From contig CACECO010000011.1 of assembly GCA_902558075.1 (NCBI GenBank), forward strand, positions 1 through 47,060: 47,060 nt of DNA, in the 5' to 3' direction. A model generated the notes under the pieces. It saw only the letters and a program-made list of their open reading frames with translations. It was not told the DNA's origin and ran no database searches. Shown piece after piece: positions 1 through 47,060 of this stretch. Source of the DNA: an uncultured Litorivicinus sp. (lineage in GTDB: Bacteria; Pseudomonadota; Gammaproteobacteria; Pseudomonadales; Litorivicinaceae). Every line of letters starts with the position of its first letter. Within the stretch, counting starts at the first letter, position 1. Made by a program: the position numbers and the translations under genes.

Positions 1-580
1 AATTTATCAGTTGTTGGAACCACTCTCGTTCTTCAGGAAGGAACGATGATTTTCCAGTTCGCAACCAACGCTTTTTTGCATCATCAGTGATGCCGATATC
101 GTTATCGACAGGCGCAATGTTGAAGTCACCCATGACGACAATGTGATCGGTGGGCGAGTATTCTGTATTCATGGTCGTCAGTAGGTCGCGATAAAACGCC
201 TCTTTCGCTGGGAATTTGACCATGTGATCGCGAGATTCACCCTGTGGGAAGTAGCCATTGAACACGGTGACTTCAGTTCCGTCGGCGAGCGCATAAACAC
301 CACGGATCATCCGTCGTTGTGCATCATCGGAATCTGTCGAAAAGCCACGAGTGATTGAAAGCGGTTCAGGTTTTGACGCAAGCGCAACGCCATAATGTCC
401 TTTTTGACCATGAGTATCGAAGCGATAATTTAAAAATTCGAGATCCTCGAACGGAAATTGTTCATCGGCAACTTTCACTTCCTGGAGACCAATCACGTCT
501 GGATTCAGGTGCTGTTTGAGCGCTTCCAGTTGGTGAATCCGTGCGCGGATTCCGTTGACATTGAATGAGACAAATTTCAT
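1..580 (-). CDS. xthA: Exodeoxyribonuclease III, partial (C-terminus off window)
   Basis: The reverse strand from ATG at 580 reads MKFVSFNVNGIRARIHQLE, the typical N-terminus of ExoIII/AP endonucleases. It continues with the metal-binding glutamate in LQEVKV and the catalytic GDFNIAP motif. The enzyme removes abasic sites and 3' blocks in base-excision repair, using Mg2+ and an endonuclease/exonuclease/phosphatase fold. About 193 of an expected 250-270 residues are present; the frame is still open at base 1, so the truncation is the window edge, not decay. It is divergent from sixA with 56 bp between the two starts, so both promoters must lie in that short gap. Family assignment is firm. Confidence 0.93.
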   Translation of the reverse strand, partial: MKFVSFNVNGIRARIHQLEALKQHLNPDVIGLQEVKVADEQFPFEDLEFLNYRFDTHGQKGHYGVALASKPEPLSITRGFSTDSDDAQRRMIRGVYALADGTEVTVFNGYFPQGESRDHMVKFPAKEAFYRDLLTTMNTEYSPTDHIVVMGDFNIAPVDNDIGITDDAKKRWLRTGKSSFLPEEREWFQQLIN

Positions 581-636
581 AGGGACCTTTTTTGTTTTGG
601 TTTGCCCGCATACTATCAGGTCTAAGGAGAGGCTCA

Positions 637-1104
637 ATGAACATCATTTTAATGCGCCATGGCGAGGCGGTTCCATTTGCACTGAACGATGGTGATCGCA
701 TATTGACGACCAACGGGAGAGGAGAGGCATCGAATACCGGAACCCAACTCAAGAAAGCCGGTTGGAAACCTCAAACAGTGTTTTGTTCGACACGGGTTCG
801 GGCGCAGCAGACTTCGGAGCTTGTAATTGGCGCGCTTGGGTTAGCGATGAAACCGCAGGTGCTAAAGGGGATCACACCAGAGTATGATTGGATAGAAGCG
901 GCGGTGACTATCGAACAGCATGCAACGGATCAGAGCTTATTTGTTTTTCATCAGCCAATATTGACGCAGATCGTAGGTCATTTGACAGAAGCAAACGCCA
1001 ACGTCGATGTACAGCCGTGCGCCGCTCCAGCAACAGCATATGTCTTGGCCTTGGAGACCTTTTTACCAGGATCAGCCACATTGGTGGGGGCGTATCAACC
1101 CTGA
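637..1104 (+). CDS. sixA: SixA-type phosphohistidine phosphatase
   Basis: A 155-aa histidine-phosphatase-superfamily protein. I chose the ATG at 637 because AAGGAG lies just upstream and translation then begins MNIILMRHGEA, placing the catalytic RHG motif at residues 7-9 as in SixA; the open frame extends further upstream but without family support. The FVFHQP segment probably carries the second catalytic histidine. SixA removes phosphate from histidine residues of phosphotransfer proteins (HPt domains, NPr) in the cytoplasm. The stop overlaps the start of the next gene by one base (TGATG), which suggests translational coupling. The substrate here is unknown. Confidence 0.85.
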   Translation: MNIILMRHGEAVPFALNDGDRILTTNGRGEASNTGTQLKKAGWKPQTVFCSTRVRAQQTSELVIGALGLAMKPQVLKGITPEYDWIEAAVTIEQHATDQSLFVFHQPILTQIVGHLTEANANVDVQPCAAPATAYVLALETFLPGSATLVGAYQP

Positions 1105-1778
1105 TGACTGAAACCATTCGTTTTGAAGTTGCTGGGTTAACCTTCCATGGGCTCTGTTTTGGTCCGGCGGACGGAATTCCGGTACTGGCGTTACATGGCT
1201 GGCTCGATAATGCGGCATCTTTTACTCGCCTCGGGGCACTGTTAACGGGCTGTCGAGTGATCGCAATCGATCAACGTGGTCAAGGAATGACCAATCATCT
1301 GAATCGTCCGTATCACATCTGGAATGGTGTTCCGGATGTCATCGGGATACTCGATACATTGGGTTGGGAGCAAGCAATTCTGCTCGGACACTCGATGGGT
1401 GCTGCTGTTGCAGCATTGGTTGCGAGTGCCTATCCAGATCGCATCCAAGCCTTGTGGTTGGTTGAGGGATTGGGACCTTGGACGTACCCTGATGGAGAGG
1501 CGCCTGCATTGTTACGTAATGCGACCGATGAGCTACGGTGGGCTAGTGATCGTCATATCACCTTGCTACAACTGTTTCGACTCGATGAGTCACAGGTTCA
1601 GGTTTGCATTCGTCGGCTTGAGATGCCTGTATCGTTGGGTCTTGGAGATCAAGGGTTTTTTAAAGACCCTCTGTTTCTCCCCGAGAGAATCAAACTTTGT
1701 CGTGACATTGGGGTGGAAACTTTAAAAGGTGGTCACCATCTCCACTTGGAAGGCGCAGAGGGCGCCATCGTAACATGA
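1104..1778 (+). CDS. Alpha/beta hydrolase, serine hydrolase-like, compact
   Basis: A 224-aa alpha/beta-hydrolase-fold protein. Visible landmarks are the oxyanion segment LALHGWLDNA, the nucleophile elbow GHSMGA, the strand-3 IAIDQRGQG, and a C-terminal GGHHLHLEG containing the likely catalytic histidine. This pattern (HGWLDN, GHS, GGHHLH) resembles the SERHL/MhpC-like hydrolases that often sit near sixA-type genes in gammaproteobacteria. Relatives are usually nearer 280 aa, so the cap region between the nucleophile and the histidine looks shortened. The start ATG overlaps the sixA stop and its own stop overlaps a possible upstream ATG of the next gene. The substrate is not predictable. Confidence 0.75.
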   Translation: MTETIRFEVAGLTFHGLCFGPADGIPVLALHGWLDNAASFTRLGALLTGCRVIAIDQRGQGMTNHLNRPYHIWNGVPDVIGILDTLGWEQAILLGHSMGAAVAALVASAYPDRIQALWLVEGLGPWTYPDGEAPALLRNATDELRWASDRHITLLQLFRLDESQVQVCIRRLEMPVSLGLGDQGFFKDPLFLPERIKLCRDIGVETLKGGHHLHLEGAEGAIVT

Positions 1779-1801
1779 TTATTAAAGAGGCATCCTGGCG
1801 T

Positions 1802-2680
1802 ATGAAGAGATGGATTTTGTTGGGTTCGATGTTGCTATCGAACGGATCGATTGCTGCCGATACACCGGGATCCGCTGATCTTCCTGAAGTGACACGCCCC
1901 CTTGGTTCAGAAATCATTCGTTACAGCGAGGGTGTGCAATCAGCGATTCGTTTTCCATTAGAACGGGTTGAGCGTGTCAATAATCGACTTGTGATTGATA
2001 AGGAACTCGATATTGAAGGCCATGTGATCGACATCACCTATCAATTAGGGCCCCGGGAAGCGTATCAATCCTTTATGGAGAGCCTTGAAAACAGACTGTT
2101 GAGCCAGGATGCTGAGATTTTATTCTCTTGCGATAGTCGAGGGTGTGGTGTCAGTGGATTGTGGGCTAACTCGTTATTTCAAGTTCGGGAGCTTTATGGT
2201 CCCAACAGTAATCAAATCTATTTCGCAGCCAAATTACCAGGTGTCACAGATCGATATCTGTCGGCCTATGGGATTGAGCGCGGTAACCGGCGTCAATATG
2301 TGCATCTTCGGTTAGTTGAACCTGGCGTGGAGGAACCACGATTTCAGGGGGTACAGACGCTTCAACAGGAGGGTCGTGTGATTTTACCTGTCGAATTTGC
2401 AGGAAATCGTGTGAGTCCTGAGAGCCGTGCGGCGATCCTGGCCATCGCATCGGATTTGAAGTCGCTTGGTACAGATGAACTAGCCATCATCGCTTACCGC
2501 GCGCTGACGCCCAGTGGAACGCTTGAAGATGCGTTGGCACAATCAACTGCTCGTGCCGCGCACGTTCAGTCATTGCTTCGTGAGTCCGGACTCATGATTG
2601 AGAACGCTTATGGATTCGGACCACTCGTTGCTCCGGCCGGCTTATCGCCAGATCGAGTTGAAATCGTCAAAATTCGTTAA
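1802..2680 (+). CDS. DUF4892 exported protein with OmpA-like C-terminal region
   Basis: A 292-aa exported protein. Starting at ATG 1802 (AAAGAGG 11 bases upstream) gives a basic N-terminus, a hydrophobic stretch and an AIAAD cleavage site, so I prefer it to the ATG at 1775, which would add nine residues before the signal peptide. The first ~190 residues match my memory of DUF4892 proteins: an early charged segment ending in RPLGSEI, ITYQLGPREA, and a Cys pair in FSCDSRGCGVSG. The last ~100 residues have the shape of an OmpA/peptidoglycan-binding domain (VILPVEFAG, a central helix rich in Ala, then IENAYGFG). Likely periplasmic or outer-membrane; function unknown. Third gene of the sixA operon. 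Confidence 0.7.
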   Translation: MKRWILLGSMLLSNGSIAADTPGSADLPEVTRPLGSEIIRYSEGVQSAIRFPLERVERVNNRLVIDKELDIEGHVIDITYQLGPREAYQSFMESLENRLLSQDAEILFSCDSRGCGVSGLWANSLFQVRELYGPNSNQIYFAAKLPGVTDRYLSAYGIERGNRRQYVHLRLVEPGVEEPRFQGVQTLQQEGRVILPVEFAGNRVSPESRAAILAIASDLKSLGTDELAIIAYRALTPSGTLEDALAQSTARAAHVQSLLRESGLMIENAYGFGPLVAPAGLSPDRVEIVKIR

Positions 2681-2726
2681 GGGATTCGACTAGCGTTGAG
2701 AGAAACTTCGTGGATACACTTTGCGC

Positions 2727-3374
2727 ATGATGAGCGAACCCAAGAATGGTATTGTCTCGAGCCAAGTCGCTCGGCAGGTCCTCGATTATTGGTTTACCGA
2801 ATACGCCAGTGGAAATCTTGCAGAAAAGCAAGATAAACGTTGGTTTGTGGGCGGTGATCAGGTTGATCTGGAGATTGGTCAACGCTTTGGGCACCTTGTC
2901 GAGCTTGCGCTGGCAGGCGGCTTTAAAGATTGGGAAAGCGAACCTGAGAGTCGTTTGGCGTTGATCATCCTGCTTGATCAATTCACTCGGAATATCTTTC
3001 GTGGAACGACCCGCGCATTTTCTGGCGATTCGCGTGCGGTGAAGCTAGCCCGTAGTGGCCAAACCTCCGTCATTTTTGATGACTTACCGCTGATTCAGCA
3101 GGTATTTGCACTGATGCCTTTGGAGCATAGTGAACTGTTATCGGATCAGATATTGTGTGTTCAAGGAATGGGTCGTTTACTTGAGCTGGCACCAGATGAG
3201 GACAAGCCAAGATTTCAGTCATTTGTGAATTACGCGCTGGAACACAAAGAGATCATCGAGCGCTTTGGCCGATTCCCTCACCGAAATGCGGTGATGTCTC
3301 GGGTATCGTCCGATAATGAAAGACGTTTTCTCAGCCGCGCGAAAAACTACGGACAGAGTGTCGCGACACTGTGA
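2727..3374 (+). CDS. DUF924 family protein
   Basis: About 215 aa, beginning at tandem ATG codons (2727 and 2730); a TTG at 2721 is also in frame but unlikely. Family signature segments are VLDYWF, RWFVGG, LIILLDQFTRNIFRGT (the most conserved block, ~residues 80-95) and EHKEIIERFGRFPHRN near residue 180. DUF924 proteins are all-helical, TPR-like cytosolic proteins of unknown biochemical role, common in proteobacteria. It follows the DUF4892 gene by 46 bp on the same strand and faces the GNAT gene tail-to-tail. No unusual features. Confidence 0.88.
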   Translation: MMSEPKNGIVSSQVARQVLDYWFTEYASGNLAEKQDKRWFVGGDQVDLEIGQRFGHLVELALAGGFKDWESEPESRLALIILLDQFTRNIFRGTTRAFSGDSRAVKLARSGQTSVIFDDLPLIQQVFALMPLEHSELLSDQILCVQGMGRLLELAPDEDKPRFQSFVNYALEHKEIIERFGRFPHRNAVMSRVSSDNERRFLSRAKNYGQSVATL

Positions 3375-3444
3375 AAATTTATTCACCACGGTAGGTGGCA
3401 CAAACCATTTTGGATGGATTCGCCGCTTACCGCCGTCAGTTCAT

Positions 3445-3472
3445 GAATAAAATAAGTTGGATGAGGATCCAA
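3445..3472 (-). terminator. Candidate intrinsic terminator for the idh-to-GNAT operon
   Basis: Bases 3457-3472 form a 6-bp stem (TTGGAT/ATCCAA) with a 4-base loop. Read on the minus strand it is followed by CTTATTTTATT, and it sits 23 bases after the GNAT stop codon. The stem is short and AT-rich, so this is only a weak terminator candidate. Confidence 0.35.
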
Positions 3473-4161
3473 GTTGTTATCGGTCAATCGATTGTTAGTC
3501 CTCGGAGGAGCATGCGAAACGCTCCGGTGGATCGAGAGGAAAACGGACTTCACCCTCAGGGATCTCGAGGATGAGTGAATATGCGCCATGTGTGGCGGCA
3601 TAACAGCAAAGCCTAGGTGTCAACCAACTGGCTTCGTCATCTGAGAGCCTTAAAATATTGATTCGCATTTCACCGTCAGTGGTATGTGGCTCAATCGCGA
3701 CCAGTAGGGTTGGTGTATCGAAACGGAGCGATTCCGCATCCAGGGGCATCAATGTTTTTTTCGGGTCACCGGTGAGTGTCATGGTGCGATGTGGGATGCC
3801 TGCATCATCAAAAATAGGACCTTCTGGCAGGAATCCATGATTCGCGTAGAAGCGCATCGCAGTGATTTGTGCCCCGAGCGTTGGCGTATTTCCCGCACTT
3901 TGGATTTTGCTGATTGCGGCGCGCAATAGTTTACTGCCGACATTTTTGTGTCGGACATCTTTTAGAACCGCCATGCGCCCAATTTTTGTCAGATCAAGGA
4001 CGCGCGCGCAGCCAACAGGTTCACCATCACGTTTAGCAAGTAAATGGATAGCATCTTGATCTGTCGGGTCCCATTCGTCAGCGGGATCGATCCGCTGTTC
4101 TTCGATGAAGACTTGGGTTCTGATTGATTGCAGCGCGTCCCGGGCAGTTGCCCAACTGACT

Positions 4162-7276
<3,115 letters not shown>

Positions 7277-7284
<8 letters not shown>

Positions 7285-8362
7285 AGGCCGCTTCCTCAAT
7301 GACAGCGCCACCCAGACAAACTTCACCATCGTAGATTACAACCGACTGTCCGGGTGTGACTGCACGTTCTGATTTCTCAAAGGTTATGTGTAGATCAGAC
7401 CCTTGCATTTCAATTACACAGGGTGCGTCAGGGGCCCGATAGCGCACTTTGGCGGTAAATCGTCCGGGGAGGATTGGGGGCTCCCCGATCCAGTTGATCT
7501 GGCGGGCTCTGAGTCCTTTTGCCAATAGTTTTGGGTGATTTGTACCTTGAACAACGACCAGATCATTCGTCTCCAGGCACTTTTCAGCAACAAACCATGG
7601 CGCATCCGAATAATTTTTGAGACCACCAATACCTAGGCCTTGACGTTGTCCTAGTGTGTAGAACATCAGCCCCTCGTGACGACCAATCACGTCACCGGAG
7701 TCGGTCACAATGTTGCCTGGTTTTGGTTGAACGTATGTTTTTAAAAAATCGCTAAACCGGCGTTCGCCAATGAAGCAGATGCCGGTCGAATCTTTTTTTC
7801 GCGCGGTAATGAATCCTTGCTGATCCGCGATCTCACGGACTTTGGGTTTCAATAAATCACCGACGGGGAACAGTGACGCGTTGACCTGCTCTGCGGTCAG
7901 TGCCCAAAGGAAATAGCTTTGGTCTTTGTTGCGATCAAGGCCACGGTGCAATGGGTTTTTTGCCTTCACGCGTCGGACATAGTGACCCGTGGCGATTAAA
8001 TCAGCACCGAGTTCGCGCGCGTAGTCTAGAAACGCACGAAATTTAATCTCTCGGTTGCACATGATATCGGGGTTGGGTGTTCGGCCTGCATTGACCTCAG
8101 AGAGAAAATGTTCAAACACATCATCCCAGTATTCGGAGGCAAAATTGACTCGATGCAAGTTGATGCCCAGTGCACTTGCAACCTGTTCGGCGTCCTTGAG
8201 GTCCGCAATTGCCGTACAGTACTCGGTGCCATCATCTTCATCCCAGTTTTTCATGAACATGCCGCTAACGGCATATCCTTGTTCTTTGAGTAGATAGGCT
8301 GTGACTGAGGAATCAACGCCGCCGGACATGCCGACGATGACTTGGGTATCTTTGTTTTGCAT
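7277..8362 (-). CDS. mnmA: tRNA-specific 2-thiouridylase MnmA
   Basis: A 361-aa protein with the PP-loop SGGVDSSV at residues 13-20, the catalytic Cys102 in [12 protein letters not shown] and the second redox-active Cys196 in [12 protein letters not shown], so both thiolation cysteines are present. It activates U34 of tRNA-Lys, -Glu and -Gln with ATP and inserts sulfur delivered by the Tus relay. The relay genes tusD, tusC, tusB and tusE lie about 13 kb away at 21369-22627, completing the s2U pathway within this window. It starts 8 bases after the idh stop and its end overlaps hflD. Confidence 0.97.
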
Positions 8363-8370
8363 GTACTGAT

Positions 8371-10623
8371 CTATGGATGTATTTCATCCAAAATGTTGTT
8401 GAGGCACTGACTAGGCCTCATAGTTTTTGATACTTCGATGGGGTCTGGCAGGAAATACCCACCGATATAAGCCGCCTCACCCTGGACAGCATTTAGTTCT
8501 TTCATAATCAGCGATTCGTTTTCCTTTAACGCGCGATAAATTGGTTGAAAACGAGCAGCTAGGCTTGGATCTTCAGCTTGCTCACTTAGGGCTTCTGCCC
8601 AGAACTGAGCCAAATAAAAATGGCTACCGCGGTTATCGATTTCTCCTACAAAGGGTGAGGGCGACCGACCAGATTCTAGAATTTTCTGTATCGCGACATC
8701 CAAGGCATCGCCTAAAATTATTGCTGCTTTGTTTTCCTTGAAGTTCCCGAGATGATTTAGAGACGCAGCAATAGCAGTAAACTCTCCCAGTGAATCCCAG
8801 CGAAGATGATTTTCTGTTAATAGTTGTTCTACATGTTTTGGAGCTGAACCTCCTGCACCTGTTTCAAATAAGCCACCGCCTTGCATTAGGGGTACGATGG
8901 ATAGCATCTTCGCGCTTGTGCCTAATTCAAGGATAGGGAATAGGTCGGTCAGATAATCTCTTAAGACGTTGCCTGTTACAGCTATCGTGTTCAGCCCCTC
9001 GCTGGCTCTAGCAAGCGAAATTTTGGTGGCCTCGCGTGGTGAGAGGATGTCTATCTTAGTGCTACTGGTGTCCTGCGTGTCCAAAACTAGTAAGACCTTC
9101 TTAATTAACTCTGCGTCATGTGGTCGGCTTTCATCAAGCCAAAAAATGGCAGGCTGTTGAGTTGTTTTTGCACGTGAAATACCAAGTTCGATCCAATTTT
9201 CTATCGCATCGACCTGCGTTAAACATAACCGCCAGATGTCATCTTTTTCTACATTATGCTCAGTGAGTACCGTCCCCTTTTCATCAACAAGTTTTATGGA
9301 TCCTGCTTCCGAAGCCAGGAACGTTGTATTATGCGAACCGTATTCTTCAGCTTTTTTAGCCATTAGGCCGATGTTAGATACGCTCCCCATGGTTGCGGGA
9401 TTAAATTCCCCGTGGGAAATGCAGAACTTGACGGTTTCATCATAGATTCCAGCATAACAACTGTCGGGGATCACACATTTTATATCGGCTTCTGATCCGT
9501 TAGCCGCCCATCCTTTCCCGCCGTTTCTGATTATCGAGGGCATAGATGCGTCTATAATCACGTCATTTGGTACGTGAAGGTTGGTGATACCTTTATCCGA
9601 GTTAACCATATGGAGGGCAGGTTGATTCTGAAGACAGGATACTATGTCCGACAAAATTTGTTCCTTGATGCTGTCGTCAAGATGATCAATCTTGGCTACA
9701 AGGTCGCCCAGTCCGTTATTTGGGTTAAAACCGATACGATCTAGGGTCTCCTGGTGCTTCTCGATTAGTTCACCGAAGAAAGTTTTTACCGCGTATCCGA
9801 ACATCACCGGATCAGAAATCTTCATCATTGTTGCTTTTAAATGAACTGAAAACAGTACCTCACGTCTCTTCGCGTCAGCTATTTCGGTACTGTAAAACTT
9901 CTGAAGAGCTTTTACGTCCATATATGTTGTGTCGACCACAGTCCCGAGTTCGAGCGGGACAGAGGGCGCTAGTATAATCTCCCGGCCATCGCGGTCTGTG
10001 AAACAGATCGAAGCCTTGCCGACAGATTGCTTGCTGATAGTGATCGATTTTTCATTGTGTCTGAAATCAGAGGACTTCATCGTTGAGACATGAGTCAAAG
10101 AACTTTTTTCCCATTTCCCCATCCGGTGAGGGTTTCTTTTTGCGAATTTTTTAACTGCGTCTGGTGCTCTTCTATCAGAGTTTCCTTCCCGTAACACCGG
10201 ATTGACCGCACTTCCAAGTACCTTTGCGTATCTTTTGTGACTTTCTATTTCTTCATCCGAGACTGGTTGATCATTAAAGTTTGGGATATCAAACCCCTTG
10301 CCTTGGAGTTCAGCGATAGCACTTTTGAGTTGGGGAACGGAGGCGCTTATGTTCGGTAATTTGATGATGTTAGCTTTGCTAGTTTTGGCCAATTCGCCGA
10401 GATAGGAGAGATCATCGGAAACGAGACCCTGTTTAGTCAAACGTTCGGGAAACTGGGCAAGGATTCTACCCGCTAGCGAGATATCACGTTTCTCGACGCT
10501 TATCCCGCATAGTGAAAGAAATTTTTCAACAATTGGAAAAAGTGAGTAGCTCGCTAGTCTCGGCGCTTCATCAACCAGGGTAAGGGTTATATCCACTTCC
10601 GTTTTTTGATCAATCACAATCAT
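8371..10623 (-). CDS. idh: Monomeric NADP-dependent isocitrate dehydrogenase
   Basis: A 750-aa protein of the monomeric (about 80 kDa) IDH class, unrelated in fold arrangement to the dimeric Icd. Recognisable blocks are [20 protein letters not shown] (~residues 145-165), the SLTHVSTM segment, [31 protein letters not shown] and [20 protein letters not shown]. It oxidatively decarboxylates isocitrate to 2-oxoglutarate, giving NADPH. It is the first gene of the operon running into mnmA (8 bp gap). Its start ATG at 10623 has AAGGG just upstream. By eye its codons look more AT-rich than those of purB or clpA, but the gene is full length with no breaks. Confidence 0.95.
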
Positions 10624-10905
10624 ATCCCTTATGTATTTGTGCTAAGAATTTTGTCGACATCACCCACTTGGTAGACAGCTTTTGGTACTCTCAATTCGGA
10701 CCTATGTCGGGTCTTTTCCGTCCGGCGCACCCTCCTATTACATTCTATTATTTTTGATCCATCAATCATCGGCGAGCCGAGATGATGGGGCACGGAGTAT
10801 AATAAAATACTTCCGAGAGTGTTAACTCGCTGATATCTTGGTTTTCACCTGAATTTATCTCGGTTGCTTAACCTGCTAAGAACTCGGCAGAGCAAATACT
10901 ATTGT
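10624..10905. other. Intergenic: idh upstream region, no gene seen
   Basis: No open frame longer than a few dozen codons with family support. The part nearest 10623 should hold the idh promoter and leader. An imperfect hairpin is visible near 10765-10790 (ATCAT-CGG / CCG-AGATGAT) but it has no T-run and I do not call it a terminator. Confidence 0.5.
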
Positions 10906-11358
10906 TCAAAGCTCCAGCGACTTGGATGTTAAAGCATTTGCGTACGCCCAACTATAATCAAAGGCATCATGGGTTGGGCCTGTCTGCCGGGGAAATTCGA
11001 GACGATCAATGGCTTGGTCCCACGTTGGATAGGGTGCGTTTTTAGCAAACTAAACAACTGATAACGTCTTACCAACGTGTGTGAACCAATAGTCACATGC
11101 CATCATTATTTGTTGATGCGGCTGGCTGAAAACAAATGCGTAGAGTGCATCTAAGCTCGCCCAAGCGGACAAGTTGACAATGAAATCAGGTCCTAGTCGT
11201 TTGGCAATCTTCGAGTCGTCTTCTTCGAGTTCGCGCCAGCTAAAGCCGGGTGATTATTCTACAAGTCGTTGCACCTTTGGGACCGCGTGGAAGAAGGATT
11301 ACATTTCAGGTGCATCCTTTACTTATTTTATTTGCGCGACGCTCAACTGATAAGTCAT
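10906..11358 (-). pseudogene. DUF3291-like gene broken by four in-frame stops
   Basis: Reading the minus strand from ATG 11358 in one unbroken frame to TGA at 10906 gives 150 codons with internal stops TAA, TAA, TAA and TAG, and no frameshift. Between the stops the translation is protein-like: MTYQLSVAQIK, then SFFHAVPKVQRLVE, then GFSWRELEEDDSKIAKRL, FIVNLSAWASLDALYAFV, and after the TAG the segments FAKNAPYPTWDQAIDRLE and GPTHDAFDYSW. The NLSAWxSLxALxxFV block and the W-xxx-A-xxRLE-xxxxGPTxxAF ending resemble DUF3291 proteins. Several stops fall where one transition from CAA or TGG would give the expected Gln or Trp. It lies where cspD is common in relatives. Inferred to be a recently inactivated gene. 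Confidence 0.7.
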
Positions 11359-11474
11359 GACGTATGGGATCTTTATTATCGAACGGCCTTGGCATCACTT
11401 TTCAATGTCTTTCTCTTTACTCAGAGAGTTTCGTCCCCATAGTAAATTTGTGTGTAAAAGGACGTTTCGATTCA

Positions 11475-11807
11475 ATGAGTGAACCAGACATCCCCGGCTT
11501 TGATCCAGATGACGATTTAGGTTTAGCTGTTGCCAAACCTGAGCTGAAAAAGCCGCCGATGTATAAAGTCATTATGCTCAATGACGATTATACGCCAATG
11601 GAATTTGTGATTCATGTGTTGGAATTATTCTTTAAAATGGATCAGGAAAAGGCGACGCAGATCATGCTTACCGTTCACACCAAGGGTGCTGCTGTCTGCG
11701 GGGTCTACCCCAAAGACATCGCGGAAACCAAGGCAGAGCACGTGGTTGAGTATGCTAAAGAAAATCAGCATCCTTTAATGTGTCAGATTGACGCCGCTGA
11801 GGATTGA
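11475..11807 (+). CDS. clpS: ATP-dependent Clp protease adaptor ClpS
   Basis: A 110-aa protein; ATG at 11475 gives [14 protein letters not shown], the acidic flexible tail typical of ClpS, so the longer in-frame start at 11364 is rejected. The substrate-binding pocket motifs [11 protein letters not shown] and [13 protein letters not shown] are intact. ClpS binds N-degron substrates (N-terminal Leu, Phe, Trp, Tyr) and hands them to ClpA. It is followed 13 bp later by clpA; the Bpt and Aat transferases that create such N-degrons are encoded 2-4 kb downstream. Confidence 0.96.
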
Positions 11808-11820
11808 GGAGGAGAACTGT

Positions 11821-14100
11821 ATGTTGAGCCGCGATCTCGAAGTCACCTTAAATAGCGCGTTCAAACGCGCCAGGGAGCTTCGTCATGAATACATGACCGT
11901 TGAGCATCTGTTGCTTGGGCTGCTAGATAATGCTTCAGCGGTTAAGGTACTCAATGCCTGTGGTGCCGATTTGTCGAAGCTACGCGAAGAGCTTGAGCAG
12001 TTTGTGGTGCAGACAACGCCAGGGCTTCCGGAGGATTCTGATCGTGACACACAGCCGACCCTGGGATTTCAGCGGGTACTTCAGCGTGCTGTGTTCCATG
12101 TGCAGTCCTCGGGTAAGCAGGAAGTGACTGGTGCCAATGTGTTAGTCGCCATCTTTTCGGAGCAAGAGTCGCAGGCCGTTTATTTCCTGAAACAGCAAGA
12201 GATCGCGCGAATCGATGTCGTGAACTACATCAGTCATGGGATTGCGAAGTCTGAGGAAACCGGGGCTGACGGTGAGACCGAATCGGAATCGCAAACTAAT
12301 CAGGCTACAGCAGGTGATGAGCGTACATCCAACCTTGATGGTTACTGCACCAATCTGAACTCAGAAGTGAAGAAGGGACGCATCGATCCGTTGATCGGTC
12401 GTGATGAGGAGCTATCTCGGGTTATTCAAACATTGTCACGTCGTCGTAAGAATAATCCTTTACTTGTCGGGGAAGCTGGCGTTGGCAAAACAGCGATTGC
12501 TGAAGGCTTGGCTTATCGGATCGAAGAAGGGCAAGTCCCGGAGGTGATTCATGATGCCGTGGTTTATTCGCTCGATTTGGGATCATTATTAGCCGGTACG
12601 AAATATCGAGGTGATTTCGAGAAGCGCCTCAAAGCTTTGTTGGGAGAACTGGAAAAAGAAGAACACGCCATTTTGTTTATCGATGAGATTCACACCATCA
12701 TCGGCGCAGGTGCTGCCTCGGGGGGCGTTATGGACGCATCCAATTTGCTGAAACCTTTGCTATCATCGGGGCAGTTAAAATGTATTGGTTCGACGACTTT
12801 TCAAGAATTCCGGGGAGTTTTTGAGAAAGATCGCGCCCTAGCGCGCCGATTCCAGAAGGTGGATGTTCTTGAGCCCTCGATCGAGGATACGATCAAGATC
12901 CTCAATGGCCTGAAGTCTCGGTTTGAAGAGCACCATGAACTGCGTTACACCAAGGCTTCGCTTACGTCAGCTGTTGAACTATCTGCGAAATACATGAGCG
13001 ATCGGCACTTGCCGGATAAGGCGATAGATATCATCGATGAGGCAGGTGCCATGCAGCGGCTAATGCCACCATCACGTCGTAAGAAAGTGATTGGCGTGCC
13101 GGAAATCGAAGCAGTTGTTGCGAATATTGCGCGGATTCCACCGAAACAGATTTCGAAATCAGATTCTGAAGTGTTAGAGAATCTTGAGCGTGATTTGAAG
13201 TTGACGGTCTTTGGACAGAACGAAGCCATCGAGCGGATGAGTTCAGCAATCAAGCTATCGCGGGCGGGGCTGAAGCAAGAGGGGAAGCCGGTTGGATGTT
13301 TCCTGTTTGCGGGACCGACAGGCGTTGGTAAAACAGAAGTCAGCCGCCAGTTATCGCGGACGCTCGGTATTGAGTTGGTTCGCTTTGATATGTCGGAATA
13401 CATGGAGCGGCATACGGTCAGTCGTCTAATCGGTGCGCCTCCAGGCTATGTAGGCTTTGATCAAGGTGGGTTGTTGACCGAAGCGATCACAAAAAATCCA
13501 CATTGTGTCTTGCTGCTTGACGAGGTCGAAAAAGCGCATCCGGACGTCTTTAATCTGTTGTTGCAGGTCATGGATCATGGGACCTTGACCGATAACAATG
13601 GTCGGAAGGCTGACTTCCGCCATGTGGTTTTGATTATGACCACGAATGCCGGTGCTGAGAGTTTGTCAAAACGCTCGATTGGATTCAGCGAGCAGGATCA
13701 GACAACGGACGCGATGGAGGCGGTCACGCGTCACTTCACTCCGGAGTTTCGTAATCGTCTGGACGCGATCGTTCAGTTTGGTGCACTGAACGAAGAAGTA
13801 ATTGAGCAAGTGGTTCACAAATTCATCGCTGAGCTACAGGCACAATTGGACGATCGAAAAGTGTCCATTGAATTAGATGAGTCTGCGATGCGTTGGCTTG
13901 CCAAGCGCGGCTATGACAAAGCCATGGGCGCTCGTCCGATGGCGCGACTCATTCAGGATTCGATCAAACGGCCTCTGGCTGATGCCATCTTGTTCGGTGA
14001 GTTGGCCGGTGGTGGCAGTGTTCTGGTGACAGCTGATAAAAACGACGAGCTTGCGTTCGAAATGACGCCTCGCGTGGTGAAATCGAAAGAAACTGCGTGA
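11821..14100 (+). CDS. clpA: ATP-dependent Clp protease ATPase subunit ClpA
   Basis: 759 aa from ATG 11821, preceded by an excellent GAGGAGGAG ribosome site; the frame's earlier start lies inside clpS. An N-terminal Clp repeat domain (residues 1-145, LSRDLEVTLNSAFKRAR) is followed by AAA+ module 1 (Walker A GEAGVGKT, Walker B ILFIDEIHT) and AAA+ module 2 (Walker A GPTGVGKTE, Walker B VLLLDEVEKAHPDVF), with no long ClpB-type middle domain. The length and absence of the ClpB linker mark it as ClpA. It unfolds ClpS-delivered and other substrates for ClpP, which is not in the window. Confidence 0.97.
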   Translation: MLSRDLEVTLNSAFKRARELRHEYMTVEHLLLGLLDNASAVKVLNACGADLSKLREELEQFVVQTTPGLPEDSDRDTQPTLGFQRVLQRAVFHVQSSGKQEVTGANVLVAIFSEQESQAVYFLKQQEIARIDVVNYISHGIAKSEETGADGETESESQTNQATAGDERTSNLDGYCTNLNSEVKKGRIDPLIGRDEELSRVIQTLSRRRKNNPLLVGEAGVGKTAIAEGLAYRIEEGQVPEVIHDAVVYSLDLGSLLAGTKYRGDFEKRLKALLGELEKEEHAILFIDEIHTIIGAGAASGGVMDASNLLKPLLSSGQLKCIGSTTFQEFRGVFEKDRALARRFQKVDVLEPSIEDTIKILNGLKSRFEEHHELRYTKASLTSAVELSAKYMSDRHLPDKAIDIIDEAGAMQRLMPPSRRKKVIGVPEIEAVVANIARIPPKQISKSDSEVLENLERDLKLTVFGQNEAIERMSSAIKLSRAGLKQEGKPVGCFLFAGPTGVGKTEVSRQLSRTLGIELVRFDMSEYMERHTVSRLIGAPPGYVGFDQGGLLTEAITKNPHCVLLLDEVEKAHPDVFNLLLQVMDHGTLTDNNGRKADFRHVVLIMTTNAGAESLSKRSIGFSEQDQTTDAMEAVTRHFTPEFRNRLDAIVQFGALNEEVIEQVVHKFIAELQAQLDDRKVSIELDESAMRWLAKRGYDKAMGARPMARLIQDSIKRPLADAILFGELAGGGSVLVTADKNDELAFEMTPRVVKSKETA

Positions 14101-14108
14101 GGTTTGGA

Positions 14109-14129
14109 CATCCCCGTCACTTCGGGATG
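14109..14129. terminator. Hairpin between convergent clpA and infA
   Basis: CATCCC at 14109-14114 pairs with GGGATG at 14124-14129 around a 9-base loop, between the two convergent stop codons. Neither side has a clear T-run, so it may act as a weak bidirectional terminator or only as an mRNA 3' stem. Confidence 0.3.
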
Positions 14130-14137
14130 GCGAAAGA

Positions 14138-14356
14138 TCAGCGTGCCCGAAACGTGATACGACCTTTAGTCAGGTCATAGGGTGTGAGTTCAACAGTCAC
14201 TCGGTCACCAGTCAGGATGCGAATATAGTGCTTACGCATTTTCCCGGAGATGTGTGCAGTGACGACGTGACCATTGTCGAGTTCGACACGGAACATGGTA
14301 TTCGGCAGCGTATCAACGATCGTGCCCTCCATTTCAATTGAATCTTCTTTTGCCAT
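14138..14356 (-). CDS. infA: Translation initiation factor IF-1
   Basis: A 72-aa S1/OB-fold protein of exact IF-1 length: [19 protein letters not shown] at the start, then [20 protein letters not shown] and a C-terminal YDLTKGRI(T/V)xR ending. IF-1 occupies the ribosomal A site during initiation. It follows bpt on the same strand at 42 bp and is convergent with clpA, the standard clpA-infA-bpt-aat arrangement. Confidence 0.98.
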
Positions 14357-14398
14357 TTGGCTCCCTTCGAACGTACTGAAAGGCGCGATTATGCCCGC

Positions 14399-15111
14399 TT
14401 ACTCCGCACGAATCCACCTACTGTTGATGAGCATCTCGATTGGCCGGTACTCGTTTTTATAGGCCATCTTTTTTGAATCGCGAATCCAATACCCTAAATA
14501 TACGTAGGGAAGCTCGAGACCACGGGCGATTTCGATCAGCTGCAAAACCATCAGACGCCCCAGACTTCGGGAATCAAACTGGGGGTCCGGATCAAAGAAT
14601 GAGTAGATTGCTGAGAGTCCATTCCCTGGGATTTCGTCAAATAATGTGACCGCGATGAGACGTTCCTCCAGGTGCGCTTCAAGGAAGAACGCGTGATCTG
14701 AGCTCGAGGCGAGAAAGGATTCATATTGCGATGGTGAGGGTGGATACATATCGCCATCGGCGTGACGCACCTCAATATATCGACGATACAAGTCATAACG
14801 CGCTTCATCCAAAACTGGCGTCCGAGCGATGAAGCTGACATCCTTATTTTTTTTAAGCGTGCGGATTTGGCGACGTTTGGGTTGAAATGATGCGATGGGA
14901 ACCCGCACTGAAATACAGGCGGTACACTGTGCACAGTGTGGCCTGTAGGTGTAGCGACCGGATCGCCGAAATCCAGATTCGGCCAGCTTCACGACCTGCT
15001 CGCTCGTCAAGGTGGTGCTGGGTTCGACAAACAGGGTTGTTGCCTCTTGCCCTTCGAGGTAACTGCACGGATGCGGTGCTGTGGCAAAAAATTTTAGTGT
15101 TTCAAAACCAC

Positions 15112-15115
<4 letters not shown>
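14399..15115 (-). CDS. bpt: Aspartate/glutamate leucyltransferase Bpt
   Basis: A 238-aa arginyl/leucyl-tRNA-protein transferase family member (once called Ate). The N-terminal domain shows CSYLEGQEATTLFV and the paired-cysteine segment HCAQCTACISVRV; the GNAT-like C-terminal half contains YRRYIEVRHADGDM, LSAIYSFFDP and YVYLGYWIRDSKKMAYKN. Bpt attaches Leu to proteins with N-terminal Asp or Glu, making ClpS substrates. Its ATG overlaps the aat stop by four bases (ATGA), so the two transferases are probably coupled. Confidence 0.95.
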
Positions 15116-16724
<1,609 letters not shown>

Positions 16725-16786
16725 TTACGAATGCCTTTTAATGCTTATAGATTAAAGGTCATGAGTCCATCCTCCAAGGAGTTCGG

Positions 16787-19327
16787 TTGAACGAATCCAA
16801 GTCACAAGTCTGGTATCGCCGCTTAACCCGAGAAGTCACGTGGCTTTTCGGCCTTGCATCATCGATTTTTATTTTTTTAGCGCTTTTGTCCTTCGATGTG
16901 AGAGATCCAGGTTGGTCATATCAAGGAGCGATTTCTCATGTGAATAATGCGATCGGTCCGGTGGGTGCATATGTGTCTGATTGGATGTTGTCTTGGTTCG
17001 GCTATGCGGCATTCGGTGTTGCTTGGGTCCCAATGATGGTTGTTCGGTGGATCGTCCGGGGAACTCAAGATGGACGAGTCTGGATCGCGCGCGCCTTGGG
17101 TTTGATCCTATTGATCCCGGGTCTTTGTATTGTGCTTGGTCTGCACATTGGATCGGGCACAACCTCGTTACCGATCGGGACGACCGGTGGTGGTATCTTG
17201 GGGGGAGTACTGAATCAAGGCTTGGTCGCTGACTTTGGTCTGACTGGCACAGCGTTATCTGGTCTGGCGTTGAGTATCGTTGGACTGACCATTGTTTTCT
17301 CATTGTCTTGGCCAGACGTCCTTGCAGCCACTGGATCCGCGGTCCTCGAATTGAGTCGATCAATGGTGGGCGTCTTGACTGGACAAAGTCGGCCTGCGCA
17401 GTTAAGCATCGAAAGTCGTCAATCGTTGTTAGGGCGACTCTTAGCCCCGATTAACCGAGCGATTTTTCCAAAAACGATTCGCAATACCCTCAGAAAGGTT
17501 GCACCGCGTCCGCCAGAGGCTGATGTTGCCCAGATTGAAGCGGAGCTCCTTGGACTGAGGGCATCACGGGATATTTATCACCCCGAAGCGTCGATGCCAG
17601 AAATTAATCTCGAACAGCCGTCGGATAATCAAGGGCCTCATCTTGATCCCGCAGAATTAGATCAGATGGAGGATGGTCGTGGTTACCCGGTAATCGATAC
17701 TGACGCTGCTCCCGGCTTGGTTGAGCGAAACATCACGATCGCGCCATTGAACGAGGCTCAAACGCTCCTTGAGGATAGGCCTGTTCCTCTTTTCCCGAAA
17801 GCGAAAGCTCAGGCAAAGAAACCAGTTCTTGGACAGATGTCATTGCCTGACTTGTCCTTACTTGATCCGGCTGATCCGTCTTCAGATAGAGGTTTCTCTC
17901 AGGATGAGCTGACCGAAATGGGTGATTTGCTGATCCGCCGTCTTGGTGAATTTGGCGTGGATGCCGAGATTGTTGCGATTAATCCAGGTCCCGTCGTGAC
18001 GCGTTTTGAGATCGATCCAGCGCCTGGTGTCAAAGTCTCTCGGATCACCAATCTTGCCAAAGATCTCGCAAGGAGCTTGGCTGTTATCAGCGTCCGCGTT
18101 GTTGAGGTGATCCCGGGTAAAAGCACGGTCGGCGTCGAGATCCCGAACCAACATCGCGAGATGGTGCGTTTATCCCAGATTCTGGGTAGTGATGCCTTCA
18201 CTCAGGATCCATCAGTCCTCACACTAGCACTTGGTCATGATATTTCTGGACAGTCGGTGTGCGCTAATCTGGCGAAGATGCCACATTTACTGGTAGCGGG
18301 AACTACAGGTTCAGGGAAGTCTGTGGGTGTGAATGCAATGCTTTTATCCATGTTATATAAAGCAAGGCCTGATGATCTGCGTTTGATTTTGGTTGACCCC
18401 AAAATGCTGGAACTCTCGATTTATGAAGGGATTCCGCATTTGTTAGCCCCAGTGGTCACTGATATGAAAGACGCGGCGAATGCACTTCGTTGGTGTGTTG
18501 GCGAAATGGAACGTCGTTACAAGTTGATGGCTGCACTTGGGGTTCGAAATCTGGATGGGTATAACCAAAAGCTGCATGAGCACACAGCGCGAGGAGAGCC
18601 CATCCTGGATCCAACATTTGTTCCGAGAGGTTTTGATCCGGACGAGACTTCACCTGAGCTGAAGACGATGCCATTAATCGTTGTCGTGATTGATGAGTTT
18701 GCCGACATGATGATGATTGTGGGTAAGAAAGTAGATCAATTGATCGCACGGCTGGCGCAAAAGGCTCGTGCTGCAGGAATCCATCTGATTCTCGCGACGC
18801 AGCGTCCGTCAGTGGATGTCATCACTGGCTTGATTAAGGCGAACGTACCGAGCCGAATGAGTTTTCAGGTCAGTTCAAAAATTGATTCCAGAACTGTCTT
18901 AGATCAAGGTGGTGCGGAGCAATTACTGGGTCATGGTGACATGCTGTATCTACCAGCAGGTAAACCTGTACCAGTGAGGGTTCATGGTGCGTTTGTGGAT
19001 GATCATGAAGTTCATAATGTCGTGAATTTCTGGAAGATTCAGGGTCAGCCTGCTTATGAAGAGGTAATTCTCAACGCACAAGCTTCAGGTGATGTTGAAT
19101 CGCAGGGATCACTGCTTGATGGTGATGATGAAGCGGATCCGTTGTATGACGAAGCCGTTGCTTTTGTTACGAAAACGCGCCGTGCGTCGATCTCTGCGGT
19201 GCAGCGGAAACTAAAAATAGGATACAACCGCGCGGCTCGCATGATTGAAGCCATGGAAGCGGCCGGTGTCGTGAGTGAAATGAGCTCGAATGGATCTCGT
19301 GAAGTGTTGGCACCGGGACCACGTTGA
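16787..19327 (+). CDS. ftsK: DNA translocase FtsK
   Basis: An 846-aa protein starting at TTG 16787, with AAGGA about 8 bases upstream. The N-terminus has several hydrophobic segments (residues ~20-190) that anchor it at the septum, then a short, acidic linker of ~190 residues. The motor follows, with Walker [10 protein letters not shown] near residue 507, Walker [13 protein letters not shown] and [13 protein letters not shown]. The C-terminal gamma winged helix ([20 protein letters not shown]) should read KOPS sites. FtsK couples division to chromosome dimer resolution by XerCD at dif. The linker is short compared with E. coli FtsK. Its stop overlaps the lolA start by one base. Confidence 0.96.
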
Positions 19328-19944
19328 TGCGTTATGTAATTGTATTTGGATGGCTATTGTTGTCGCTTAGTGCTACTGCTTCACCGATTGAGAGTCTCGC
19401 AAGACTTTTGGAGCCGTATCGGACGTTTTCAGCAGAATTCCAACAAAGTACGTTAGATTCGAAAGGTATGTCGATTACCGAGATGACGGGCACGCTTGCA
19501 ATCGCCTCGGAGTCGATCTTTTACTGGGAAACGAACCCACCCTTCTCGCAGGTCATTGTGGCTGATGGCGAGGTACTCTGGGTATTTGATAAGGATCTGT
19601 ATCAGGTTCAGGTGCGACCGCTTGAAGACACATTGACGGCATCACCAGCAGTAATCTTAAGCGGTGATCTCGATGTCTTGGGTTCTAGTTTCCAAATTAC
19701 AGAAGAACGATCTGGAACCATCGCGATATACGCTCTGCAGCCCAGGGCAACTGATGAAGTGACTCGACAAATCGTGTTGCGATTCGACGGGACCCGATTA
19801 CTGGATTTATCGATTGAGGACGCGCTTGGCAATCGATCGCTTGTATCGCTGACGGAAGTAAAGTACGGAAAGCCGGCTGATGCTCTGTTCGAATTCAAAC
19901 CACCTGACGGCGCTGATGTAATTTATGCGTTGGGTAATCAGTAG
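19327..19944 (+). CDS. lolA: Outer-membrane lipoprotein carrier protein LolA
   Basis: A 205-aa periplasmic chaperone starting at ATG 19327 within the ftsK stop (TGATG). It has a signal peptide of about 20 residues ending SATAS, then the LolA fold: LEPYRTFSAEFQQST, FYWETNPPFSQVIVADGEVLWVFD, LYQVQVRPL and a C-terminal FEFKPPDGADVI. LolA carries lipoproteins from LolCDE to LolB. The ftsK-lolA pair is conserved in gammaproteobacteria; rarA, which usually follows, is absent and serS comes next after 134 bp. Confidence 0.93.
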   Translation: MRYVIVFGWLLLSLSATASPIESLARLLEPYRTFSAEFQQSTLDSKGMSITEMTGTLAIASESIFYWETNPPFSQVIVADGEVLWVFDKDLYQVQVRPLEDTLTASPAVILSGDLDVLGSSFQITEERSGTIAIYALQPRATDEVTRQIVLRFDGTRLLDLSIEDALGNRSLVSLTEVKYGKPADALFEFKPPDGADVIYALGNQ

Positions 19945-20078
19945 TTGTTATCCAAGAGACGGGGCGGTTGACCAAGGCTGAACTCGATAGCTGAGCGCGT
20001 GTTCTGGTATGCTCACATGCTCTATTGATCTCTTTATTTGCTGGCCGGTGACTCGGTTTCTAAGGAATATATTCACTC

Positions 20079-21374
20079 ATGCTTGATCCCAAACTTCTTC
20101 GTCAAGATCTCGATTCAGTTGTCGCGCAACTCTTACGGAAAGGCGTTATATTTGACGTATCGGCATATCAGGCACTAGAAACAAAGCGCAAGTCATTGCA
20201 GCTTGAGACTGAATCTTTGCAAAACAAGCGGAGGGATGGATCCAAGTCTGTTGGTTTGTTGATAAAAGAGGGTAGGAAAGAAGAGGCGGAGATTTTAAAG
20301 GTTGAGATTGCGGGCATTGGTGACGAGTTGGCGGCGATCGAGTCACAGTTCCAAAAGGTGCAAGCTGGGCTTGACCAAATTCTTTTGGAAACGCCGAACC
20401 TACCAGAGGCCAGTGTTCCGGAAGGCACCAATGAAGACGATAACGTTGAAGTCTCTTTGGTTGGGCAAAAGCCAGAATTTGGATTTAACGTTCGTGACCA
20501 TATCGAGATTGGCGAGTTGTTTTCAGGTCTCGATTTTGACCGCGCAGCGCTACTTTCTGGTAGCCGATTTGTTACGATTCATGGTGCCTTCGCTAAGTTG
20601 CATCGTGCGTTAATCCAATACATGTTGGATTTGCATACGGAACAGCACGGTTATGCCGAAACCTATGTCCCCTTGCTGGTGGATGGATCGATTCTTGAAG
20701 GTACTGGGCAGTTGCCGAAATTCAAAGATGACTTGTTCAGAATTGCTCCAGAAGATGGCGGCGGCCGTGAGCGCTATTTGATTCCAACGGCCGAAGTGCC
20801 ACTTACCAATCTTGTCCGTGACTCAATCGTGGACGTTTCATCGCTGCCACTCCGGTATGTCGCGCATACGCCATGTTTCCGTGCAGAAGCCGGCTCGTAT
20901 GGGCGAGATGTGCGCGGTATGTTCCGTCAGCATCAGTTCGATAAGGTTGAGTTGGTGTGGATCACTCATCCGGATAAGAGCTGGGAAGCGCTTGACGCAC
21001 TGCGTGCTCACGCTGAGGCGGTTTTGAGAGGTTTAGGTCTACATTACCGAGTGGTTGATCTATGTGGCGGTGATCTCGGGTTTTCAGCAGCAAAAACCTA
21101 TGATCTCGAGGTGTGGTTGCCGGGGCAAAATCAGTTCCGGGAGATCAGCTCTTGCTCGAACTGTTTGGATTTCCAATCACGTCGGATGCAGGCACGATTC
21201 AGAAACGAAAATGGTAAGCCCGAGCTTGTCCACACGCTCAACGGTTCTGGTGTTGCGATCGGGCGTTGTCTGATTGCAGTCGTTGAAAACTATCAAAATG
21301 ACGATGGCTCGATTACGGTACCTGACCCACTGAGGCCCTACCTCAAGGCAGATCACCTGACGCCAACACTATAG
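20079..21374 (+). CDS. serS: Seryl-tRNA synthetase
   Basis: A 431-aa class II synthetase. The N-terminal antiparallel coiled coil (residues ~30-100) binds the long variable arm of tRNA-Ser; motif 2 is visible in HTPCFRAEAGSYGRDVRG(M)FRQHQF and motif 3 in GSGVAIGRCLIAVVENYQ. It charges serine tRNAs, including the tRNA-Ser(UGA) at 24708. Its last six bases, CTATAG (21369-21374), are palindromic and also serve as the last six bases of convergent tusE. Confidence 0.97.
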   Translation: MLDPKLLRQDLDSVVAQLLRKGVIFDVSAYQALETKRKSLQLETESLQNKRRDGSKSVGLLIKEGRKEEAEILKVEIAGIGDELAAIESQFQKVQAGLDQILLETPNLPEASVPEGTNEDDNVEVSLVGQKPEFGFNVRDHIEIGELFSGLDFDRAALLSGSRFVTIHGAFAKLHRALIQYMLDLHTEQHGYAETYVPLLVDGSILEGTGQLPKFKDDLFRIAPEDGGGRERYLIPTAEVPLTNLVRDSIVDVSSLPLRYVAHTPCFRAEAGSYGRDVRGMFRQHQFDKVELVWITHPDKSWEALDALRAHAEAVLRGLGLHYRVVDLCGGDLGFSAAKTYDLEVWLPGQNQFREISSCSNCLDFQSRRMQARFRNENGKPELVHTLNGSGVAIGRCLIAVVENYQNDDGSITVPDPLRPYLKADHLTPTL

Positions 21375-21680
21375 GCATTTGGTTGGTTTTGGGAGGCCAG
21401 ACACACGGGCAAGTTGTTTGGCTGGACTCACTGGGAACAGTCGATGCAAATAGATGCTGTTCCCTTTGGTTGGACCGATTTCTAGTTTGATCCACTTAAC
21501 TAAGGGACGCATCGCTGGTGCATGGTCGAACTCGTCATAGTATCGACGGACCAATTCAATTAATTCCCAATGCGCGGGACTGAGGTCGATTGACTCAAGG
21601 GTTGCCAGTTCCTGCGCGATTGATTCATTCCAGTTACTGAGGTTGTCTAAATAGCCATCGGTATCGAGTTGGAGCGACAT
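21369..21680 (-). CDS. tusE: TusE/DsrC family sulfur relay protein
   Basis: A 103-aa DsrC/TusE-fold protein starting at ATG 21680; the longer frame to 21791 overlaps tusB and adds nothing family-like. It shows DTDGYLDNLSNWNE, LSPAHWELIELVRRYYDEF and the C-terminal ...PKPTKCL, where the penultimate Cys102 is the sulfur-accepting residue. It takes persulfide from TusBCD and passes it to MnmA. Absence of the second DsrC cysteine about ten residues earlier argues for TusE rather than a dissimilatory DsrC. Confidence 0.92.
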   Translation of the reverse strand: MSLQLDTDGYLDNLSNWNESIAQELATLESIDLSPAHWELIELVRRYYDEFDHAPAMRPLVKWIKLEIGPTKGNSIYLHRLFPVSPAKQLARVSGLPKPTKCL

Positions 21681-21681
21681 G

Positions 21682-21924
21682 TTAACTCCACGTGCGACAA
21701 GTCGATGTTTCAAGAAGATCGATCCACCCATCAGGTGTGATTGTTTCGATCGCGGCATGTGGGAAGAGTACCTGATCATCGGCAAAGGCAAGTACCTGGC
21801 ATGGCAATTCGTCGAGTTCGTGCACGGCGTTCATCGCTTCACCAGCAACGATTACGATATCATCTGGGGTAAGCCAACCAGTGGCGTCGTGAAGCGCACT
21901 CGCTGAGGTCACTAGATGAATCAT
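21682..21924 (-). CDS. tusB: TusB/DsrH-like sulfur relay protein
   Basis: An 80-aa small subunit with the DsrH-type N-terminus MIHLVTSASALHDATG and a single-domain length. The sequence is divergent, as usual for TusB; assignment rests on size and on its place between tusC (1-bp overlap of start and stop) and tusE (ATG one base after its TAA). It forms the TusBCD hexamer that relays persulfide in 2-thiouridine synthesis. Confidence 0.85.
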   Translation of the reverse strand: MIHLVTSASALHDATGWLTPDDIVIVAGEAMNAVHELDELPCQVLAFADDQVLFPHAAIETITPDGWIDLLETSTCRTWS

Positions 21925-22274
21925 TAGGCCTCCAAAACCACGTCACTTATATTAAGGCAATCCAAGATCTGATCGCGCTCGCAGAGCTTTCCTGGAAAAT
22001 GATCGTTCACCTTAATACCCCGTTCTTTGCAGCTGTTCTCGTCGATCAAGACGTTGTCGATGTCATACAACGGCAGACTTTTGAGCTTTCCACTAAGTGC
22101 CAGTGGGCTTTTATCCGGCATAGTCGGCAGGGAGGCCCAAGATACGCCAGCATTTTGCAAGATGACGGAGACCGGACACTCGAAGGTCGCAAGTACCAGG
22201 GCCATATCGAGCATTTCGCGCGTTCCTAAGGACTCGGTTGGTCCTGAACGGATGACTAGGGTGACGGACTTCAT
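21924..22274 (-). CDS. tusC: TusC/DsrF-like sulfur relay protein
   Basis: A 116-aa DsrEF-fold protein: VTLVIRSGPTESLGTREMLDMALVLATFECPVSVIL resembles the TusC N-terminus (split here: RSGP...REMLDMAL...F..PVSVI), and LPLYDIDNVLIDENSC is the typical C-terminal half. A structural subunit of TusBCD. Its start overlaps the tusD stop by four bases. Confidence 0.9.
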   Translation of the reverse strand: MKSVTLVIRSGPTESLGTREMLDMALVLATFECPVSVILQNAGVSWASLPTMPDKSPLALSGKLKSLPLYDIDNVLIDENSCKERGIKVNDHFPGKLCERDQILDCLNISDVVLEA

Positions 22275-22627
22275 CGAAATTGAACCACTCGGTCAGCTGA
22301 CTGAAGTTGCTCAGTCCATTCTCCAAGTCCCCCGAGTCGAATGCCATCAATGAGTAATTCCTTACAGATCCCGCGTCTTTCGGCCGCCGTGATGCAAGCG
22401 ACGACCTCACATGATTCTAGGGTAGCCAGTTCTGCAAGTTGTCTTGAGGGGTCTGCCTCACCTTGTGGTACGTCGCGAGTTTTATCCGCAAATAGGACTC
22501 CATCTTCATATAAAAAGCAAAAGACCGCGTGTCCTCTGGATAACGCGGCCTTCAGTATGTCAAGGGCTCTTAGTGGCAGTGTTCCACTCTCCGGGGACAC
22601 CGCCAGCAAGATGGCAAACTGCTTCAC
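22271..22627 (-). CDS. tusD: TusD/DsrE-like sulfurtransferase subunit
   Basis: A 118-aa DsrE-fold protein. Cys78 in VVACITAAERRGI matches the position of the catalytic Cys of E. coli TusD and is followed by the usual ERRGI pattern; FLYEDGVLFA and GLGEWTEQLQSADRVVQF are further family blocks. It is the persulfide-carrying subunit of TusBCD, accepting sulfur from TusA and passing it to TusE. Start overlaps the yccA-like gene's stop by four bases. Confidence 0.92.
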   Translation of the reverse strand: MKQFAILLAVSPESGTLPLRALDILKAALSRGHAVFCFLYEDGVLFADKTRDVPQGEADPSRQLAELATLESCEVVACITAAERRGICKELLIDGIRLGGLGEWTEQLQSADRVVQFR

Positions 22628-23298
22628 TCGTCGCCAGAAAAGACGCCCAATAGCGCAAGTAGATTCGTGAATAGCAAATAGATGTCAACATAGAGAGCGA
22701 CAGTCGCCATCACATAGTTTGTCTCACCACCATGGATGATTCGACTGGTGTCGAATAGGATATAACCGGCTGCCAATAATACCAACATCGCGCTGAGTGC
22801 GAGGCTCAAGGCTGGAACCTGGAAAAAAATCAGGCAGATTGACGCGAGTAGCGCGATGATGAGACCTGTGAACAAGAACCCGCCCATGAAGCTAAAGTCT
22901 TTTTTGGTCGTTAACACATACACTGAGAGCGACAAAAAGACTGCGGCAGTGCCGAAGAGGGCGTTACCGACAATCGACGCCCCACCAGGGGCCTGCAAGT
23001 AATAAGAAATCATTGGTCCGAGAGTCCAGCCCATGAACCCGGTGAACGCGAACACCAGTGGCAGAGCCCAGACGCTGTTCCGCATTGCTTGAAGGGCGAA
23101 TAGCAGCCCAATCATACCGCCTAGTGAAAGAAGCCAGTGCATAGGCGGTGCTTGAGTCGAGACGGCCAACGCAGTCATTCCTGCGCTAAAGAATAAAGTC
23201 ATTGAGAGCAACATGTAGGTGTTGCGCAATACCTTGTTTGCTGACTCTGAAGCTCCGTATCCAGCGGTCACTGTGGCCTGAGTAATGCGATCACTCAT
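22624..23298 (-). CDS. yccA: Bax inhibitor-1/YccA family membrane protein
   Basis: A 224-aa protein starting MSDRITQATVTAGYG at ATG 23298, with GGAGATC upstream; the frame's earlier start adds 28 unrelated residues. Seven hydrophobic segments span residues ~25-220, including FTGFMGWTLGPMISYY and the C-terminal LFDTSRIIHGGETNYVMATVALYVDIYLLF, the BI-1 signature. E. coli YccA modulates FtsH-mediated membrane proteolysis. The yccA-tusDCBE order is shared with pseudomonads. Role here inferred from the family. Confidence 0.93.
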   Translation of the reverse strand: MSDRITQATVTAGYGASESANKVLRNTYMLLSMTLFFSAGMTALAVSTQAPPMHWLLSLGGMIGLLFALQAMRNSVWALPLVFAFTGFMGWTLGPMISYYLQAPGGASIVGNALFGTAAVFLSLSVYVLTTKKDFSFMGGFLFTGLIIALLASICLIFFQVPALSLALSAMLVLLAAGYILFDTSRIIHGGETNYVMATVALYVDIYLLFTNLLALLGVFSGDE

Positions 23299-23373
23299 CG
23301 AAAGATCTCCTATATCTGATTGAGCACCGGATGTACTCAACTTTCGTATGATGCAATATCTATAGTAATGGTT

Positions 23374-23445
23374 CTTGCACATCTTGCAAGACCCTTGATA
23401 GGCCTTTATTTCAATCGATTGAGTCGAGAATACAAATAATTGTAT
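23374..23445. promoter_or_regulatory. Cluster of three palindromes in the yccA / yqhA-like gap
   Basis: Within the 187-bp divergent gap lie CTTGCA-N5-TGCAAG (23374-23390), a perfect 12-bp palindrome TCAATCGATTGA (23411-23422) and ATACAA-ATAA-TTGTAT (23430-23445). They could be operators for the divergent genes or mRNA stems. I cannot name a regulator. Confidence 0.3.
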
Positions 23446-23485
23446 CCATTTGTGCGAGACCCTTTTGTTTGATAACTGAATAGAA

Positions 23486-24124
23486 ATGAAAATACTGATA
23501 GATGCGATCGCTCTGTTAAAAAATCCCCCTAAGCTCTACGTCCAGAGGTATCTCATGAAAGATTGTTCTCAGATCGCGGCGCTGTTGGAGAAAGGAATCT
23601 CGATATTTTTTCGTTTATTCGGGGCCACCAAGATCATGTTGATGGCGGGCCTCGTGTTTGTTTTGCTGTCACAAATTGGTCTTTTTGTGAAATCGTCAGT
23701 TGCTGTCGATTTGATTTTCGATTCAGCAGGCCCGCTTGAAGCCATCTTTATTCTTTTATCGAAACTTATTGATCTAGCATTGATCGCAGTCTTCATTACG
23801 ATCATCGCATTATCCTCTTATATTAGCTTCGTTGATGATATCGATCTTTAGACAATGGATTCGGAAGCGTTGCTCGAAATTCAGAAGTTTGGCATGATAC
23901 ATCCACACCAACTGTAGGGTAAGCTCATATCAGCGGTGGTCGGTTTGTCTTCCATTGCGTTACTTGGCACAGCATTAAAGATTGCAGAGGCCTACAAGAA
24001 CAGATTCGGGATACAGACGTTTCCACTAGAGATTAAGATTACTGCAAGTATTCACGTATTGTTCTTAGCGACAAGCCTCACCATGGCGTTCATGGAGTGG
24101 ACTGATATTAAGGTGAGAGCGTGA
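23486..24124 (+). pseudogene. YqhA (UPF0114)-like membrane protein gene with two in-frame amber codons
   Basis: One frame from ATG 23486 to TGA 24122-24124 (213 codons) is interrupted by TAG at 23849-23851 and 23915-23917, with no frameshift. The first part contains a hydrophobic segment (IMLMAGLVFVLLSQIG) and IDLALIAVFITIIALSSYISFVDDID, close to the UPF0114 pattern of a D-x-x-L helix then GYxxFV-xx-DI. After the second stop, GKLISAVVGLSSIALL and a final IHVLFLATSLTMAF helix match the family's C-terminal half. A GTG at 23936 could restart translation but would make only the C-terminal part. Inferred as inactivated; a truncated 121-aa product is the alternative. Confidence 0.6.
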
Positions 24125-24125
24125 T

Positions 24126-24551
24126 CTATAGAGACTCGACGTAGGCGCCAATGTTTGCCATGTCGTCAGCACTTAACGCAGCGGACTGTCCCCACATCAG
24201 CGCACTCTGAGCGCCTCTGGTCTCACCATTTTTGTACTGCGTGAGCATCGATATGATCGCGTCTTTGGTTGCTCCCTGAAGCTTTGGTCCAACACCGCCT
24301 TCACCGTTCAAGCCATGGCAACCAGCGCAGGCTACGTAGATTTTCTTGCCGAGATCAGCGGGGTTTGCCGCCGCCAACATTTCCGCTTCAGCTTCACGAC
24401 GTTTAGCATCTTCAACTTTATAAGCTTCATAACATTCACCCACACACATTCCGACTGGTGGGTGATCGGTTTCCCACGATATAGAGCGTGCGCCTGCGAG
24501 AAGCACTGCGGCTCCGAGAAAGATGGGAACGATTATTTTCGCGTTGCTCAC
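24126..24551 (-). CDS. Small c-type cytochrome (c5-like), membrane-anchored or exported
   Basis: 141 aa starting at GTG 24551, with AAGGAG seven bases upstream; the longer frame to 24608 lacks such a site. An N-terminal hydrophobic helix (residues 4-22) directs export. A CVGEC pair (residues 36-40) precedes the haem-binding CAGCH at 75-79, with a likely axial Met119 in LMWGQS and the class I cytochrome GxxGVGPKLQG loop. A periplasmic electron carrier; the partner is unknown. It ends one base from the broken yqhA-like gene, tail-to-tail. Confidence 0.85.
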   Translation of the reverse strand: MSNAKIIVPIFLGAAVLLAGARSISWETDHPPVGMCVGECYEAYKVEDAKRREAEAEMLAAANPADLGKKIYVACAGCHGLNGEGGVGPKLQGATKDAIISMLTQYKNGETRGAQSALMWGQSAALSADDMANIGAYVESL

Positions 24552-24652
24552 AATTAACTCCTTTTTTGTGATCCCGATTAAAAGTGGTCCAATGATAAAG
24601 CCTTTCATGCGTGCGTCAAACGTCAGTTCGACTTATTTGCGGGATTCAACTA

Positions 24653-24681
24653 TTGAATCCATGTTCTGAATCACCTACCAT
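24653..24681 (+). promoter_or_regulatory. Candidate sigma70 promoter of tRNA-Ser
   Basis: TTGAAT (24653-24658), a 17-base spacer and TACCAT (24676-24681), each matching consensus at four of six positions. A GC-rich discriminator (GCGCC) follows and the tRNA starts 26 bases later, as expected for a stable-RNA promoter. Confidence 0.4.
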
Positions 24682-24707
24682 GCGCCTCCATCGTGGTCGC
24701 GATATTC

Positions 24708-24798
24708 GGAGAGGTGGCAGAGCGGTTGAATGCACCGGTCTTGAAAACCGGCATAGGTTAATAGCCTATCCAGGGTTCGAATCCCTGCCTCTCCGCCA
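24708..24798 (+). tRNA. tRNA-Ser (anticodon UGA)
   Basis: A 91-nt class II tRNA. The acceptor strands GGAGAGG and CCTCTCC pair; the anticodon stem CCGGT/ACCGG flanks the loop CTTGAAA with anticodon TGA. A long variable arm follows, then the T-loop GGTTCGAATCC, discriminator G and an encoded CCA at 24796-24798. It reads UCA/UCG codons. Its 3' end is repeated 19.4 kb downstream, consistent with use as an integration site that left the tRNA intact. Confidence 0.97.
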
Positions 24799-24804
24799 CT
24801 TATT
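24785..24804 (+). repeat. Candidate attL: 20 bp at the tRNA-Ser 3' end
   Basis: These 20 bases (starting CTGCCTC, including the CCA end and six bases beyond) recur at 44213-44232 with 18 of 20 identical and in the same orientation. That is the expected signature of tRNA-targeted integration by a tyrosine recombinase. No recombinase gene is recognisable between the copies. Confidence 0.5.
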
Positions 24805-25211
24805 TCGCTCAATTCTCTGATATCAAAAGCATTTCTTCTCCATTTAATTTGATCAATCAATAATTTGTACCACATCTTGTACCGTTTAAGCTGTTGCTAG
24901 CTGTAAGCATTCAAATGGTTTTGTTCGTAAGAGGGAGGCATGGGCCAGTGGGGGTATGCCTGATATGTGTATATCTGCTCTGCAACATACCTGATTTTTT
25001 CAATTAGTCACTTTAAGATCCTTCTGTCAGCGGCAAATGATGTCGACAACAAGGTCTGTAAATCGTCGTGAAGGCCTTTTTCGATAGTATCTATGTACCC
25101 TTTTGAGGCAAGGAAATACCTGAGTAGCCTAGATGGGTGTTTACCCACATAGATACTATTCAAATTAACCCGTAAGTTTTTTAATGTTTCCACAAGTATT
25201 AAACTGCAGCC
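24805..25211. other. Non-coding left end of the island
   Basis: About 400 bp with no supported gene. It contains two TGTACC hexamers in direct repeat near 24866-24886, AT-rich sequence, and repeat copy A (25059-25166). An open frame on the minus strand crosses copy A, but the corresponding frame in copy B is full of non-conservative changes and ends in a stop, so I do not call it a gene. Confidence 0.5.
25059..25166 (+). repeat. 108-bp imperfect direct repeat, copy A
   Basis: Aligns without gaps to 27118-27225 with about 14 mismatches (hand count, ~87% identity). It contains a perfect 13-bp inverted repeat, ATAGTATCTATGT at 25084-25096 and its complement at 25147-25159, and inside it a small hairpin TGGGT-GTTT-ACCCA. 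The two copies bracket the M48/DUF2905 module. Confidence 0.85.
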
Positions 25212-25226
25212 ATGGTTCGTGGATCA

Positions 25227-26585
25227 ATGAAGATCAGTTTTGATATGAAGAACGTTTTTACGACATCGATCAAAATCTGTTTGATTGTCTTTGTCACTCT
25301 TCTACTCGTTGGTTGTGGTGAAACAATCAAGACCGCAGTGAAAAAGAGTGACGAGTTCATTTACGAAAACGCCGACAAAGTTGCCCGTAAAGATGAAGTC
25401 ACGGGTAAGCGAGAGTTCAACCTGACCTCTGTTGAGGGTGAACTTAAACTTGGCAAACAAATATTTGACCAAATCGTTGCCCAATACGAGGGAAAAGTTC
25501 TTCCAAAAGATGACCCTCGATACATTCGTGTTGAAGCAATCTTTCAGCGAGTGATTGCTGCTTCACACTTCCGTGATGCGGACACACCAGAACTTGCTGT
25601 GATAGATGACCCGATGTGGAACGCATATGCGACCACGGGTGGAAGAACCATCTTTTTTACAGGATTAGTGGATAGTTCTACTGACGATGAAATTGCTGTG
25701 GTGGTAGGCCACGAACTTGCTCACTCTTCGCTCTCGCACATCACTGAATCGCAATGGCAATCACGTTTGAAGGCGGCGGTAAACAGTAAAGGTGTGCAAA
25801 CGGGATTTACAGAGAGTCTCAGCGTAGTGGACGAGAGAGAAGCAGATGAAATCGGTTTGCTTTACTCAACACTTGCAGGCTATGACCCAATTGCTGCGGC
25901 AGGAATATGGGCAAAGAAAGCACAAGAACAAGGTTCAGTTTACAACTATTTTTCCACACATCCTGCCAACGACGAGCGAGCAAAAGCAAATGCAGTAACT
26001 GCATCAAAGCTCAGCGAACATTATGTTGCTGGGCAGGTTAATCCAGACGCAGAAAAATTGCTCATTTGTAACAACATCTACTGCCGATCGGATAAAGATG
26101 AACTTAAAGGCGGTGAAGGTGGTGGGTATTTGGCACTACTGGAAGTCACCATCAACACAGCACTGAAAAATGCGGAAGCAAAGCGAGAGCGGGAAAAACA
26201 AGAAGCACGGATAAGAGAGCAACAGGCAAAAGACCTCAAAGCACTTGAGGAGCAACCACCAACTATAGATTGGCATTCCTCTTGGACATACAAATATCAG
26301 GGTTACTTCCAAAGATTTGGAACACAGGATAGTGGTGTGTCATTTGCACTTACGAGTGATGCACGAGCAGGCAACTATTATTTTGTGAAGGATGGGCAAA
26401 TCCAAAAGGGTGAAATGCGATTTGTGGGACGAGACCAATCAGGAAAGTGGTTGATTTATGACGTAACCGATCCGTTTGGTTCTGGGCGAATAAGTTTTGA
26501 GGATATGGGTAGCCAAGTTAGTGGAGCAATATGTTTCCCACCTGATTTCAAGCAGTGTGGTGGGTTCAAAGGAGCAAGACAATGA
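25227..26585 (+). CDS. M48 family metalloprotease, lipoprotein
   Basis: About 452 aa. A hydrophobic N-terminal segment ends in the lipobox LLVGC, so the mature protein is probably lipid-anchored facing the periplasm. The zinc site GHELAH (HExxH) is at about residues 160-165 and the third ligand glutamate lies in DEREADEIGL some 40 residues later, followed by GYDPIAAAGIW and the FSTHPANDERAKA block typical of BepA/YggG-type M48 peptidases. A charged KREREKQEARIREQQ helix leads to a ~120-residue C-terminal domain with no recognised family. ATG 25227 is chosen; 25212 and 25245 are alternatives. BepA-like proteins act in outer-membrane protein quality control; role here inferred. First gene of the repeat-bracketed module. 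Confidence 0.85.
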   Translation: MKISFDMKNVFTTSIKICLIVFVTLLLVGCGETIKTAVKKSDEFIYENADKVARKDEVTGKREFNLTSVEGELKLGKQIFDQIVAQYEGKVLPKDDPRYIRVEAIFQRVIAASHFRDADTPELAVIDDPMWNAYATTGGRTIFFTGLVDSSTDDEIAVVVGHELAHSSLSHITESQWQSRLKAAVNSKGVQTGFTESLSVVDEREADEIGLLYSTLAGYDPIAAAGIWAKKAQEQGSVYNYFSTHPANDERAKANAVTASKLSEHYVAGQVNPDAEKLLICNNIYCRSDKDELKGGEGGGYLALLEVTINTALKNAEAKREREKQEARIREQQAKDLKALEEQPPTIDWHSSWTYKYQGYFQRFGTQDSGVSFALTSDARAGNYYFVKDGQIQKGEMRFVGRDQSGKWLIYDVTDPFGSGRISFEDMGSQVSGAICFPPDFKQCGGFKGARQ

Positions 26586-26851
26586 GACGATTATTGATTG
26601 GTTTAGGTTTGGTGATAATGGCATCCAGTGCGACTGCGGAGAGTTTGCAATACATCTGTGAGAAGACACGGATTGACGCAATCAAAATCCATAATGCAAT
26701 GGATGCACTGGAACAGCAGATATAACAGCAAAAGTCACAAGGTCAAAATACACAGCGAGCAGAGCAGGGATTGAGGGAACTTGCACAGTATCTGTTGGTC
26801 AACACGCAGATGTACAGCGACCTTTCTTGTTACGAAAGAGGGGTGAAGTAA
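26582..26851 (+). pseudogene. Small exported protein gene interrupted by one in-frame TAA
   Basis: ATG 26582 overlaps the M48 stop (ATGA). The frame gives a clear signal peptide (MRRLLIGLGLVIMASSATAE) and 47 codons, then TAA at 26723-26725, then 41 more codons in frame (QQKSQGQNTQRAEQGLREL to YERGVK) ending at TAA 26851. The two halves read as one protein, with a helical, Gln-rich centre and cysteines near both ends (YICEK, LSCYE). One base change (for example from CAA) would restore an 89-aa protein. No family recognised. Programmed termination giving a 47-aa product cannot be excluded. Confidence 0.6.
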
Positions 26852-26854
26852 CGG

Positions 26855-27052
26855 GTGCAGAACCTTCTCATTGGTGCAGGGGTAGTTTTGGTAGTCGCAG
26901 GATTGCTCTACCCCTACTTGAAGCAACTACCCTTCGGCAGATTGCCCGGTGACATTGCCTTCAAGTCAGGTGACACATCGTTCTTCTTTCCGATTGTCAC
27001 CTGTATCGTAATCAGTGTTGTTCTGTCACTCGTTCTCAATCTATTCAGATGA
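26855..27052 (+). CDS. DUF2905 small membrane protein
   Basis: A 65-aa protein with GTG start at 26855, three bases after the previous gene. Two hydrophobic helices flank the hallmark loop LPFGRLPGDI and FFFPIVTCIVIS, the defining pattern of DUF2905. Function unknown; these proteins are widespread two-helix inner-membrane proteins. Last gene of the M48 module. Confidence 0.85.
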   Translation: MQNLLIGAGVVLVVAGLLYPYLKQLPFGRLPGDIAFKSGDTSFFFPIVTCIVISVVLSLVLNLFR

Positions 27053-27055
27053 TGA

Positions 27056-27396
27056 GATTGTTATCTACTTGCTGCTTCGTCGAGCTATTGGTTCTTGACC
27101 AACCTAAACAGGGCCTATAAATCGCCGTGAAGGCTTTTTTCGATAGTATTTATGTGCCCTTTTAGGGTAAGAGAATGCCTGAGTGGCCTAGAGGGGTGTT
27201 TACCCAGATAGATACTATTGAAATTCTAGGTGTCCTAATGACATTCCCCGTTCATAAGTGTACGTTCTGAATAAATAGAAGGGATTGTCCGCCCAAGCAT
27301 TTAGCTCTTTAGGGCAGCTCAAAAGCTTGAACATCTGATAGTTATTGCAAGCTAATTGAATACGTTCTGACTTATAGGCATCAGGACAGAATAAAT
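27056..27396. other. Intergenic gap holding repeat copy B and the Sel1 gene leader
   Basis: Apart from repeat copy B (27118-27225), this 341-bp gap shows no supported gene; a 65-codon minus-strand frame (27215-27412) has no recognisable family. The stretch before 27397 should contain the promoter of the Sel1-repeat gene. Confidence 0.45.
27118..27225 (+). repeat. 108-bp imperfect direct repeat, copy B
   Basis: Second copy of the element at 25059-25166, same orientation and length. Its internal inverted repeat has drifted to about 11 of 13 pairs, while the GGGT-GTTT-ACCC hairpin is kept. Confidence 0.85.
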
Positions 27397-28407
27397 ATGA
27401 AAACCTACGCACCTAGGTTAAGCGTTGCTTTATTATTTGCGATATTGATGTCCGGCGTAGCTTTAGCCTCGTCTCACGCTCGCATCATCACCCCTGCCGA
27501 AGGTGACGATTTTCTTTTACAAGGTTCTCGCTACCACTACCATCAAGGGGAATACGATTTATCACTGAAATATGCAAAGACTGTTGCTGAAACGAGTAAC
27601 AACGGAGAAGCAGCTGTTTTTGTCGGTTGGCACTATGAGAATGGCTTGGGGGTTGAGCGTGACTTCAGAGAGGCTGCTAAATGGTATGAGCTAGGTGTAA
27701 AAAGAGGGAATATCGTTAGCCTGGTTCACTTAGGTAGCCTTTGGACCACAGGCAAAGGTGTCCCTAGAGTCGACCACGAAAAAGCGTTGGGGTTATACAA
27801 AGCAGCTGCTGATCAAGGGAACGATCTTGGAATGTTGAATTACGGTCGTGCGCTGATGGAGGGTAGGGGTACTCCAGAAAATCTTCCAGAAGCCATTTCC
27901 TATTTTAGGCAAGCTTCCGATTTGGGAAACCTCACAGCAAAAGCAAATCTAGCTATATTTTACCTAGTTGAAATCCCCGGTTCTGGAGTGTCAGTGTCTA
28001 TTCCCAAAGGACTAGGGCTTCTGGAAGATGCTTCAAGAGGAGGAGATTTGACTGCCAAGGGCACGTTAGCTTCTTTGTATCTGGGTGGTAAGGTCGTGCC
28101 AAAAAATGCTTCAAAAGCGAAATCGCTATTCACAGAAGCTGCAAATGGCGGATTACCGGAAGGTTTTGCTGGTCTTGGGTATATGTATTTAGAAGGTGAC
28201 GGCGTATCAAAAAATTTATCAAAAGGCGCAACACTTTTATTTATAGCTGGAGAACTTAAGCCCGCAACCCTAGCTAATCAGGAAGCAGTAAAAAAGTATC
28301 TCGATCAACTGGATGCCTCTGAAAAAGATAAGGCTGTGCAGAGAGCTAAAAGATGTGTGGCGACGAGCTTCAAAAAGTGCAATTGCGGATTCAACAAATG
28401 TTTTTAA
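27397..28407 (+). CDS. Exported Sel1-like repeat protein
   Basis: 336 aa with a signal peptide (ALLFAILMSGVALASS). From residue ~65 about six Sel1-type repeats follow, each near 36 residues with the A-x-x-x-Y/W-x-x-G-x-G-V-x-x-D/N pattern: GWHYENGLGVERDFREAAKW, SLWTTGKGVPRVDHEKALGL, NYGRALMEGRGTPENLPEAI, SLYLGGKVVPKNASKAKSLF and GYMYLEGDGVSKNLSKGATL. The last 20 residues are unusually cysteine-rich (four Cys, ending CNCGFNKCF). Such periplasmic repeat proteins usually mediate protein-protein contacts. Its end overlaps the next small gene by 10 bp. Confidence 0.85.
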   Translation: MKTYAPRLSVALLFAILMSGVALASSHARIITPAEGDDFLLQGSRYHYHQGEYDLSLKYAKTVAETSNNGEAAVFVGWHYENGLGVERDFREAAKWYELGVKRGNIVSLVHLGSLWTTGKGVPRVDHEKALGLYKAAADQGNDLGMLNYGRALMEGRGTPENLPEAISYFRQASDLGNLTAKANLAIFYLVEIPGSGVSVSIPKGLGLLEDASRGGDLTAKGTLASLYLGGKVVPKNASKAKSLFTEAANGGLPEGFAGLGYMYLEGDGVSKNLSKGATLLFIAGELKPATLANQEAVKKYLDQLDASEKDKAVQRAKRCVATSFKKCNCGFNKCF

Positions 28408-28652
28408 GACAGTGGTTGCGGAATTTGAGGAGATATTGCTGGGTCGGTCTGCTTCTAATATCCAGTGGCTCTTTTGCAAAGGAGATCAATTGCTCAGCAG
28501 ACCAAGGTGAGAACTCAAAAGGATGGATTCCTAGTCAATTCATATTAGACATCGCAGACGGAACTTATTATCTGTCTTGTTGGATGACCATGGCAAAGAT
28601 TGATCAGATGAAATCTAAGAAAGTGATCTTCCAAAATCTGAATTTAGATTGA
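28398..28652 (+). CDS. Small exported hypothetical protein
   Basis: 84 aa from ATG 28398, overlapping the Sel1 gene. The N-terminus is basic (MFLRQWLRNLRRY) then hydrophobic (CWVGLLLISSGSFA) with cleavage before KEINC. The mature part is about 55 residues, with two cysteines and the phrase GWIPSQFILDIADG. No strong ribosome site is visible, so translation may depend on coupling. The frame closes abruptly and the next frame continues for 20 codons after 28652, so it may be a truncated version of a longer protein. Family unknown. Confidence 0.5.
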   Translation: MFLRQWLRNLRRYCWVGLLLISSGSFAKEINCSADQGENSKGWIPSQFILDIADGTYYLSCWMTMAKIDQMKSKKVIFQNLNLD

Positions 28653-28698
28653 GCTGGACCACAGGGATAACTGATGGAACTTTTATCATCTTCTTAAT

Positions 28699-30078
28699 TT
28701 AGTTTGTCTTCTCTAAAGCATTGAATAAGTCTTCAGGCTTTAGTTCTGTAAGCAATGATGGAGTCTTTGTTGATCGGATTCTCAACGCTTGGGTTTCCAC
28801 TGTCCGCTCAAATAGGTTTCGGATGTCCCTGCCATTTGCAAAGTTATCTTTCTTCCCAGCCATCAAATCATTAATGACTTCCTGAGAAATCAGCTTGAGC
28901 TCCTGTGTTAGCCCAAACTTATAGTCCGTGCATAGGGCTAAAAATATCGTATGTAATTCTTCTAACGAGTAATCTTCAAACAGCAATGTTGTTTTAAATC
29001 GAGACTCTAATCCGGGATTACTTCGTACAAATATGCTCATCAGATCCGGATAACCCGCCACTATAACAACAAGCCGATTCCGATTATCTTCCATCAGCTT
29101 CAACAGAGTATCGATAGCCTCTGCACCAAAAATATCACCTGAATCTCGCGGAGTAAGTGAATAAGCTTCGTCGATAAATAAGACCCCATCCAATGCTCTA
29201 TTCACGACATCTGTCACCTTGGGAGCAGTTTGACCTAGGTATTCACCGATGAGATCGCCACGGCTCACCTCAATAAAATGACCACTGCGTAACAATCCAA
29301 GAGCGTGATACACCTCGCCAACAATTCTTGCCACTGTGGTTTTGGCTGTTCCGGGATTTCCTGAGAACACGAGATGGAATGTTGGGCGATTAACGGGAAG
29401 TCCTTGGCGAGTTCGCATCGACCGGACTTCAGTCAATGCAATGAGAGATCGAATTTCGTCTTTGATATTTTTGAGCCCCACAAGACCGTCTAACTTCTTG
29501 AGAGCGCGATTCAGCTTCCGTTTATCTAAATAAGGCAGATCCACAGGGACAGACATGGGAGACTCTGATGCTGTCTTGGAGTTCGCCATTCGACGCTTTC
29601 GGTTAGCAAACTTGGACCTCTGATCAGCTAAGTCAGCTTCCATCCTCTCCAGTCGAGCAAGTTGATAGTTGTCATAGTGACCAAAACTAACCAATTTCCC
29701 TCTTACGGCATTTACAGAAGTTCCCATCGCGATCGCTAAGGCTTCCAATGACTCACCTTTTTCAGCGAGAGCCAACAGTTTCTCTGTTCGCGTTTTAGTC
29801 CAACGCTCCGTTTCTTCAACCGGTTCAATTGAAGATCCATTCGTACTTTGAGATTCAGCAGTGGTTTTTGGCGGATCAAAAATACAATCAATAACGTTAG
29901 CTACAAACCATGCAAAGCCAATGATTAGGGCTATACCCCAATAAAATATTGGATTCGCTAGGTCAGTATTGGCAATGAAGTAGAGAACTCCGTGTGCCGA
30001 ACCGTAAAAAAGGGTAAGGATAAAAATGGCTTTGACTATAAAAATGGCTCTCTCCTTACCCCATAGGGCTGTCGTCAT
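28699..30078 (-). CDS. Membrane-anchored CbxX/CfqX-type AAA+ ATPase
   Basis: 459 aa. Two transmembrane helices (residues ~12-35 and ~45-66) are followed by a helix-turn-helix-like segment (residues 92-135, [18 protein letters not shown]...[12 protein letters not shown]) and an AAA+ domain of the CbxX/SpoVK/EccA type. Walker A is GNPGTAKTT (240-248; Ala replaces the usual Gly before Lys), Walker [10 protein letters not shown] (299-307), and SRFKTT supplies the likely arginine finger. CbbX-type ATPases remodel or activate other proteins; the substrate here is unknown. It overlaps the preceding 153-aa gene by 23 bp and is probably co-expressed with it. Confidence 0.85.
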
Positions 30079-30517
30079 TACAGCGGAGACTTAAGTGTGT
30101 AGCGCCATCCCATGATTCGTTGGAGAAACTGTCAAACGGAAAAGTCACATAATAAATCGTCGTTTCATTAGCTTCGACTAGCAATGCGACGAAAAGTTTC
30201 TCTCTCGCATTTTTAAAATAAAGACCTCGTTGATCTCCATAAAATTCTTCAAATAAATATTCTGCTTGCTTAAAGAAAGGTAGTTGCGACTCAACGGCGA
30301 ACCCTAAGTTTTTCCTATACACGCTGATAGTGACGAGCTTTTCTAGCTGCTCTAATTCGATCTTGGTCAGATTCTGGGCAAGACCAGTACCTATATCTTT
30401 GCGAATACCCTCGCACACTACTTTGAATTCAGAAGGGCCAGCCCACAAAAGTGCTGAACCTGTGAAAAACCAGATACAGGCGAATGGAATTTGTAGTTGC
30501 TTCAACAGCTCGTTCAT
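30056..30517 (-). CDS. Exported hypothetical protein upstream of AAA+ ATPase
   Basis: 153 aa; hydrophobic N-terminus ([18 protein letters not shown]) looks like a signal peptide with cleavage after AWA-type residues. The mature part contains one cysteine early (VVCEGI) and one late (LSLRCNDD), possibly a disulfide, and a region rich in Phe/Tyr. I recognise no family. It overlaps the AAA+ gene start by 23 bp on the same strand, so a functional pairing across the inner membrane is a reasonable inference. Confidence 0.65.
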
Positions 30518-30575
30518 CAGCTATTGAATCTACACGACTTCTTGAACTTTTTTCCGACAGTTTGCTCTAACTATT

Positions 30576-30842
30576 ATGAGAGGTGTTTTTGTATCTACGC
30601 TTGCTTTCTCCCTGACAATGTCAGTTGCCGCACTGTTGACTCCATCTAAACCAATTCCAGCGGAACCATGGTTAACAGACAATTTTGACAGGCTTGTTAC
30701 CTTCAAAATGTGTGGAGACTATTGGGCATGGGAGTCTGTTCCACCGCGGATGCCTGAATCTAGTCGTACTGAAGAACAATGCGGTGTTATTCCTATTCCG
30801 AATCTCAAGTTGCCGACTAAACCGAGTACGTTGACGCACTAG
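30576..30842 (+). CDS. Small exported hypothetical protein
   Basis: 88 aa with a signal-peptide-like start (MRGVFVSTLAFSLTMSVAALL) and a Pro-rich mature part with two cysteines (KMCGDYW, EQCGVIP). It stands alone on the plus strand between two minus-strand groups, divergent from the 153-aa gene by 58 bp. No family recognised and no strong ribosome site; real but unproven. Confidence 0.4.
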   Translation: MRGVFVSTLAFSLTMSVAALLTPSKPIPAEPWLTDNFDRLVTFKMCGDYWAWESVPPRMPESSRTEEQCGVIPIPNLKLPTKPSTLTH

Positions 30843-30961
30843 TTATGTTCCAGTAATGGCTGAGTTTCGGAGTGAGTATTGATCCCTGTGTTTGATTAGA
30901 CATGACGTAATTTTGCCCACGGGCCAATCAGCGTAATCCGAATGATTTTTGGAACAGGAAG

Positions 30962-33328
30962 TTATTCCTCGTACTTTAAGCTCTCTAGATACCAGCATTT
31001 GAGTAAATCAGGCATCCGTCTTATCAAAGAAGTTTCTAATCTTGTTGGTTCTCCGCCGGCGTTATCATAAAACTCAGTGATATCATCTGCTGTTACCGGC
31101 CTCGCGGGATCTACTTTGGCCAATGTGGGAGTTAGAAACTGCATCAGTATGGAGTTTGCGGGCTCTTTAGTTAAGGTTGCCCTAGCGATTATTGAGGGGT
31201 TCTCGGCCGGATTCCCTAATTCCGCGCGCAGCGTAAGTTCATTCTCGAGTACGTTGTGATCAACTTCTGTCGAAGGCAGTATCAGAGTGCTTTTTCCTGT
31301 ATTCGATATTAGAGCTTTTTGGGCTTCGGCAATCGATTCGGCAAATAGTAGCTGTGCGACCTGGCACTCAAGATAGCCTGCGGTCGCCAAAGCCTGAGAC
31401 GCAAACAGAAAGCTCCCAGGCCCAGATATCATGGGAGTGGCTCCTGACGCTGTAAACTCGATAAGCGCACCAAAAAGACTCTCAATATCGCTTTCAGAAA
31501 CTATTCTTAGCCCAGCCGCTTTGAATGCGGCTCGTTTCTCAGCCTTTTTAGAAAGAGCGAGTATCGGTAGTTGGTAATGTGTCAAATTGGTTGCCGAAGA
31601 ATTTGCGTAAGGGGGTGCGTTACCCGCTTGAGAGTTGGTTCGTATCATCATATTGATTAGAGGATCGTCTAGAACGCTAGCCAGGTTTTGAGCCGACTTG
31701 TCGATAGCTTTTTGCACGCGTGTTTTGGCTTCTTTTTCGAATCGATCGATTTGTTTTTTCCTATTTTCTATTTGCTCCTGCAATTTGTTTACAGTGTTTT
31801 GAAGAGTGGTTGCCTCAGCTGACAATTCATCAAGTTTAGGCGCATGTTTTGCAGCTAATTGCTGGATCTCCTCATTTAAAATGTCTTGTACAGCTTCTGA
31901 TTTCTCAAACTGCTGTAGAAAAGACTTAATGAAAACTGAAGCACCAACAGTATTTCTCTGCGATGATGCAATCATGTAGTTCAGCCGATTGCTGAGAAAA
32001 GATGGGATTGGGTCGTCGCTGGCATGACTCTCAAATTGTTTCAATTCTGATAGAACATCGTTGTCGAGATCCATTGAGATGAAGTCGAAGTCAGAAAGTA
32101 GCGACTGCCTTGAATAAGCTTTATTAACCAGCGCTGTTGGAACATCACTTGGAGCGATGTAATGCCAGTTTTCTTTAAAACTAGTCGTGATTATCTGGTT
32201 ACGACGGGTTCTCGGGGATATTAGAGCGCCATCCGGTAGCTTGAACCAGATCGGGTGGGAGGTATGTTTGAAGGAGAGTGCTTTTAATTCTTCATGCAAA
32301 GTTTCAATCTGATGAAGTCCACTTTCAGTTTGTATTACTTCAGCGACGTCATTCCATTTTTGGTCTACTCGGTATTCATTTAGACCGCCAGTTGATGACC
32401 GCACAAGTTTTGCTGGGAAGTACTCGCTGGACTCCGGAAGACCCTTTAACAGCGCAAGCGAAATGAATGCGCTGCCTTTCGATGGAAAAAGCTCTGTTGC
32501 ATGATCTCGGGTTAAAGGAATTAGACTGCCACCCGCACCTTGCACAGCGACAATATCACCTGCAAATCCCTTTCCCCCTAGGTCAAAGGGCTTGTTGAGT
32601 ACTGCAAAATATTCGTCGCGACCGGTAGGAATTCTTTCACCAGTCGCATCCGATACGATGCTTAACGCTTCATCAATAGATTCTTGGTCAGTTGAAGTTT
32701 CGCAGAGAGCATCCCAAACGAACGGATTAGTTTGCTGCAGCGCCTTGAAGAATGGAGCCAACTCATCGAAGGTATCGTCCGAAGTCTGGTTGATATCCAA
32801 ATTACTAGCTATCCATTGGGCCAGCAATTTTGCAGATATTTCAGGTTGGACTGACACAGGTTCGACGGTCTTTGTCGTCTGAGTTTTTTCTTGGTCATCA
32901 AGAAATGAATTCAAAGCCTTTTTCAGTTGATCTGACACTTCTGGATGGAGCAGTCTCAGGCAGTGTGGGTCACTTTTTAGCTGTGCTGTAGAAAGAGGCT
33001 CCCCTTTGATCATTTGTCCGAGCATTAAGTTGACGATATCTGTGTTAGACAGTTCCGAAAAGGGACCAGAGAGTTCGAGTTCAGCTATCCATTTCTCTAC
33101 CAGATCTAGGCGGATCTCACTATCTAATCTGATCAGGGTTTTGCCCTTGTCACTGCCCGAGTTACCTATCTTGTAACTTTTGGTTGTTTGGGTGAGAGAC
33201 TTAAGGTTAGCTGTTTCCCACTTTTTAAAAATCTCTCGACCTTTTTTGTGGGAGATCATTCGAGCATAGGCTGAAACCAGCGTTTCATTGATGAGCTTAT
33301 CGTTCCAAGAAACTTTTTTTGTGGCCAT
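30962..33328 (-). CDS. Large coiled-coil protein of the Druantia-like operon
   Basis: 788 aa, last gene of the six-gene operon, starting 5 bp after the 411-aa gene. No certain family. Residues ~1-130 are helical and Lys-rich; ~215-420 look mixed alpha/beta (DLGGKGFAGDIVAVQG, YFPAKLVRSSTGG); ~490-560 form a strongly predicted coiled coil (TLQNTVNKLQEQIENRKKQI). The C-terminal ~200 residues contain SGPGSFLFASQALA, which resembles a P-loop lacking its GK[ST], then STLILPSTEV and RATLTKEP in the spacing of an AAA-type sensor strand. I infer, with low confidence, a degenerate AAA-like domain. It could correspond to one of the unnamed large Druantia subunits (DruB/DruC role). Confidence 0.8.
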   Translation of the reverse strand: MATKKVSWNDKLINETLVSAYARMISHKKGREIFKKWETANLKSLTQTTKSYKIGNSGSDKGKTLIRLDSEIRLDLVEKWIAELELSGPFSELSNTDIVNLMLGQMIKGEPLSTAQLKSDPHCLRLLHPEVSDQLKKALNSFLDDQEKTQTTKTVEPVSVQPEISAKLLAQWIASNLDINQTSDDTFDELAPFFKALQQTNPFVWDALCETSTDQESIDEALSIVSDATGERIPTGRDEYFAVLNKPFDLGGKGFAGDIVAVQGAGGSLIPLTRDHATELFPSKGSAFISLALLKGLPESSEYFPAKLVRSSTGGLNEYRVDQKWNDVAEVIQTESGLHQIETLHEELKALSFKHTSHPIWFKLPDGALISPRTRRNQIITTSFKENWHYIAPSDVPTALVNKAYSRQSLLSDFDFISMDLDNDVLSELKQFESHASDDPIPSFLSNRLNYMIASSQRNTVGASVFIKSFLQQFEKSEAVQDILNEEIQQLAAKHAPKLDELSAEATTLQNTVNKLQEQIENRKKQIDRFEKEAKTRVQKAIDKSAQNLASVLDDPLINMMIRTNSQAGNAPPYANSSATNLTHYQLPILALSKKAEKRAAFKAAGLRIVSESDIESLFGALIEFTASGATPMISGPGSFLFASQALATAGYLECQVAQLLFAESIAEAQKALISNTGKSTLILPSTEVDHNVLENELTLRAELGNPAENPSIIARATLTKEPANSILMQFLTPTLAKVDPARPVTADDITEFYDNAGGEPTRLETSLIRRMPDLLKCWYLESLKYEE

Positions 33329-33333
33329 GGTAC

Positions 33334-34569
33334 TTACCTATTTCGAAGAATCTGTTTATTCCATTCCCTCATGGATATGGCAGAGGGCCGATACTTGCTC
33401 ATAAACTTAACATTTTCAGGTGCTGTTAAAGTTATTTGCCAGTAATTCTCCTTGAGGGTCGCAATTCCGATTTCTTTAGTTGAAGTGAAGTGAACTTCAT
33501 CTTCGATTTCATTTTTTATTCTCGGGGTAAATTCGTTGTTCTGAATTTGCGAATCTAATTGTATATCTAATCGCTGCTCATACTGGCTTATCAAGGACAA
33601 ACTAGTCATTCCATCTGGAAATTCTAACTCTTTGATTTGACCGCCGACTTCGATAGTAGCGGTAACGTGGGCCTGGTGTTCACCTGTAAAAATAGCTGTA
33701 AGCAGTTGCTCTTTGATTGAATGAATGGCAATGCCGTCGAGTGAGGCGACTTTTATCAGCGAATTCTCGTCATCGATAGCAGTTGCGTTAGGTGTAACCG
33801 TATAAAAACCAGCTGGTTTGTCGGTTAATACATCATATCTATCGTTAGAGAGCAGTTGAGAGATTGTCGCTTGATTGTTTGAGGCTGCTCGCTCAACACG
33901 TAAATCAGTGTCGAGGGCAACTAGGATGGCATCTATGTCTTCTAAAAAAATCTGTGATTCGGTAATGATTGAAAAATCTTCGCCATCATTTGTGAGAGGA
34001 AAAAATGAGTGTGATTTAAGGTGAGCATTTAGTTGTGTCAAAAACTGAATTGTCGCGCTATTTGCACTTGTTGAGGTCTCAAACCGGGATAGATGTTTGA
34101 TTGGGAACTCCAACGGTACTCTGAATGTTTTACTATCCGTCGACTGGGTTAACGTTGTTTGACCATCGCGTCGGTGTGGGAAAAGTAATTGAACTTTACT
34201 TGATGTGATGGGCTGGGGTTTAAGTGTGGCTTTTGCGAAGACGATAACCCGACCATTAGTGTCTTTGAGTCCTAACTCAATATCAATTTCACGACCACTT
34301 GATGCAGGTAACCAGTCTGGTCTTATGTATCGAGTTCGCCTTTGATTTGGTACGGGGTTCGAGTTGTTTCCAGGTTGATAAAGCTCGCAGGCCTCATTAC
34401 CTGCACCCCAACTATGCTGAAAGTGATTTCCGTGTTTTCTCACATGCAGAATCACGGGCGCCTCGCATTCAGGGCAAACCAATCGAGTGAGTTTTATTGC
34501 CCGGGGGCTTAAGGTTTTATCCTGGGAGTCGATGATCTCTGTTGATTTTGGATTTTTAGCGTAACGCAT
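33334..34569 (-). CDS. Druantia-like operon protein with putative N-terminal zinc site
   Basis: 411 aa, starting ATG 34569 within the stop of the DUF4338 gene (TAATG). Residues ~32-66 read RLVCPECEAPVILHVRKHG then HFQHSW and ACELYQPG: a CxxC, a pair of histidines and a later Cys, an arrangement resembling the zinc-binding start of CoiA-like or restriction-type proteins. The remaining ~340 residues are beta-rich with acidic patches and match nothing I recognise. Position in the operon suggests a structural or DNA-contacting subunit. Confidence 0.78.
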   Translation of the reverse strand: MRYAKNPKSTEIIDSQDKTLSPRAIKLTRLVCPECEAPVILHVRKHGNHFQHSWGAGNEACELYQPGNNSNPVPNQRRTRYIRPDWLPASSGREIDIELGLKDTNGRVIVFAKATLKPQPITSSKVQLLFPHRRDGQTTLTQSTDSKTFRVPLEFPIKHLSRFETSTSANSATIQFLTQLNAHLKSHSFFPLTNDGEDFSIITESQIFLEDIDAILVALDTDLRVERAASNNQATISQLLSNDRYDVLTDKPAGFYTVTPNATAIDDENSLIKVASLDGIAIHSIKEQLLTAIFTGEHQAHVTATIEVGGQIKELEFPDGMTSLSLISQYEQRLDIQLDSQIQNNEFTPRIKNEIEDEVHFTSTKEIGIATLKENYWQITLTAPENVKFMSKYRPSAISMREWNKQILRNR

Positions 34570-35699
34570 TACTTGTATGCCTCATCGATCTTTTTAATCC
34601 ATTGTTCGCAGGAAAATGTTTTATACGACTGATCTCTCTCAGTCCTAGGTATTAGCCATCGATCTAGAGCTTGTTGAGCAATAGTTTTTTCGTGACGTAC
34701 GAGAGGTCTTGTTGGCGCTATCCCAGTTTTGAGATAGTTCTCCGCATCTTCATATAGTCGACAAAAGAAGACTTCACGGCGAATACCGTGTTTCACCGCG
34801 TTTTGGTCGATATCTAATAGTTTCAGAGCATCCCTAATTACGCGAATCTTCCAGTTTGGACCTTTTCCGAAATCGAAGCTGTTTGCTTTTTCGGGGTACT
34901 CAGATGTGACAAGGCTCTTAAGCTTGGAAAATAAATCGTCTGAGAATTGAAAGTGACCGTACCCTGAGGTGAAGCCAATAGGCTCAAGTATTAGGCGACC
35001 GTCTAAGCGCAGGCGGTTATATACCGATGAACGCCCTAAAACTGATGTTGTGGTTATTGCTGATAGTATCGCCGGCTTCGTTTTGCCTGAAATGAGACCA
35101 GCTTTGCCTTGGTATTTTTCCTCAAATACTTTTTGGATTGTTTCTGATGCTAACAGTGAAGCCACTAGCTTGCCTCCGAGCATGAGGCTGTATGGAGGGA
35201 GAGCTCCAAGAACAAAAGCATCTAACATTCCAGATAATCGAGCCTTGCGATCGTCTGAATTCCAGCCTATCAATTCATCTCTAACTTTTAGATTGAAGAC
35301 GGGGTCAGTTAGCCCGATGAGGCCGATCAACGAATTATGAAAATCATCCCACACTAGAAAACGAAGCCGTCGACCAAATCCTCGAGATGTAGGGATCGAC
35401 CAGTTGAAACTAGCTAGCCGAAATATCGTTGCAGTTGGGTGTGTTGAATCAGGCATAGGTATCAACTTAGGCTGTATTTTATTTGGTGTGATGCCTATTC
35501 CATCGATTAAGAAATCTTTACATGTAGCTTTATTCTTATCCCAGAAGGCTCGATTTCGTTGGAGAAAATCTTGCTTATGCGTTTTGTGCATCTCTCGAAT
35601 TGAGGACTTACTGTGATTCCCATTAAGTATCTTTTTCTCCTGGTCCATACTTGTCTCAATGAGATGCTTAAGTTCAGCTTTTCTTGCGGTATCGATCAT
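34569..35699 (-). CDS. DUF4338 protein, DruA-like
   Basis: 376 aa. The central region carries the DUF4338 pattern: a LRFLVWDDF strand, IGLIGLTDPVF, RDELIGW followed by RKARLSGMLDAFVLGALPP and GGKLVASLLAS (residues ~110-190). The C-terminal part contains an RREVFFCRLYEDAENYL block. DUF4338 defines DruA, one component of type I Druantia anti-phage systems; its activity was not known to me. The ATG overlaps the stop of the DruE-like helicase by four bases (ATGA), tying the two genes together. The family call rests on remembered motif patterns, not a search. Confidence 0.75.
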   Translation of the reverse strand: MIDTARKAELKHLIETSMDQEKKILNGNHSKSSIREMHKTHKQDFLQRNRAFWDKNKATCKDFLIDGIGITPNKIQPKLIPMPDSTHPTATIFRLASFNWSIPTSRGFGRRLRFLVWDDFHNSLIGLIGLTDPVFNLKVRDELIGWNSDDRKARLSGMLDAFVLGALPPYSLMLGGKLVASLLASETIQKVFEEKYQGKAGLISGKTKPAILSAITTTSVLGRSSVYNRLRLDGRLILEPIGFTSGYGHFQFSDDLFSKLKSLVTSEYPEKANSFDFGKGPNWKIRVIRDALKLLDIDQNAVKHGIRREVFFCRLYEDAENYLKTGIAPTRPLVRHEKTIAQQALDRWLIPRTERDQSYKTFSCEQWIKKIDEAYK

Positions 35700-38600
35700 T
35701 GCAATAAATCGTCAATAATGTTCGGAAGCCTCAAAGCGACGTCTATGGGCCTGAGTGAAAAATGGTCCGCGTCCAGACTATGGGGCTCGGATAATGATGG
35801 AATAAAATCAAAACTACGAGTTCTACTATTTAAGTTAAATGAACGATCGCCGGTGATATTCCCACCAACCTGTCTTATTTCCTCTACTAGGCGTCTAGAG
35901 AGTCGTTGTAAATATTTTTCGTCACCATCTTGTTCCATAGTCCCGCTCAATAGCGTTCTGGCAAGTGCTGCGCCCATGAACCGATTCAACAAATGGTCAA
36001 CAAACCGATTTTGATAACTTGAGAGACACTTATAGCAACTACTATCGCAGTCACAATCCTCTAGGATATTAATTGCATTGAAATTCGGATTAGCCTTTAA
36101 GACCTCATAAAAACTGGGAATAACCTTGTTAGCGTAATCAGCACCCCCTTGCGCATCGTCGAAGAAGTACAGCTCAATATCGAATTTTTTTTCACCGGCC
36201 ACCCTAATTCCATAGCCAACATCACGCTCATCGATATCTTGCAATTTGGCAAATGCATGAACGATTGCGACGCAAAGTGATGTACAAGCAATTTGGAGTT
36301 CATCTGGGATTCTGTTCCCCACAGGCCTTTTCATTGCCTCAGGTAAAGCAAATTGTATAGCCGACATGTCGGTCACAATTTCATGTCCTAAAGCTACTTT
36401 TTCTGGCGTTCCGTAGCAGATTTCGTAATCGAGCTTCCCGCCCTTTTCGGGACGTGTTGGGTAATCTCTTCTGTGCGACTGAGCTATATCATCTTCGGAA
36501 TAAGGAGGACTACTCTTTCCACATTGAGAACAAACCGTAAAAAGTTTCGGGCCGCCATCCTTGATTGAAGAATTGTTCGGGTTTATGCGTGCAAACCGCA
36601 CTCTGCTTGCCGTATAGATGAGATTTTTGCAGCCCGTTATTCGTGGATGTTCCTTTTGATCAAGCTTATTCGAGGGCTCACCTATGATTTGCGGATCATT
36701 TGCTTTTGTGAAGATGGCATCCCTCAAATTAATACTAAACTGTCCTTGTCTACGACTAATGACATATCTCGGCTGTATAACTTTTATCGATTTAAGAGTC
36801 GGTATCGAGCAGCAATTTTTCGTCTCCGCTGAAATATCATGGAGAGTCCCGCAAGAGTTGCAGTGTTCATAGTTCTTAGAAGCGAGCGGATCAAATAAAC
36901 TGGCGGCCTTATTTTTTTCAGGATCTTTTACCGAAGCTCCGAGAACAGAACCTACTTGGTATGTATTTTTGTCAATGACTAATACCCGCCCCGGTGCTGA
37001 TTCGGAAATCGCATTTCCGATAGATGAAGAAGGTGCTTCCTCAATGTTGACTTTTGAATCAAAGGAGAACAGTTGAAATTCGACAAGGTCTCTGGGGAAT
37101 GCATATGAGGGGAGGTCTCCATTATCAAATAGTACATCCATCAGTTTCGCATTGACCCCTGTTGTACCTCGGATGTTGTTAGCTCGATCCTTAAGTTCCG
37201 CTAAAAATATTTCCAGTTTTGATTCTAGAGATTCGAGTAACGGCTCGATGTCTGGTATTGCGCTCGTTTGTCCGAAGAGCTTCAGAAACCAATCGCTCCT
37301 ATTATTGATAAGCTCGGCATTGGAAGGAAGCTGTACCCAGCTCCTTAAATGAGACATACACGGCGGGGTGTCGCCCATGAAGTCTTCTAATCGTCCCAAA
37401 TGCTCGAAAATATCGTTGGAGCGGCCCCTCCCTTGGCTCGCTTCAAATTCTGGTGAATTGAAATATGAACTAAGAAGCGAAGACAATAAATGTCGCTTTG
37501 CTAGGCTTTTGTTTACAGGTTCGAGGTGTACAGGTGCCATTGGACCAGAAATAATTTGGTCTGGGTTTTTGAAGTAATGAGAGTCGTGAGAGCCATTTTG
37601 GCAAAAAGTCACAACTGTCGAAAATGAGGACCCTCTGCGACCAGCTCTTCCGGCACGTTGTTGATAGTTTTGGCGTTGCGGTGGCACATTTCTCATTCCT
37701 ACAGCGATGAGTCCACCAATATCAATACCAACCTCCATGGTAGTAGTCGAACTAAGGATGTCTAACGGTTTCGAATGTTCCTTATCCGAAGGGTCTAGGA
37801 AGCCCTGAAATATCAACTCATTTTTGGCGACCTTCGAAATGATCTTTTCTTTGTTATCCCGATAATTGAGTTGAGCAGTATGTTCTCCAACGTCGATGAA
37901 TAACTCTTCTATATTTTTTCTTAAGACATTGATCACTGGATTACGCCAGAAAAGCTTTCGGGCACTGAAGTATGGTGAGTCTTGGTCGAATACGTTGATG
38001 TGCTCTTCCGCAGATCCACATGCTGGACATCTGTGATTACTTGCCAATATATCTGTGAGGTAAAGACATTTGGAACACTGATACCAACTTCCATCGAGAT
38101 CGACTGCTAGGGCGACGTGTTTTAGCTGGAGATTAAAGTGATCGGCCGGATCAACTCCAGTAGATTTGAGAAACACATCTTTGAAACAGTCGTTTATTTT
38201 TTTGGCATCATTCCCCAACAAGTTCGAGGCCTTTCTAGAAGAGAACATATGGTTTTTGTTGGGATTGAGTTTGTAGCTTGGCCCCCGACCTCTGTAGTCC
38301 CAAATGAATCGTAGGGCCTCTTTTAAATATGCCCCCTCAATTTCAGCGATCGCTCCGACGCTGAGGTAATCTCGAAGCCGTTTTGATACGAAAGCCTCTA
38401 GGGTTTGAGTATCGGATACAGCGACATTTTCTTTTTCTAGTTTGTTCAAAAATTGTTTTTTGAATACCCGTGGTGATGGGCGTACACCAGCAATCGCTAG
38501 TTCGGTGAGGTTATAGTTCGAGGTGCAGAGTATTTCTGCCAATAACTGAAAATACGATTCCGGTAAATCATCCCCAAATACTTCTCTACCTCTAGAGTAA

Positions 38601-41119
38601 ACATCTAAATGTTCTGTAAATTTGTTCCGGTCTTTTCCCTCGAAAAATATCTTTCTAGGGTTTAAACAAACCTCGAGTAATCCATGATAGAGAACGATGG
38701 GATTCAATGTGTTTGTGCATGAACGAATATCAAGAATTCCGTCATCTTCATCGGTAAGCTTGTCTGTAGCCTCAGTTGTCTGAAGCCATTCGTAAGCTTT
38801 GATAATGTAGATCCGGAAAACGTCCTTTTGGATTGTTTCAGGTAAACGTTTAGCTATTCGAGCTGCTTTTTGTCGGCCATCAGAGAACAGAAGTACCTTA
38901 CGCCCTTGGTTGGGATTACGATCGTTCTTAGCTTCGGTGGGGGTTTGTAATTTAAACTGCTCCCTGATTAGGTAAGTGAATGGATCTTCACCTCTGGTAG
39001 CCAGATCCATTATTGATGATTCAAATTCATCAGATTCGTTTTGTTGAGCATCTTTCTTGACGGTGGCTTCGCCACAACAAGGACAGTGCGAATAAGTCCA
39101 CGCCTTGGTTGCGGATGAAAAGTCTTTAATGAAATGCTCTTTAAACTCTTCTTCGCTAATTGGAATTGAGGTCGATAGTGACCCTTCCTTTAACCCTTTA
39201 TTAATCCTCCCCGTCCTAGGGTTAATTGAATATTCATTTGAATTTTCTGCGGAGTGATGGTCGACACATAAGAAAACCGGTGAAAGCTCCTCGTGATCTA
39301 GAGGAGATCCTGTTGGGTGAAGGAGTTGGTTGTCATACGCATCCCCCTCACTCAAGTTCCAGTAGGCTTTAATATAAGCGGACCCGCACGTTCGATGAGT
39401 GAATAGTTCATAAACTCTGGAACCGCAATCACAAATCGTACGCTTATCAGCGTACATTTTTCCAACTGGTGCGTCGTCTTCTCCACAAAGCGGATTTGCG
39501 CAGACAAAAAGTCCCGGAAGCCCTCGGTACATGAAGTGGGCCCTGATCGGCAGAAGCAACGAGGATGGTGTTTGTCCTATCGATCCAAGGCTTATTAAGC
39601 TATCTAGAAGCTCGTTCCGGTTAGTTTGATCTGGAAATAAAATTTTCGATAATTCAGATGGTGTTCGAGGCTTTTCCCGAAGAATGTCTCTCGCCAATCC
39701 GAAAACCTCTGTTTTAATGAGGTTCTCACCAATCCATCGTCGGAAACTCTCGACTGTGCCTTCGAATGGTTTGGTTTTCAGGATTTTGGCAAGCTCATCA
39801 GCCCAATTTTGTATATTTTCACTGATTTCAGAGTGCTGATCTTGCAGTGGAATGTCATAGATCTCGGTTGGCGAAATCTGACTTAGTAGACCCGCGAAGA
39901 CTTCGGGGCATTTGCCTGATTTAAGTGATTCTTCAGGCTCGTTAATAATTTCAAAAGAATCACCATCAAGCCCAGTTAATTTGTTAGCGATTTCTCTAAT
40001 TTTTTCGTCATTATCACCCAAGCTGGCACTGGTGACGATGAAGCGGATTTGTGTCGGTTTTGCTCCGATACGATTGATTAGCCTCCTCAAAAGGAGTGAA
40101 ACTTCCGAACCGGTCGTTCCGGTATACATATGCGCTTCGTCCAGTACAATCGTGAATTGATTGCGTTGATCGCTAGTCAACCAGTCTTGTGTTCGATCGA
40201 AGATTGTTTGTTCGATTGGACGCAGCAACATGTACTCAAGCATAGAGTAGTTAGTGACCATGATATCTGGAGGGCAGACTTGCATCTCACCCCGAAAAAT
40301 TAGCTCGGAGTCATTGGGGTCTATGATTGATTTGAAGTCAGTTGTAAGTTGGGCATTATCTAGGAATGTTCTGATATCAGTTTTCGCAGGAACTCGGTTA
40401 CTTACCTTTAACGCGTCACGATATTTAATTTCCTCTGGGGTTTGCGCATCAACTTTGTACAAGTCTCGGAGTGGCTCGATGTTTTTTCGATTGCCCTGCT
40501 CTGAAGGCACACCCGCATACGGCGTAGCTCCGGTATAGTTTCCAAACCTTAAAGGATGGCCAATTTCGCTCCGAATTATGCTGATGGAAGCATCGGACCC
40601 AAGAATTTTTCGTAGACGAGTTGTTTGGTCCGCAACCAAAGCATTCATCGGGTACAAAATCAACGCTTTTGTCGATGGGGAGGTAGCTGGCGCTTCCTTT
40701 TCGAGTCCAACTAGATGTGCCACGAGCGGATACAAAAACGTTTCCGTTTTGCCTGAGCCGGTGCCCGTTGCGACAACTATATTTTTATCATTTTTAATGA
40801 ATGATTCGAGCGCATCGATTTGATGGGTATACGGGGTTGGAATCACACCCGTTTCAGATGGATTTTCGGAAAGCTTGGATAGGAGCGCGCTGGCGATCGC
40901 CCCTATTCGGGCTGAGTCGTAACCTCCGACAGATTTGTAGAATCTGCTTGTTTCCAGAAACGGTTCGTTGGCAATCGAATTTTTTTGGTCAAGAAGCGAT
41001 CGTCTACTTCTAATGAGGCCGGTATTCCTAATATGGTACTGGGCTTCAATGTAGCGTTTGAGCTCTTCTGTCTGAATTTGGCTGAAGTTTTTAAGTGTGT
41101 ATGAGTGCTTTGAGCTCAT
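35696..41119 (-). CDS. DruE-like giant DEAH helicase with DUF1998-type C-terminus
   Basis: 1807 aa, a superfamily 2 helicase. Q-motif-like PYTHQ at 96-100, Walker A ATGTGSGKT at 117-125, MVTNYSMLEYMLLRP near 288-301, DEAH at 327-330, and motif VI QRAGRAGRRG near 1153. Between and after the helicase halves are several Cys clusters: FVCANPLCGE...CDCG (~540), WYQCSKCLY...CPACG (~1025), NSCGTLHD, and a final CDCDSSCYKCLSSYQN (~1690), the four-cysteine DUF1998/MZB signature seen in MrfA- and Dru/Drm-type helicases. Length and architecture fit DruE of Druantia. Probably moves along DNA and recruits the other subunits. Start overlaps the 293-aa gene by four bases. Confidence 0.85.
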   Translation of the reverse strand: MSSKHSYTLKNFSQIQTEELKRYIEAQYHIRNTGLIRSRRSLLDQKNSIANEPFLETSRFYKSVGGYDSARIGAIASALLSKLSENPSETGVIPTPYTHQIDALESFIKNDKNIVVATGTGSGKTETFLYPLVAHLVGLEKEAPATSPSTKALILYPMNALVADQTTRLRKILGSDASISIIRSEIGHPLRFGNYTGATPYAGVPSEQGNRKNIEPLRDLYKVDAQTPEEIKYRDALKVSNRVPAKTDIRTFLDNAQLTTDFKSIIDPNDSELIFRGEMQVCPPDIMVTNYSMLEYMLLRPIEQTIFDRTQDWLTSDQRNQFTIVLDEAHMYTGTTGSEVSLLLRRLINRIGAKPTQIRFIVTSASLGDNDEKIREIANKLTGLDGDSFEIINEPEESLKSGKCPEVFAGLLSQISPTEIYDIPLQDQHSEISENIQNWADELAKILKTKPFEGTVESFRRWIGENLIKTEVFGLARDILREKPRTPSELSKILFPDQTNRNELLDSLISLGSIGQTPSSLLLPIRAHFMYRGLPGLFVCANPLCGEDDAPVGKMYADKRTICDCGSRVYELFTHRTCGSAYIKAYWNLSEGDAYDNQLLHPTGSPLDHEELSPVFLCVDHHSAENSNEYSINPRTGRINKGLKEGSLSTSIPISEEEFKEHFIKDFSSATKAWTYSHCPCCGEATVKKDAQQNESDEFESSIMDLATRGEDPFTYLIREQFKLQTPTEAKNDRNPNQGRKVLLFSDGRQKAARIAKRLPETIQKDVFRIYIIKAYEWLQTTEATDKLTDEDDGILDIRSCTNTLNPIVLYHGLLEVCLNPRKIFFEGKDRNKFTEHLDVYSRGREVFGDDLPESYFQLLAEILCTSNYNLTELAIAGVRPSPRVFKKQFLNKLEKENVAVSDTQTLEAFVSKRLRDYLSVGAIAEIEGAYLKEALRFIWDYRGRGPSYKLNPNKNHMFSSRKASNLLGNDAKKINDCFKDVFLKSTGVDPADHFNLQLKHVALAVDLDGSWYQCSKCLYLTDILASNHRCPACGSAEEHINVFDQDSPYFSARKLFWRNPVINVLRKNIEELFIDVGEHTAQLNYRDNKEKIISKVAKNELIFQGFLDPSDKEHSKPLDILSSTTTMEVGIDIGGLIAVGMRNVPPQRQNYQQRAGRAGRRGSSFSTVVTFCQNGSHDSHYFKNPDQIISGPMAPVHLEPVNKSLAKRHLLSSLLSSYFNSPEFEASQGRGRSNDIFEHLGRLEDFMGDTPPCMSHLRSWVQLPSNAELINNRSDWFLKLFGQTSAIPDIEPLLESLESKLEIFLAELKDRANNIRGTTGVNAKLMDVLFDNGDLPSYAFPRDLVEFQLFSFDSKVNIEEAPSSSIGNAISESAPGRVLVIDKNTYQVGSVLGASVKDPEKNKAASLFDPLASKNYEHCNSCGTLHDISAETKNCCSIPTLKSIKVIQPRYVISRRQGQFSINLRDAIFTKANDPQIIGEPSNKLDQKEHPRITGCKNLIYTASRVRFARINPNNSSIKDGGPKLFTVCSQCGKSSPPYSEDDIAQSHRRDYPTRPEKGGKLDYEICYGTPEKVALGHEIVTDMSAIQFALPEAMKRPVGNRIPDELQIACTSLCVAIVHAFAKLQDIDERDVGYGIRVAGEKKFDIELYFFDDAQGGADYANKVIPSFYEVLKANPNFNAINILEDCDCDSSCYKCLSSYQNRFVDHLLNRFMGAALARTLLSGTMEQDGDEKYLQRLSRRLVEEIRQVGGNITGDRSFNLNSRTRSFDFIPSLSEPHSLDADHFSLRPIDVALRLPNIIDDLLQ

Positions 41120-41997
41120 TGATTCGCCTGCCTATATTTGACGAGGTGTCCCGCAATATCCTCAAAAACTCTAAAGCTAGCAGCAGTCATCAGATACGTC
41201 GAATTATCATCAACTATTTGCACGGACTCTGAACAGATCAGTGCTAATTTTTTCAAACTTTGAGGCGTATACATAAGAGGAGTGATAACGATGTTCGTAC
41301 CTTTGACCTCTTTGTTAAACAGAATTTTTGATTTTCCAGCTATTAAATTTAAAGCTACGAGTTCATACGCCTCTTCTGAGGTGATCTCTAGATGTTGATC
41401 ATTATCTGGTAAGCGCTGGATGAAGATTGTTGAGTACAGATTTTTTGCGCGTCCGACTAAAGGTTTTCTGGAATACTGCTCAGGGACTTGATCGTACTGG
41501 AGCCAGCAGTCCTGCAGCGTACGCTTTGCGTTAGGACAAAAGAATTCAAAATCTTCAATATTTGTTATAACAGGTCGCGCTTCGTTTTTTCGATAGAACA
41601 CTTCTGGAATTTGGGAAAGGTTAAGAGGTAAGCCCAACCATTCTGTTATATCTCGAACGGAGTCTGTAGAGTTTTGGTTTCCGTAAGCAAAGGGGAACTG
41701 CTGTGAAGGAAATGTTCCGCGGTTAAAGCCAATTACGTATTGTTGGCCTTTCCATGAGATCGCTAATGAGTCATAAGGGGAGTACCAACTATGCCCGAGG
41801 TGACAAAACTCTCCCAAGAATTCTAGTTGCTTTAATATTGTTCGAGTTTTTTGCACTGGGATGTAATTTTCAGCCATGTGCGTCAAAGCGTTGAGATGGA
41901 ATTTATCGTCGGAATTTGTGGCTAAACACTCGCCGACGCACAGTCGTAGCATGTGAGCCTCATTACTTGATATGTCCAAGAGCATACCTCGCGCCAT
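41116..41997 (-). CDS. Unknown 293-aa protein of the Druantia-like operon
   Basis: 293 aa, starting ATG 41997 (GGAG nine bases upstream), overlapping the helicase-nuclease gene by 35 bp; ATG 41985 is an alternative. The first ~65 residues are helical and could be a winged helix (LNALTHMAENYIPVQKTRTILKQLEFLGEF). The middle has NIEDFEFFCPNAKRTLQDCW, the end is mixed. I recognise no family. Very tight coupling on both sides shows it belongs to the system; it might act as an adaptor or DNA-binding subunit, but that is only inference. Confidence 0.75.
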   Translation of the reverse strand: MARGMLLDISSNEAHMLRLCVGECLATNSDDKFHLNALTHMAENYIPVQKTRTILKQLEFLGEFCHLGHSWYSPYDSLAISWKGQQYVIGFNRGTFPSQQFPFAYGNQNSTDSVRDITEWLGLPLNLSQIPEVFYRKNEARPVITNIEDFEFFCPNAKRTLQDCWLQYDQVPEQYSRKPLVGRAKNLYSTIFIQRLPDNDQHLEITSEEAYELVALNLIAGKSKILFNKEVKGTNIVITPLMYTPQSLKKLALICSESVQIVDDNSTYLMTAASFRVFEDIAGHLVKYRQANQ

Positions 41998-43783
41998 CTA
42001 CAGCTGCTCCAAGTGTAGCTTTTTGCTTAGCGCCAGCTCGTTTTTGAAACAATACTACGGTTTTATTAATTCCACGTGAAAGCGCGATTAAGGTCAGATT
42101 AGCATCAGCATCCACGCCGCCTCTGACCCCTTCAATTCCAACAATTATGACTGTCTTCGCCTCTAATCCACGGGAACTCTCAAAAGTTGTCAGGCGGATA
42201 TCGTCTAGCATCGGGATAGAGCGTTTCTGAGCATCGACTGTTAGATCAATCATTCCACGTATCTTGTTTTTTTCTACAAGCTCCGCAATACAGTCACGGC
42301 ATTTATTATTTAATTTAGAAGTACGAGAAATGACTAATATTTCATGCGCTGTTTGGCCGGACTCCATTTCATGCAGGATGGTTGCTTGCAGCAAAGACGC
42401 CAGTTCGCCTTCAAAATCATCATCGTATGTAGCGATTTCGAGTCCTATTTCATTTGGCCTTAATAGGTCTAGCTCTTTTTTCGAGATTTTCTGTTTGAGT
42501 TCCTTCGATATTTTTCCAACGTCACTTTTTCCAGTAAGGATCATTGAAAAAATGTAGGCGGTGACTAATGAGATTCCAGGATTACGGTAATTCTTGGTTA
42601 GGCGCTCTATTTTAAAGGTGTCCAGCCAGTCTCTAACTGATTGAGCTCTTTCATACTGCTTGTATACCTCTTGACCTGTACCCTCAGCTAGTCCAACCCA
42701 GAAGCTATTTTGGGACCAGAATTGGATCCATCGCATTAGTGGATCTGGAAAGTCTTGTGTCTCATCAACCAGCAATATGTCGGGGAATTTGATTTGGCTT
42801 GGGGCCAGTGAAGATAGTTCCTGTAAAACTAGGTCAATCCAATCCAGATAGTCTTGTTTTCCGACATCAATTCCAAATGCAGCGGTTTGAAGTGAGACAT
42901 GTTCGTATATATCTAAAACTTCAATAAAGTCAGTAAGTTCCGGATCATTTCGTTCCTTAGCAATTGAATATATGTTTGCTCTTAATTGGGCGGCTAAAGC
43001 TTTGTTATAACAGAGCAGTAGGACAGGATTGCCCTCGGTTCCATGGGCAAGAGCTAGTGCGAGTAGACTAAATGTTTTGCCAGAACCAGGGATACCTATG
43101 AAGCGAACATGATTGGTTTCTGACAACGGATATGTGCGCTGCAATTGATGCCGTTGTTTTGTCTCATTTTTCAGAAATGTTGAGACAGAAGGCAGGTCTG
43201 GCTGAATTGATTCAGCATCGAGAATGTCGAGAAAAGTAGTCAGATGACTTTCTTCAAAAGAATATGGTTTGAAAGCCCCTTGACGGATAGGTGGTCTGGA
43301 GTATATGTCCGACAAGCGAGATTTGAATGCTTGTGGTGTTAATAAGTCATCTTGGAATATCTGACTTCGAGCTATCTCTATTAGTGATGAATCGTCTTGG
43401 AATGCTTCAAGCCACTCACTTCTAGTTATTTCTGGCCAGCAGGCAGTTGATACAGTGAAAGGAAAATCATGTCGTCGCTTATGTGCATAATTTCGGAGAT
43501 CGGTTGTAGCGTTATACGCTTGAAGTTGTGGAGAGTGACCTTCCTTTCTATTTTTGATTTTGATGTTTTGGCGAGAAATTGATTCTATTTGGTTCAAGGG
43601 AACGGCTTTGATTTCGATACCGAAGCAGCCTGTTTCTTCATGTAATACCAACAAGTCAAGATCTTTAACTCCGGGGATGTAGTTGATAGAAAACCATGCC
43701 CATAATTGGATATCGCCGAAGCCTTCGAGCGTTTGTTTGACCTTTTGTTCGCCAAAGTTGTCTGGTGATCCGAATATCTTCAT
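41963..43783 (-). CDS. NERD nuclease domain fused to UvrD-like superfamily 1 helicase
   Basis: 606 aa, first gene of the operon. Residues ~8-110 form a nuclease-related (NERD) domain: GVKDLDLLVLH supplies D41/D43 and FGIEIKA supplies E57-x-K59, a complete PD-(D/E)xK core. The helicase follows: Walker A GIPGSGKTFS (~228-237), Walker B LLVDETQDFPD (~336-346, Thr where DEAQD is usual), YRNP (motif IV-like), and C-terminal TFESSRGLEAKTVIIVG and IALSRG for motifs V-VI. NERD-helicase fusions occur in mobile and defence contexts. Likely a DNA-cleaving or DNA-processing effector. No strong ribosome site precedes the ATG. Confidence 0.85.
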   Translation of the reverse strand: MKIFGSPDNFGEQKVKQTLEGFGDIQLWAWFSINYIPGVKDLDLLVLHEETGCFGIEIKAVPLNQIESISRQNIKIKNRKEGHSPQLQAYNATTDLRNYAHKRRHDFPFTVSTACWPEITRSEWLEAFQDDSSLIEIARSQIFQDDLLTPQAFKSRLSDIYSRPPIRQGAFKPYSFEESHLTTFLDILDAESIQPDLPSVSTFLKNETKQRHQLQRTYPLSETNHVRFIGIPGSGKTFSLLALALAHGTEGNPVLLLCYNKALAAQLRANIYSIAKERNDPELTDFIEVLDIYEHVSLQTAAFGIDVGKQDYLDWIDLVLQELSSLAPSQIKFPDILLVDETQDFPDPLMRWIQFWSQNSFWVGLAEGTGQEVYKQYERAQSVRDWLDTFKIERLTKNYRNPGISLVTAYIFSMILTGKSDVGKISKELKQKISKKELDLLRPNEIGLEIATYDDDFEGELASLLQATILHEMESGQTAHEILVISRTSKLNNKCRDCIAELVEKNKIRGMIDLTVDAQKRSIPMLDDIRLTTFESSRGLEAKTVIIVGIEGVRGGVDADANLTLIALSRGINKTVVLFQKRAGAKQKATLGAAVDGARYALGHIK

Positions 43784-44206
43784 GACTCACAGATAGCTTA
43801 TTTGCTTACTCTGTTCAATTGTTTGCAGACATGTTTTTAGATAGCTAAGACTTTTGACGGACTGCTCGTGTTTTTGTTTAACCACTTCTGATTCGAAGAC
43901 ACACTATATTTCGTTAAAAGTTGTCAGGATAATCAAGACCAGGGAGGTCAAAATGTCGAAAAGTAAGTTATAGGCTTGCGCCCGCTGAGAACGTCAGTTC
44001 TGCATCTGCGATTGATGTGGGACCGATTTTACGATCAGCCCAGGATTCGTGAGCGCATCGCACGCCGATTCCCTGAGTATATGTTGTCGTCTTCTGTCAG
44101 CTGTCGCGCGGGCGCGCGAATATACCAAGTGTGGGACAAATTGTGGGATCAGAATAAGAAATATTTTAATAAAATTAACTAAATCAATTATTTATGATAT
44201 TAATTA
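43784..44206. other. Right end of the island: operon leader and decayed sequence
   Basis: The bases just above 43783 must carry the promoter of the six-gene operon. At 43953 a strong GGGAGG ribosome site leads to a 6-codon frame (MSKSKL, then TAG). A 68-codon frame at 43976-44182 with a TTG start looks protein-like (FYDQPRIRERIARRFPEY) and more GC-rich than its surroundings, perhaps a remnant of a mobile-element gene. TGTGGGAC occurs at 44016 and 44130, and TGTGGGAT at 44142. Confidence 0.45.
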
Positions 44207-44238
44207 GGCGGACTGCCTCCCCGCCATTTATTATTTTC
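44207..44238 (+). terminator. Hairpin overlapping candidate attR
   Basis: GGCGG (44207-44211) can pair with CCGCC (44221-44225) over a 9-base loop, followed by ATTTATTATTTT. On the plus strand this could terminate transcription, but nothing obvious is transcribed into it. The 3' half is the tRNA-Ser-like repeat. Confidence 0.3.
44213..44232 (+). repeat. Candidate attR: second copy of the tRNA-Ser 3' end
   Basis: 18 of 20 bases match 24785-24804, same orientation, including the CCGCCA corresponding to the discriminator and CCA end of the tRNA. The match stops abruptly on both sides, so it is not a second tRNA gene. Confidence 0.5.
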
Positions 44239-44324
44239 ACTACATCCCAGTGACTCTCAAATTTTTTAGTTTTAGCCTGTAAATACTGGCTTTTAGACAT
44301 TTTATTTTCCTATAAAATGGTTTA

Positions 44325-46316
44325 TCAAATTTTTGCAAAACGACCATCTTTCCGGAGAGCTCCAAGAAAACTTGGCCGGTTAAGAATGTTATTTGATTTG
44401 TTCAGTCCAAGTTGCGCGCCAGTCGAGGGGCATAAAATCCGTGTTTCGGCAAGAGCGGCCGTGACGTCACCATGATCCAGAGATTGTGCCCTCTCAACTG
44501 CGTTTCTCCAAAATTGAAAGGCGTTGTATGTCGAAACAGCGGGGTCGATTATAGGAATAGTCGCGAGCCGTTTATCTGTAGCGCATATTGTCTTGAACTC
44601 GTTGTGGGTTGGATTTTGAGTAGATTGCTCAAAATACCCCCAACAAGCAAGCAGTCCTTCTATTTTAGAACAATCTAGCAAATAAGTATCCAAATCGGTC
44701 GCATCAAAAGCTATAATTTGAAAGCGGCTTAAGTCCATTTCGGCTTTGGACAAAAGTTTCAAAAACTCTTTTAGTGACGGTCCTACTAAAGATACAGATA
44801 AAATGATGGAGTTTTTTTCCCGCTCGCTTAGTTTGGCTAACGCATCAATTTCATCTTCTAGATCCGTAAAACCTACGGGATAATAGCGATAAGTTATTTT
44901 TGATCCGGGTACACCATAGGCTTTCAAATAGGATGAACTTATCTCGTTAATCGTACGCGGCCATACATAGTCTGAGCCAATGCCTATGAATGAACCGATA
45001 TCACCTGCTTTGCTCAGAGCATGTTCCAGAGCTGGAATAACCGACTTTGTCGGCGGAGCATTGAGGTACACTACTTCTTTGGAAATCTCATCTCCCTCAA
45101 AATGTAATGGATAGAATAGAATCCCGTTTTGATTTGAAATTGGTGGTATCACTTGCTTTCTGGCGGCAGATGTCCAACAACCAACGAAGTATCTCGTTAT
45201 CTTTTGATCTATAAGTTCCTGCGTAATGTTTCCGTATTCATTCCAGTTGGATCTGGGATCTGGCTGAAGTAACTTTACTTTTTTACCGAGGATACCACCG
45301 TCCCTGTTGAATTTTTCGACTATCCTTTTTGCAAGAAGACTAAGGTTGGATTCCCAAGGAGCCATTAATCCCGTTTGTGAAAACAGACTGCAAATTACAA
45401 CGTCTTCGTTTTTGATTTCCCTTTTTTTTGCACTGTTTTTAGCGATGAATTGGGTTCTCAGTTGATCAGTAATCTGCTTTTTCGATGTTTCAATCTTTGG
45501 AGACCCTCTCAGGTGCATGGGATAGGAGAGAAAAAGCGCAATAGATTGGGGTTGCGTTGATATTTGATCGAACACTAACCGCTTTAATCTTTGATCGTCC
45601 ACCCAACTTGGTAAAAAACCAACACCACTTCCATTGCTAATTGCGGTAAGCATTTCCGTAAGTGAGGTTACTCTGAGATGTCCTAAGGTGTTTTGCGGTA
45701 TCGGCATCAGACCATTCAGATAGAAAAAAGGACTATGTTCAGTGAACAAAATGAAATCCCATGTAGGCAAATCTTTATGGGTACGATTTAATTCGTTGTC
45801 GCGGTAATAGACTTCAGAGCAAAAGAGTTGGAAGTTAAAACTGCCGACAGGTTTTTCGATAAAGTCTAAACGCGCTGTGCTCTCAAAACTCAGCTCGATA
45901 TCGGGAAGAGGCGCCTCAAGTTCGTCTAGATCTGAATTAGCGGTGATTTCAACGAAGATACCCTTCTTTTTGTTTTGGATAACGTCTAGGTTCTGGATAA
46001 CCCAGGTATTAATGAAATCAGCAGGCGCGGACAAGCGAAGGCGTTTGTCTGACCTCTCGCTGAGATCTGCTACTGTCGTGCTAAATTTCTGCGCTTCGTG
46101 GCAAACAATTTTTGCATGTGTAAAGACTTGTTGTCCGGCATCCGTTAGGGAAATTCCTCTAGAATGACGGATCATAAGCTTAGTACCTGAAGAATCTTCT
46201 AAGTTCTTAATCCGGCGACTAATTGATGAAATGTTGGTGTTTAAAACTTTTGCGGCTTGGCTAAGTGAACCCCAATGCGCTACGTGGTAAAAAATTTGTA
46301 AGTCGTCCAGACTCAT
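44325..46316 (-). CDS. LysR-type regulator fused to a UrtA/AmiC-like ligand-binding domain
   Basis: 663 aa, about twice a normal LysR regulator. Residues 1-60 are a LysR winged helix (LQIFYHVAHWGSLSQAAKVLN, SISRRIKNLE); ~90-290 form the usual co-inducer domain (LRLSAPADF, LPSWVDD). From residue ~302 a second, complete type I periplasmic-binding fold follows: VVICSLFSQTGLMAPWE, RDGGILGKKVKLL, YFVGCWTSAARKQVIPP, ILFYPLHFEG, GSDYVWPRTIN and YRYYPVG. These motifs match urea/short-chain-amide binding proteins (UrtA, AmiC, FmdD). There is no signal peptide, so it should sense ligand in the cytoplasm, like AmiC. Divergent from the urtA-like gene, its likely target. No frameshift or stop joins the parts. 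Confidence 0.9.
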   Translation of the reverse strand: MSLDDLQIFYHVAHWGSLSQAAKVLNTNISSISRRIKNLEDSSGTKLMIRHSRGISLTDAGQQVFTHAKIVCHEAQKFSTTVADLSERSDKRLRLSAPADFINTWVIQNLDVIQNKKKGIFVEITANSDLDELEAPLPDIELSFESTARLDFIEKPVGSFNFQLFCSEVYYRDNELNRTHKDLPTWDFILFTEHSPFFYLNGLMPIPQNTLGHLRVTSLTEMLTAISNGSGVGFLPSWVDDQRLKRLVFDQISTQPQSIALFLSYPMHLRGSPKIETSKKQITDQLRTQFIAKNSAKKREIKNEDVVICSLFSQTGLMAPWESNLSLLAKRIVEKFNRDGGILGKKVKLLQPDPRSNWNEYGNITQELIDQKITRYFVGCWTSAARKQVIPPISNQNGILFYPLHFEGDEISKEVVYLNAPPTKSVIPALEHALSKAGDIGSFIGIGSDYVWPRTINEISSSYLKAYGVPGSKITYRYYPVGFTDLEDEIDALAKLSEREKNSIILSVSLVGPSLKEFLKLLSKAEMDLSRFQIIAFDATDLDTYLLDCSKIEGLLACWGYFEQSTQNPTHNEFKTICATDKRLATIPIIDPAVSTYNAFQFWRNAVERAQSLDHGDVTAALAETRILCPSTGAQLGLNKSNNILNRPSFLGALRKDGRFAKI

Positions 46317-46351
46317 TTGCTATTCCCAAATTATTTGCTTTTAAGACAAAC

Positions 46352-46372
46352 CTTGTTTGCACTTATAACAAG
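46352..46372. promoter_or_regulatory. Candidate LysR-type operator
   Basis: CTTGTT (46352-46357), nine bases, AACAAG (46367-46372): a perfect 6-bp inverted repeat containing the T-N11-A arrangement of LysR-type binding sites, in the 163-bp gap between the divergent regulator and its neighbour. A smaller palindrome, CAAAC-CTT-GTTTG, overlaps its left arm. Confidence 0.5.
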
Positions 46373-46479
46373 TCTCTTTCAAAAATTGAATACTAGATTC
46401 TCAGAAATCCTGATTCCAATTGGTCCTTAATCGTTTGAGTATGAATGTCGTTGAGATATTTGTATAAGGAACTAGAGTG

Positions 46480-47060
46480 ATGATGAATCGACGTAAATTT
46501 ATTAAGGCAGCAGGGGCGATCGCTGGCGCGGCAGCAGCTCCCGCCTTCATTTCCAGCGCGTTCGGGGCCGGGCATTCGAAAACGCAAAAGATCGGGTGTC
46601 TTTTTTCGTCTTCCGGAGCTATGGCTAATGTTGAAGGAAGATTAAATTCGGTGGTGGACATGGCCGTCGCGGAGTTAAATGCGGCTGGCGGTGTGTTGGG
46701 CAAGACCATTGAAACAGTAATCACCGATCCGGCATCTGATTGGCCTTTGTATGCGCAAAATGGAAGACAGCTTCTCCTACAGGAAAAGTGTAAAGCACTT
46801 TTTGGTTGTTGGACATCTGTGTCAAGAAAGTCAGTACTACCAGTAGTAGAGCAAAACGACGCACTACTTTATTATCCATTGCATTTTGAAGGCGAAGAAA
46901 ATTCAAATAGCGTCGTTTACATGAATTCTCCCCCGGCGAGCAGTGTGTTACCAGCACTCGAATATATGATGTCTGAAGATGGCGGCTCGGCCTCGAGGTT
47001 CTATATGGTCGGATCAGATTATGTTTGGCCGCGAACTATCAATAAAATTAATAAGGGATA
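46480..47060 (+). CDS. urtA: Urea/amide ABC transporter binding protein, partial (C-terminus off window)
   Basis: 193 codons to the window edge. AAGGA lies nine bases before ATG 46480 (46483 also possible). The N-terminus MMNRRKFIKAAGAIAGAAAA is a Tat signal with the RRKFIK motif, cleaved near FGAG. The mature part shows KIGCLFSSSGAMANVEGR, AAGGVLGKTIETVI, ALFGCWTSVSRKSVLPV, YYPLHFEG and GSDYVWPRTINKI, the UrtA/FmdD pattern. It would deliver urea or a short amide to an ABC permease encoded beyond the window. It is strikingly similar to the second domain of the divergent LysR fusion. Confidence 0.85.
   Translation, partial: MMNRRKFIKAAGAIAGAAAAPAFISSAFGAGHSKTQKIGCLFSSSGAMANVEGRLNSVVDMAVAELNAAGGVLGKTIETVITDPASDWPLYAQNGRQLLLQEKCKALFGCWTSVSRKSVLPVVEQNDALLYYPLHFEGEENSNSVVYMNSPPASSVLPALEYMMSEDGGSASRFYMVGSDYVWPRTINKINKG

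Follow-up and report, generated by a model that had tools for sequence, protein, structure and literature searches.

Gene content and order of the operon

The window, a 47,060-nucleotide stretch of DNA from an uncultured Litorivicinus sp. that was analysed as a whole, carries an operon which a first-pass annotation had described as Druantia-like, and the question arose of whether it encodes a known type of Druantia or a new one, and what place a NERD-UvrD nuclease-helicase has in it. We prefer, with a probability of about 0.6, to read the operon as a strongly diverged anti-phage system of Druantia type I in the rotated order D-E-A-B-C, which would be co-transcribed with NERD-UvrD, lie on a tRNA-Ser island and obtain its nuclease from NERD-UvrD.

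Six intact open reading frames, unbroken over 12.8 kb, were found on the minus strand (30962-43783). Their coordinates agree with the operon as annotated before, with overlaps of 35, 4, 4 and 1 bases and a single gap of 5 bases; the longest overlap is that of the NERD-UvrD and druD genes, and the operon is presumably co-transcribed. The gene order is NERD-D-E-A-B-C, compared to A-B-C-D-E, which is typical of, although not strictly defining for, Druantia type I. The order with E and A ahead of two large unknowns, taken before as a sign of a variant or new subtype, does differ from the typical one but is a rotation of a sort found in other genomes: D-E-A-B-C is also present in Pseudoxanthomonas (L074), E-A-B was seen in L074 and L079 and B-C-D-E-A in L076. 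The full six-gene order was seen in none of the 107 other loci.

Table 1 Features of the operon and of the probable surrounding island
Feature	Position	Strand	Basis or remark
NERD-UvrD SF1 helicase, 606 aa	41963..43783	-	Opens the operon; sixth gene, additional to the Druantia set
DruD homologue, 293 aa, N-terminal winged helix	41116..41997	-	Profile and hhalign
DruE, YprA-family DEAH helicase with MZB zinc module, 1807 aa	35696..41119	-	PADLOC and Pfam
DruA (DUF4338/PF14236), 376 aa	34569..35699	-	PADLOC and Pfam
DruB-like protein, 411 aa	33334..34569	-	Zinc ribbon of DruB at the N-terminus; the rest does not align
Coiled-coil protein, 788 aa, in the position of DruC	30962..33328	-	Position and coiled-coil-centred profile match
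tRNA-Ser(TGA)	24708..24798	+	Probable site of integration and left boundary of the island; synteny with 5 genus mates breaks off at 24798-24803
Copy of the tRNA-Ser 3' end, 18/20 bases	44213..44232	+	Probable right end of the island

Identification of the Druantia proteins

The 376-aa protein matched the PADLOC model DruA1 with 427 bits and PF14236 with 243 bits (cut-off 27), in accordance with its earlier assignment to DUF4338. The 1807-aa protein matched DruE1 with 1390 bits, the next DruE type (DruE2-4) reaching at most 606 bits, and contains the Pfam domains DEAD, Helicase_C and MZB (35.2 bits, cut-off 24.2). MZB we take to be the renamed DUF1998, and the earlier description as a DEAH helicase with DUF1998-type cysteines holds. 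The DruE motifs inspected are conserved, and two solved helicases, 9tu7 and 9wae, which are named only as helicases and which we assume to be DruE proteins, matched at 247-249 bits. In a quick tree the protein fell inside a 77-row clade that contains canonical A-B-C-D-E loci (SH-aLRT 100), where it forms a lone branch with 1.51 changes per column. Between the zinc cluster and the C-terminal end it has 105 residues; this tail could be measured in 48 of 108 DruE proteins, and in only 4 of the 16 whose loci include a NERD-helicase. Type I DruE carries only an inactivated Vsr domain according to PMC12458937, whereas for type III PMC13192584 describes both a PLD nuclease in DruE and the loading of DruE on 3' ssDNA.

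The 293-aa protein, regarded before as unknown, is DruD as judged by its profile matches. A profile of 80 proteins defined by their position (79 of them consistent), with the locus's own protein left out, matched it over nearly its full length (E 2.6e-12, 43 bits), and local hhalign gave 97.9% (E 5e-13, residues 9-280). A search with its AF2 model (pLDDT 80.8) returned no fold at E 0.001 or better; several high-probability partial matches among the best 50 of 742 are winged-helix domains, e.g. those of MCM8, Z-alpha and MukE. PADLOC's DruD models did not match the protein, a scan of genome contigs with this protein alone revealed no relatives, and tblastn against plasmids gave no matches.

The 411-aa protein appears DruB-like over some 50 N-terminal residues. 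A DruB profile for which the locus was left out of both recruitment and construction matched residues 27-74 (E 3.9e-10), which form an N-terminal zinc ribbon, as expected from the earlier annotation as a putative zinc protein, and PADLOC's DruB model matched with E 2.9e-5. For residues 86-411 the alignment with DruB was no better than shuffled. In the 788-aa protein the coiled coil noted before was located at about 478-553. A DruC profile built without the locus matched residues 445-643 (E 4.6e-7), mainly the coiled coil, and with the coil masked E rose to 0.05; the DruC set may contain coiled-coil false members (e.g. the 188-aa protein of L074 and L161), which makes counts of C approximate. 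The AF2 model was poor (pLDDT 50.6) and the fold search with it uninformative. The protein thus occupies the slot of DruC, and in its sequence little beyond the coiled coil seems to be in common with DruC.

Taken together, five of the six genes are type I Druantia genes by profile or stand in the places expected of them, in a rotated order. The gene set is less unusual than had been proposed, and a wholly new one was rejected on the DruD match and the DruB zinc ribbon.

The NERD-UvrD protein and the recurrence of NERD-helicases beside DruE

The 606-aa protein matched the PADLOC model 'C3a187 NERD+UvrD' with 61.8 bits over residues 27-577; Pfam UvrD matched below its cut-off only, and for Pfam NERD (PF08378) there was no match even with E allowed up to 1. 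In an alignment with 15 relatives, the PD-(D/E)xK residues E12, D43, E57 and K59 were invariant (16/16), as were the Walker A motif and D340/E341/D344 of the helicase. The protein is therefore predicted to be a PD-(D/E)xK NERD core fused to an SF1 helicase with both sets of motifs intact, and the earlier placing of a NERD-UvrD gene in the operon held. Scans of viral sequences with the single NERD-UvrD and DruA proteins gave no matches, nor did a tblastn search of phages with NERD-UvrD.

A NERD-helicase was found directly behind DruE on the same strand in 7 of 80 genome loci, 3 of 16 viral contigs and 4 of 11 hand-picked loci, with a gap of at most 76 bases or an overlap in 13 of these 14 pairs, which span at least three phyla. 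Elsewhere, full-length homologues are uncommon: at least 16 of the other 298 Pseudomonadota genomes, with 4 candidates scored in each, encode one. The genome loci are the best 80 of 569 by similarity to the DruE of this locus and the query alignment included three NERD-linked DruE proteins (L060, L062 and L065), so that the sample is not random. L140 was left out of the counts (a UvrD protein without NERD match and with a weak ParE-like N-terminus), and L063 was counted by profile while standing outside the alignment that displays the catalytic residues. In the Litorivicinus operon the NERD gene precedes druD and does not directly adjoin druE. A single clade of the DruE-linked NERD-helicases was rejected (AU p 0.0002, in a test made after the first tree was seen and leaving out L093, L103, L140, L143 and L198), and therefore recruitment by DruE operons looks repeated as far as the trees go, with the qualification that a count of label changes on the tree cannot separate repeated gain from one gain followed by losses. 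The first tree (38 rows) carried a long-branch warning, and once the Pimelobacter row is removed as well, the protein of this locus has no firm place. The earlier proposal, in which DruE is joined by another helicase that brings a nuclease core of its own, thus stands as a recurring genomic association and not as a function. Our literature search found no report of a NERD-helicase paired with type I Druantia.

The probable tRNA-Ser island

The operon is carried on a probable, well supported tRNA-Ser genomic island. The tRNA end and its copy were the only two matches, with none expected in shuffles, and 44086-44231 is common to this stretch and to an element of G019 that sits at the same tRNA and carries an integrase. 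An empty site was not found; the flanks lie on different contigs in G021 and G019. In G012, a tRNA-Pro follows the right-flank gene.

Component, neighbour or remnant

Is NERD-UvrD part of the system? It might instead be an independent, stand-alone NERD-helicase like Nhi or AbiO that shares a promoter with an ordinary but diverged A-E type I Druantia in a defence island. This is in keeping with the closest relative found, a lone NERD-helicase on a Pimelobacter plasmid (143 bits) that is not linked to Druantia, and with NERD-helicases being known from other defence settings, as in the PADLOC matches of a Leisingera relative to RTasNERD-Hel, AbiO and Nhi. Besides the full-length homologues in those at least 16 Pseudomonadota genomes, DruE was seen in the available flanking sequence of none of 18 background loci, and in 73 of the 80 genome loci, some of which end at or soon after DruE, no NERD-helicase was seen directly behind it. 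Clustering of defence genes is common anyway, which counts against NERD-UvrD as a component. Against a mere neighbour speak the 35-base overlap with druD and same-strand adjacency to DruE in 14 loci of at least three phyla, and since the pairing is not confined to one clade, selection for it is suggested; we consider the stand-alone reading doubtful. Somewhat more credible, if still short of even odds, is that NERD-UvrD truly belongs, as a sixth subunit, to a type I branch so far unrecognised, recruited several times independently and replacing the lost nuclease of DruE in a two-helicase machine with its nuclease in trans.

That the operon is a new type of Druantia, in which the 411- and 788-aa proteins are something other than DruB and DruC and what it has in common with type I is limited to A, D, E and a zinc ribbon, would fit the lone DruE branch, the unalignable residues 86-411, the lack of convincing DruC homology outside the coil and the empty tblastn searches of 72,556 plasmid records with both proteins; moreover, in another DruE clade a single protein of about 950 aa replaces B and C. 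We nevertheless regard it as unlikely: the gene positions agree with D-E-A-B-C of L074, the zinc ribbon matches DruB specifically (97% in local hhalign, compared to at most 0.2% in global mode for the A, C, D, N and 950-aa profiles), and among full-length non-members the DruC profile scores the 788-aa protein highest, the next one following at E 0.006. A non-functional or repurposed remnant, on an island that would have lost its integrase, is very improbable. An integrase was not found among the island ORFs scanned, DruE is fast-evolving and the locus is absent from all 21 genus mates, but none of the six frames is broken, and conservation holds for the motifs inspected in NERD, UvrD and DruE.

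Proposed mechanism and significance

For the diverged type I Druantia that we prefer, the following mechanism is proposed. DruE, as a helicase loading on 3' ssDNA, would engage single-stranded or replicating phage DNA, DruD with its winged helix and DruB with its zinc ribbon would bind or recognise DNA, and the 788-aa coiled-coil protein would organise the complex. NERD-UvrD would track along and cut exposed strands and so supply the nuclease without which type I DruE stands; the DNA-cutting activity of Druantia may thus come from this partner. We infer complex formation, this division of labour and the role of NERD-UvrD as a component rather than a neighbour. In the texts found by our literature search the DNA-cutting protein of type I Druantia is not established, and the two mechanistic papers that it returned deal with type III (PMC13192584, PMC13316683). 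A recurring and apparently repeatedly acquired nuclease-helicase beside a nuclease-less DruE is a direct candidate for the effector of type I. Since the diverged DruC and DruD were missed by the PADLOC models and DruB was barely detected, permuted or diverged Druantia loci may be undercounted.

Comparison with known systems

The operon resembles Druantia type I in DruA, DruD and a type I-class DruE, all found by profile, in the zinc ribbon of DruB and in a coiled-coil protein in the slot of DruC. Unlike typical type I, it lacks the A-B-C-D-E order and has D-E-A-B-C instead, its putative DruB and DruC have diverged almost beyond recognition, and NERD-UvrD is added. Of the variant or new subtype suggested before, the variant stands, type I in kind and with NERD-UvrD as a genuine extra, while its putative DruB and DruC have changed too far for a subtype to be assigned. 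With type III (DruH-DruE) a DruE-family helicase is in common, but the PLD nuclease region reported at the C-terminus of that type would not fit here. In seven proteins scanned, PADLOC gave no match to DruM/F/G, DruH or DruL (for DruE, among the best 25 of 45 families; for the others, in complete lists); types II, III and IV were rejected on the absence of their partner genes among the matches listed. Nhi, AbiO and C3a187 likewise fuse a NERD nuclease to an SF1 helicase, but are single-gene or CRISPR-associated, whereas here the fusion lies inside a Druantia operon.

Membership in ARMADA or TALON was ruled out since their defining genes are absent. ARMADA type II (ArmA-D), as outlined in a section of PMC12458937, combines a YprA helicase with a UvrD/GajB-like helicase that has an N-terminal toxin or nuclease domain; this domain is RelE there and NERD here, and the BrxHII-like helicase and the PglX methylase are missing among the six proteins. 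In TALON (YprA helicase, NERD nuclease, TPR-CSD and TBP; same section of PMC12458937) a YprA helicase is accompanied by a NERD nuclease, as in Litorivicinus, where Pfam found neither TPR-CSD nor TBP in the six proteins, whereas DruA and DruD are present.

A putative type I Druantia in rotated gene order, paired with NERD-UvrD

The window is an entire contig of a 1.5-Mb assembly that is 72% complete. The first-pass annotation had described a Druantia-like operon here, with ORF overlaps of 35, 4, 4 and 1 bases and a single 5-base gap, and this layout was found as claimed, filled by six intact ORFs. Its helicase and DruA assignments were likewise borne out by PADLOC (see table) and by Pfam, in which the 376-aa protein matched the DruA family (243 bits) and the 1807-aa DruE the domains DEAD, Helicase_C and MZB; NCBIfam had no matches for the 411-, 376- and 293-aa proteins. 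With a probability of roughly 60%, we regard the locus as a type I Druantia that is rotated, highly diverged and accompanied by NERD-UvrD, a kind of partner seemingly recruited by DruE operons on more than one occasion. This figure was set slightly lower in view of the non-random choice of loci and the failure to find an empty site.

Features of the operon and its surroundings (genes in transcription order; scores from PADLOC)
Feature	Position	Length	Match or description
Operon, minus strand	30962-43783		six ORFs
Gene 1		606 aa	NERD+UvrD, 61.8 bits
Gene 2		293 aa	no match
Gene 3		1807 aa	DruE1, 1390 bits
Gene 4		376 aa	DruA1, 427 bits
Gene 5		411 aa	DruB, weak, 20.9 bits, residues 20-75
Gene 6		788 aa	weak matches only, via coiled coil
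Probable island	24799-44232		at tRNA-Ser(TGA), imperfect repeat of tRNA 3' end
Repeat of tRNA-Ser terminal bases	44213-44232		18/20, 0 expected
Direct repeat	25048-25166 and 27107-27225	119 bases	86% identical
ATPase gene pair	28699-30517	459 and 153 aa	CbbX/SpoVK/EccA-like AAA+ ATPase overlapping a protein outside named families
Regulator fusion	44325-46316		LysR-type (HTH + LysR substrate domain) fused to Peripla_BP_5, 237 bits

Relatives were gathered with an alignment of 8 DruE proteins. It gave 16 viral contigs and, as a non-random sample, the 80 best genome loci out of 569 confirmed. Adding the window and 11 hand-picked loci (L054-L058, L060-L065) brings the number of loci with a DruE-like gene to 108. 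DruE also matched 120 plasmid records by tblastn, every one below 60% identity; among those examined, the orders were A-B-C-D-E (Pseudomonas putida), A-955aa-D-E (Nitrosococcus) and DruA-DruE-NERD-333aa (Leisingera), where A to E denote DruA to DruE or their positions.

A DruD profile was built without the window from 80 genes of 280-460 aa immediately upstream of DruE, of which 79 matched it at E < 1e-5. Against this profile the 293-aa protein scored 43.3 bits (E 2.6e-12), covering positions 75-333 of the 347 in the profile; the other five operon proteins did not match, and local hhalign gave 97.9% (E 5.2e-13, residues 9-280). On these matches the protein, listed as unknown in the first-pass annotation, is identified as DruD. 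Its AlphaFold model (52 relatives) had a pLDDT of 80.8; in a fold search it matched no structure as a whole, and the partial matches were to winged-helix domains. DruB and DruC profiles (68 members apiece) were recruited and built entirely without the window. The 411-aa protein matched DruB with E 3.9e-10 at residues 27-74, while residues 86-411 gave no signal, being equal to shuffled controls. The 788-aa protein matched DruC with E 4.6e-7 at residues 445-643, mostly coiled coil, and with E 0.05 after coil masking; the real coil flanked by shuffled ends still reached 34-54%. From these results, the zinc ribbon and the gene's position speak for a putative DruB, and position together with the weak, mostly coiled-coil match for a putative DruC.

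The operon reads N-D-E-A-B-C (N, NERD-UvrD). Among the 80 genome loci, A-B-C-D-E was found in 12 and B-C-D-E was contained in 57; D-E-A-B-C occurred once (Pseudoxanthomonas, L074), E-A-B twice (L074, L079) and E-A four times (L074, L076, L077, L079). Because of these last loci, the window order is a rotation that is found elsewhere too. A DruE tree of 106 rows, made with a quick method, placed the window on a long branch of its own (1.51) within a clade of 77 rows that includes the canonical loci (SH-aLRT 100); its sister lacks resolution, and the tool warned of uneven composition. B-C-D-E without any DruA homologue in the stretch covered (best DruA score E ≥ 1.4) was seen in 42 of the 80 genome loci, including many of L091-L147, mainly Bacillota; a large type I branch may therefore be able to do without DruA. 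A separate DruE clade (L058, L065, L127, L133, L145, L153, L154, L157) has one protein of ~950 aa at the B + C position (A-950aa-D-E), weakly similar to DruB (hhalign 39.5%, E 3e-4); a NERD-helicase follows in five of these eight loci. Several genomes (G304, with three 363-aa frames, G302, G289, G251) hold multiple DruA-family (PF14236) matches, as if the family were also mobile or transposase-like.

NERD-helicases next to DruE

A NERD-helicase homologue lies immediately behind DruE on the same strand in 7/80 genome loci (L078, L089, L127, L133, L134, L148, L149), 3/16 viral contigs (L153, L157, L159) and 4/11 hand-picked loci (L060, L062, L063, L065), with a gap of at most 76 bases or an overlap in 13 of the 14. 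At any position, homologues were found in 11/80 genome loci, the remaining four being three more distant ones and L140, where the UvrD protein gave no match to NERD. This protein (L140:7536-9644) has a weak ParE-toxin-like N-terminus, sits between DruD and DruE and recalls the RelE-helicase ArmD of ARMADA type II. Nuclease residues E12, D43, E57 and K59 and the helicase residues were invariant in 16/16 aligned proteins (window, 13 of the 14 DruE-linked proteins, Pimelobacter, G765).

As background, at least 16 of 298 other Pseudomonadota genomes had full-length NERD-helicase matches, a lower bound since just four candidates were scored per genome; 78/299 genomes matched at E 1e-15, the weaker matches extending over portions of UvrD. 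In the flanks covered, mostly ~1.5 kb, DruE was found in 0 of 18 background loci. By a rough estimate at 1 gene/kb, far below one such neighbour is expected by chance per 80 loci; the estimate leaves out defence-island clustering, which pushes the number up.

In a 38-row NERD-helicase tree, location next to DruE required five changes, all forced by well-supported branches; without five rows it required four (three forced), and without these and Pimelobacter three (two forced). A single DruE-linked clade was rejected by the AU test (p 0.0002), run on the tree minus five rows after inspection of the 38-row tree. Repeated recruitment by DruE operons is the simplest reading, though losses may have played a part. 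In the tree minus five rows, with long branches noted, the window NERD-UvrD clustered with a Pimelobacter gene (100/99), also its top plasmid tblastn match (143 bits); because of this grouping it was probably acquired separately.

A probable genomic island

The operon sits on what is probably an island. Five genus mates, 76-91% identical in DNA, are syntenic with the window up to the tRNA-Ser 3' end (24798-24803), and three align again from 44307-44324. At the same tRNA, genus mate G019 has a different stretch of ~4.7 kb that encodes a phage-type integrase and whose far end matches window 44086-44231. No integrase was found among the scanned island ORFs and no empty site among the genus mates compared; DruE and NERD-UvrD were present in 0/21 genus mates, several of them incomplete assemblies. 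Regarding neighbouring genes, the ATPase pair, which is further island cargo, has a relative in G015 (61% identical), the direct repeats precede genes for an M48 peptidase and a Sel1-repeat protein, and the regulator fusion is 89-91% identical in three genus mates.

Comparison with known Druantia systems

Type III DruE is described in PMC13192584 as a helicase with a C-terminal PLD nuclease that uses 3' ssDNA for loading, whereas type I DruE reportedly has only an inactivated Vsr domain (PMC12458937). The window DruE extends 105 residues past its zinc cluster. NERD-UvrD may therefore supply cutting in trans. None of the papers found on Druantia together with NERD or UvrD names the pairing in its title or opening abstract; supplementary material may mention it. 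The pairing is not described in the available text of PMC12458937 and PMC10952713. Druantia type IV was named after an associated gene (PADLOC; PMC8565338, available text), a precedent for naming Druantia variants.
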